The notes beneath the pieces are model-generated. The model did no database searches. It saw nothing but the letters and a program-made list of their open reading frames with translations, and was not told the DNA's origin. From Lineus longissimus (lineage: Eukaryota; Nemertea; Pilidiophora; Heteronemertea; Lineidae), in NCBI RefSeq assembly GCF_910592395.1, contig NC_088308.1, positions 21,901,501 through 21,965,500 of the forward strand: a DNA stretch of 64,000 nt, given 5' to 3'. Numbering within the stretch: position 1 is the first letter of the stretch; each line of letters begins with the position of its first letter. Below are positions 1 through 64,000 of the stretch, in pieces. A program made the position numbers and the translations under genes.

Positions 1-3000
1 GACGCGCCTTTCGCCTCTATCGACCCGACGTGAAGGTTGTGACAGGCAGGAATCACAACTGAGGGGATGGGAACTCGACAGTAGGTATCGAGTAAGCACG
101 AATGGTCTCCAGTCACGAGAGGAACAACTTGAGAGAAATTGCGTGCGGACGGATATAATCCTGGCTACCCATCGTGGATATAGATTGCACACACAGTTCT
201 CTTTCTATTCATGTGAAAAGTTGGCTATTGGTTGGAGGCCATTTTCGCGCCATTGTAATGCTAAAATGCGGCGATGAGTCCCATCGTGAATCACTATGCA
301 AGACGTGGTTAGATGACATGTGCTGGAAGCCTTGCAGAGAAGATGACACTTCGAGAAGTGAGGAACTTTCTTCGAAACGCGAGGGAGTTGAGTCGATATC
401 CTCACTAAAACTGCGAGTTTGCAAAAGTTCCCAATCTAATTACGCGAACAGTCAACGCCTCTTCGCCAATCAACACTCCGGAACATATTTCCAAAATTCG
501 CGACAGATTGGCCTACTCCAAGGGAAGTCTGTGTTTGTTTTTAGATTTGTGGACTTACTATGCATGTTTCAACATACAACACTACAGCATTGGTAACTTC
601 TAAACACACAAGTGCTCCCAATTCTTTTCGTATCACAATACTTCCCATTAGAGTCCTACCTCTGTACAGAGAACGTACACCGAAAAAGTAGCTAATCCCT
701 ATTCTTCGGATTTCTCCTTTTCAAACGTATGAATATCTTTACGAATAACAAATCATTCTGTCAGCGCTCTCAAGCGCCTTTTCCCCGACTCTGAATGGAC
801 CGCGCGCTTGGCGCCATTTACAAATTCAAGAATTGTGATATTTTTGCCAGATGAACTATTGCAGGCAAGAACAGAATTGAAACAAGATTGCTAGCTTCTA
901 AAAGGTCACCTCGCACACCCAGCGTGGGGAAACGACAGCCCAATGTGAGTGTTTAGGTGACGGTGACACGACTCGGTGCCTTATCAAATTGCAAAACAAA
1001 TACATGTAAATCAACTCACTAATAATGATTGTATTTGTTATTCGTCGAAAACATAAGCTAATTACATGGGTGTTACCAGAAACTGCCATCGCGTTTGAAC
1101 TGCATTTTGAATTGAGAACTCTAGTGAGAAATGCTAACATAATATTGAAAGAAGGCATCAGGTTCCGGCAAAGGGAGTGAGAAGATTTCATCGCGTGAAT
1201 ACATGTTCCAGGGCAGCTATCAGACCCTAGTCATGAAGACAATACAAAATGTACAAACATGTACAATGTACCGTCAGTTTGATATCCATCACACTAAAGT
1301 AACGACGCCCATTCATGTAATACGCTAGTTTACCCAAGGAAGATTTATATGATATCCACGGTTTACTCCGTTATATCAGTTGTTTCATTACAACACCCTG
1401 GTTACGCTCATCAAACCCGTGTTCGATATTGAATGGCTGTCGTACTTTCGGCATCACAAAATGACAGGTGACAATTTTTGGTCAAAACATACACATTAAA
1501 AATGCAATGTACACCAAAAAACTAAACGAGAAAAAAAATGTTTCAGAAAATCAGGCAGAAAATCAGGCAGAGAATGCCGTGCGAAGTGGTGTCTTTTTAT
1601 ATTGGCCTGCATACCAAAATAAAGTGATGAAAGTTGCAATATTTTTCTCCCATACAATGTATTTGTATAATAACCTTGACCAAGTGAATATTATCCTGTT
1701 CCGGTCTGCTACTTGAGTGGCTGGCCTTGCCTTGGTAAACCAATAAAGGCCTGCGTGAAGGCTAAGGGCATTTTCCACGCCCTGGCGCTCGAGCGCTCGT
1801 CCGAACAAAATCGGCTAAACCGGGCTAATCCCGCTAAAGAACCGCAAAAACTAAAATTAACTCCGAGGAAACTCAAAAATCCTCTTCATAACTGTTCCTT
1901 ACCGTGATAATTCGCTGCTTCTTTTCCGATTACTTTTATTCCAAAGATGTTAGCTCCTCTTCGCTGCTCCTGTGCGTTTTGTCTTGGTATTCCTCCCCAG
2001 TATTTGGTAAATACCTTTTCCAAGTTTACACCTTTCTTTCCGCAGATGGACTAAAAAGTTCCGCCCTGTTGCTTAGCTCATAATTCCTGCCCAGACTTAG
2101 CCAACTTGTTAATGACAGTCATTACCTTGATACCCTCCAATTAACGCCTTAGACACAATTCGGGTGTCTCCAGGGAGCATTTTGGGCATTTAAGCTAGAA
2201 CGCGCGCTGGGGCCTATCCTACAGCAGGGGAGAAAACAGATTTTAGGTAAAAACACCAAACTGCCAGCCATATGGATAAATAGGATGAAAGTGGTGGTGA
2301 CATTGAAAATTTGCCAGGCATATTACATGTACTTATAAAAGAATGCTATGATCTATGGAAAAAAATTATACCAGGCATGTCATATCCCCAACAAATTACA
2401 TGTACACTGCACTTCAATATCCGCAGCAATGTATTATCATAGAAGAAGAATGTTCCAGTACATTTATTTTTTATTGATCCATGCATTAAAATCTCTGAGT
2501 GTATCCTGCATGAAGACGGCACCATAACCAGTTGCTGTCGATCCTGTTCTTCAAAAAAAAGAAATAATATTTGCAACAATCTATGGCAATAGAGACTTTA
2601 TTGTCGTGTTTTAGTTATAATGTTAAATATACATGTACATGTCAATTGGTATTGCACTCATAAATATAGGTATATGTTAGAGCTTTTGAAAAAGGTTTTT
2701 CGGCCTCGTAGCGGTTTTCGGTAAAATGAAAAAACCCTAATGGTACTAGAGATTCTGAAAAATCTTTGCATCTTAATTCTGTTGGCCGAAAATTTTTTTT
2801 CGAAAGCTCAAAAACCGTTGATTTCTTAAGAACGTAGCTATATACGATGATGATGATGATGGTAGGGTAGACGAGCGTACAACTGTTTTCGAAATTGCTT
2901 TTGAAAGTCGTTTTTGCTCAAATGATTACTTGCGATTGTCAAACATAGAATACATACGGATCTCTTTCACTGAGTGTAATGGCAATTACGTATAACGAAA

Positions 3001-5402
3001 CCAATAAGGGAAATCGCACATCTTTGCTGACCAGAAAATTCCACGGAAGCCCGACAGCGTGAAAGCTTTGGCGTTGAGATGACGTTCTACAGGTCGATGC
3101 AACTTAATACGGTTAATATCGAGTGAAATTAATAGAACTGCAGTAAACACGAATCAATAGCGCGCATACAAGACTGGAAAAATTAACCGAGCGCTAAAAG
3201 CGTTGTAATGTTCCCTTAATGGAAGGAAGAGCAAGAAGCTTAACGGAGAAATTGATAAGACGGATGAATGGGCCGAGACTGTGATGAATGGACGAGTGTA
3301 ATAAAGCAAACAATTGTCGACAAACTTCTCATGAATATATTTGAAAAGAAAAGGTAACTATATCTGTTTTGTGCGTGTAGTTGCATTTGCACCCGATGGG
3401 TAAGGTCATGAAGCATTGAAACCAAAGAAGTAACCACTTTTGGTCAAAGATGTCAATTGAGTGGTCTTGACCGGTGGGGAAATATGAAGATTTACTGGCT
3501 TCAGGGCCTTTCTTCTTGCACTTTACACCACTATAACTCGCTTCCTGGTTCACTTTTGATCATTATTAAACGCGTTTCCTCACTAAAGGTTTTATAAAAT
3601 GGTGTTTAAACAACTGACCTATAGGTATGATTCTGCATTGGATTCCGAGGTGACAGGCAATTTATAAGTAGTTTTAAGTAAAGTTTGCCATGTGACAACG
3701 GCGATTACCTAGAACTTGTATATACTTGTATCAAAGTACTCTCGTTTCACCGATCTGAGATCGCCTGATCGCCTGAAGAGTCCTTGGTCACCAAGGTTTT
3801 TACATCTCTCTTCAATATATACTGCTCCGTCATTATAATGGAGTATAAAACCATGAGAGTCACGATAAAATACACCTAACCGCAACCTACTGAACCATGA
3901 ATGATACTTGCGTGTTGTCCAACAAACACGATGACACTTGCAGCCAGGTGACGAACCCTTGCCATTGATTCCACTCAAAAGGCACCAATTTTTCGCTTGG
4001 TTTCTCAACCATGTTTCTCAGTCATTAGTCCGTCAATACCAAACAACGTCAAATGGAGCGATTGCGCCATGTTAGCCTTCGTTAGACAGAAGTCTAATCG
4101 TGACAGAAGATGAAGTACTCTCAAACAACTCCTTACCCAAAATTAGCCAAACTGAACTTTAAAACATCTTCCTTTCTATCAACTGACAAAAGTGTATTGG
4201 CTTAACTTGGCAGTTGAAAAGTTCAAATTATAATGTCTGCGGCAAAAATTACCAAACTTTGTCGCAGAGTAATTATTTTTCTTTTCGTGAACATGTCCGG
4301 GCGTTTTTCTGATCCTGATAATGACAATGCCATAAGTAATAAATTCTATTGTTATTTTTCAATACCCGGATGTTGTTAAAGATGGACGTGACGTCATTAC
4401 TTCTGTGGTGGTTATTTTGTTATCGGTTAGTCTGGTAATGTCTTTCAATAAATTCATTGAAAAACTCCGGTTCCACGAAGCATTCGTCATAATTTTTTGT
4501 GTGTGTAACACCGTTAAAATGGGACTAAAATGGACGATGAACAACTTTATTTACTAAGGAGAATGTTTGTCCAGAAAAACACACTTTGTGTACGTCCATA
4601 ACTTTGAATATTGCATTGTAATGTTTTTTTATTAAAAGTGAACACACAGAAGAATTGAATAAGCTAATAAGATTTCAAGGGCATTTATTGGTCAAACGTA
4701 CACCATTTCACACATAGCCAGAGTTTGAAATATTCTCGAGTGGCATGGGTAATCTTCATAGATCTGGCATAAGTTGTGTGAGCAAAATAGTAGCCTTTAT
4801 TCTTATTACTTTTACCCCAAAATTTTGATCGAAGATTAATTCATAAATCCGCTTGGATGAAAACAGAGATTTTAAGGCTTTATACATAATGAAAGTACAA
4901 GAGAAGTTATCAAAAGGGATTATCCTTTAAACCCTAAACCCAATTATTTCACTTGTAGTTGTGTATGGATTTATGTACAGTATAATCTGTATGCTTCATT
5001 AAAGCTGGTTGTCAATAAGAGATGGACGTGGCGCCATCTTAAAATACTCCACGCATTTTAAGATGGCGACCCGTTTTTCATCAGCATGCGTAGATGCGAC
5101 CCAAGATGAGACAATTCCCAAGGCAATTCAACCCACAAAACGGCGAGCTGATGCTGAATTTTTCTCACAAGCATTACGTCATAAACCCTCGCCTCAGGCT
5201 CTTCAACTCTTCGGCTCCACCCTCAAGGGTTTGGTATTTCAACATTAGACCCGACGGACGGGTCAATTTCAATTCTAAAATACCTTTTAATCAGTCACTT
5301 ATATTTTCAGACATCAAATTTTCCTTCCATTTTTGCATCTCGCTTTTCTCAGCCCTGACGTCATCAGTCAAGGGGCTTTCAATTTGATGGCAAGGCCATT
5401 CT
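1..5402. other. Intergenic, no supported gene
   Basis: I see no exon chain or recognisable protein family on either strand. Open frames here are short and do not join through splice sites. An open frame runs from base 2 to about 275 on the + strand without a recognisable domain; it could be part of an exon of a gene lying to the left, but nothing supports that. Notable content is a GGTTTT/AAAACC-rich repeat at about 2685-2825, a short GAT run near 2847-2861 and AT-rich DNA. The right end will include the 3' UTR of the caspase gene, which is transcribed leftwards and stops at 5403; its polyadenylation site was not placed. Confidence 0.6.
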
Positions 5403-8400
5403 TTAGTAACTTTTCAGGAAAACCTTCTTGCGCAGTGTTGCATATGGCAACGGATTCTGCTTCCCGACATTTACACTCCTCGGAATTTTCGCGTTTCCTT
5501 CGGCAACTTCCTCATTAACTTTGATCATGATGCTCATAAGGTCATCCCTGAAACAAAAAAAATTAAAAAGATCGTACTGACAGGAAGTTCAGCCATACCT
5601 TCAGGCACGGATGCAGGTCGGAAATGAGGGCCAAAGATAACCAACATTTTCTGAATCGTCCTTGATTTACAGCCAACTGCATAGAAAACAATTCAGATTC
5701 CAAATTGAGTGGGGGGGGGGGGGAAATTTCCTGAAACTGTGCCTACCCTGGAACGCAGAATAACTTGAGTGTGGGAATGGGCATAAGGGTGATGGGGCTG
5801 GGGTTATGATCGATCACCAAAGAAATAGGCCAACTCCAAGACTAGCACACAGCATACATACCTATCACAGTACTTATCTAGCATATCCGTCAACATAGTG
5901 ATGTACCATGATCCATGGGTTTCACTTCGGTATGACTTGAACCCTGGCAGTGTTGAGTACCCAATCAGGAAATCAGTTTCATTTGGTAGAATCAACGTCT
6001 TCATGTTTTTACTATCGTGCCGGAAACCCATCTGTTCTGTAGTTCCTTGGCAAGCTTGGATGAAGAACAGCTTCGGTTTTGCTCGTAGAGTCTTACAGTT
6101 AATACCTTTGAAATGGTAGGTAATATCGCGGATCTCAATTGCTTGACCATCTGTACCATAAATGCATCCTTCTGAGCCGTGCGACAAGATACAAAAGGCT
6201 AAACAGTGGTACTCCGAGTGGTTAACACTAGCAACCTCTTTTACAACGTCTATAATGTCGTCACCTGGAAGGTCCCTGTGCTTTTGAATCTTGAACTTCA
6301 GCTTCGTAAATGTCTTGCAGAGCCTGGCTGAAAAAACAAACCAAACGTTGATGAGTACCAAATGAATACACTATTTTGGGGTTCAAGAAAAAAAAATCAT
6401 GTACAGTATTTATTGTCTTTGTCCGATGTCTTCTCAAACCCAAGCTTGATATACATGTACATGTATCACGAGGCATTCGTATTTACTCATTTAGCCACGT
6501 ACTACATGCGAAATGCGAATTAGATGCGGCTCCTGAAGTTAGGAAAAAGATTTATTGTGTTCGACGGAAAGGTATGATCTGTCAGTCGTGACCATTCACT
6601 TTAGAAGAGAATTACAGAACGTACAAAGCATCTCCAAACTGTCATTGATAACGCCGTAATTACGAAGTGATGTACTTGTATCAAAAACAAATGACGGAAG
6701 TGCTCTTCAGAGAATGTTTTCTCTGAAAGGGGGTACTAACCTTCGTCACGATCACTCCCTAGTCGATTCTCCAACTTTGTCCCATCTTCACCTGGGTGGA
6801 ATTCCATGTTATTAATGATGACACACAGTCCTCGGGGGTTTGATGTGATCGTATAACATGGGAGTTCCTCAAGTTCCATCTTCTTCGTCCCCAGTAGTTG
6901 GTTAGCACTGCTCTCAAGTTTCACAGAGGATGCATCGCCACCCGATTCTCGAGAAGAGCTGGTATAAGTGGTATCTGTCAGGCCACTGTTTTCCCTTTGC
7001 CATTCCATGGACGGAGAACCACGGCCACCTTCAATAGGTTGGGAAGAGCTGGTTTGTGACTGGCCTCTCTGATCATGGCCATTTTGCCGTTCGACAGACG
7101 ATAGCTCACCACTATCTGTTGACTGGGAAGGTTCGGCCTCTGACTGTGCATCAAGAACTATCGGTAGTTTGATGGACGACGAATCACCTTCAGTTTCTGC
7201 ATGTTCATCAAGACAACTCGGTAGCTTTGCGGAAGATGGCTCACCACTTGGTTGTTGGGAAAGTTCGGTCTCTGCCTGTTCATCAAGAAAAATCGGTAGT
7301 TCCATAGACGACGAATCACCTTCAGACTGTTGGGTTGAATAGGCAGGTGCCTGCTCAAAATTACTGGTCTGTAGTTTCATAGACGACGAATCACCACCAG
7401 CAGGCTGGGCGGGACTGGTCTGTGCCTGCCCAAAATTACTGGTCTGTAGTTTCATAGACGACGAATCACCACCAGCAGGCTGGGCGGGACTGGTCTGTAC
7501 CTGTTCAAAATTACCAGTTTGTAGTTTCATAGACGACGAATCGCCACCAGTAGGTTGGACAGGACTGGTCTGTGCCTGTTCAAAATAACCATTCTGTAGT
7601 TTCATAGACGACGAATCGCCACCAGCAGGCTGTGCTGGACTGGTCTGTGCCTGTTCAAAATTACCAGTTTGTAGTTTCATAGACGACGAATCACCACCAG
7701 TAGGTTGGACAGGACTGGTCTGTGCCTGTTCAAAATTACTGGTCTGTAGTTTCATAGACGACGAATCGCCACCAGTAGGTTGGACAGGACTGGTCTGTGC
7801 CTGTTCAAAATTACTGGTTTGTAGTTTCATAGACGACGAATCACCACCAGCAGGCTGGGCGGGACTGGTCTGTGCCTGTTCAAAATTACCAGTCTGTAGT
7901 TTCATAGACGACGAATCACCACCAGTAGGTTGGACAGGACTGGTCTGTGCCTGTTCAAAATTACCAGTCTGTAGTTTCATAGACGACGAATCACCACCAG
8001 TAGGTTGGACAGGACTGGTCTGTGCCTGTTCAAAATAACCAGTCTGTAGTTTCATATACGACGAATCGCCACCAGTAGGTTGGACAGGACTGGCCTGTGC
8101 CTGTTCAAAGTTACTGCTCTGTAGTTTCATAGACGACGAATCGCCACCAGCAGGCTGTGCTGGACTGGTCTGTGCCTGTTCAAAATTACCAGTCCGTAGT
8201 TTCATAGACGACGAATCACCACCAGTAGGTTGGGCATTACTGCCGTGTGCCTGTTCAAAATGACTGCTCTGTAGTTTCATAGACGACGAATTGCCTCCAG
8301 CAGGTTTGGCATGACTGGCCTGTGCTTGTTCAAAATTACCAGTCTGTAGTTTCACAGACGACGAATTGCCACCAGCAGGTTTGGCATGACTGGCCTGTGC

Positions 8401-10139
8401 CTGTTCAAAATTACCGGTCTGTAGTTTCATAGACGACGAATTGCCACCAGCAGGCTGGGCATGACTGGTCTGTGCCTGTTCAAAATTACCAGTCTGTAGT
8501 TTCATAGACGACGAATTGCCACCAGCAGGCTGGGCATGACTGGTTTGTGCCTGTTCAAAATTACCAGTCTGTAGTTTCATCGACGACGAATCACCACCAG
8601 TAGGTTGGGCATGACTGGCCTGTGCCTGTTCAAAATGCATGTTCGGTAGTTTTGTAAACATTGAATTACCACCGGTAGGCTGGTTCGGGCTCATCTGTGC
8701 CTCTTCAAATTGACTGCTCTGTAGTTTCATCGACATTGAATCGCCACCAGTAGGTTTGGCATGACTGGCCTGTGCCTGTTCAAAATTACCAGTCTGTAGT
8801 TTCATAGACGACGAATCACCACCAGTTGCCCGGGCAGGGCTGGTTTGTGCCTGTTTAAAATTACCGCTCTCTAGTTCCGTAGATGATCGATCACAGTTGG
8901 ATAATGGATAATGCAGCTGTGATTGGTATGTGCTGGTCTCAGCGGCTGGATTTGAATGACATCTCATATATGATTCTTGAGAAGGGGGAACCGGTGTCAG
9001 TTCAAGACTCCTAGACTGTGTGGACTCGCTCTCGCCCTGTCTTGGATAGCCAATATACGGGATCGATGCTTGAGTGCCAAACTTGGGGATGGAATCTTCA
9101 TCGTCTGGTTGAACAGATTCTCCTAAATTTCTTCTTGGTTGCTTGCCTAGAACAAAAAGAGACATGTCAGATCAATAAAAACGACCTTGGCTTATCTGAC
9201 TTGTTGATGTATGATATATAAGGATATGTGGTACACAATGTAGAAATTCATGTTCATGTACGTTCTTGGAGTAGTGTTGTCACTCTGCAGTTAACATCTC
9301 TCCCAGATGCTGTCCAGACCTTTGCCTCGAATGTGTTTGCTGTGGCTTATCTTTCATATGTGCAAGTGACATTTTAGCAAAAAGCTTGAAATAAGCTAAA
9401 CCATTGAGTCTATAAAACATCCTACTAACCTAATATTATGTTTATTTTGTCCTCATATACTGCAACTGCTTCAATTTGCATTACTTTTCCCATCCTTTGC
9501 AGACACTTGATGATAAATTCATAGTCACCAAGTTTAATATGTTGTCTCCTGTAATGCAAGCACACGGGTGAAAATGATAACATTATGTCAATGAAAAAAC
9601 ACAAAAATTTTTTTCTACAGTTACCGCAGTCGTGTTGATATCATGTTATGTCAAACATTATGACCTCAACCCTTTGGCCGACACATATTCAAAATTATCA
9701 TTTTCAAATTCCCATGACTGTCTGGTCTTAAGCCTCTAGTTTTGGGAGGACGTGGTAAGGCAAATTGGGGTTAATAAGACAAGAGCCCTTGATTAGTCAA
9801 CGTCCAAGATTTTCTCTAGAAGCCTTAATATAAAGGCATTCATTAGCCGCAGTGCCAGCTCTGTTTATTGATACACGCCAATGACTCTGTTTATATTGAT
9901 ACACGCCAATGACAAATGGAGTAACGAATAGCTTTCTTTGAAATCCTTCCATCAACTTACTGTTCGAGCTCTTGCCAAACCTTTTCAAAGGTCTTGCATT
10001 TCTCTAAGTAGTAGGGTTGGATGGCTTTGAAAAATCCAATTTCATCCTTGAAACTCTCGAGTTCCTCCTTTTTAAGTTCACCCTTCAGGTAGAAAATAAG
10101 ATCTACCTGCAACTCCAAGCCTGGTGGGATGTCAGACAT
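5403..10139 (-). CDS. DED-containing caspase-8-like initiator caspase, copy A (complete)
   Basis: Five coding exons join in phase: 9961-10139, 9430-9548, 6741-9146, 5862-6327 and 5403-5547, giving 1104 residues. Exons 1-2 (about residues 8-98) form a six-helix death-effector-like fold, with an EELESFKDE stretch and a FEKVWQELEQ helix. Exon 3 encodes a hydrophilic linker of about 20 repeats of 25 residues (GGDSSSMKLQTGNFEQAQ-like), then the start of the protease domain (PRGLCVIINN). Exon 4 carries the catalytic His in LSHGSEG (about 951), the catalytic Cys in QACQG (about 994) and the S1-pocket SYR. Exon 5 is the p10 end with TLRKKVF. QACQG, SYR and FFIQ match caspase-8/10 rather than executioners, which usually have QACRG. 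The family is activated by dimerisation on adaptor platforms and triggers apoptosis. The linker is far longer than in known caspase-8, so the protein is over twice the usual length. The start is the first ATG of a DED exon that ends in a GTAAGT donor. Confidence 0.93.
7268..8880 (-). repeat. 75-bp coding minisatellite in caspase copy A exon 3
   Basis: About 20 head-to-tail copies of a 75-bp unit keep the caspase frame and encode 25-residue repeats with core GGDSSSMKLQTGNFEQAQ and a variable TSPVQPT or SHAKPA end. Neighbouring units differ by a few bases, and blocks of variants alternate, as expected from slippage or unequal exchange. At the C-terminal side the unit changes into a related form (MELPIFLDEQAETE, KLPSCLDEHAETE) that is amplified as a 132-bp unit in copies B and C. 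The sequence is Ser/Gln/Gly-rich with regular acidic and amide residues, and is probably disordered. Confidence 0.9.
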
Positions 10140-12773
10140 TGTTGGTCGGAATCTCTTGAAAATGAAAAAGAAATTGTACCGTTTTTGCCCCTAACCTCGC
10201 AATCAAAAGAATTCAAACCTACATTATACATACACAAAGCCCGCTCGCACGAAGGTCTAAATTCCAGTTATTTTACTGGCTTTTCAAAGGTCTTGATGAC
10301 ATCGTCCCCACAAAACATATTTCATGGGGGTCATTAGGCCTAATCCAGCAACGGCAAATACACGTAATGGAAAATATAAGGAATAGCATTCCGCGACGTT
10401 ACTATTTATAGCTCACAAGGTCATTTGAATAAGATATTGATGACGTTTTAGTCACGTGACAGTCGGACATCGACACTTATTTCTACGCATTTGAGCTTAT
10501 TTCAAAGTCAATTATCTTTGACCCTGCATTGTTTTTAGCATGAATGATACCATAGAGTCAGAGAGAGAAATATTCAGAACAATTATGTAGTATTTCCAAC
10601 ACTCGGACATGTGCCAGATTGAATCTAACTGCCCTGGTTAGAAAGCCTGAATCCATTACAAAACCGCATGTTTGTCCGACATTGCCTGTAATTCAGCCAT
10701 GGGGAAATAGAGGGCAGCAGCTGCAGTGACCTCATTATCGCGGAATGCTATTGGATACAATGAGAAGAACGCCAGAGCTGGCAACAAAAAGTGTCAGTGT
10801 GGTTTACATGTATTTCTTCAGCAAACACTGCGAATAGCTGCTGTACAGTTAGTTGTCTAAATCAATAGTTCGAGGTTTTCATCGATTTTTCATTGCACGC
10901 ACACGGTATATAAACTAATCTTCCGGTAACCGTCAATGGCCACAGAGAATCTTTACATGATAAGATGCATGAGAAATTATTCCCTCCCCTTGAAATACCG
11001 ATGACCGTCCCATAGTCCGAAGGTGCGTTGGTCCGAAGACCCGCTAGTCCGAAAAGTACACTATAAAATTACTTTAAAAAAGATCCCGCTAGTCTTATTT
11101 TCCGCTTTTCCGGAATCAGGGAAAAGATCTACTAATCTGAAATAAAAAAATTTGACCCGCTCATCCGAAATCAGGGAGAAAAGCCGCTAATCCGAAAAAT
11201 ACACTGTCATTTGAAAGAAGTACATATTTTTTAATGACTCTGATGATTATTTTATGGTGAGAAAGCTGGCTTAGTGTCATATATATTACCGAACTTTCAG
11301 GATTGGGCCTACATAAATCATGAGTCGTCCTCAATTCGCATCAAACATATCATAGACGATATGCTCAGGCATACATGATATATCCAGATATTTCAACAAT
11401 GACTGGCATATTAGCTGGAATGGCGGTTTCCCAGAATTAGGACAGTCTGGTAGGCATTATACTAAGTGCCGATAGTCCTACCTCTCGACCTTGTGTATAC
11501 AGGAAGAGTGGGAAATACATAGGGTCAGTATTTAACAAATCCTGCATAGAAGAATGCACAGAATTTAGACAGGGTTTCACATAGTGCAATCATAATGTCA
11601 CCCTGTGGGATGATGTCCTGTATACAGAACTACTGTATAGACATACAGAACATCACCCAGGGTGACATTCTGCGTCACGGCCAACGATCACCCTTACACT
11701 CCGGACGCGGTGGACTGGCTTCGACCCTCACCACATGACAGCATGAACGGGATGACGAAATGGACTGCCCCGGGAGTCTCATATCACCCAAGCCGGGAGA
11801 TATTTTGCCTCCCTGCTGCATGACGTTCAGCAACACCCAGACCCTTATCACTTAATGAAGGCAATAAACGGACGTAGTGAAAGGAATTACTTACAGCAGC
11901 GTTGAGATATTCAATTTTTGGCTTGCTTCGAACCACTTATAGTGTAAAACGATAATATTAACGCGGAAATGTCAAATGGGAATTCCCCATGACGCATGCG
12001 AAGCGCGCGTCATCTGCGAACACGACGAGTAACGACCAGACCGATTTGGGAGGGAAAATTGATGATTTGAGTGCCTGTGCAGCAATATTGCATTGTTGAG
12101 AGGCGAAAAAACGTCGGATAACCAATATATATTTTTCTATTTTCAAACTCTACATACGATTAGAAATGGATCCATGTGATAATCTCATTGCTTTTATTGA
12201 TCGGCGATAAATATTGAAAACTCGATTTCCAACAGCGGTAAATAATAAAATATCTCTGGCACCATAGAATCCCCCCTCCCCCCAACATCCCCAAGTTGGC
12301 ACCCAGCTCTGTTCGTCGGCCGGTCCCTCATAAGAAGTAGTATAAGTACAATGATGAGAATGTTTTGGTCAGGAATAAAAAATAAAGGTTGAATCTAAAA
12401 ATTGACGTCCCCTTCCTTAAGGAGACATTTGCTGCTAACGCATGCTAACAGTGTACATGTACGTATTTGAATAAGTGACCGTCGACAAATAAAATCCAGC
12501 GCAATGGGGCCCAAGCGACCGGGTCTATTTGTATTTTTTGAAGTTATGTTAACAATATACATACTGGCCAACGATAAACAAACTTCCCTTAAGTTAATGT
12601 AACGGTTAACCATTTAATGAATAGGGGTACTTCTAGTTTAATTCACTGTCAAACTTGCCACATTGAACGTTCTCTCATGTTGATAATCTCCTACCCGAAT
12701 TTCCCTTCCCGTCGCAACCAAAACGCCGAGGTGTGAAACAGGTCTGAATTTCGTAAACGGAATAGTAGCAACC
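10140..12773. promoter_or_regulatory. Divergent intergenic region between caspase A and Ly6 A
   Basis: About 2.6 kb separates the caspase start (leftward) from the Ly6 start (rightward), so the two genes are head to head and both promoters must lie here. I could not place a convincing TATA box for either. Contents seen: an imperfect hairpin at 11594-11669 and a run of degenerate CCGCTAGTCCGAAA-type motifs at about 11010-11200 that looks like old repeat DNA. The same region is present at 26853-29497 beside copy C. It is absent beside copy B, where only about 40 bp of exon 1 flank remain. Confidence 0.55.
11594..11669. repeat. Imperfect hairpin (copy at 28316-28391)
   Basis: AATGTCACCCTGTGGGATGA on the left pairs with CATCACCCAGGGTGACATT on the right after a 3-base indel. 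The arms are about 28 bp around a short loop containing a CTGTATA repeat. The structure is kept in both segmental copies. It may be a small fold-back transposon remnant; no function is evident. Confidence 0.6.
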
Positions 12774-14213
12774 ATGCTGTCACCTTCAGGAAAAACCTTG
12801 GTTTGTTTTGCAACTCTGACGAGCCTTTTTGGAGTGGGTGAGTTTTGGACAAAATGAATCAGAATACCAAACATGTCCAATGAGATCTTGTCTTAGCCTA
12901 GCTTAGATGGAACTTCTTGGACGGAAAGCTATAGGCAGGGCTCCGACTACTCGGCGGAGAAACGGAGACTAATAGGGAGTTTTCGCAAAGCGCCCGAAAA
13001 GTCCACGTGAACGCCTACCCCATTATTGTTCGACTTCATCATCAGGATGTCAAACGATGGGATAGGCGTTCACGTTGGCGTTTCGGGGGACTTGCGTTCC
13101 TATTGACTCTCTTCTGTTTCTTTCAGTCTTTATTGTTTATCCGATCTACTAATATAGATCAGTATTGGTCATTGTAAGATATGGCGCATGTTTAAACCAA
13201 TGACTTCTCTTGCTTCCAGCATTATCTCTGAATTGCTATGTGTGTAGTATCGACAGTGATGCCGGTGACTTTGCGTGCAGGGATTCCCTCTCCTCTTACA
13301 AGACACAAACTTGCAGTGGTGTAGAGCATTACTGCATAGTCATGAAGACAACCAAAAGTGGTAAGTAAGTGTAACATATATGTATATACCCTAAACCCTT
13401 CTCCCAAATGCCGGAGAACCAGAACACCAAATCAAAATGGCTTCTTCTCATCTTCTTCTAGAAAGCTCCTCCACCCACTGGCAATAGTTTTAGTCTCAGC
13501 TTCGTTCTTTTAGGGTATCCTGTACAGGGATACAACAAGTTGGTCGGTTCAGACCCCACAACACCCTTAAAAAGAAGGGTTTTATAGCTTTTCAATCAAA
13601 AACCTTTTGGGGTTTTTCAGTCGACACAAATATGCCCCCCCCCCCCGAAGTTTTGCAGCCAAATGAAAAATCCTTAAAGATTCTTGAGCTTGTGAATAAC
13701 CTCAAAGGGTTTTTTATGTCCCAGAAAAACCTCTACGGGCTGCATATGTAATTATTTATGTTGGCTGAAAAAACCCTAAAAGGCTTTCTAGGAGCTCAAC
13801 AATCTTTGTTTTTAAGATTGTAATTCATTATTTCGTTCATTACAAATTACCGATTTGGAGGCAGAAATGGTGGCAGGCCTTCCGCCCACGTTTCGTTTTC
13901 GTTGGTTGGCACCAGGGGGAGATGGTCAAATCAAGTTTCTTTTTCGGAGACGTGGCTCGGTTTGCCTGACTTTTGCTAAAATCTCATTACGTTTTCATTT
14001 ATTCCAGATGGTTCCAAGACGTTTATCCGCGACTGCAGCCGTTACGGCCATGGCAATGACTGTTACACGTCAGTTGCCGGGGATTACACATGTGCTCATA
14101 CATGCACGTACGACGGATGCAATCTCGGGAATGCAGGCTCCACAACCATAGCGTCAGTCTTACTCCTGCTTGGAGCCTGTCTAACAGGATGTACTTTGTC
14201 CCTCCTCTGTTAA
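12774..14213 (+). CDS. Ly6/uPAR-type GPI-anchored three-finger protein, copy A
   Basis: Three exons join in phase: 12774-12837, 13220-13360 and 14008-14213, giving 136 residues. Exon 1 encodes a signal peptide (hydrophobic VCFATLTSLFGVA). The mature protein starts near LSLNCYVC, the usual opening of a Ly6 domain. Exon 3 ends the domain with CTYDGCN, followed by a small-residue GPI site (GNAGS) and a hydrophobic tail (ASVLLLLG) up to the stop. Ten or so cysteines lie in the three-finger spacing. Family members act at the cell surface as receptors or as modulators of channels and receptors; the specific partner here cannot be told. An AATAAA at 14255-14260 is a likely polyadenylation signal. 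A nearly identical second copy is at 29498-31014. Confidence 0.9.
12965..13111. mobile_element. MITE-like fold-back in Ly6 intron 1 (copy at 29712-29859)
   Basis: Long imperfect terminal inverted repeats face each other. CGCAAAGCGCCCGAAAAGTC and CACGTGAACGCCTACCCC on the left match the complement of GGGATAGGCGTTCACGTTGG and CGTTTCGGGGGACTTGCG on the right. A short non-palindromic centre separates them. There is no coding capacity. The size (about 150 bp) and the structure fit a non-autonomous DNA transposon. It lies in the first Ly6 intron and was duplicated along with the gene. Confidence 0.65.
13561..13815. repeat. GGTTTT/AAAACC-rich dispersed repeat in Ly6 intron 2
   Basis: The stretch alternates GGTTTTT and AAAACCCT blocks around a poly-C run (about 13633-13645). 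Similar blocks occur at about 2685-2825, 30361-30615 (the segmental copy) and 39135-39295. The shared phrases are AAAACCCTAAA and GAAAAACCTCT. The family is unidentified and probably a degenerate non-coding transposon. Confidence 0.5.
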
Positions 14214-14254
14214 ACATGTAAAGACTGTCAGGAGTCAGATGATGACTGAGAACA

Positions 14255-14260
14255 AATAAA
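14255..14260 (+). promoter_or_regulatory. Polyadenylation signal AATAAA, Ly6 copy A
   Basis: A canonical AATAAA lies 42 bases after the Ly6 stop codon on the same strand. The equivalent site in the second copy is 31056-31061. Confidence 0.7.
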
Positions 14261-14763
14261 GTTAGTCATAAAATTTCACAATTTTCTTTACTATAATAAT
14301 TCAGAAAATGGCTGCTTGTTGGACATGTTGGAATTATTTGAATTTGCAGACTTGACGTCACGCGACCTTTGCTTTGCATTAGCCAATATTCTTTCTTTCC
14401 TGCTATTATGCTTGATTGTATATCTTGTGTTTATCTAATGCTAGGTTTAATTCATCAAACGTCTTCCAATCTTTCCAGCTAGGTGATTCATATGTGTTTT
14501 ACAAAGCATTTCCATAATGTATAATGTTCAGTATATTCGTGATCAGTTCTCAAACATATCAAAAGTGACCAACCATGTACTTGTACTATGTATATGTATG
14601 CATGAAAATACAATTCATCCATCCCGGGTGAAGTCTATTACAAAAACGCCCAGTATCTCTGTGATGAAATAAAGTTTCTGAATGAAGTTACTCAATACTC
14701 ATCTGATAATTTTAAGCACACTCTGAGCAAATTCAACTACAGGTGAGTATTTTAGAACCTTGA

Positions 14764-14857
14764 TCAGGGATGAATAACACTGAAAGTGTTCTTGACGGGG
14801 GCCATCCCGTGCATTAACTGCGAGTTGAATAAGCGGTAGACTCGGACAATTGTTTCG
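14764..14857 (-). pseudogene. LITAF last-exon fragment truncated by LINE
   Basis: This minus-strand stretch is nearly identical to the 3' end of the intact LITAF gene's final exon (31565-31658), including the TGA stop. It covers the codons from about ETIVRVYRLF to the C-terminus. The rest of the exon and all upstream exons are missing because the LINE begins at 14858. It is a passenger of the segmental duplication and cannot make a LITAF domain. Confidence 0.85.
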
Positions 14858-16908
14858 CGGCATGCTGAATCGTTTGAATGCAGAATTGCCGAATGACAAG
14901 ATTGTCCTATTAGGTGACCTAAACCTACACCTAGACATTCCTACGGACTCGTCGACACGCAAGTTTGGAGCTCTTCTTGATCAATTTAGCCTGATTCAGC
15001 ACGTTAAGGAAGCCACTCACATAGACGGTCATCTATTGGATCCTGTGATTTCACGAAGGGAAGACTCATCAGTCACTGACGTTTTTGTTAGTCGTCCATC
15101 AATATCTGACCACTTCGCGGTTCATTTCGTGCTGAATATGCGGAAACCACCTCTTCCAACCAAGGACATTACGTATCGAAGACAACATTGAAAATTTCTG
15201 CTCCGATTTGGCGGAAAATGTTGGTGAGATATCAGATGATATGTCATTATCAGAGTCAGTGAGTTGTTATCGAAAGTCGACAAAATTGAGGGCTCAAATG
15301 GGAAGGAACTTTTCAGTGCAGTAAACGACATCCTAGGCAAGCGTAAGACTGTGACCTTACGAGAACATTCCGATTCAGGAGATCACGCAGAACAATTCAA
15401 CAGTTTCTTCACTGAGAAGATCGAGAAAATTCATGATAGGCTGAAGGATAAAATGAAGGACAATGAATGCCATGTGAACCAAACGCCTTTTCAGGTCTGG
15501 GACTTAAGGTGCTGGAGCCGTGTACTGAAGAGGAACTAAGAAAAGTCCTTATGGCAGCACCGGCCAAGTCCTGCCGTCTAGATCCGATCCCTACCTGGCT
15601 CTTACGTAAATGTTTGAGCGTGCTACTTCCAGTGCTCGTTCGCATTATCAACAAGTCTCTCCTGCTAGGTGAAGTTCGTGCTTCTATGAAGCATGCTCTC
15701 ATTACACCTTTGCTGAAAAAGCCATCACTGGATCAAAATGAACTGTCAAATTACAGACCCGTATCGAACCTCACTTTCCTCTCTAAATTACTAGAGAGAG
15801 TGGTTGCACTGAGGCTGAAGCAGCACATGTCGTCAGAGGGGTTATATGAGCCGCACCAGTCGGCCTACCGTGAACACCATAGTACTGAAACAGTGTTAGT
15901 GAAAGTTGTCAATGATATTCTTTGTGCTCTTGACTCTCAAAACGAAGCGGTGCTTGTGCTTCTTGATTTGTCGGCTGCATTAGACACTGTGGACCATGCT
16001 CTCCTTTTGAGACGACTGCAGAACAGAATAGGACTCTCTGGCAGTGCACTGAAGTGGTTCTCGTCAGATCTCCATGACCGTATGGTCTCAGTGTGCGTAA
16101 ATGGATGTACATCAGACAGTGTTGCATTGTCAACTGGTGTCCTCAGGGCTCGGTATTGGGGCCAGTCCTTTTCAACGTGTACACATTGCCACTTGGAGAT
16201 GTGATGAGTGTCCATGATGTGCATTCCTACGAGATGTTTGCGAACGATAATCAGCTACTTGGAGTCTTCCCCAATGGAAATGTTAAACAGGGTTTGTCTT
16301 CTGTTGGAAATGTTGAATTCTGCATTCAAAGCATTGGAAGGTGGCTAGTTGCAAACAACCTATGTTTTAATGGTCCAAAAACAGAGTTTATGGCGATCTC
16401 CTCGACTAGACGAACTCCGTGCATCTCTACAATAACTGTCGATGGAGAAGTGATAAAGAGTTCGGATTTCCTACGAGATCTTGGTGGCTGGTTGGACAGT
16501 CACATGAACATGACTGTTCAAGTGAAGAAAGTCTGTAAAAGTGCATTTGCCAACTTGCACTCCATTAGGCGCATTCGAAAATATCTGGATGCTAACAGCA
16601 CCAAAAAGTTGGTGCATGCTTTGGTGACTTCTCGCTTGGACTATAATAACGCTCTGCTGCATGGTCTTCCTAAGATAACCATTGCTCCAATGCAAAGGGT
16701 TCAGAATGCAGCAGCCAGGCTTATTAGTAAAACGCGTAAACGGGACCATATAACACCGGTACTAAAGGAACTTCACTGGTTGCCAGTACACTTGCGCATT
16801 GAGTACAAAATCATCAACTTGACGCATAAAATCTTACATGGAAGGGCACCAGTTTACCTTGAACAGCTGGTTAAATGTCTGGACGCAAGGGCCCAACGCG
16901 CCGCGTAG
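14858..16908 (+). mobile_element. 5'-truncated CR1/L2-like LINE: endonuclease end and reverse transcriptase, decayed
   Basis: The element begins inside the endonuclease domain (KIVLLGDLNLHLD, then SISDHFAVHF). It continues into a reverse transcriptase with NYRPVSNLTFLSKLLERV, DTVDHALLLRRL and PQGSVLGPVLFNVYTLPLGD, then a C-terminal PRVQNAAARL-type region (MQRVQNAAARLI) and HWLPVHLRIEYKI. These are hallmarks of the CR1/L2/Jockey group. Frames change near 15190-15290, 15470 and 16130. The catalytic YADD box is altered to FANDNQL. It is therefore inactive. The element breaks at about 16908 and its 3' end resumes near 19538. It lies exactly at the junction between the two segmental copies. Confidence 0.9.
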
Positions 16909-17280
16909 CGGCAAAAAAGCGAAGCTGGCGAAACATTTATAACGGGTCACCGTCACTTATTATTGGACTTATAGCGCATTTACGGGGTTGCAACTATTTT
17001 GCTTTATAGTGTCACCAGGAAAGAAAAGCATGCGACATAACGCCGATCTATTTGTATAAAGTGATAATTGGAAGGTATATAGTAGGAAATATCAATAAAA
17101 TAATCATTCCATGTCGTCTTTTGAGGGCATTTTTGATTGTAAAAAATATATGTGTACGTCACCGTAGTCTCTGCAATGATAATTTTATCAGAGCAGTCTC
17201 GCGCAAGTAGAAGTTCTTTACCTACTAGTTCTTCACTTATTAGTCTCAACGTCTGGCGCAAAGCCAGACGTTTTCCATTA

Positions 17281-17413
17281 CGATTTCACTACGATGTTTG
17301 ACAATAAGGAGCAGTGCGCGAGATATGCTAATGAGCAGACTTCCCTCGCTTGAGTTTCTGAAGAATGTTCCATATCGCGCTAAGCTCATCACTGCTGATT
17401 ATGACAGGCGTGC
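17281..17413 (+). repeat. 133-bp direct repeat, left copy
   Basis: Matches 18841-18973 with about ten substitutions. The copies are separated by 1560 bp, start to start. Both start at CGATTTCACTACG and end at GACAGGCGTGCA, after which the flanks differ. They could be long terminal repeats of a small element, but TG...CA ends and flanking target duplications were not seen. Confidence 0.65.
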
Positions 17414-18840
17414 AGCGGTAGGTATCTGCTCCCCAACTTCCACCCTAATACGGTACAATAAGTTACCATTTGATGAGAATGGGACAATGCCCTCACTGTG
17501 TATGGAGTCATAGGGATAAGAAGACATTATTCATTAGTGTTGGTACAAGTGATTTTGCCCAAAAAGCATGCGCATTCAAAAAACAAAATATGCAAGGTAT
17601 CACGTACATGTAACATGACCATGACGACGTGCAGAAAGTGCACTGGCCAGTGCATACCCTATGGCTATGTATAGTAAACATGGTAAACATGAACAACATC
17701 ATTATTCATCGGCAGTTCATTTTACTCCGAGCTTTTCCTGAAACATATTGCCATGATGATTAGGCCTACCATGTACCATGACCAATAACGGCACTAGATC
17801 ATGTAGATGTCCACAAGTTCACATGAACCGTATAATCCCGCATAATCCCGCATGGCGCATGTGGGGCATGCGTCTAAACCAAAGCCCCAAAATCACTTGT
17901 TTTGGTCTATTTCACTTGTGTTTCCCCCGTCTCCCAGTCCATAATACATTTACAGTTTACAATCCCCGATCATGGCCCAACAAAAGGTCATCGGTTGACT
18001 AAAGCCAAGGAACACAACTGTTCAATGGATTTATAGTTGAATGCGATCAAACTACATCTTTTCAATCGTGGATTGTAAATTTAACCCCATGGGCCTAGGG
18101 AAGGCCCTATAACAATACTTTCGACACAGTTATTATCTCCGCTGCCTCCACCATGTTACACACAGTGCTCACTGCTGATTCTAAAATGCGCCACCTAGTC
18201 AATTGCACTATCGTCATCACCTCATCATACTTCATTGACATTACAGGCACACATTGACATAGACCACTGTTGCAATCAACGACACAGTCGCTATCCAAGT
18301 AGCATTATAGAGGTAATTATCATTATCATACCTCATTAGCATGTGAACCAATCGCGTCGCGTCCTTTGCGATCACGGCAAAGCCTCATGGAATAATGTCG
18401 TTCAACGTTGAATAATTTTTCATATTCCATGCCTACAACTTCAATTTCTTCATAATCCATGGCTAGAAGTTCAATACTAATATAATATCCAAGATAAAGT
18501 TACAAGAAGTAGTCAATAGGGGTCTCTCACCTCTCACTGTATGTCCACACTATTCACGCTTGTACGAGGAATACATTCAATGCTGAATCTAACAACACCC
18601 AGTGCCCTTACTCTGTATATTAGTCACTGGAAGATGGCCCATTTCACTCCTTGCTTCTACTTCACCTATAGTCTCATTGCAAACGCCTCAGTTCTATGAT
18701 ATCACATTCACTTTCAGCTGTCATGCAACGCAACAACTGTGCTATCTGCCATCGCACATCAACGAAGAAGTGCAGCCGCCCACATTCCACCTCACGTCTG
18801 TCCGACCAGCTGCAATCCTCGAGGACGCCACACTGTACCA

Positions 18841-18973
18841 CGATTTCACTACGATGTTTGACAAGAAGGAGCAGTGCGCGAGATAGGCTAATGAGCAGAC
18901 TTACCTCGCTTGAGTTTCGGAAGAATGTTTCATATCGCGCTACGCTGACCACTGCTGACCATGACAGGCGTGC
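18841..18973 (+). repeat. 133-bp direct repeat, right copy
   Basis: Partner of 17281-17413. Frames in this copy read through, for example around TMFDKKEQCAR, so the repeat may derive from a coding part of a transposon, but no family is recognised. Confidence 0.65.
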
Positions 18974-19499
18974 ATTGGACTGGTACAGGTTGGAACTGAA
19001 CATTGAATATGCTGGTGGTGACGCTTTCTGATGAGAAGTTGGTCGTGACTGATGCAGTATCCTTGGACTTGTCCACAGCATCGTTCAATCATTGCTCTCT
19101 GAGCTGCCTTGATTCTGTACCCAAATACTAAGACCAAATGCCTGTTGACTGTGCTTTAAGAGAGACTGGCGCCATGCCTAGAGATATGACTGACCCCTAT
19201 TGGCAAATTTGTATGACTTTATCTTGCCTACCTAGCTGCTGCCTATAGTCTCCCTTTAACTGCGGAACACTTCAAAGTCGATAAAATGCCATGTTCCACC
19301 TTTTAATGTGTTCAGACTGCCATTTTCAAAATAATCAAGTCAGGACACTGCCTTCTAGTCTCATAATAAATTTTGCTTTCCTCAATATATAATAACATTT
19401 CTTCTTCTTCAATGCTTTCATCATTCCAAACTTCTCCTCCTCTGACTTTTACAGGGGTACAGTCATGGCAATCAAAACCCAAATACTGAGACCAAATGC

Positions 19500-19563
19500 C
19501 TGTTGACTGTGCTTTAAGAGAGACTGGCGCCATGCCTAGTCTCTCTTAAAGCACAGTCAACAG
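19500..19563. repeat. Perfect 26-bp inverted repeat with 12-base loop
   Basis: The left arm 19500-19525 (CTGTTGACTGTGCTTTAAGA and on) is perfectly complementary to the right arm 19538-19563. The loop is GGCGCCATGCCT. The left arm also occurs upstream, near 19142-19167, as part of a 62-bp direct repeat. The right arm leads into LINE 3' sequence, so the fold-back marks the edge of the block inserted in the LINE. Confidence 0.85.
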
Positions 19564-19921
19564 ACACCAACCCCCTCAGACTCAGAAACCACAAACGCCC
19601 AACCCTTCCTGCTACCCTAATACTTCTGGATTGCCATCGTACAACGCGTTCGATGGACGAAGGTTCCTCGAAATTGGCCGTAAAACGAACAAAGACACTT
19701 TACGGGGATCGCAGTTTCTCAGCGTCCTCGGCACGGCTGTGGAATAAGTTGCCGACGGAACTAACTGCGATTGACAATCAGGACACATTTAGGAAGCGCT
19801 TGAAGTGTTGGCTGTTCGAGAGGCATTATCAGTGACAATGAGTGGAAATCAACAAATAGCGCTTAAACAGCAATGCGGTCTGAGTAGCGCTATACAAATA
19901 CTAGACATTATTTTATTATTA
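19538..19921 (+). mobile_element. 3' end of the CR1/L2-like LINE with ATT tail
   Basis: It encodes the usual C-terminus of this LINE class (YGDRSFSASSARLWNKLP, then FRKRLKCWLF), followed by a GCGCTATACAAATA 3' UTR motif and a short (ATT)n tail ending at 19921-19924. The tail abuts the truncated caspase exon 3 of copy B. Read on the minus strand, the tail gives TAA stop codons and AATAAA at 19912-19917. The left limit is uncertain because the inserted block begins there. Confidence 0.88.
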
Positions 19922-20775
19922 TTAAGGTTCGGTCTCTGCCAGTTCATCAAGAAAAATCGGTAGTTCCATAGACGACCAATCACCTTCAGTTTCTGCATAT
20001 TCATCAAGACAACTCGGTAGCTTTGCGGAAGATGGCTCACCACTTGGTTGTTGGGAAGGTTCGGTCTCTGCCAGTTCATCAAGAAAAATCGGTAGTTCCA
20101 TAGACGACAAATCACCTTCAGTTTCTGCATATTCATCAAGACAACTCGGTAGCTTTGCGGAAGATGGCTCACCACTTGGTTGTTGGGAAGGTTCGGTCTC
20201 TGCCAGTTCATCAAGAAATATCGGTAGTTCCATAGACGACCAATCACCTTCAGTTTCTGCATATTCATCAAGACAACTCGGTAGCTTTGCGGAAGATGGC
20301 TCACCACTTGGTTGTTGGGAAGGTTCGGTCTCTGCCAGTTCATCAAGAAATATCGGTAGTTCCATAGACGACCAATCACCTTCAGTTTCTGCATATTCAT
20401 CAAGACAACTCGGTAGCTTTGCGGAAGATGGCTCACCACTTGGTTGTTGGGAAGGTTCGGTCTCTGCCAGTTCATCAAGAAATATCGGTAGTTCCATAGA
20501 CGACCAATCACCTTCAGTTTCTGCATATTCATCAAGACAACTCGGTAGCTTTGCGGAAGATGGCTCACCACTTGGTTGTTGGGAAGGTTCGGTCTCTGCC
20601 AGTTCATCAAGAAATATCGGTAGTTCCATAGACGACCAATCACCTTCAGTTTCTGCATATTCATCAAGACAACTCGGTAGCTTTGCGGAAGATGGCTCAC
20701 CACTTGGTTGTTGGGAAGGTTCGGTCTCTGCCAGTTCATCAAGAAATATCGGTAGTTCCATAGACGACGAATAAC
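19922..20775 (-). repeat. 132-bp tandem repeat array in copy B exon 3
   Basis: Seven units, the last partial, each encode 44 residues: GDWSSMELPIFLDELAETEP followed by a SQQPSGEPSSAKLPSCLDEY part. Units are almost identical, so amplification is recent. Copy A has only one diverged equivalent and copy C has four units, so this array expanded after the segmental duplication. Confidence 0.9.
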
Positions 20776-23371
20776 CTTCAGACTGATGGGTTGAATAGGC
20801 AGGTGCCTGCCCAAAATTACTGGTCTGTAGTTTCATAGACGACGAATCACCACCAGTAGGTTGGGCAGGACTGGTCTGTACATGTTCAAAATTACCGGTC
20901 TGTAGTTTCATAGACGACGAATCGCCACCAGCAGGCTGTGCGGGACTGGTCTGTGCCTGTTCAAAATTACCAGTCTGTAGTTTCATAGACGACGAATCGC
21001 CACCAGTAGGTTGGACAGGACTGGCCTGTGCCTGTTCAAAGTTACTGCTCTGTAGTTTCATAGACGACGAATCGCCACCAGCAGGTTTGGCATGACTGGT
21101 CTGTGCCTGTTCAAAATGACTGCAATATAGTTTCATAGACGACGAATCGCCACCAGCAGGCTGGGTATGACTGGCCTGTGCCTGTTCAAAATAACCAGTC
21201 TGTAGTATCATCGACCACGAATCACCACCAGTAGGTTGGGCATGACTGGCCTGTGCCTGTTCAAAATGCATGTTCGGTAGTTTTGTAAACATTGAATTCC
21301 CACCGGTAGGCTGGTTCGAGCTCATCTGTGCCTCTTCAAATTGACTGCTCTGTAGTTTCATCGACATTGAATCGCCACCAGTAGGTTTGGCATGACTGGA
21401 CTGTGCCTGTTCAAAATGACCAGTCTGTAGTTTCATAGACGACGAATCACCACCAGCAGGTTTGGCATGACTGGCCTGTGCCTGTTTAAAATGACTGCTA
21501 TGTAGTTTCATAGACGACGAATCGCCACCAGCAGGCTGGGTATGACTGGCCTGTGCCTGTTCAAAATTACCAGTCTGTAGTATCATCGACCACGAATCAC
21601 CACCAGCAGGTTTTGCATGACTGGCCTGTGCGTGTTCAAAATTACCAGTCTGTAGTTTCATCAACGACGAATCACCACCAGTAGGTTGGGCATGACTGCC
21701 GTGTGCCTGTTCAAAATGACTGCTCTGTAGTTTCATAGACGACGAATTGCCATCAGCAGGTTTGGCATGACTGGCCTGTGCCTGTTCAAAATTACCGGTC
21801 TGTAGTTTCATAGACGACGAATCGCCACCAGCAGGCTGGGTATGACTGGCCTGTGCTTGTTCAAAATAACCAGTCTGTAGTTTCATCGACCACGAATCAC
21901 CACCAGTGGCAGTATTTTGGGCATGACTGGCCTGTGCCTGTTCAAAATGCATGTTCCGTAGTTTTGTAAACATTGAATTACCACCGGTAGGCTGGTTCGG
22001 GCTCATCTGTGCCTCTCCAAATTGACTGCTCTGTAGTTTCATCGACATTGAATCGCCACCAGTAGGTTTGGCATGACTGGCCTGTGCTTGTTCAAAATTA
22101 CCAGTCTGTAGTTTCATAGACGACGAATCACCACCAGTTGCCCGGGCAGAGCTGGTTTGTGCCTGTTTAAAATTACCTGCTTAAAATTATGCGGCTGTGA
22201 TTGGTATGTGCTGGTCTCAGCGGCTGGATTTGAATGACATCTCATATATGATTCTTGAGAAGGGGGAACCCGTGTCAGTTCAAGACTCCTAGACTGCGTG
22301 GACTCGCTCTCGCCCTGTCTTGGATAGCCAATATTCGGGATCGATGCTTGAGTGCCAAATTTGGGAATGGAATCGTCATCGTCTGGTCGAACAGATTCTC
22401 GTAAATATCTCCTTGGTTGCTTGCCTAGAACAAAAAGAGACATGTCAGATCAATAAAAACGACATTGGCTTATCTGACTTGTTGATGTATGATATATAAG
22501 GATATGTGGTACACAATGTAGAAATTTATGTTCATGTACGTTCTTGGAGTAGTGTTGTCACTCTGCAGTCAACATCTCTCCCAGATGTTGTCCAGAACTT
22601 TGCCCCGAATGTGTTTGCTGTGGCTTATCTTTTATATGTGCAAGTGACATTTTAGCAAAAAGCTTGAAATAAGCTAAACCATTGAGTCTATAAAACATCC
22701 TACTAACCTAATATTATGTTTGTTTTGTCCTCATATTCTGCAACTGCTTTAATTTGCTTTTCTTTTCCCATCCTTTGCAGGCATTTGATGATAAATTCAT
22801 AGTCACCAAGTTTAATATGTTGTCTCCTGTAAAGCAAGCACACAGGTGAAAATGATAACATTATGTCAATGAAAAAACACCAAACTTTTTTTCTACAATT
22901 AGTCGTGTTGATATCATGTTATGTCAAACATTCTGACTTCAAACCTATTCAAAATTATCATTTTCAAATTCCCATGACTTTCTGGTCCTAAGCCTCTAGT
23001 TTTGGGAGGACGTGGTAAGGCAAATTGGGGTTAATAAGACAAGAGTCCTTGATTAGTCAACGTCCAAGATTTTCTCTAGAAGCCTTAATATAAAGGCATT
23101 CATTAGCCGCAGTGCCAGCTCTGTTTATTGATACACATCAATGACAAATGGAGTAACCAATAGCTTTCTTTGAAATCCTTCCATCAACTTACTGTTCGAG
23201 CTGTTGCCAAACCTTTTCAAAGGTCTTGCATTTTTCTAAGTAGTAGGGTTGGATGGCGTTGAAAAATCCAATTTCATCCTTGAAACTCTCGAGTTCCTCC
23301 TTTTTAAGTTCACCCTTCAGGTAGAAAATAAGATCTACCTGCAACTCCAAGCCTGTTGGTATGTCAGACAT
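19922..23371 (-). pseudogene. DED-caspase copy B: no protease domain, frameshifted, promoterless
   Basis: Exon 1 (23193-23371), exon 2 (22708-22826) and the start of exon 3 (22424 leftwards) are intact and spliceable. In exon 3 a deletion joins SQPHN to NFKQ out of frame. Translation then stops at 22114, giving about 202 residues (DED plus about 100). The 25-residue repeats continue in the other frame from 22117 to about 20780. They are followed by seven units (the last partial) of a 132-bp repeat (MELPIFLDELAETEP type) ending in the LINE tail. The protease exons are absent. Only about 40 bp of the exon 1 flank remain before LINE DNA, so its own promoter is gone. A short DED protein driven from elsewhere is possible but unsupported. 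Confidence 0.85.
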
Positions 23372-23411
23372 TGTTGGTCGGAATCTCTTGAAAATGAAAA
23401 AGAAATTGTAC

Positions 23412-23548
23412 ACATTTAGGAAGCGCTTGAAGTGTTGGCTGTTCGAGAGGCATTATCAGTGACAATGAGTGGAAATCAACAAATAGCGCTTAAACAGCAA
23501 TGCGGTCTGAGTAGCGCTATACAAATACTAGACATTATTTTATTATTA
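23412..23548 (+). mobile_element. Second copy of LINE 3' end
   Basis: This stretch is nearly identical to 19785-19921: the last codons of the LINE ORF, its 3' UTR and the ATT tail. It arose by the 3.6-kb tandem duplication, not by a new insertion, because its left side joins directly to the caspase exon 1 flank. On the minus strand it supplies the stop (23549-23551) and AATAAA (23539-23544) for copy C. Confidence 0.88.
23539..23544 (-). promoter_or_regulatory. LINE-derived AATAAA downstream of copy C stop
   Basis: The antisense of the LINE ATT tail reads TAATAATAATAAAATAATG. This gives an in-frame TAA at 23549-23551 and a canonical AATAAA a few bases later. The signal sits unusually close to the stop codon. 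The same arrangement is at 19912-19924 for copy B. Use of the signal is inferred, not shown. Confidence 0.5.
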
Positions 23549-26500
23549 TTAAGGTTCGGTCTCTGCCAGTTCATCAAGAAAAATCGGTAGTTCCATAGAC
23601 GACCAATCACCTTCAGTTTCTGCATATTCATCAAGACAACTCGGTAGCTTTGCGGAAGATGGCTCACCACTTGGATGTTGGGAAGGTTCGGTCTCTGCCA
23701 GTTCATCAAGAAAAATCGGTAGTTCCATAGACGACCAATCACCTTCAGTTTCTGCATATTCATCAAGACAACTCGGTAGCTTTGCGGAAGATGGCTCACC
23801 ACTTGGTTGTTGGGAAGGTTCGGTCTCTGCCAGTTCATCAAGAAATATCGGTAGTTCCATAGACGACCAATCACCTTCAGTTTCTGCATATTCATCAAGA
23901 CAACTCGGTAGCTTTGCGGAAGATGGCTCACCACTTGGTTGTTGGGAAGGTTCGGTCTCTGCCAGTTCATCAAGAAATATCGGTAGTTCCATAGACGACG
24001 AATAACCTTCAGACTGATGGGTTGAATAGGCAGGTGCCTGCCCAAAATTACTGGTCTGTAGTTTCATAGACGACGAATCACCACCAGTAGGTTGGGCAGG
24101 ACTGGTCTGTACATGTTCAAAATTACCGGTCTGTAGTTTCATAGACGACGAATCGCCACCAGCAGGCTGTGCGGGACTGGCCTGTGCCTGTTCAAAATTA
24201 CCAGTCTGTAGTTTCATAGACGACGAATCGCCACCAGTAGGTTGGACAGGACTGGCCTGTGCCTGTTCAAAGTTACTGCTCTGTAGTTTCATAGACGACG
24301 AATCGCCACCAGCAGGTTTGGCATGACTGGTCTGTGCCTGTTCAAAATGACTGCAATATAGTTTCATAGACGACGAATCGCCACCAGTAGGTTGGGTATG
24401 ACTGGCCTGTGCCTGTTCAAAATGCATGTTCCGTGGTTTTGTAAACATTGAATTACCACCGGTAGGCTGGTTCGAGCTCATCTGTGCCTCTTCAAATTGA
24501 CTGCTCTGTAGTTTCATCGACATTGAATCACCACCAGCAGGTTTGGCATGACTGACCTGTGCCTGTTTAAAATGACTGCTATGTAGTTTCATAGACGACG
24601 AATCGCCACCAGCAGGCTGGGTATGACTGGCCTGTGCCTGTTCAAAATTACCAGTCTGTAGTATCATCGACCACGAATCACCACCAGTAGGTTTTGCATG
24701 ACTGGTCTGTGCCTGTTCAAAATTACCAGTCTGTAGTTTCATAGACGACGAATCACCACCAGCAGGTTTGGCATGACTGGCCTGTGCCTGTTCAAAATGA
24801 CTGCTATGTAGTTTCATAGACGACGAATTGCCACCAGCAGGTTTTGCATGACTGGCCTGTGCGTGTTCAAAATTACCAGTCTGTAGTTTCATCAACGACG
24901 AATCACCACCAGTAGGTTGGGCATGACTGCCGTGTGCCTGTTCAAAATGACTGCTCTGTAGTTTCATAGACGACGAATTGCCATCAGCAGGTTTGGCATG
25001 ACTGGCCTGTGCCTGTTCAAAATTACCGGTCTGTAGTTTCATAGACGACGAATCGCCACCAGCAGGCTGGGTATGACTGGCCTGTGCCTGTTCAAAATAA
25101 CCAGTCTGTAGTTTCATCGACCACGAATCACCACCAGTGGCAGTAGGTTGGGCATGACTGGCCTGTGCCTGTTCAAAATGCATCTTCCGTAGTTTTGCAA
25201 ACATTGAATTACCACCGGTAGGCTGGTTCGGGCTCATCTGTGCCTCTCCAAATTGACTGCTCTGTAGTTTCATCGACATTGAATCGCCACCAGTAGGTTT
25301 GGCATGACTGGCCTGTGCTTGTTCAAAATTACCAGTCTGTAGTTTCATAGACGACGAATCACCACCAGTTGCCCGGGCAGGGCTGGTTTGTGCCTGTTTA
25401 AAATTACCGCTCTCTAGTTCCGTAGATGATCGATCACAGTTTCTTTCGGACTGTTCAATATGTCCACTACCAGTAAGTGGAACACGACCTGGCAGCTGGA
25501 ATTGGCTGACCTCATAATCGATCTTTGCACCGACTCGTTTTGATGAATAAGCATCTCGACCTGTTAAATGGAAAGGACTGCCCACTTCTGGAAAAAGGTC
25601 CTCACTCCGTAGTTTTCGGAGAAGACTAGTCACTGGTGGGAATAATGGATTATGCGGCTGTGATTGGTATGTGCTGGTCTCAGCGGCTGGATTTGAATGA
25701 CATCTCATATATGATTCTTGAGAAGGGGGAACCCGTGTCAGTTCAAGACTCCTAGACTGCGTGGACTCGCTCTCGCCCTGTCTTGGATAGCCAATATTCG
25801 GGATCGATGCTTGAGTGCCAAATTTGGGAATGGAATCGTCATCGTCTGGTCGAACAGATTCTCGTAAATATCTCCTTGGTTGCTTGCCTAGAACAAAAAG
25901 AGACATGTCAGATCAATAAAAACGACATTGGCTTATCTGACTTGTTGATGTATGATATATAAGGATATGTGGTACACAATGTAGAAATTTATGTTCATGT
26001 ACGTTCTTGGAGTAGTGTTGTCACTCTGCAGTCAACATCTCTCCCAGATGTTGTCCAGAACTTTGCCCCGAATGTGTTTGCTGTGGCTTATCTTTTATAT
26101 GTGCAAGTGACATTTTAGCAAAAAGCTTGAAATAAGCTAAACCATTGAGTCTATAAAACATCCTACTAACCTAATATTATGTTTATTTTGTCCTCATATA
26201 CTGCAACTGCTTCAATTTGCATTACTTTTCCCATCCTTTGCAGACACTTGATGATAAATTCATAGTCACCAAGTTTAATATGTTGTCTCCTGTAATGCAA
26301 GCACACGGGTGAAAATGATAACAGTATGTCAATGAAAAAACACAAAACATTTTATCTACAGTTACCGCAGTCGTGTTGATATCATGTTATGTCAAACATT
26401 CTGACCTCAACCCTTTGGCCGACACATATTCAAAATTATCATTTTCAAATTCCCATGACTGTCTGGTCTTAAGCCTCTAGTTTTGGGAGGACGTGGTAAG

Positions 26501-26852
26501 GCAAATTGGGGTTAATAAGACAAGAGCCCTTGATTAGTCAACGTCCAAGATTTTCTCTAGAAGCCTAAATATAAAGGCATTCATTAGCCGCAGTGCCAGC
26601 TCTGTTTATTGATACACGCCAATGACAAGTGGAGTAACGAATAGCTTTCTATGAAATCCTTCCATCAACTTACTGTTCGAGCTCTTGCCAAACCTTTTCA
26701 AAGGTCCTGCATTTCTCTAAGTAGTAGGGTTGGATGGCTTTGAAAAATCCAATTTCATCCTTGAAACTCTCGAGTTCCTCCGTTTTAAGTTCACCCTTCA
26801 GGTAGAAAATAAGATCTACCTGCAACTCCAAGCCTGGTGGGATGTCAGACAT
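23549..26852 (-). CDS. DED-repeat protein without protease domain (caspase copy C)
   Basis: Three exons join in phase: 26674-26852, 26171-26289 and 23549-25887. They give an open frame of 878 residues ending at a TAA inside the LINE tail. Residues 1 to about 98 are the same DED as copy A. Exon 3 then carries an N-terminal segment about 66 residues longer than in copy A (around VGSPFHLTGRDAYSS), about 18 of the 25-residue repeats, and four of the 44-residue units. The PRGLCVIINN start of the protease domain, the His and Cys motifs and both downstream exons are absent. No internal stop interrupts more than 2.3 kb of exon 3. The full upstream flank of copy A is present. DED proteins without protease activity (FLIP type) usually modulate caspase-8-like complexes; that role here is inference. 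It may alternatively be a young pseudogene. Confidence 0.75.
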
Positions 26853-29497
26853 TGTTGGTCGGAATCTCTTGAAAATGAAAAAGAAATTGTACCGTTTTTG
26901 CCCCTAACCTCGCAATCAAAAGAATTCAAACCTACATTATACATACACAAAGCCCGCTCGCACGTAGGTCTTTAGAAATTCCAGTTATTTTACTGGCTTT
27001 TCAAAGGTCTTGATGACATCGTCCCCACAAAACATATTTCATGGGGGTCATTAGGCCTAATCCAGCAACGGCAAATACACGTAATGGAAAATATAAGGAA
27101 TAGCATTCCGCGACGTTACTATTTATAGCTCACAAGGTCATTTGAATAAGATATTGATGACGTTTTAGTCACGTGACAGTCGGACATCGACACTTATTTC
27201 TACGCATTTGAGCTTATTTCAAAGTCAATTATCTTTGACCCTGCATTGTTTTTGCATGAATGATACCATAGAGTCAGAGAGAGAAATATTCAGAACAATT
27301 ATGTAGTATTTCCAACACTCGGACATGTGCCAGATTGAATCTAACTGCCCTGGTTAGAAAGCCTGAATCCACTACGAAACCGCATGTTTGTCCGACATTG
27401 CCTGTAATTCAACCATGGGGAAATAGAGGGCAGCAGCTGCAGTGACCTCATTATCGCGGAATGCTATTGGATACAATGAGAAGAACGCCAGAGCTGGCAA
27501 CAAAAAGTGTCAGTGTGGTTAAAATGTATTTCTTCAGCAAACACTGCGAATAGCTGCTGTACAGTTAGTTGTCTAAATCAATAGTTCGAGGTTTTCATCG
27601 ATTTTTTATTGCACGCACACGGTATATAAACTAATCTTCCGGTAACCGTCAATGGCCACAGAGAATCTTTACATGATAAGATGCATGAGAAATTATTCCC
27701 TCCCCTTGAAATACCGATGACCGTCCCATAGTCCGAAGGTGCGTTGGTCCGAAGACCCGCTAGTCCGAAAAGTAGGCCTACACTATAAAATTACTTTAAA
27801 AAAGATCCCGCTAGTCTTATTTTCCGCTTTTCCGGAATCAGGGAAAAGATCTACTAATCTGAAATAAAAAAATTTGACCCGCTCATCCGAAATCAGGGAG
27901 AAAAGCCGCTAATCCGAAAAATACACTGTCATTTGAAAGAAGTACATATTTTTTAATGACTCTGATGATTATTTTATGGTGAGAAAGCTGGCTTAGTGTA
28001 ATATATATTACCGAACTTTCAGGATTGGGCCTACATAAATCATGAGTCGTCCTCAATTCGCATCAAATATATCATAGACGATATGTTCAGGCATACATGA
28101 TATATCCAGATATTTCAACAATGACTGGCATATTAGCTGGAATGGCGGTTTCCCAGAATTAGGACAGTCTTGTAGGCATTATACTAAGTGCCGATAGGCC
28201 TACCTCTCGACCTTGTGTATACAGGAAGAGTGGGAAATACATAGGGTCAGTATTTAACAAATCCTGCATAGAAGAATGCACAGAATTTAGACAGGGTTTC
28301 ACATAGTGCAATCATAATGTCACCCTGTGGGATGATGTCCTGTATACAGAACTACTGTATAGACATACAGAACATCACCCAGGGTGACATTCTGCGTCAC
28401 GGCCAACGATCACCCTTACACTCCGGACGCGGTGGACTGGCTTCGACCCTCACCACATGACAGCATGAACAGGATGACGAAATGGACTGCCCCGGGAGTC
28501 TCATATCACCCAAGCCGGGAGATATTTTGCCTCCCTGCTGCATGGCGTTCAGCAACACCCAAAACGACCCTTATCACTTAATGAAGGCAATAAACGGACG
28601 TAGTGAAAGGAATTACTTACAGCAGCGTTGAGATATTCAATTTTTGGCTTGCTTCGAACCACTTATAGTGTAAAACGATAATATTAACGCGGAAATGCCA
28701 AATGGGAATTCCCCATGACGCATGCGAAGCGTGCGTCATCTACGAACACGACGAGTAACGACCAGACCGATTTGGGAGGGAAAATTGATGATTTGAGTGC
28801 CTGTGCAGCAATATTACATTGTTGATAGGCGAAAAAACGTCGGATAACCATTATATATTTTTCTTTTTTCAAACTCTACATACGATTAGAAATGGATCCA
28901 TGTGATAACCTCATTGCTTTTATTGATCGGCGATAAATATTGAAAACTCGATTTCCAACAGCGGTAAACAATAAAATATCTCTGGCACCATCGGAATCCC
29001 CCCTCCCCCAACATCCCCAAGTTGGCACCCAGCTCTGTTCGTCGGCCGGTCCCTCATAAGAAGTAGTATAAGTACAATGATGAGAATGTTTTGGTCGGGA
29101 ATAAAAAATGAAGGTTGAATAAAAATTGACGTCCCCTTCCTTAAGGAGACATTTGCTGCTAACGCATGCTAACAGTGTACATGAACGTATTTGAATAAGT
29201 GACCGTCGACAAATAAAATCCAGCGCAATGGGGCCCAAGCGACCGGGTCTATTTGTATTTTTTGAAGTTATGTTAACAATATACATACTGGCCAACGATA
29301 AAGAAACTTCCCTTAAGTTAATGTAACGGTTAACCATTTAATGAATAGGGGGACTTCTGGTTTAATTCACTGTCAAACTTGCCACATTGAACCTTCTCTC
29401 ATGTTGATAATCTCCTACCCGAATTTCCCTTCCCGTCGCAACCAAAACGCCGAGGTGTGAAACAGGTCTGAATTTCGTAAACGGAATAGTAGCAACC
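26853..29497. promoter_or_regulatory. Divergent intergenic region between caspase C and Ly6 C
   Basis: Near-identical copy of 10140-12773, with small differences such as an inserted GGCCTA and lost single bases. It keeps the head-to-head arrangement of the DED-repeat gene and the second Ly6 gene. No promoter motif could be fixed. It includes the hairpin at 28316-28391. Confidence 0.55.
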
Positions 29498-31014
29498 ATG
29501 CTGTCACCTTCAGGAAAAACCTTGGTTTGTTTTGCAACTCTGACGAGCCTTTTTGGAGTGGGTGAGTTTTGGACAAAATGAATCAGAATACCAAACATGT
29601 CCAATGAGATCTTGTCTTAGACTAGCTTAGATGGAACTTCTTGGACGGAAAGCTATAGGCAGGGCTCCGACTACCTGAATTAAGCGGTGGGAATTACTCG
29701 GCAGAGAAACGGAGACTAATAGGGAGTTTTCGCAAAGCGCTCGAAAAGTCCACGTGAACGCCCACCTCATTATTGTTCGACTTCATCATCAGGATGTCAA
29801 ACGATGGGATAGGCGTTCACGTTGGCGTTTCGGGTGACTTGCGTTCCTATTGGCTCTCTTCTGTTTCTTTCAGTCTTTTGTTTATCCGATCTACTAATAT
29901 AGATGTTTAAACCAATTACTTCTCTCGCTTCCAGCATTATCTCTCAATTGTTATGTGTGTAGTATCGACAGTGATGCCGGTGACTTTGCGTGCAGGGATT
30001 CCCTCTCCTCTTACAAGACACAAGCTTGCAGTGGTGTAGAGCATTACTGCATAGTCATGAAGACAACCAAAAGTGGTAAGTAAGTGTAACATACATGTAT
30101 ATACCCTAAACCCTTCCCCCAAATGCCGGAGAACCAGAACACTAGTACCGGTACCAGTACTCCGAATTCGCTTCACGAAATTGGCTCTGGATCGAAATGT
30201 ATATAAACACCAAATCAAAATGTCTCCTTCTCATCTTCTTCTACAAAGCTCCTCCACCCACTGGCAATAGTTTTAGTTTCAGCTGAGTGGTGGTGGTATG
30301 GCTTTCGTTCTTTTAGGGCACCCTGTACGGGGAGACAACAAGTTGGTCGGTTCAGACCCCACAACACCCTTAAAAAGAAGGGTTTTATGGCTTTTCAATC
30401 AAAAACCTTTTAGGGTTTTTCAGTCGACACAAATATGCCCCCCCCCCCGAAGTTTTGCAGCCAAATGAAAAATCCTTAAAGATTCTTGAGCTTGTGAATA
30501 ACCTCAAAGGGTTTTTTATGTCCCAGAAAAACCTCTACGGGCTGCATATGTAATTATTTATGTTGGCTGAAAAAACCCTTAAAGGCTTTCTAGGAGCTCA
30601 ACAATCTTTGTTTTTAAGATTGTAATTCATTATTTCGCTCATTACAAGTTAACGATTTGGAGGCAGAAATGGTGGTAGACCGTCAGCTCACGTTTCGTTT
30701 TCATTGGTTGGCACCAGGGGGAGATGGTCAAATCAAGTTTCTTTTTCGGGACGTGGCTCGGTTTGCCTGACTTTTGCTAAAATCTCATTACGTTTTCATT
30801 TATTCCAGATGGTTCCAAGACGTTTATCCGCGACTGCAGCCGTTACGGCCATGGCAATGACTGTTACACGTCAGTTACCGGGGATTACACATGTGCTCAT
30901 ACATGCACGTACGACGGATGCAATCTCGGAAATGCAGGCTCCACAACCATAGCGTCAGTCTTACTCCTGCTTGGAGCCTGTCTAACAGGATGTACTTTGT
31001 CCCTCCTCTGTTAA
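29498..31014 (+). CDS. Ly6/uPAR-type GPI-anchored three-finger protein, copy C
   Basis: Exons 29498-29561, 29935-30075 and 30809-31014 join in the same phases as copy A and give 136 residues. The signal peptide is unchanged. The domain differs by very few residues (for example KTQACSG for KTQTCSG, and SVTGDY for SVAGDY). All cysteines, CTYDGCN and the hydrophobic GPI tail are kept, so both copies look functional. The AATAAA is at 31056-31061. Introns hold the same fold-back element and GGTTTT-rich repeat as copy A. The low divergence points to recent duplication or gene conversion. Confidence 0.9.
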
Positions 31015-31564
31015 ACATGTAAAGACTGACATGAGTCAGATGATGACTGAGAACAAATAAAGTTAGTCATAAAATTTCACAATTTTATTTACTATAATAA
31101 TTCAGAAAATGGCTGCTTGTTGGACATGTTGGAATTATTTGAATTTACAGACTTGACGTCACGCGATCTTTGTTTTGCATTATCCAATATTCTTTCTTTC
31201 TTGCTATTATGCTTGATTGTATATCTTGCGTTTATCTAATGCTAGGTTTAATTCATCAAACGTCTTCCAATCTTTCCAGCTAGGTGATTCATATGTGTTT
31301 TACAAAGCATTTCCATAATGTATAATGTTCAGTATATTCGTGATCAGTTCTCAAACATATCAAAAGTGACCAACCATGTACTTGTACTATGTATATGTAT
31401 GCATGAAAATACAATTCATCCATCCCGGGTGAAGTCTATTACAAAAACGCCCAGTATCTCTGTGATGAAATAAAGTTTCTGAATGAAGTTACTCAATACT
31501 CATCTGATAATTTTAAGCACACTCTGAGCAAATTCAACTACAGGTGAGTATTTTAGAACCTTGA

Positions 31565-33563
31565 TCAGGGATGAATAACACTGAAAGTGTTCTTGACGGG
31601 GGCCATCCCGTGCATTAACTGCGAGTTGAATAAGCGGTAGACTCGGACAATTGTTTCGTGGTATGATGGACACTTGTAGACGACATTCTCCAACGAGGCG
31701 GTGAACAGCGAAATCAGGCAACATCCTAGCCAACAACCACTAAAAAGAAGTGTTGCGTACCAACATGTATCATCATTGTTTTATCTTAGGCCTCTTGAAC
31801 TCTTCACTTAAGACCTAGCTTAGCAAGGGGAGAACCATACGACTGACGCTAGTATGCATTCAAGGAGGCATCTTTCTTATAGGCTGCGTATCTACTTGTA
31901 TTCCATTCCCTTGTGAACATGTGGACTTGCGTGTGGCGTTAACACAAAAACCAACAGCAAAGAAGTGTTACGGAATGTACATGTATTCGTCATCTTGTGT
32001 GCATAGAACACTGTACATGTACACACGCTGTATATTTATCATCTTGAAGTCACTCCTAAGTTTACAAATTTGAACAAAGTGATATCGTCTACCTTTGCAA
32101 TGAAAATATTAACTGCCATGAACTCATCATGTGACAGGATTACGATTGAACATATTACGTGAAGTATTCAAATAGGCCTACTCATGTTTTGATACAGACA
32201 TGACAGATTAACAATCGATAAGTCGGCTCTTCAAGTTCCTAGGCGACATTGGCGGAGGTCCTTCTATGCATTTTTGAGATCAACAAAGTGTACTTTCAAG
32301 TTTGCACTGCCTGTTTGTTCAGTAGCTCCTGCAGGTGGCGGATCACTGTTGCAATCTGGGGTACCCCGTTCCATTGACTAAAATCGTACCTCCATCCTAT
32401 TCTGGATCGCCTATTTGATTCTCCTGTGAATGCCCAGGATATTCCCACACGAGGGGCAGTTGTGAACGACATCCTTGAGTTGTGGGACACACAGAGGGAT
32501 CAGGCAGCAGCCCAGCCACAAACCGCTGAAATGTTTCTGAAGAGATGAGTATTTTGAAATCGGCCCAGTGTATCAGGAATTAAGTTAGTAACCGGTCAGT
32601 AAGAGATGGGTAGAGCGTGTGTGATCAAAAATGGCCTGATGATAAAGACGAGTAATTAAGAGTCGGAACCATTTTCATTGGGTGGGGGGGGGGGGGAGCA
32701 GATCTTCAACGTTGTCTAAAAACGACCAACTGCCCTGGTGCGATGCATGTTATCATCAGCATGATGCCAAAGCACTTTAAAATTGTCAGGTCTACTAAAC
32801 ATTGCCCTCTTGTATTTGCTGGAAGCTTGCCATAGTGACAGCGCAAGGCGGGATTACAAGAAATATTACGAAATGTCGGCTTTCTTTCTGCGAAAGGAAA
32901 CAAAAGAAGAGAATACGAAACTAACACCAAGCAGAGTCCGCCGACTGAGATCCAAGTGATGAGTCCATTCGTGTAGGTGAGCTCACTGGTGACGAACTGC
33001 TGGCACTGCGGACAGGTGCAGTTCACTGGGAACTCGGACAGATCGGGCCTGACCATTGGGAGGGGCACGACACTAGGCACTGGCTGTGGGATTCCTTGAG
33101 CCTGGTAGGCTGGAGGTGGACCATCGTACGACGGTGCTGTTGGTTGGGCGCTCAAAGGTTCTGCATTAATACAATTTCTGAATGTTAAAGGGGGACTATA
33201 GGCAGGACCTAGGAGGTAAAATTGGTCATTTCCAGGTGACGTATATTCACAGTTAGTGGAATGGGACAGTTCAGCATTGATTATATTCCTCGGAGAAGCG
33301 TGAATAGTTTCGATGTAGGCCTACTGTGAGATAGTAGAGACTGTTTGACATAATCTGACATCCCTGGCTGCTGCATATAGCCTCCCTTTAAAGATTAACT
33401 TTAAAGACAAAACGACAGTTCAGAACTTTTGTCCCGGATATGACGATGGAACGGTTTGTGTATAACAGACCACGCAAAACCGTACCGTCGACATACCCGG
33501 GACAAGGTTCTGAAGTGTCCTATGGCGTTACTCACGTTTTTCCGCAGGGCCAACTTTGCTCAT
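31565..33563 (-). CDS. LITAF-domain protein
   Basis: Exons 33536-33563, 32926-33160 and 31565-31739 join in phase and give 145 residues, typical for the family. The N-terminus is Pro-rich with a PPPAY motif (about 24-28), which in LITAF binds WW-domain ubiquitin ligases. The LITAF domain starts with CTCPQC (about 57-62), has a hydrophobic membrane-inserting stretch across the exon 2/3 boundary (GGLCLVGCWLGCCLISLF), and ends with YKCPSYHETIVRVYR. Family members sit on the cytosolic face of endosome and lysosome membranes using one zinc site. Here the last zinc ligand of the second CPxC is Tyr (CPSY), which is unusual. The protein also has about 20 extra residues after the domain. The first coding exon is short and is the least certain part. 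Confidence 0.85.
32246..32700. other. LITAF intron 2 content, no supported exon
   Basis: This lies inside LITAF intron 2. A plus-strand open stretch (about 32370-32547) reads LFDSPVNAQDIPTRGAVV and ends in TGA, but it has no start, no splice signals and no recognised family. It may be a fragment of a transposon. A poly-G run is at 32683-32696. Confidence 0.3.
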
Positions 33564-34435
33564 GGTGTCCTATCGTTCAATTCCAAAGTCTGCAAAGGAA
33601 ACGGGAACTAGAAAACATACGAACGGACTCCGAAAACGAACGTGGTTTGTCCAAATTACTATCTTTATGGTCGTGTAGAATAATGAAAATTTGATACAAA
33701 CTTTGACCCAGACAAAACGAAGATCATGCCGATCCATCGTCGTTGTGCGTATATACCCTTCCTTCAAAATAGGAGACTTTAGGACTGATGTTCACCGCCG
33801 ATAAGTCGGCATGCACGAACATCAATTTGTGGAAAGGTGTAAAGGCATAAAAAATCTCAAACATGTTGCGCAGAAATATTCGTGGGCACACAACGTCATG
33901 TACATGGGAAAAGAAAAGGCGTTGTTCGATGTGAATAACAGAAATCATGCTTTATATATGATAGTACATCATGTGATTCAGGGTTCTTTCACTCCTACCT
34001 CATACACAAAAGTTTTAGTCGGTTTAAGCTTAGTGTAACCACTCCAAGGTTTGAGACATCAAGAGTGTATTGAAAACCACTGGTTATATATATGAAGATG
34101 GACAATGATATTGCCGGACAACGCTCGGAGATCACGCGAAGTCCCGAAAGGACAGTTAGATTTAGACTTATATATTTGGAGAAATGTGGCATTATACGTA
34201 CCGGGAGTGCAGGTAGGCCTATATTGAATAGTCAACTTGGCCGAAATGGTTGAGAGAGAACTCTTGTCGTCGGTAACTAGGCTATCACCAGATTATCACA
34301 TGACCTATACTGATTTTTTGCGGCCAAGCAAATATAATCGATAACAAATAATGACAAAACAAACTTCTTGCAAGGTCAAGGTTCAGATCGACCAATGGGT
34401 CTCTTTAATTTGTGTTAATTTTCTAGAACACCTTC

Positions 34436-35065
34436 CACCTCGTTTGCTGATTGAATATGTAAAGATTGCAAGCAACTCGTTAACTGACAGAACCCCTTCC
34501 ACCTCGTTTGCTGATTGAATATGTAACGATTGCCAGCAAATCGTTAACTGACAAAACCCCTTTCACCTCGTTTGCTGATTGAATATGTTACGATTGCTAG
34601 CAACTCGTTAACTGACAGAACCCCTTCCACCTCGTTTGCTGAATGAATATGTAACGATTGCCAGCAACTCGTTAACTGACAAAACCCCTTTCACCTCGTT
34701 TGCTGATTGAATATGTTACGCTTGCTAGCAACTCGTTAACTGACAGAACCCCTTCCACCTCGTTTGCTGATTGAATATGTTACGATTGCTAGCAACTCGT
34801 TAACTGACAGAACCCCTTCCACCTCGTTTGCTGATTGAATATGTTACGATTGCTAGCAACTCGTTCACTTACAGAACCCCTTTCACCTCGTTTGCTGATT
34901 GAACATGTTACGATTTCTAGCAACTCGTTAACTGACAAAAACCCTTTCACCTCGACTGTTGATTGCATATTATGCTAACTGAACATATTACGATTTCTAG
35001 GAACTCGTTAACTAACACAACCCTTTCCGCCTCGATTGCTGACTGAACATGTTACGATTTCGAGC
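34436..35065. repeat. 64-bp minisatellite, about nine to ten units
   Basis: The unit begins CGTTTGCTGATTGAATATG and ends AACTGACAGAACCCC, spaced 64 bp at 34441, 34505, 34569, 34633 and on. Units to the left are nearly identical. From about 34950 to 35065 they become degenerate, and they merge into the coding end of the GPCR gene at 35008-35060. The array therefore seems to have grown out of, or into, the C-terminal coding sequence of that gene. Confidence 0.88.
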
Positions 35066-35992
35066 AACTCTTTTCTCAATCGTGTTGATGCGAATGCGTA
35101 CAAATAAGAATTGAGACAGTAATTTGCATTCTCCAAAACCATGGCAATGTTACTGGTGAGTTTCTGCCACAATATGATTTCATCGGTCAACCGTCCCTGC
35201 CATTGGGCCCAGAAGATATCATCAATGCGTCTTGGTATATTGAAAATAATGAAAATGCTCACAACCAAAACCGTGGTCAGAGCAATAGATTTTTCAGTCG
35301 AATTTCGTTTTGACTTGGAAAGTGCTGGTTCCTTGTTACTCTTATGCACAGCAACAACGATGCCAACATTGAGGAAAACCAGAGCTAAAATGGGTAAATA
35401 CGTGAATAGGACTCCGTTGACAGTATCAAAGACTTCGTCCATGGGTTCTGCGAATTCATGAGGGCAAAGCTGCGCTTGGTACTTCTTTTGTTCCGTTTTC
35501 AAGAACTGTAACCCTCCGAAAACTAAGCAGGCGATGACTATGACGGCGACGCATATCCTTGCGCGAAACATAGTGCATATTATTGCAGCTTGGAGCGGCC
35601 AGTTCATTGCAACGTACCGGTCGATACCCATAGCGATGAGAATCCATGGTGACAATGACTTGGTGAAATAGACAGAGGCGGAATGAAATAAGCAGTACGG
35701 ATTCTTCACATCTTTGCCTGCTACAACGGACGGGGCAACGACGAAACCATATCGAAGGATCATCCTACCGAAAATATACAGGCTGTCAAATATTGCCATG
35801 CACCTCAGATAGTAACATATTGTAGAGTTCAGATATTTCTTCTGATACATTAGCTTGTAGCTTTCCGATGAAGCCGACGATGGCTAAAAAGGGAGGAATG
35901 ATTACCAGAAGAATGTAAACGCCAGTTTCCAGAATGTCCTGCGTTTTGCTGCCTTCTTGCTCAACTTCTGCCGTGTTGGCATTCGCAGACAT
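35008..35992 (-). pseudogene. Rhodopsin-type peptide-receptor-like GPCR with a frameshift in TM1/ICL1
   Basis: Seven helices are seen. TM1 (GVYILLVIIPPFLAIVGFIG) is in one frame starting at ATG 35992, and TM2 to TM7 are in another from 35850 onwards. A conserved Asp is in TM2 (AIFDSL). The TM3 end carries DRY (GIDRYVAMN). TM6 has FIIFNIPRR and TM7 ends NSYLYAF. The layout resembles invertebrate FMRFamide-like or other peptide receptors with no introns. The two frames meet within about 35850-35868, right where GN of TM1 should be; a loss of about two bases would explain it. Everything else is intact, so a sequencing or assembly error is as likely as a true pseudogene. The C-terminal tail after TRLRKELLEIV is made of minisatellite unit sequence and is short. 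Confidence 0.8.
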
Positions 35993-38026
35993 GATGAAGA
36001 TTACTCAGAAGCAACGACAAAATAAACAATTTCAAAGTGAAGTTTTCGTTTTATTGAGAGAAGCCGAAGACACTGCACCGGACATTTCTAAAATATCCTG
36101 GAAGCCATTTAGGGATTTTAGTGAAGTAAAAGAAGTCATTGTTCAAGAAACCGAATTAAGATTTCAAAGTTAATGCTGGTTCAGGGAATTCTATACTCTC
36201 ACTGATCAGGTTCGTTCTTCCTTCGTCAACCGCAGTCTTTCATAAATCCGTGGTCCACCAGCACAGATGACGACGGGCCTCATAGCATAAAGGAACCACA
36301 AAAATAAGCGAGTCTTATACATTTGTATCTTTTTGATAGTACGCATAAAGGTTCCGCAGACAAATATTCTTACAAAAACACTACCTATACATGCATTTCA
36401 AAATGGACACACAATTTCAACCATTCTGCACGAAAGGCAATAAAACAAATTCAGACGTTCTGGCATCTTTGTGCTTGTTATTTGTGCTCAACCAAATCTT
36501 AGCTGTTGTGTCCCACGGGCTTAGCTTCAGAGTGCCGGATGGATAGTCCCCGCTACCTATCACTGATCACCCGGGAAAGATACCCATCGCATGTGAGTCG
36601 ATACATCCGAAACTGAGGCTGACGATTCAGGAGTGGATGAACGGACTTCTATTCTAAACAAGACATCATAAGTTCGTGATCGATGTAATCATATTGTAGT
36701 AAAGTCTTGATCACTTCAACTTAAACGACGCAACTGTACTCATTGGTATATGAGAACCATAGTTTAAGTCGAACATGAACAGCACTTTATCACATGATGC
36801 TCTTGGCGTGCTAAATAGTTATGACAATGTTGGTTTTTCCTGGCTTACCAGTTGGCTTTGGTCTTGTCAAAGTCTATAATTCGAAAGACTCTGGTCTTGT
36901 AAAGGCTCACATGTACACTGCAGCTTTGTTCTTGAACTGCGCATTTTGATGATAACCATTGAAAGTATACCAAGGCATCCTCAACGCGAGAGGTCGTCAA
37001 TGCAATATAGCATTCGATTCGACCTAAACAGGCATAACATAGACACCCTAGATGAATGCAGCTGTCTTGATCACAGGGGTGTCCATGTTACACGTGTAAG
37101 TTCGGTTTACCTTGCGTGACCTAAAGTTCCCATCAAAACTGTTATCACCATAAATAAATCAAAAACTGCGATAAGAGGCTTCGATGATGATGATGATGAT
37201 GATGATGGAAGTTGCTTTACCAGATTGAGAACATCTTTAGAATTACATCCCTCGAATTTCAATCATCTATAATTCTAGTCTCTTGGTATTTTGAGGACAC
37301 ATCTTTTAAAGACGGAAATGCTACTGCCGTGAAGTATACTGATTTTAAACCTGCCTCGACGCTGCTACCAACAAAGGATCAGTCGCGCGTGAACGATATG
37401 CTGACAGTCGCCACGGTCACCAGGAAAGAAACCAGAGTAAAAAGTAAAAATGCAGGCAAAAATATCGGACGAGAAGAAACCGTGCGAACTCTAAATGACT
37501 GTTTGCCATATATCTATACTTGTACCTGTATATAAAATATTTGCATTCAATCAGGTCACCTGAGCTATTGCTTTTTTGGTTGATATTCAATACGTCATTA
37601 GATTTTGAAAGATGATGCGAAGTAATATTCGTATTTTCGGCAGCGAATATGTTTTGTTACAAGGAGGTTCAAAGGTTCATTCTTTTAAAATTGCAGTATA
37701 GCTACACATTATGCGTCGTATGAAATTACCATTTCTAAGGAATTATCAAATAAAAAGTTGTAACGGTGTTCAATATTTGCCTGGATATAGTTACTGCCTT
37801 ACAAGTCGAAAATGTGATATGGGGAACCAATTACGAAACGAAATCAGGTTCCAAACATTCTGACTATTGACCATTCCAAATATCATATATACATATAGCT
37901 GCTGAAATATTTAAAGCGGAACTGGTGTAGTAGTTTGATATATCCTCAGGATAGAATGTCCGAAACAAAAGATTCTATTATGCCCTTTTTTTCTAAGTGG
38001 ACATTAAAAGGAGCCATTGCTTGACA
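35993..38026. other. Intergenic, no supported gene
   Basis: This lies between the GPCR start and the actin-like stop. Only short unsupported frames are seen. A (GAT)n microsatellite lies at about 37186-37206. The end beside 38026 is the 3' flank of the actin-like gene. Confidence 0.6.
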
Positions 38027-39420
38027 CTACTTGGTGACGGCCTCAAAGCTATTGGCGACAGCTGCCGGGCCTATTTCTTCGTACTTTTCCTTGTTGATCG
38101 CTTTCTGTTTAAAGGTAGAGAGAGAGGCAATCATAGACCCACCACGCCAAGGTGAGCACCCGGTCTCCGGGACAGTCACGTTGACTGTCTGCCCTTCGGC
38201 GAGGGTATCCAACTCCTTTCTCAAGCGGTTCGCCAATCCCGGGGTCGATTCCTTAGGCATGAGGATGTTGCCGTACAGCTTGCTGTGGATAGCGGCATCG
38301 CATTTCTCGATGCTGTCATTGATCATCTTTGCGATCTCGTCTACTTCCATGTCAGTCTTGTCGACACTGAGGACCGCCTCACGGATAACGCTGCCTTCGG
38401 AGACCGGGATGACGGCGCTGCAGTCGGCATCGGACTCGAACACAACTCCATCGGTGGCACCTGATGCAAAGAGTGACAGCACAGCCTGGTCGGCAACATA
38501 CAGAGCTGGGACTTTGAAAGTCTCAAACATCATCTTAACCAATTTTTCCCTGTCAGCATTGGTGTGGAGGGAATGATCTGTGATCAGGACTGGGTGTTCT
38601 TCGGGAATCACCTGCAGCTGCTCGAAGCCATGATGAAGGATCAGCTCCATGTCGGTCCAGTTCGTGATGGCACCGTGCCTGGTCGGGCACTCCAGATTCA
38701 TCAGATCTTTATTTTTCTGGGCTTCTTCACCGACGACCGGTTTCCCACCATCAGCTTCCTGAAACACATAACGTGAATTTTAAGCGGTGTCATTCAAAAC
38801 TGACCAAAGCAAAATCTCAATTCAGGCGGAGGGGAAACATAACGCTATTTTCTTTTTTAGTATCACCTCAAACACTAAACGCGCCAAAACGGCGCCTGGT
38901 TGGCGACAAAAAGTCCAAGAAGACGTTTAAAAATTGAATAGGGGGCCTACCTGGCGGGATGTGTGCAGGTTATCCACCAAATTGCCATAAGGCAGAGTCA
39001 TTAAAATACATTTACGTGTATTTGAAAGACTCTGCTTGAAGCAATTTATGACTCTGCATCAGAGCATTGAGCACTCTCTCTGCCGAAGGATCATTCATGC
39101 ATTACAAACGATACAATCCCATAGAAATTAAGCTTTTTGAGGTTTTGTTTTGGCAATTTAATATGCACCACTTAGAGGTTTTTCAAATGAAAAACCCTAA
39201 AGGTTTTCGAGGTTCTTAAAAACCTTTAGGGTTATTCATTTTGCTGAAAAACCTCTCCGGGGTGCATTTAAAGGACTTTCAAAAGTGAAAAAACCCTCAC
39301 CTTTGGCCTTCCAACGACCGCCGGGAAAGAGACCTTCGGACTATCCTCTCCAGGGAACCCAGCGCCAAACATTTCGCTCCCATAGTCTAAAAATAGAAAC
39401 TGGATCTCGTCATCACACAT
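38027..39420 (-). CDS. Short, divergent actin-like protein lacking part of the actin fold
   Basis: Exons 39301-39420 and 38027-38758 join in phase and give 283 residues; actin has about 375. The N-terminus MCDDEIQFLFLDYGSEMFG and the following GEDSPKVSFPAVVGRP align with actin. Exon 2 continues with HGAITNWTDMELILHHGF, EEHPVLITDHSL, MFETFKVPALYVADQAVLSL and, near the end, WRGGSMIASLSTF. Phosphate loop 1 (DNGSG) is DYGSE, and loop 2 (DSGDG) is ESDADC, so ATP binding is doubtful. The DNase-binding loop is shortened. About 85 residues between actin positions of roughly 180 and 267 (subdomain 4 side) are missing with no intron there. The terminal HRKCF is replaced by NSFEAVTK. The frame is open over 850 bases, so it may be a functional actin relative; a decaying duplicate is the alternative. 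Confidence 0.85.
39135..39295. repeat. AAAACC/GGTTTT-rich repeat in actin-like intron
   Basis: Blocks of AAAACCCTAAAGG and its complement alternate. They include an inverted pair, AAAAACCCTAAAGGTTTT and AAAAACCTTTAGGGTT, at about 39189-39235. It ends a few bases from the splice donor at 39300. It resembles the repeats at 2685-2825 and 13561-13815. Confidence 0.5.
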
Positions 39421-40857
39421 TCTAACGCTCAGTGAGAGAAGTAAAATGTTAGTGGTGGTCGCTATCCCCGGATGCTGTCCTCCACTGCAGACGAATGCCT
39501 GGCCAACTGGGACCTCGCCGTTTATATTATGAAATTGAAACAGATGTTATGTCTATTGAAAGGAGTTTAAGAGTTTATACATTTGTGCCTTTTTATTGGA
39601 ACGTTCAGACAAATAGATTTCCCTTTCAATGTTTTGTAACGTATTGGCCTACCAAGTGTAATTAAAAAATGCATTTAAATAAGTATACCGTCAACATGAT
39701 TAACGAGACTCTATATAGCATCATTTCCATCCCAAATCAATATATCTAGGGACCCGGCCGGTAACTAATTTTTAGTAGTAAACCTGAACCGATGAAAGGT
39801 CTACTGGCTTGCATGCACCCGCACTTTCACCACGGCACAAAACAAACAACTGGCTCCCACCCCTGAAATTGGCATTCACTTCGTTTGGAAGAGTGAGTTC
39901 TAATTGCTTTAGGATTTCAAGTTTTCGCCAAAATGGTGAAAGGCCTATGCGCCGTTCGAAATTTGCAATATTGAATTTGAAAATTTCCAACTGCGTATGA
40001 ATAGGAACTAAATATAAATTTCAGTACTGCCATTGTGTAGACAGATATACAAATACTACAAATACTAACTTTGTGTACAACTTCATTTTTTCTTGGGCCA
40101 CCATGAACGGCGCCAGGTGCCACGCACGCGTGCTTAGTGGCAGGATGCCATGCTCGAAACCATTATGGATTTAATCTTTTGTTTGGTCATCTGCATAAGT
40201 CTTTTATTTGGTCATCTGCATGATTTGCTGTTGCTCATCATATTGTGACTTTTCACAGGAATAAGCATAAAGTGAAACATGTTCATTGATATTTAGAAGT
40301 GACGTGAGAAATGGGAGGGAATGAAGGCCGTCTATCATCTCGGACATTTTCATCGTTAGAGCCACCGACAAACAGAAAACTTAGTGTGTCTGCAATCAGA
40401 GAACGAGTATTAGAAGGGGTATGTTAGAGTGAAGGACGACGCCGGTCCACTGCTTCCAAGGTGTACAGAATGGCAGGCACTCTTAAACTTTCATTACCAC
40501 CCTGGAGAATATTGATATAGAAAAAGATATTGCGACTAAAATTGAGTTGAGTTTGTGTGTTGCCATAAAACGGGGGACTTCACTCTTGAACACCACTGTA
40601 AAACCGCAGCGCCATCTTAATTTTTTAGCTTAAACTACAATTCCAAACATCTGGTGACGTAGCCGCAGTGCATAACCAACCAAAATAGACCTTACAAAAT
40701 ACCGTCGGGTCAGGGCGCATGCTCAGTGGTGATCAGCTGAAGTACAAAGCTACACAATATGAAGTCTGTAGCGAAAATAAGTCGATAATAACCACTAAAT
40801 TACCCCATAAACACGGAGTATTTATACACCAATATTGAGCAGGGCTTAACAGGCCTA

Positions 40858-43800
40858 ATGAACCTTGCAAGCCAGTCTCCTGATCCCCCATCCGATCTAC
40901 TATTCGTGAATTTTAACCAGGATTGCACGTAAGATTTTTCTCCGAAAACCCGTCATTCGATTTCAACACAAATCGCAATCGCAAAATGTCAACACCAAAT
41001 TTTCGAAGCTAAAACTTCTGTGTATTTTCAGGTCTTTAGCTGTTGGGACAAAAACTGGGTACAAGTTATTCTCCCTCAGTTCTATCGAGAAGTTAGATGC
41101 GATTTATGACAATGGTGAGTTTTGAGGATCAAGAAGAGGAAAGGGGACGAAAAAGAACTTGACCTCTTGCTCTTCCCTTGTTTATCACACTCCTTCCCAG
41201 GATTATCCCTGCCCCATCCAATGTTCATGGTGTTGTTACATCTGCTTTGTCAGTTCCATTGAACCAACGCTGTCCTAAGGTCAACAAACAACAAGCAGAC
41301 AAGCTGAAAATGCATCTATCATGTGAAGGCCTGCACGACAGATCGTGAGATCAGCATCGTCGAACATTGTTTTGGTTCCTGTTTGAAATAGTAATATAAA
41401 CAAAGTTCCACAGGGAAATATAGGTGACATGCATGATGTAATGGCAGAGGGGGCCAGAAAACAAAACATCCACATCGTTGGTGACGTCGCAAGCAAAGTG
41501 GCTCTGTTGCGTTTTCTGACACGGCCCGCCATTACGTCGTGCAAGTCATCTAACAGGTGGTTCGTCGGCTACGTCACACCAGTTTTGGTAGCGTCCCTGG
41601 GGACAAGAAAGCTGTGATATGTAGCCAACCCTCACCCTCTGCCTCTAAAACTATAAAACATAACTTTGATCATCGCATTTTATATCTACTTGAAATGTTT
41701 ATGGTCAAATGCCTAGTAATTTTTGCCCTGTTAGCTGTAAAAGCATATGTCATTGTCTTCTGTTGCTGTTTTTCTCACCTCATAATAACGCCACACATTT
41801 AAAGGTAATCACAAAATTGGAAACAAGTTGTGGTACAAAATTGTGAGTCAAGACATTGCTTGGGCTCTTTCTTGATGGGTATTGGGTGTGGTTGTTGTTC
41901 CATTCACAGGAGGGCACAGGTTGCAAGCAGGAAGATCTCAATGATGTCTTAAAAACGAACCTAACTTTGTCAGCAGCTGAGCAGCTAACTTGGAAACATG
42001 TCATTTCCCCTTTGTCAAGTTGTCAGTGGGAGGGTTGACCTTTGATGGATTTACCACAACACCACCAGGTGCAACCATTTAGTGCTTGAATGGCCTGTAT
42101 TGCAACAGAAATACATCATACATATATATAGCATGTTGTTTCATTTTAGTCACTTCTTGTAGTATAATCGATGATTGATAAAATTTTTCATACACCTTCA
42201 CAATCAATGTATTCATAAACGATCCCTATTTAAGTTGAATATCCCCTTGGCCAGGTATGCTAAACCATAGCATATTACGATTACTGTAGGCCCTATTCGT
42301 GTGGATGTGTGAAGATTCTACATGGGGTGTATCGTAGTAGAGACTTCCAGCTATCCAGTTTGTGGAGGGAATTTCCTTTATGGGGCTGTGCTTGACAGGT
42401 CTGGCCCTGTCACCCATCAGTGCCTAGAGCGGTTGGTGAATCTGTGGATGGGTGACTGAGAAAAGACGTCTGGCAACCTTTTCATCTTACGAAATAATGA
42501 ATCCTAGAGAAAAAATTATGGACACACATGCAGAAGCGAAGAGCCGCTATAGTATAAGTAGCCCACATACAAGCCAACTTTTTGTAAAGGATGAAAAAAA
42601 AACATTGTACACCAAACTACATTTGTAATAGATGTCCACCCATCCAGAAGTCTGTACAGGGCATTTCCTTTTTAATGTAGTTGTGGTTGAGATGTTTGGC
42701 CCTGTCACTGAATGGTTGAAACGCCGAGAGTGGTTAATGGATGGATAGCAGATGGGTGCTGATGAACCATAACACAAGGTTGCACCACTTCTTGCCAACT
42801 TGTAATGCAATTTTTTATTCTTTTCTTCAGATAGTGAAGACATAAACACTGTGGAGAGGCTGTTCTCCAGTAGTCTTGTGGCTATAGTCAGCCTCTCGTC
42901 GCCGAGAAAATTGAAAGTGTGTCACTTCAAGAAAGGCACAGAAATATGCAATTACAGTTATTCCAACACCATCCTCGCAGTTCGGTTGAACCGACTGGTA
43001 CGTCATGTTCTTATCTTATTAGGCTTGTTAGGTGCATAAAATTAGATTACAATGAAACCCATCACTTATGGAGACACTTGGTTTTCGCCCTTGGTGACAG
43101 TGTTCTCATTTCCCTTAATTTGAACTCATCTTAGAGAAATGTTGAAATTGTCACTTTAAAAGTTAATTCCTTTCTGTCTGTCTTTCAGCGATTGGTGGTG
43201 TGTCTAGAGGAGAGCCTCTACATTCACAACATTCGTGACATGAAAGTCTTGCACACCATCCGAGATACACCCCCTAATCCGCCTGGACTATGCGCCCTAT
43301 CCACGAATAATGACAACTGCTATTTGGCTTACCCTGGAAGCAATCAGATTGGTGAAGTGCAAGTATTTGATGCGGTCAACCTGGTAAGTGGAGTCGGTGA
43401 ATGAGACGACATTTACTCCAACTCTTCAAAAAGAACTACAGTAGAACCTCCCTCTGCGGACACCTCTGCCAGGCGGACACCTCTACATAACGGACACGTC
43501 CGGCCAGTCCCGATTTTTTCTAAGTCATTTCCAATAACAAAAACCTCTGTACGGCGGACACCTCTCTATTCCGAATTGCGGACAGGGCGATAGCCAATTT
43601 TTGGTCCAATTCCCTCCCAATTACGGACAGTAGGCAAAAACAATGGCTTCCCGCTTGCGCTTGGAGAGTCAAGTAGGCCCGACAGGTGTGATATTCGCGC
43701 AATTAATCAACGTAATTACCCCATGGCATTGTGTTTTTGTATCCTAATTAAGCCGTGGCATTTGTTTACTCATCTTTTCAAATAATCACATAGGCCTTTT

Positions 43801-46800
43801 GTGTCTACGGACACTCATAAATCCACGCGGTTTTGTCAGTGTTGCGGTGAATATGCGTTAGTAGAGAAATTAGAAAAAAATAATTATTTATCAAAGGTGG
43901 CTGATGGACAGAAATTATGGTGTTTTTTGACACATTATCACATGTCGAGGAGATTTTGCAATAAAAGGGGCACCTTTTACTAGAGAGATTATTCACGCTC
44001 TGAGTTCCAAAGTAGCTCACGTCATTCAACGCAACATCACAAGCAAATACCGATCAGCCAACAGGTTTAAAGTTTCTACGCTAGATGTCGACACAGAGAA
44101 AACCAAGACCTGCAAGGCGGGAACTTCAAATCCACCTATCGGACGATTTGGCATAACCTCTCTATTGCGGACACCTCTATTGCGGACACCTGGGCCCAGT
44201 CCCATGGGTGTCCGCAATAGAGAGGTTGTACTGTAATATAAGACAATCATGAATCAGGGTTTTCCACAGGGTTTTCTCCAAGTAGGGTAGTACCCTTCAT
44301 ATTCAAGAAGTTTTGCCAGTGTGCAACACAAGGTAGGGTGGCCAGAAATTTAAGTAAGGGTGGCCCTATAGAAACCCTTAACAAAATTCTAGAGCAAGGT
44401 AGGGTGGTTGCTTCCAAGGTAGGGTGGGCTCTCCTGACAAATGGCCTTGTGGAGAACACTGGTCACAATAGACATCTCTCGCCTAGTATTAAAAAAACAC
44501 AGGTTTGTCAAAACTTGATTTACATTGGGTTTGGGTTGCTGATTCATCCCATGTACATCATGTACATGGGGATAGGATTCCCATATTGATACAGGTGAAT
44601 CACAAATCGACTTGCAGTAAATCTCAAAATTTCCTATAAATTCAGTTGTTCAGTTGACTTTTGCATACAAAGTTGTATGACCCCACTTATTTTACCACAT
44701 GTGCATTAATTGTTAAAAATGAATTGAAATATGAATGCAAGCTGTTTACTTTTGTTTCCCCTTCAAGCTTTAGGCCTTCTGTCATCGGATTATCATACAG
44801 ACTTCAGAACTAAATAATTTTATTCATAGTTTCGTGGAAAATGGGAATGACAAAACAAGTGTTTGAGAATGTTTAATTCTGACTTGAGTTTATCGGTTTA
44901 GTAGCAAAATTTACTTTGTCAGTCACGCTGATGTTAAATTTTTTGCATACATGTAGAATGTAAAATCCCGACTTAAAAGTAGTTATTGGCTTTGAAAAGT
45001 GACCGATAGACATTTCCTAACTCTGTTTACTTCTTGACTTCCAGCGGGCAGTTGCCATGATCCCTGCTCATGACAACCCCTTAGCAGCAATGGCTTTTAA
45101 TATGAAGGGAACAATGATAGCTACAGCATCAGAAAAGGTAAACATAATCATGCTCATCCGGACAGACACTATAGTATACTTTGGTATGTTGTAGCCAGGG
45201 GTCACCGAGTCATAATCCTCAACCTAACGACCTTTTAAACAAATTAAAACCTGCTGAGTGTTTACAGTCGGGGTGTTTTTGTGAAAATGTTCATACCCCA
45301 AAGATTGAATTTGAAATTTGTCTGTTTAACATTTTCGTCTTTTTCAGGGTACTGTGATAAGAGTGTTCTCTGTACCAGAGGGTCAAAAGTTGTTTGAGTT
45401 TAGAAGAGGAGTAAAAAGGTATGACCAGGCTTGGATTGATTGCCTTGTGGAAGCCTCATAGCCTAGTGGTTAACTCTGCTTGATACAGTACCACGCAGTA
45501 GGGCCCTGGTACGATTCCGGGGAGAACCCATGATTGTATTCCTGGATGAACCGGCATGGCTTAAAGGAACTACAATTCCAGGCTCTCCTCCAGTTAAGCC
45601 CATAAGACATATGGTCAAGTTAAGGTTAACGTCAGGTTAGCAGTGTTCTCAACAAGGCCATTTGTCATGGTGGCCCACCCTACCTTGGAAGCAGCCACCC
45701 AACCTAAGGAGCCGCTGTGGTGTAGTGGCTTGGACTCTCGACCAGCGGTCAAGAGGTCCCGGGTTCGATCCCCACTGTCGGTGTGAGACTGTAGGCTGGT
45801 CTCTCTGTCTTACTTGCCTCTCTGCACCCAGGTGTATAAATGGGTACCGGTCAGAAATGCTCAGATTGTAGCGCTGGTTGAGTAGCTCATCTGAGGTCTA
45901 CTGAAAGGTTTCAGGACAGACTGGGGTTAAAGTGTAAAGTCGGATGATAACCTATATCGTAGTTAATATCAGACTATAAACCCTAAACTTTAACTTTAAC
46001 TTTCAACCTTGGTCTAGATTTTGTAAAGGGTTTCTATAGGACCGCCCTACCTTTAATTGCTGGCCACCATACCTTGTGGTGCACCCTGGCAAAAATTCTT
46101 GAATGTCAAGGTCGAGGGTACGACCCTACCTTGAGAAAACCCTGTGGAGAACTCAGAGTTATTGACTAACTAGTTAGTTGAACAACCTCGCCCTGCAGTA
46201 ATGTCATGATGCTCTTTTGAATTTCAGATGTGCACAAATCTACTCGCTAGCATTTAGTAGTGATTCTCAATTCCTGTGTGCCTCAAGTAACACGGAGACA
46301 GTGCATATATTCAAATTGGAAGTGCCCAAAGAAAGGTAGGAATAGAACAGTAGTACTACTTTAGGACTGGGTAATATGGTTAATACCAATGCAATGACAT
46401 GCATAAATCCTATAGAGAGCTCTAAGTGATGTTTGTTCTATTTCACTATACTTGTACCGGTAGTCTACTTATATGCCCTGATAGTCATCTGTAACATTGA
46501 CCTGCCATATCGGGATTCTTCAAGTGTCCAAGTTTTATGCATTGTAAAAGAAAATAAACGATATGATCATTTACAGCGTAAGATAAGTGTAAGCTGATTC
46601 ATTGTCACTTATCAATTGGTGTTGTGTCAACAATCTATTGGAACAATGAGTTACTTGTAGTTGTCCTGCCTTGGACCCATAGGGTCATATCAAAAACTGG
46701 CCATGCCGGTAGCTACATGTATGTTTGTATAACCTAGTTTGTAGTTACACAAAGTGTTACAGTACATGTGGCTGCTGAGTCACATGTACTTGTTTTGTAT

Positions 46801-49800
46801 AGGTTGGATGGTACCTCCATTGTGTTCTAGATGGAAAGTTTTTTTTAAATGAAAAGAAATTTTCTATTTTAGCAGGACTTCAGAGGAGCCTCAGGGTTGG
46901 ATGGGCTACTTCAATCAAGCCCTTAAGTCGTCTGCCAGTTATTTACCTAGTCAGGTATCTGATATGCTGAACCAAGACCGAGCGTTTTCTACTGCTAGGC
47001 TACCAGGATCAGGCTTGAAAAATGTCTGTTCTCTAGCCATGTAAGTTTGGTATTGTTTTCTAACATGGTTCCCTTGAAGCCAAACAAGCTGGGATGCTAC
47101 AGCTATTACATTTACTCATAATATGAGAAAGACTGCATCTACAATACCATGTTTACTTATCTTCTGAATCCAGGGCTATGCTCAGAGCTGTCTGTCCACT
47201 GGAAGTACTATATCTAATTAAAAATTGCGCAGAATTCTTTCTTTTCCAAACCACACACCAAAGGGAATAGATTCAGATATAGAAACTGTTGAAATAAATT
47301 GAATACAATCGGGGGTCTCAATAATGCCTGCCGACTTTAGAGCTGAAAGCGATAAAGGCTTGTAGATAATCTACCTGTGTGTAACTTTTGATTGATCTCT
47401 TCATCCAGGATTCAAAAAGTTCCACGGCTGCTGGTGGCATCGCAGGATGGCTATTTATATGTTTACAATGTGGATCCAGGGGATGGGGGAGAGTGCACAT
47501 TGGTCAAACAACACAGGTGAGTGTAGACGTGTGATTGTCATTCCTGTCCCAGTAACGCCATATCATTGATGTAAATGAATATATAAGGCGAGCGCTTAAA
47601 GGTGATATTTCACGATATCGTATACAAGAAGCCTTATTCTTACAGCCGCAAGTAAATGAGTTTTATGCCTGACCTCTGAATTTGAACCTGGCAAGTGTGT
47701 TTTTCTTTTTAATTCAACTATTGTGCCATATTCAGGTTGGATGGAAGACAAGACGTACCTGCAACTGAACCGAACCCATCCCATGACAAACCACTAACTG
47801 CTGGTACAAGCTACGCTGCAACGGTCAAACGTCCTGACGCTAGTCCCAGCCATCAGGGCACACCACCAGGTAAGCAGTCCCCTAGCTTATCCCACAGGAG
47901 TGGCCACACCTATGCTGCAGCACTTAGGCACGGAGAGGAGCAGGGTCCGCAGAGTGACCCTTGGGAGGACGTTTTTACAGGTAGAGTATCCAGTCACTCC
48001 TTCACCAGTATCCCTTGCATGTGGAGTCTGGGTAGATTTTAAATAGTCTTTGCTTTTCTCTCGGCCTTTGTCTCTCCTCAGTCTGTCTTGACTCCCAGAC
48101 TCATGCAAGTAGAAATTTTCCAGTTTGATGCTACTGATCTCAGATGGCTTATAATCTTCAAAAATCTACTGAGGTGAATGGGGAGATTTGATATTGGGGG
48201 TTGCTTATGACTTCAAACGATTCTAGGTGTGTTAATGAGTTGGTTTGGGGTTGGTGAAGCTGCTGTAGGTTTGTATGAAACATTTTATAAGATGGTAAAT
48301 ACCTTTGTTAGTTCTTACATCTAATCACTTACTTATTGTGCCAGTGCTAACCACTTTAATAAACACCTTTGAAATGTGACCAAGATTTTGTAATTTTATG
48401 CCCTCTGACCCAGCTCTGATTAAGTAGGGAATATAAAATATTATAAAACTTGGGGTGGCATTTACTTCTTCAGACTTGCACATTTCGTAGAAACCATGCT
48501 AAAACACAATAATTGCAAAAGTTTATAGTTTAATGACCAAAATTCTTATTTTGAAAACAATGTTTATTTGTTATTTCTTTTCTTGAATTACATGTTGGTA
48601 TCTTTGCTGTTATCCTAGATACCGTAACCCTCCCCTCTAAGCATTCGAGTACCATTTATTTTTGTGAAGGAATTTTTGGATACTCTACCTTTGTACATAC
48701 GTTGTATTATTGGGCTCATGTAATTTTATGATTTGTTCAATTTGTGAGTTTCAATTATTTTCATTTATACCCTGCAAAGTTAAATAAATACATGTATCAT
48801 GATGTTGTTGCCTGTACCATGTGTCGATTTGTGTGTGGTACCATATAACATTGGAAAAGGCATTGTTTTAGTTCTTTGTCTTCATGCAGTTTTTCATTTG
48901 TTGCAGGATGTAGTCCACCTATCTACTTGTTAATGGACACATTCCATTTTTTCTGCCCTACATGTATTTAGCATTCTTGCCCATCTGTGTCAATTGAGCA
49001 GTGCAGTTTGGTTTACCAGCAGTGCCACAATGCATGTACTATGACAAGTGACTGACCCTATTAGTGCAATTCGACTAAAAGATAGTGCCCTGTCACACTG
49101 CAGAATGACTCGCTGAACATAAAAATATGTCAATTGTTTTAAGGACAACTTGTATCGATTGGATTGCATTTTTTGTGATAAGGTCTGAGTGCCAGGAAGT
49201 GTATCTTAAAAACACTCTTCAGTAGTCCCAGTCAGTTTATTGGTAGCTTGTTGCGGCCGTAGGCATAGTTTGTAGCTAGAGTAGTCAGTTGAGTGCATCG
49301 TGAATACTAGAATAGGTGGAGAGAAGTGAATGGTAAAAATCTAGCTAGTTCTTTCAAATCTTAGCATGCGCCAGCACAGACTAGATAAACATATTAACAG
49401 CTACATGTATTAACCCTTGACTGGTCAGTTAGTGTGATTGTTTCCTCTTTTTCAACCAACTTCTTTCTGCTTGTTTTGAAGTGTGTTTAACCGGTGTATC
49501 AATATCATAATGCTGTTTACTGTGTATAAAGCACTGTGCCTCGTTTTCGTACGGTGGTTATGATCGGGCAATCACAGCGGCGTGGGTTGGCGCCTGATGT
49601 AGAAGTACTAGTCAAAAATCAATCAAAATCACATTTCAATGTTATGTTTGAGGTGTTCTAAAATAGAATTTGATACCTGACTGTCTACAGTAGAAACGTG
49701 GAGAGTGAGATTGTGACTCGCATTGGTTGAGCTAATAAATTGTTCCAGGATGATTCTTACCTGCAGGTGGTTTGTTGCACTGGAAACAGGCAGTCGGTAT

Positions 49801-50921
49801 GTACAGTGTATTGATTTAAGTTAGCTGTACTGATCCTTTCTAGCGTTGGCTTGGTGACTGTCCCTTGTTATGAAAAACCTTCATCGGGAAAGTTTCCTTT
49901 TCAACTGACAATTAGCCTTTTTCAGAAGATGATAAACTAAGCAAATTAGCATCTTGCTGCTTCTATTTTAAAAGCTAGCAGCTACCTTCGAATCTTTAGC
50001 AATTTGCTACTGGTTTTTCCTTGAATTTCCAACAGACTTCTTTTTTGCCATAGCCAGTAAAGGTCTATCAAGTTTCTTTCCTGTTGTTACTGCATCTTCT
50101 GGGGATGAGATTAGATTAGCTTCAAAGCTGTCACCTAAGTCCTTCTCCATGCTAAATGTAAGGCAGTTGATAGTTGAGTTTGAGAGCATGTTGTTGTCCT
50201 GAATTGGAATTGGGGGGACGAATCACAGTGAACCATGTGTCGTACTTCAATTTCCTGAATTTTCTGTTGATTTTCATATCTAAAGATAGGTCTTGGTGAA
50301 CATAGTTTTTAACAAAACAAATAACATAGTCAATGGACTCTTCTTCCTGTTATACAACAAAACCACCATTGGCCACTTTCATGCTATCTTGGCTAATAAT
50401 GAATTTTTTGGAACAATAAAAATTTTAAAATGTGGTAACTTTTACCTTGTCATGTATCTCACAATAACATGTGCCAATAACACAACTTGATTTCTCTGTC
50501 ATTTTTTTAATGCCTGCCTTGGTTACTAACTGCATGAAGTTGTACAGAGAGCCAAAATTATTTTTTTTCAGATAAGCACATTTGTATTTGAGAGCCTGAG
50601 AAATATGAGGAACTTGGTCGGAAGAAATCGTCCATACAGTTTATATCGACTAATGATCGGCCTCATGTTCTACCAAATAGGTTTGAATTTAAATTCCTGG
50701 ATAAATGTTGAGGAGCTTGAGCCTGTTGGTATCAGTCTGACCAAGGAATCAACACAGGGTCCAGGCTAATGGATATTTGGGCATTGCATGTTGTTACGTT
50801 TTTACTTTCAGAATCTCAGCCATATGAAGATGTGGATGACATTGTGGGGGCCGAGGCGACAGCAAATCTACGATTAGACGACGATAATGAGTTTCCCCCA
50901 ATGACACACGAGAACGACTGA
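40858..50921 (+). CDS. WIPI2: WIPI2/ATG18-type autophagy beta-propeller, complete
   Basis: Eleven exons join in phase: 40858-40928, 41032-41114, 42831-42997, 43189-43383, 45045-45137, 45348-45418, 46228-46335, 46873-47040, 47409-47516, 47736-47980 (or -47869) and 50812-50921. This gives 472 residues, or 435 with the alternative donor. The start MNLASQS and the run [17 protein letters not shown] match vertebrate WIPI2. The phosphoinositide-binding FRRG motif is at about 221-224. The C-terminus [12 protein letters not shown] is also WIPI2-like. WIPI2 binds PI3P on forming autophagosomes and recruits ATG16L1 for LC3 lipidation. The Pro/Ser-rich tail before the last exon contains two SYAAT/TYAAAL-like repeats. 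Introns 4 and 6 carry transposons. Orthology to WIPI2 rather than WIPI1 rests on motif similarity from memory. Confidence 0.95.
43439..44233. mobile_element. Non-autonomous DNA transposon in WIPI intron 4
   Basis: The 795-bp element is flanked by TA dinucleotides (43437-43438 and 44234-44235). Its terminal inverted repeats begin CAGTAGAACCTCCCTCTGCG and, from the other end, CAGTACAACCTCTCTATTGC. Subterminal GCGGACACCTCT motifs are repeated several times at both ends. TA duplication and CAG ends fit the Tc1/mariner-pogo (Tigger-like) group. No transposase is recognised. A short related piece lies at about 62330-62373 in the guanylyl cyclase gene. Confidence 0.85.
44258..44462 (+). repeat. Interspersed repeat with AGGTAGGGTGG motifs, plus copy
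   Basis: About 205 bp with AAGGTAGGGTGG repeated several times, lying between TTTTCCACAGGGTTTTCT and GGCCTTGTGGAGAACACTG. An inverted copy lies at 45637-46155 in intron 6, split by a SINE. The family is unidentified. Confidence 0.7.
45448..45635 (+). mobile_element. tRNA-derived SINE-like sequence in WIPI intron 6
   Basis: An A-box-like stretch (ATAGCCTAGTGGTTAA) and a B-box-like stretch (GGTACGATTCC) sit about 45 bases apart, as in tRNA promoters, followed by an unrelated tail. It begins 29 bases after exon 6. It is not a functional tRNA, because no cloverleaf closes. Confidence 0.5.
45637..46155 (-). repeat. Inverted copy of the AGGTAGGGTGG repeat, interrupted by a SINE
   Basis: The sequence 45637-45709 followed by 46005-46155 is the reverse complement of 44258-44462 with scattered differences. 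The interruption is the tRNA-type SINE at about 45710-46004. The duplicated bases AACCT(A)AGG and AACCTTGG on its two sides look like an imperfect target-site duplication. Confidence 0.7.
45710..46004 (+). mobile_element. tRNA-derived SINE
   Basis: The head has pol III A and B boxes (TGGTGTAGTGGCTTGG and GGTTCGATCCCC) in a tRNA-like arrangement. A body of about 200 bp follows, ending in a TTTAACTTTAACTTT-type tail. It is nested in the inverted repeat copy in intron 6 of the WIPI gene, in the same direction as the gene. The frame it opens has no coding meaning. Confidence 0.8.
47981..50811 (+). other. Long last intron of the WIPI gene, no further exon seen
   Basis: The 2.8-kb intron between exon 10 and the last exon is AT-rich. 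I found no additional in-phase exon with homology. The earlier donor at 47869 would extend the intron by 111 bases. Confidence 0.5.
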
Positions 50922-53565
50922 ACCTTATCTCTACTTAAACAATGATTTGGGATGCAATCAAGAACTACGTTGCTTATTCTTGGAATTTGGATACGTTTGG
51001 TGAAAATATAAATGGACATAGCTAAAAAAACTTTGAATGATTTCTGGACTTAAAACTTGTGAGAATTCTTTCAAAGTCAGAATATCCAAAATTATCTGCT
51101 TTCGGATATTGACTAGTGTGCCGATTATTTGGCAGTTGATGGTGATTGATATATGGTTATAATTCAGGAGATTATTATTAGGTGTTAAGTCTATCTTCAA
51201 TTACTGACTTTTATTTGAAGAATTTGAATTCCTGGAAACCAAGAAGTGTCAGGATGACTTTTTTTATATCAAAATAAGAGTGGAGTTTGAATTTGCTTGA
51301 TTTTTTTCTCAATGAAAAATGAAGTTGTTGGTGCTTCTCCCTCAAATGTTTGTGCGTAATGTGAGTGTGAACCATAACTGACTGTCATTATTCTTATCAA
51401 TACCATCATATTTTCTTCATGTTGTACGCGTAAGTTCATGGGACATTTTTCATAATATATTATAAAAGCAAAACTTTGCACAAATCAGACATGATTAAAT
51501 TACATACAATGATGCATATAATTTGTGTGTAATTTATAAAATCTTTCATTGACCCTTTGATAAATTTAATACAAACCTGAAATCATCTTCGAATCACAGC
51601 ACCATGATGTGTAAGATGTGTGTAAAAATATATGTTGTGATCTGCAGTGTCATGAATGGCCAGACTGATAGGTTTGCTTTATGGCCGGACTGATGGGCTC
51701 ATTTTATGGCCGGACCGATGAGCTTGTTTTATGGCTAGACTTATAGGGTCGTTTATTGCCGGATTGATGGCCTTGCTTTGTGGGCATAATCAAGTACTTC
51801 AGGACTCTTGACATAATCGGTGTGCACATATCTTTTATATTGCAATTCCTGTATATTTTTTGTTGATATTGTGTACAGTCATCAGTTTGGTTGTCAGGGC
51901 GTCTCGAAAAAGAGCATTCCAGTTCTCCTACGCCAGAATCTTGCACTTAACTGCCACCTCATTTACAATGATGGGCGCTCCTCTGCAGCGATACCAGCAA
52001 TACCTTACTGTAGATAAGAAATAGCAGCGCCAGGGCTGAAAATTGAATAATAAAAAGAGCATCCTTGATATGTCAACGGAACAGCCAATACGTAATATGG
52101 TGCGTATATTTTTATCGTGATTGTGTGGTTGATGATTCAATACAACAGAGGTGACATCATTACGTAATTTTGCAACTGGATATACCTACCTGTGTACCGT
52201 GTGCTTGCTGCTTCTAATAATGAAGATATTATGTTCAGTACATGTACTGGTTTATGCATGTTGGAAATGTACCAATCATACCAATCAGTTACGGGAATGA
52301 AATTGGGGGGAAAAACTACAAAAAAACAGAAAGTATCAAAAATATTATATGCATGGGGAATGAAAAACTTCACCTTATGATCAGTACAGATGGCTACTGA
52401 TAGAGATGTTGTTACTATAATTTGTGTAAAATCGTTGACACAGATCCGGTAACGGTGAGATGATGGGCTATTATTTGTGTACATGTTAATCTGCTAATGC
52501 CAAGATGATGGACTGCAGCGTGGTTGCAGCAGCATGTTTTCAAATACGAGTGGTTACCGGTTAGCCAGGGGGTATACTGATCGTATTTGAACTTGCGCTA
52601 CCGCAACCTGGCTGCAGCTTGTTGTTGTGACAGTGTATTTCTTAGGCTATAGGCAGATAAACTATTCATTGGAGGGGTGGTGCAAGTTGGTGCAAAGATG
52701 GCACCGGTATAGTTAGTTTCTGTAATATTTCATAAATGGTCATTTAGCATCCATCCAAAGGAGTACAGAAACATTAGTGGATATCTCTGTGTATTTGTAC
52801 TGTCCTCTACACAGGAACTCTGAACTATACACTCAGTGCCGGCCTTGATGTAACTTGGGCTTCACCTCCATTATTATCTGTTGCTGACCAGTCCAGTTGT
52901 CCGAGAACAATCAACCTAAAGGAGAGTTGTCAGAATGTCTGTCTGTGAAAGCTCTGGTCTCCAATTTCAGAAAGTAAAAATATTAATGGAAATTATTAAG
53001 ACGCAATCAAACTTTCTTACTGTGAAGTCAAGCTCATGCAACTCTAATTTTTTTGGCGAAATTCTCTGTTTTCTGTGGAGCTTTCACCACAAATGTTTCT
53101 GATTAGACGTGTTGGCATCTTTTGTTCAAGTTTTGATGCCAGTTATATACAAGCTTCCAGTATTTTCGTAAAATACAACTGGCATCTAATAATTCTTTGG
53201 GTTAGGTACTCTATTATTTGTACATATATAAGCACACATGTATAGCAAGCAGAGCTATTTAAAATGCATATGTAATTGTGTGATAGGAGCAATGTAAAAA
53301 AATTAAAATAAATCCTATAAATGTACATGAGAGTTTGGTTTGCATGTGTTCATGAAGTCCACCGACCTACCGATCGACCGACGGACTGAGAGAGACAGCC
53401 TGATTGGAATCGAAACCACCAATTTGGTCCCGAAATAGTGACGACTATTGAAAAGGGAAAAAAAAGAACGTAGGCTTTTCAAAAATAGTCATTACGGTAA
53501 AAAATCGTTTGTTGAAAGCGATTTTTCTTAATCATATGCTCTTAGGAGTGAAACGCTTGATTACG
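50922..53565. other. 3' flank and intergenic region after WIPI
   Basis: AT-rich DNA, probably including a long 3' UTR. A degenerate 35-base repeat (TTTATGGCCGGACTGATGGGC type) occurs about four times at 51655-51775. AATAAA-type signals occur in several places (for example near 53305-53312), so the true end is not determined. No gene is supported. Confidence 0.5.
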
Positions 53566-53570
53566 GGGCA

Positions 53571-53890
53571 ACTCGGCCTATGACCAACTCGGCCTGGGTT
53601 ATAAATCATTGGTTTATCGGCATAAGTTCTCCTCATATTGTTTTTTTTTTGTTGCTATATATATAGGCCTACTATTTTATTCATTCCTGGTGGAAATTTG
53701 ACACACTCGCCCCCCCGTTATTTCATGGATTTCTCCTTCAAATCCCAATGAATTTTCTTCAAATTTCCAACAGGAATGAATACAAAGTAAACCTACCAAC
53801 AAAAAACAAAAAAATATAAGAAAAGCTTATGTCAATAAACCAAGTATTTATAACCCAGGCCAAGTTGGTATTAATAGGCCGAGTTGGTCA
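53571..53890. mobile_element. Long palindrome, MITE-like
   Basis: The left arm (ACTCGGCCTATGACCAACTC, GGCCTGGGTTATAAATCATT and on) is matched in reverse complement by the right arm (AAGTATTTATAACCCAGGCC, then AATAGGCCGAGTTGGTCAT). The pairing continues inward through CATAAG/CTTATG and ATTCATTCCTG/CAGGAATGAAT to a short C-rich centre. Nearly the whole 320 bp folds on itself. No ORF is present. It fits a fold-back non-autonomous DNA transposon. Confidence 0.75.
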
Positions 53891-54427
53891 TACACCAGAC
53901 GCTTGTACCTTAGGACTGTATTGATTATGTACGACCTATTTAAACACAATGGGAAGATAAGAGTTGACGCGTGATTCGATATGTGAAAACTAGACCTACG
54001 TGAAGAGTATGACCCGACACTGGAAATAGGACAATTTATCACTTGGTATATAACACGACGTCATCCAGCAACCAATTATTAGAACCTAACACTGGTCACT
54101 AGGCAAACAATAGCTTGAAAGAAGAAATATTAGAGACGAGCAGCAATTCCGAGACGAAACCATATTTTCAGTCAAGAAACGGCAGACTAACCCGAATTCG
54201 TCACCACAGAAACGACGGCCAACTTTATAGGAAATCTGAAGTGCTATTCGGAGGAAGCTGTCTTACGTACAACCAGTCTGGTGCGACACGGCCATTTACG
54301 GCTTTGAAGACAAGACGAAAGAAGACAGTTCATTGCAACAGTTCATTGGAAGGCTGGACTTAGGCGAAGACATCGAACTGACTGCGTAAGGACGCCGGAA
54401 CGGGACGTGTTTTAAACAACGTTTACC

Positions 54428-55483
54428 ATGTCGTCTTATGTAACGGCGAAGGTTGCTGTGCTGGTGCTGGTCGGAGTAATCCCTTTCTTGTTCGCCTTGC
54501 TTCCGTGGCTCATCAGTGCGAGCATAAACCTGCGATGCTGCCGCAGGGAGAATGGCATCGAATTGGCGGAGAAAATACTAAACTATCTTAACTTTGTTGC
54601 CGGCGGTGTATTCCTTGGACTAATTCTATTGCACATGGTACCGGAGGTGACAGAGGAGATGGCGGAGAGCTTGGAAGCGCAGGGGATCCATACACACTTC
54701 CCGTTTGGCCCATTCCTCGTGGCAATTGGGTTGATAACTTTCGTCGTCCTCGAGCAGATTGTGATGTATTGCAAAGGAAATGATCATCAGGGGAAGCAGG
54801 CCTACGGAAATCACGGTAACCATGAGACATTCACGTCACAAGACAACCTTGAGGCGGAAGAGACAACTGGTTTGTCAACGACTTTCAAGCACCAGAAACG
54901 CCACCATCGCTCGTACGAGGCCATACCGGTTGAAGAATCTGCGTATATTGACGACGCGCACCTCCTCCACGACCACGTCGAGACGTCCAACAACGGCCCG
55001 GGGCGGAACTCCCTCCTCAGGACGTACGCTCTACTCGTCGCACTATCCCTCCACGCAATCTTTGATGGCATGGTGATAGGCTTCCAGGATACTGAATCCC
55101 TCCTCTGGGAACTTTTCGTTGCAATAATCTTCCACAAGATCCTAGTCGCTTTCAGTCTCGGGTCTCGTTTACTGAAGGCCAAGCAGCAGCTATCGGTGAA
55201 ACATTATTTCGGCCTGATCGTGGTCTTCTGTCTTATGTCGCCAATTGGCGGCACAATCGCAGCTCTACTCGCGGACTATTCAAAATCGCCCGCGCTGAAA
55301 CTGACCGAGACAATTCTGACTGCGCTTGCTGCGGGGAGTTTTATGTTTGTGACTTTCTTTGAGATTTTGAGGTTTGACTATGACTCGAAGGTAAATCTCA
55401 TTGGTGTGTTCTGTCTCATTCTTGGCTTCGGAGCTTACTCATTGGAGTTGTATCTTGAAGGAGACCGGGGGCATGTACACTGA
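54428..55483 (+). CDS. ZIP-family zinc transporter (SLC39A1/2/3-like)
   Basis: A single open frame of 351 residues moves zinc or related divalent metal into the cytosol across the plasma or an organelle membrane. Eight membrane segments are seen: about 8-30, 50-70, 93-115, then 196-218, 224-246, 258-280, 290-315 and 322-342. A His-rich cytosolic loop lies between TM3 and TM4 (GNDHQGKQAYGNHGNH, KHQKRHHRS and LLHDHVE). TM4 carries HAIFDGMVIG (His 209, Asp 213) and TM5 carries HKILVAFSLG (His 236), the paired metal site of the ZIP1-3 subfamily. The usual Glu of HSxxEG is Asp here. The start is the first ATG after 5' UTR; there is no intron in the coding part. The AATAAA at 55874-55879 is a likely 3' end. 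Confidence 0.93.
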   Translation: MSSYVTAKVAVLVLVGVIPFLFALLPWLISASINLRCCRRENGIELAEKILNYLNFVAGGVFLGLILLHMVPEVTEEMAESLEAQGIHTHFPFGPFLVAIGLITFVVLEQIVMYCKGNDHQGKQAYGNHGNHETFTSQDNLEAEETTGLSTTFKHQKRHHRSYEAIPVEESAYIDDAHLLHDHVETSNNGPGRNSLLRTYALLVALSLHAIFDGMVIGFQDTESLLWELFVAIIFHKILVAFSLGSRLLKAKQQLSVKHYFGLIVVFCLMSPIGGTIAALLADYSKSPALKLTETILTALAAGSFMFVTFFEILRFDYDSKVNLIGVFCLILGFGAYSLELYLEGDRGHVH

Positions 55484-56440
55484 CACTAGCTACGTGAAGA
55501 AGGTGGAAATGACACCCTGTTGATACTAGTCACATGAAGATTTTAATACTAGACCCAATAGCTCTTGTATACATGTATAGTCTCCTTTGAAGGGGTACGC
55601 CGTTCGTAATTACTGGCGGGACAGCAAATAAAATGGAGTCGCATACCATGCAAAAGTGCAGTTATCATGCACATGAATTTGCTAGTGGAAACTTGGCAAA
55701 TTCTGCCATTTTTAGATTCACAATTTAACCTTTTCAACGAGGACTCTCTTTGCATCGTTTTGTTCCAGATCCTGACTAGTCGTTCAATTTGACATTAAAT
55801 CAATAATTGCAAAAGCACTATCATTAATTTTATCACATCTTCTCATGTCAATGGAAAAAAGAAATCAAAGTTGAATAAAGCATGGGTCTATCCCCTTCGT
55901 TGGTCGCGTTTGTGGAGAAGGCTGGGGGCTGTCATTCACTCTCTGAGGGAACTCCATCATTCGGATTACTTTATCATCAAATCGTCAGAGACTAACCTCT
56001 TTCGCAAGCTATAGTTGTCTGATTTACCGTCATATAAATATATTACTTGTATGTACGTATATTGTTTCTCCTGAAATGGAAGTTTCTATAACTACAATAA
56101 CATGGCAAAGCAATACACTTAGTTTTAAGTAAAAAGACATTTGAATTCTACGAAATAATAATCCAGAGGACACATTCAATATTGTAACAAGAAACCATTT
56201 AATACGTATCAAATTGAGATGTAATTATTTCTTCTATTTATTCTGCACGATAGAAGACATCATAAACAATTATATCCACTTCCCTTTGTCCTCGAAATAA
56301 AGGCGAACGCAATTAATGAATTAGACCTATTATGTGTTTTGAGGAAGATGGATTCTTCCAGTATAGCTCGGGTCAATTAGGCAGTCGAGAAACCCTTTCA
56401 TTTTCCCGCAAACTCTCACCCCCTAGAATGTGGTCATGAC
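55484..56440. other. ZIP 3' flank and intergenic region
   Basis: The ZIP 3' UTR probably extends to just past the AATAAA at 55874-55879. From there to the homeobox promoter I see AT-rich DNA with no supported gene. Confidence 0.6.
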
Positions 56441-56441
56441 C

Positions 56442-56600
56442 TGACGTAATCAGACGCTGACCAATCAGATACTTTCATTTCCCAAATCAGATGACGCCAT
56501 CATGAATGCAGCCAATCAGAATCATTGCCGGCAAGCTCGAACTGCATACCGCGTGTCGCAGCAGTATAAAGTATGGAGACAATTTTTTAGTTAGCAGATT
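56442..56600 (+). promoter_or_regulatory. Core promoter of the homeobox gene
   Basis: TATAAAG at 56566-56572 lies 76 bases before the start codon. Upstream are two CCAATCAG boxes (56461 and 56512) and a CRE-like TGACGTAA (56442-56449). Spacing predicts transcription starting near 56595-56600. A compact TATA plus double CCAAT arrangement suggests sharp, stage-specific expression; this is inference. Confidence 0.7.
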
Positions 56601-56647
56601 CGACATCAAGTTATCAAATCCTTAGGAGCCACAAAATAATCGCCAAA

Positions 56648-58670
56648 ATGCCATCGTCTAACGAGAGTGTTGTCACCTACCTCCAAGCGCCCCAGTTCGG
56701 TAAGTTTAACTCGATTTCATAAAATTTGTTTCCTGATTCCAATTTCCGAATTAAATCATTATATACACATTTGTAAGCTACTCTATCATCCGCGAGCTCG
56801 TGCTGGGGGGTTTGCATTGAATACCTGTCTTTTTTTACAATGTGTAGTGTTACCATTTGCTTTCGAAATAAGAAGTATCAGCCACGAAAGGTTGACAGCT
56901 AACTAATGAGTTCATACCTGTCATGAGATTTTAAAAAGGCCGCATTTTAATAGTGCAAACTGACCCCTGCATATATCTTGATTGTGATTACTATGTTTAA
57001 ACGTTTATAAGCAATGAGTAAGTTCTAATTAGAATTTGAGTAAGAGACAAATAACAAAGAAGTTTTTGATCTCATATAATTACCTGTTATAGTAATTACC
57101 AAAATGTAAGGGTTGATTGATAACACAATTAAAAGTTACATACATACAGTATTTTCAGCCCTTGTCATTTACAAATGTGAAAGCTGCATTACATGATAGT
57201 CGCTGGTATATCTAATGAAAACTCCCTTGCGTGATAAAACTCTGATATTCCAATTACCTAGACAAAAATTTGACCGAATCCTGATTTTTTGGCATTTTTT
57301 TAATGTTACCACGCCCTTTCGTCTTCGTTTTAATCAATGTTCTTTCATTTTGTTTTTCTTCAGATGCCAATAGACAGCGCCGCTCGCGGACTAAGTTCAG
57401 CCCTTACGCATGCGCGAGACTAGAGACCGCGTACGAAACGAACCACTACCCCGGCATCAGTGAGAGAGAGGAACTGGCCCGTGTGACTGGTGTTGCAGAA
57501 GACAGAGTTCATGTAGGTTTCCTGACATTGAAAGTTTCCCAGTTTGTATGGCCATACAACGAGAACATGCATCGGTTTACAGTGCGCATTAGCATCCTCA
57601 GAATGGAGCACGCGCCTGTCACATCCTGACCCTCGATGTTGAAAAGGTTTAACCCGATGGCCCGCCTCTCCCATTTTATTCACGAAACTATGACTTTTAC
57701 TTATGTTTTCTCTCAAATTTTGTATTTCTAGGTCTGGTTTCAAAACCGTCGTCGTCGCGTTGTCCCCAAACTGTCGTTCCAAGACCGCAAAAGGCTGCTG
57801 GCGTCCAAAGTCCTCCGACCACAACAACATGCTGATGCTATTGGAGCTAAACGTCTCCTTGATGACGAATTTCGTCATGGCCCGGCCAAAGATGAACATG
57901 CAGAGAAGAAACCGTCGCCACATGTCGACGAACACTGCAAGAAAAAGCTGAAACGTACCACCGCACCTCCCGAGAGTATCCGTCAAGAGAACGCTACGCC
58001 AAGCCTGTCTACTACTGACACTATTCCGTCCTTACCCATGTCTGACTTCGCTGGGACGTCGTTCTTTGGAACGCTGTTGTCAACTATGCCTTTCACGTAT
58101 GCCTGTCCGCGAGGATCGGTCATGGTACCGATGTTGCCTCCGATTCCCGACGCCATGACGAACCCTGTCGCATTCCGAGCACCTTCAGCCATGTCTTCAG
58201 TTCCGAGAGTACGAAAGCATCCCGTTCCCGCTCAACAGAGTAGCTGCCAGTCTTTGCTTCCGAAGTTAGGCAGGCCGCGAAAACGAAATGTCCGGCCAAC
58301 TCCACCGACCGATGTTTTTTCGTCCAGAGCCACGCAGACCACTGAAGACCTCCATCGACTGTTCGGACTTCTCGATAAGTTCGCCGCTCACAGACGACCT
58401 GTTCCGCGACAGCCAACTAGAGCCACCAGAGGACTCGATTTGTCGACGCACCAACGCAGAGAGCCACAGCTACGCCATCCCTTCGTGAAAGTAACGTGCG
58501 AAGTTTCCTCCGATTCCACATCTCGGTTACTGGACGATTCTCTCGGATCACATGACCCTGTGTCTCCGATCAGTGGTGTTTATCCTCTTCACGCGGATGC
58601 TGATTCAAACGAAACTGAGCAAGAAGGATCTTGCGACGCTGATGATGAATATATTGACGTGTGCAATTAA
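56648..58670 (+). CDS. PRD-class homeodomain transcription factor
   Basis: Exons 56648-56699, 57364-57512 and 57732-58670 join in phase and give 379 residues. The homeodomain occupies about residues 22-81: arm RRSRTKFSPYACARLE, then NHYPGISEREELARVTGV, and recognition helix VWFQNRRRR. Position 50 is Gln and 51 is Asn. The intron falls between homeodomain positions 46 and 47, the site typical of PRD-class genes. No paired domain, OAR or octapeptide is seen. The rest is basic then Pro/Ser-rich, with an acidic C-terminus (NETEQEGSCDADDEYIDVC) that could activate transcription. The protein begins only about 20 residues before the domain. I cannot assign it to a named PRD-like family. The AATAAA at 59345-59350 is a likely end. 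Confidence 0.9.
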
Positions 58671-60827
58671 GACTCAATGGTTTAGATACATGAAGAACAT
58701 GTTTCATTCCTTTATTTCTCATTGGAATAGAACAATTTTTTAAAACTTTAGTTAGTTGACACTGGTATTGCTTGAATCCTATGCGCATGAAGTCCCATGC
58801 GCAATCCGAGATTGCCTTTGTAAGCTGCGCTTGGCTCTTGATACAAACGCTGGTCGATTGGTGCTAATTATTGTACAGTTTCTAATTTCTTTTCATTTGT
58901 ATTTCGAAGAGTTTGCCCTCAAATATTTCTTGGTTCAAAGTCAGTAAATGGCTAGATGTACAGTAAAACGACAAAGATGGTTAAACATCAAACTTGGCTT
59001 TCGGTTTCTTCCAATTTCCCACGTTTAAACTTTATTTCTGTTTTAAGAAATTCACATAAAAAGATAGATGTTTCAACGTTTGAAAATGAACTCTTCGTTA
59101 TTGTTTGTATTGTTTGTGTAACATTGTCCGCAACAGACCTAGCAGGTTTAGGACAGAACTGGTAAATTGGTGCTATCCATTGTAAATAGGCTTGTTCTCA
59201 TGTTTATATAACCGCTTTTTGTACTTCATTAACATCTTTGTAGACCGCACATGCATACTATGTAGAGCAGTGAATCACGTGCCATTAACTTGTAAATATC
59301 ACTTGGTATATATTTATCATAGCAAAAACATGTTATAAATTAACAATAAAACTAATTGTACATAGTCAGAATTTATTTCCCTTACTTGTTTAACACTCTA
59401 TTATAAATCGAAGTTTAGATACATCTCTGAAGTAATAAAATTCGATTGCAAAATTTACCGCAGACTCTCTTCAGACACCAATGATCCCTTCAACACATAT
59501 GAATCTATTTCGCAGGTTCCGACCAAAACAGAGAGAAGCATACGTTGGTGTGAAAGTAGATTAGTCCCCTGGAGAATAGTCCTACCCGGCCTAGCCTTAA
59601 GTGGCAGAAGGTGACCATGATATTTCAATTGAATGAGCACTTCCTCTTATACCACAGTTCCCCTGGGCATAGTATTCCTGCCTCACCAACCGCCGTCCCA
59701 CGTAGACGTTCATTGAACACCTCTTTCGAGCTGTTAATTCTATTGCTGGTGGTCGGAGTAGAATTAACAATTGTCACACTGGGAAAACAATTTGTCGTTA
59801 ATTGACGGACAGCCCGATTCACAAGGGATCCTACTACCAGTTTATGAATTGTAACGGATTGTGACAATATTTTCGGCAGGTTATCAGAAAGAGGCAGTTT
59901 CAGAAATTCCCGACAATAACATCAACAACAGGGCAAACGACAAGGCCATTTGCTCTCCCATACCCGAAAACATTACACTATCAAGGGACAAGGGTGCACC
60001 CGATTCATACAATCATACTTACATGTATAAATACAATTTAATACTTGGGTTCCGTTTTTTTAATCCGTACGCACAATTTTCCGATTTTTAGTGGTTGGCC
60101 TACTTCCCCCTGTATGCATGCGTATGTTGAAGCCGAGACCACTACCTGCGTACGTACGCACTAATTTACTGCACCTTACTTTACGCCACATTACATTGGA
60201 GACAAAATTCAATATAGTTACATATAAATATCAACTAAATGTCGCATTTATTGGAGTTGTCACAACGACCGATTGATTCAATGATTATTTGTCCAAGGAC
60301 AGTCTTTGTCACAAACAAGGAGTAGAGATGAGGTCCAGACTTGATCTGTCGGATGGAGTCGGACAACACCGCTGGATGACGCGATTCTTCATGTGTATGT
60401 GGTAAATGTTGTATATAGTAGAAAATATCTGTATCATTTCTGTTGCCGTTTCTGCTTGTCCCAGTCCTTCCTAATGTGCATTGACGTACAGTCGCAACCT
60501 CATCAAGCTTCGGACAAATTTGCATTAGACTTATCTGGCCAGAAATATCTTTGCGGCAGCCCATCTGGTCGAAGAGGATTATTGTTACTGTGAAAGAAAA
60601 AGTATCATTGAAGACACAAAAGTGCACTAGGTTGTTCAATGCAGTTTAGTGATTTTTCAATGGTTCTGTCAGTGTTTGGAGAAAAATCACGGCCCAATTG
60701 AAGGCATTATTATAGGAACAACCAACATACCCAATACCAAACTTGTAGTTTGAAGAGTATTGGCATGGTTTACATGTAGCCCTCTACTGCTGTATCAAGA
60801 TAAAATTACATCATTCTCCACCTTGAC
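58671..60827. other. Convergent 3' flanks of homeobox and guanylyl cyclase genes
   Basis: The two genes end towards each other here. 58671-59360 is probably the homeobox 3' UTR. Some of 60200-60827 is probably the cyclase 3' UTR on the other strand. No further gene is supported. Confidence 0.5.
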
Positions 60828-63614
<2,787 letters not shown>

Positions 63615-64000
63615 CTGAGAATAAAAATTGAAAGAGAAGCGTTCTGTAAGGGGCTTTGGTCTGACCTATTGAAAGCAATATGACCAGTGTTACGATTTTG
63701 AGTGTCTCCGTTTGTGAGCCGTCGTTTCCTCTACTGTCAAAAAGTTGGCAGACAAAATTACACGTTTTTTTCTCTTTCCTTCCATCAAGAAGTCATGGTT
63801 TCTCCTACTGTCTATTGTATCGAAACACTAAAATATGAGGAGCAACCCAAAACGTTGCACCGGTATGTCGGAGAAAAATTTGGTGTAACCATTTTCGCTT
63901 TATAACATCATTTTTTAATGACATGTATAGTATCATGATCATGCAGTCCGATGGATGAGAAGGGAAGGGAAATGAATATCATGAACCTCATGATCATATT
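63615..64000. other. Intron or upstream part of the cyclase gene
   Basis: This lies upstream of the first recognisable cyclase exon and is expected to be intron, since the rest of the kinase-homology domain must lie beyond the window. No exon was recognised. Confidence 0.5.

Follow-up and report, generated by a model that had tools for sequence, protein, structure and literature searches.

How can a caspase gene give rise to a neighbor that keeps the DED and loses the protease, and what part may a retrotransposon play in such a change? The question is raised by a window of 64,000 nucleotides from the nemertean Lineus longissimus (contig NC_088308.1), this being the whole stretch of DNA that was analyzed. 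Three unequal copies of a caspase gene lie on its minus strand, referred to here as A, B and C. All three carry the DED, and only A carries the caspase exons.

Copy A (5403-10139) is a complete DED-repeat-caspase gene. Its five exons (10139-9961, 9548-9430, 9146-6741, 6327-5862 and 5547-5403) encode 1104 amino acids, in which a single DED-like domain is separated by a long, repeat-rich linker from a caspase domain. The caspase domain matches Peptidase_C14 (PF00656) at E=1.2e-54; among solved structures, caspase-8 and caspase-3 are closest to it in sequence. The alignment to caspase-8 (1i4e) extends across query residues 19-257 and includes the SHG and QACQG motifs, with the catalytic His and Cys. 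Copy A thus has the domain and the catalytic residues of a caspase. Among the best 120 of 405 matches (approximately 214-680 aa), the nearest named proteins are caspase-8/10-like sequences of Branchiostoma, Glandiceps and Lingula at 44-46% identity, with Branchiostoma caspase-8 providing four named entries in the first seven; one unnamed protein matches at 47%. The linker, encoded by exon 3 (9146-6741, minus strand), is approximately 760 residues long, most of it 25-residue repeats encoded by 21.2 copies of a 75-bp unit. Most units have Gly-Gly-Asp/Asn at the end, followed by Ser, with 20 such places in A and 17 in C; these places may be cleavage sites. A linker of this length would be unusual in an initiator caspase.

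The DED itself is weakly defined by similarity. The Pfam family (PF01335) scores 27.3 bits in A (4.5e-6), 30.0 bits in B (6.3e-7) and 25.4 bits in the spliced product of C (1.7e-5), all of which are under the curated cut-off of 35.9. Used alone, the DED of A matches its homologues weakly (best E 0.0031 among the 120 homologues listed), and a PDB sequence search with the DED returned 15 sequences at E≤10, with no DED protein among them. The position of the domain in A, ahead of a caspase-8-like domain, supports its identity as a DED. Pfam found no CARD in C, the matched death-fold domain being the DED.

Copy C (26852-23549, minus strand) has a three-exon model. Exon 1 (26674-26852) supplies the start codon and the first part of the DED, and exon 2 (26171-26289) the rest of it, with 0/119 bases differing from A. 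Exon 3 (23549-25887) holds the linker, a 75-bp repeat array, a 132-bp repeat array and a TAA. Both introns retain GT and AG, and the spliced model reads through 878 codons with no internal stop. Exon 3 is open over 2339 nt; the other two forward frames hold 24 and 74 stops, and the reverse frames 40, 28 and 33. Its array content amounts to 17 units of 25 or 27 aa, then 3.5 copies of the 132-bp unit. At 25442-25642 (minus strand), exon 3 of C carries coding sequence that is absent from A, 198 nt net (66 codons). The deletion in B spans the same place, and the segment may be either a gain in C or a loss in A.

No Peptidase_C14 domain was found in C, either by Pfam on exon 3 or by tblastn across the window. 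A tblastn query of the last 260 residues of A matched copy A itself, in exons 4-5 and at the 3′ end of exon 3; the only two hits elsewhere in the window have E values of 2.6 and 4.9, and thus no caspase exon was found outside A. The original prediction of a copy that keeps the DED and more than 2.3 kb of open exon 3, in a frame of 878 residues without a catalytic domain, is therefore borne out. Pfam on exon 3 of C returned six families, two of them over their cut-offs (NRBF2_MIT at 4.2e-9 and NCH3 at 2e-7) and none a death domain. The two are taken for matches to repeat composition. A search with the full-length C protein gave no matches at E≤10 among 5106 candidates of 483-1536 aa. This suggests that neither A nor C is present in the searched protein database within that size range.

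Copy B (19922-23371, minus strand; exons 23371-23193, 22826-22708 and a third from 22424) retains exons 1-2 and a long exon 3. Its upstream flank is gone, with approximately 40 bp of 5′ flank remaining, and a deletion of approximately 232 bp near 22183 breaks the frame, leaving 202 aa and then a stop. The flank of A carries a Ly6/uPAR-like gene of three exons (12774-14213, plus strand), which is open and matches PF17064 at E=8.7e-7. This flank is duplicated upstream of C (8891-14867 corresponds to 25630-31668, in two aligned pieces), with a second open three-exon Ly6/uPAR-like gene at 29498-31014 (plus strand). The two Ly6/uPAR-like genes stand head-to-head with the caspase copies, and their predicted proteins differ at two residues (T/A and A/T). 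The flank kept by C had been described as promoter-side; its match to A continues up to 31668 (position 14867 in A), and it therefore takes in more than the promoter. The further claim of a full caspase with the same DED beside C holds in part. The same residue is encoded at 97/99 compared DED codons and both copies lie in the same window, but 16.7 kb separates their start codons, an interval that contains a Ly6-like gene, the LINE and B.

Elsewhere in the window, a tandem array with a 64-bp unit (34425-34970, 8.5 copies) adjoins a GPCR-like open frame (35008-35883, minus strand). An actin-like open frame lies at 38027-38779 (minus strand; PF00022, E=1e-54), and another at 57732-58670 (plus strand) begins with a homeodomain-like VWFQNRRRR stretch, a motif recognized by eye. 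Rfam gave no matches and ARAGORN no tRNAs.

The element between the copies is a broken, 5′-truncated LINE (approximately 14868-19923, plus strand) with the flank of A on one side and exon 3 of B on the other, which it joins. It begins inside the endonuclease domain, of which a piece matches PF14529 at E=2.4e-4, under the cut-off for that family. It contains a reverse transcriptase (PF00078) split across two frames and ends in a 3′ (ATT)n tail; overall it is spread over at least three frames. Approximately 2.6 kb of apparently non-LINE DNA lies within it (16900-19550, plus strand; limits of about 16.9-19.5 kb set by eye). This insert contains a 135-bp direct repeat (17280-17414 and 18840-18974) and, near 19.1-19.6 kb, a motif repeated in both orientations.

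At C there is a LINE 3′ tail of 141 bp (23410-23550, plus strand, sense). Read in antisense, it gives a TAA (23551-23549) and an AATAAA (23544-23539) that starts four bases past the stop, both within the antisense (ATT)n tail. An (AAT)n tract of this kind provides stops in only one of three frames. It had been predicted that the stop of C is a TAA from an antisense LINE tail, with AATAAA soon after, and this placement is confirmed. The broader proposal, that a LINE tail supplies the stop of a protease-less, DED-bearing caspase copy, is likewise supported, with the AATAAA a possible poly(A) signal only.

The claim that did not stand is that the LINE converted copy C. Only the 141-bp tail is found at C, and it is a copy of the tail at B (19783-19923). 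A 603-bp match (19783-20385 and 23410-24012) contains 4 mismatches, with B and C both ending in a common tail and 132-bp repeats. The tail at C is cut off at 141 bp, and from there the sequence passes, across a 2-bp overlap, into the 5′ UTR of B. The LINE junction therefore belongs to the ancestor of B and C. Insertion of the LINE into C itself is ruled out by this duplicate tail and its joint with B.

The homology of A and C ends (14867/31668) within a few bases of the start of the LINE, and the 3′ tail of the LINE adjoins exon 3. No target-site duplication is visible at the LINE, the longest string common to the 25 + 25 bp of flanks being 4 bp. A 5′-truncated LINE at the junction, a 3′ tail on the target and an absent target-site duplication are features expected after LINE-mediated tandem duplication, and all are seen here.

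Copy C differs from a simple duplicate in one further respect. Aligned sites indicate that it is a recombinant, A-like through exon 2 and B-identical from intron 2 to the array. In a three-way alignment, the 690 columns that begin in the 5′ UTR and run through exon 2 contain 24 AC|B, 8 AB|C and 2 BC|A sites. The 536 columns from the switch point (26185-26096, minus strand), after exon 2 of C, to the deletion in B contain 0, 0 and 19, respectively (chi-square p=1.6e-10; gap columns, two AC|B columns edging the deletion and everything beyond the deletion are left out of the count). Within the A-like part, C and A share a low-divergence tract (26406-28679 of C, 9665-11953 of A; minus strand) that covers the upstream side together with exon 1 and some of intron 1. 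Here 19/2260 columns differ, as against 94/3637 outside. None of 100 shuffles was as strong, although the grid used to scan the shuffles was coarser than that used for the real alignment. Constraint on the promoter could also contribute to the low divergence of the tract. The 3′ halves of B and C are closer (0/536 columns differing, and the 4/603 at the tail) than the 5′ halves of A and C (10/690). More than one exchange is therefore needed, and the order of events is not clean.

From these features, C appears, with confidence a little above even, to be a partial duplicate of caspase gene A, open and recombinant, that arose through LINE-mediated tandem duplication, followed by local duplication and exchange. 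The steps are all inferred from the anatomy of the locus. The LINE would have started target-primed reverse transcription in exon 3, its 5′ end becoming linked to a break on the downstream side of the Ly6-like gene. The stretch thereby duplicated would reach from exon 3 to that gene, with the 5′-truncated LINE staying at the junction. This would result in a second caspase copy without the protease, with the LINE tail as the source of its stop and perhaps also of its poly(A) signal. A short tandem duplication from the LINE tail to the 5′ UTR, with 2 bp of microhomology, would then have produced B and C. Finally, exchange with A-type sequence would have given C its A-type upstream side and DED. 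A somatic LINE-1-mediated tandem duplication has been reported in tumours, together with a model (PMC7058536) in which joining of the cDNA to an upstream break leads to deletions without target-site duplication, and joining to a downstream break on the sister chromatid leads to tandem duplication. The statement on absent target-site duplications in that source concerns the deletions. The downstream-break model fits the LINE junction and would explain it in one event.

The same junctions would also be left by a two-step origin, whereby an ordinary, larger tandem duplication first created two complete caspase-Ly6 pairs and a LINE, on subsequently inserting into exon 3 of the second copy, removed exons 4-5 along with the intergenic DNA. 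Such a course requires one extra event, and tblastn across the window found no remnants of any exon 4 or 5 besides those of A; it is considered somewhat unlikely. A further possibility is an allelic or assembly effect, in which two haplotypes of a highly heterozygous animal were joined in tandem to give the mixture seen as A, B and C. The overall divergence of A and C is 1.9% (113/5897 columns), which falls in the heterozygosity range of some marine invertebrates, and the locus contains two sequence types 3.5-4.6% apart. Nonetheless, the window has no N, the ZIP protein of the window comes from a 29.4 Mb contig, and three unequal copies with differing junctions, arrays and LINE content are hard to obtain by simple haplotig joining. 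This explanation is regarded as very improbable.

Whether C, taken as a LINE-linked partial duplicate, serves a function is a separate matter. Nonsynonymous and synonymous changes in the DED number 2/0 for A-C, 8/4 for A-B and 10/4 for B-C. The DED dN/dS comparison of A with C, raised with the original prediction, is thus too small to call either way. In exon 3, pN/pS is 0.81 for A-C, 0.74 for A-B and 0.79 for B-C, in alignments that cross repeat arrays and are uncertain in register; for B-C, 26/38 differing codons (194-269) fall in one stretch, seemingly out of register. The A-C value appears near neutral and indicates nothing firm on selection. With two changes in the DED and a near-neutral linker, dN/dS was dropped as a test of constraint. 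Decay of the DED in B was also ruled out as a sign of constraint on that of C, as the DED of B ranks highest in Pfam and is not shown to be decaying.

The evidence on either side can be set against two readings of C. It may be a young dead or neutral partial duplicate whose frame is open simply through its youth and because the repeat periods are multiples of three. The array periods are 75 and 132 bp, such that an open unit yields an open array; the exon 3 ratios are close to neutral, informative DED sites are few, and the sister copy B is frame-broken. Against this stand the retained splice sites, the long A-type flank and the absence of frame lesions in the 2339 nt of exon 3 since the split. 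Under a rough neutral model that ignores array turnover, 3.1-6.0 lesions are expected (P0 0.046 to 0.0026). The lesion count is weak since tandem arrays can purge lesions by unit turnover, and B, without the upstream flank, has only one; it may be read as a hint of constraint. Damage to the LINE may predate its insertion, which would blunt the contrast with the intact frame of C. The dead or neutral reading is about evenly balanced. Alternatively, C may be a maintained DED-only regulator, or decoy, of A that is kept matched by gene conversion, as a DED counterpart of CARD16/CARD17. The near-identical DEDs would agree with this, as would a low-divergence tract that spans the upstream side and exon 1, but a single exchange tract is a single observation and possibly chance. 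Retention for a decoy function is judged unlikely. Expression of C without consequence for fitness falls slightly short of an even prospect, and the lack of any stable product is rather less probable than that. If C is expressed, its working mode would be that of a DED-only partner entering the DED assemblies of A without a protease, similar to FLIP-S with caspase-8.

Protease-less DED products are known in the form of FLIP-S, FLIP-R and caspase-10G. FLIP-S and FLIP-R are dominant negatives towards procaspase-8, and caspase-10G consists of DEDs only (PMC4558505). These are splice forms with two DEDs, whereas C is a gene copy of its own with a single DED. C is not a FLIP, as Pfam finds one DED stretch and neither Pfam nor tblastn an inactive caspase-like domain. 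A single DED without a protease is also found in FADD, DEDD, DEDD2 and PEA-15 (PMC4558505), from which C differs as a caspase derivative with a repeat tail. The amphioxus bbtCaspase-8 has a pair of DEDs (PMC3196919); in A, a single DED is combined with a long repeat linker. The somatic LINE-1 duplication (PMC7058536) resembles the present case in that a LINE marks the point where the direct tandem copies meet; the present case is presumably germline, involves a different LINE type and spans a few kb as opposed to 22.6 Mb.

The nearest genetic parallel of the A/C layout, with C as a candidate decoy, is primate CASP1/CARD16. CARD16, CARD17 and CARD18 (COP, INCA and ICEBERG) lie beside CASP1 and, like C, are linked caspase duplicates that have kept the death-fold domain and lost the protease. 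Gene conversion with the parent CASP1 has been inferred for CARD16/17 (PMC3775265, PMC11383037). The latter, a preprint, infers at least three cases of such conversion, which it predicts to keep the decoy in step with the enzyme and to preserve homotypic binding. C differs in having a DED instead of a CARD, a repeat tail of nearly 780 residues and a stop from a LINE tail, and the close matches of its parent gene are invertebrate (best 120 of 405). It is distinctly unlikely, though conceivable, that germline LINE-mediated tandem duplication made a DED-only caspase paralog in one stroke, already equipped with a stop and a poly(A) signal, with gene conversion keeping DED and promoter matched to the parent, as an invertebrate DED parallel of CASP1/CARD16. 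If C is expressed, one animal would offer a broken copy (B), an open copy (C) and a complete copy (A) for side-by-side comparison. In that case the locus would also show how a single retrotransposon-linked rearrangement can produce a protease-less brake on a caspase, which sequence exchange then keeps matched to its target along the lines proposed for CARD16/17.
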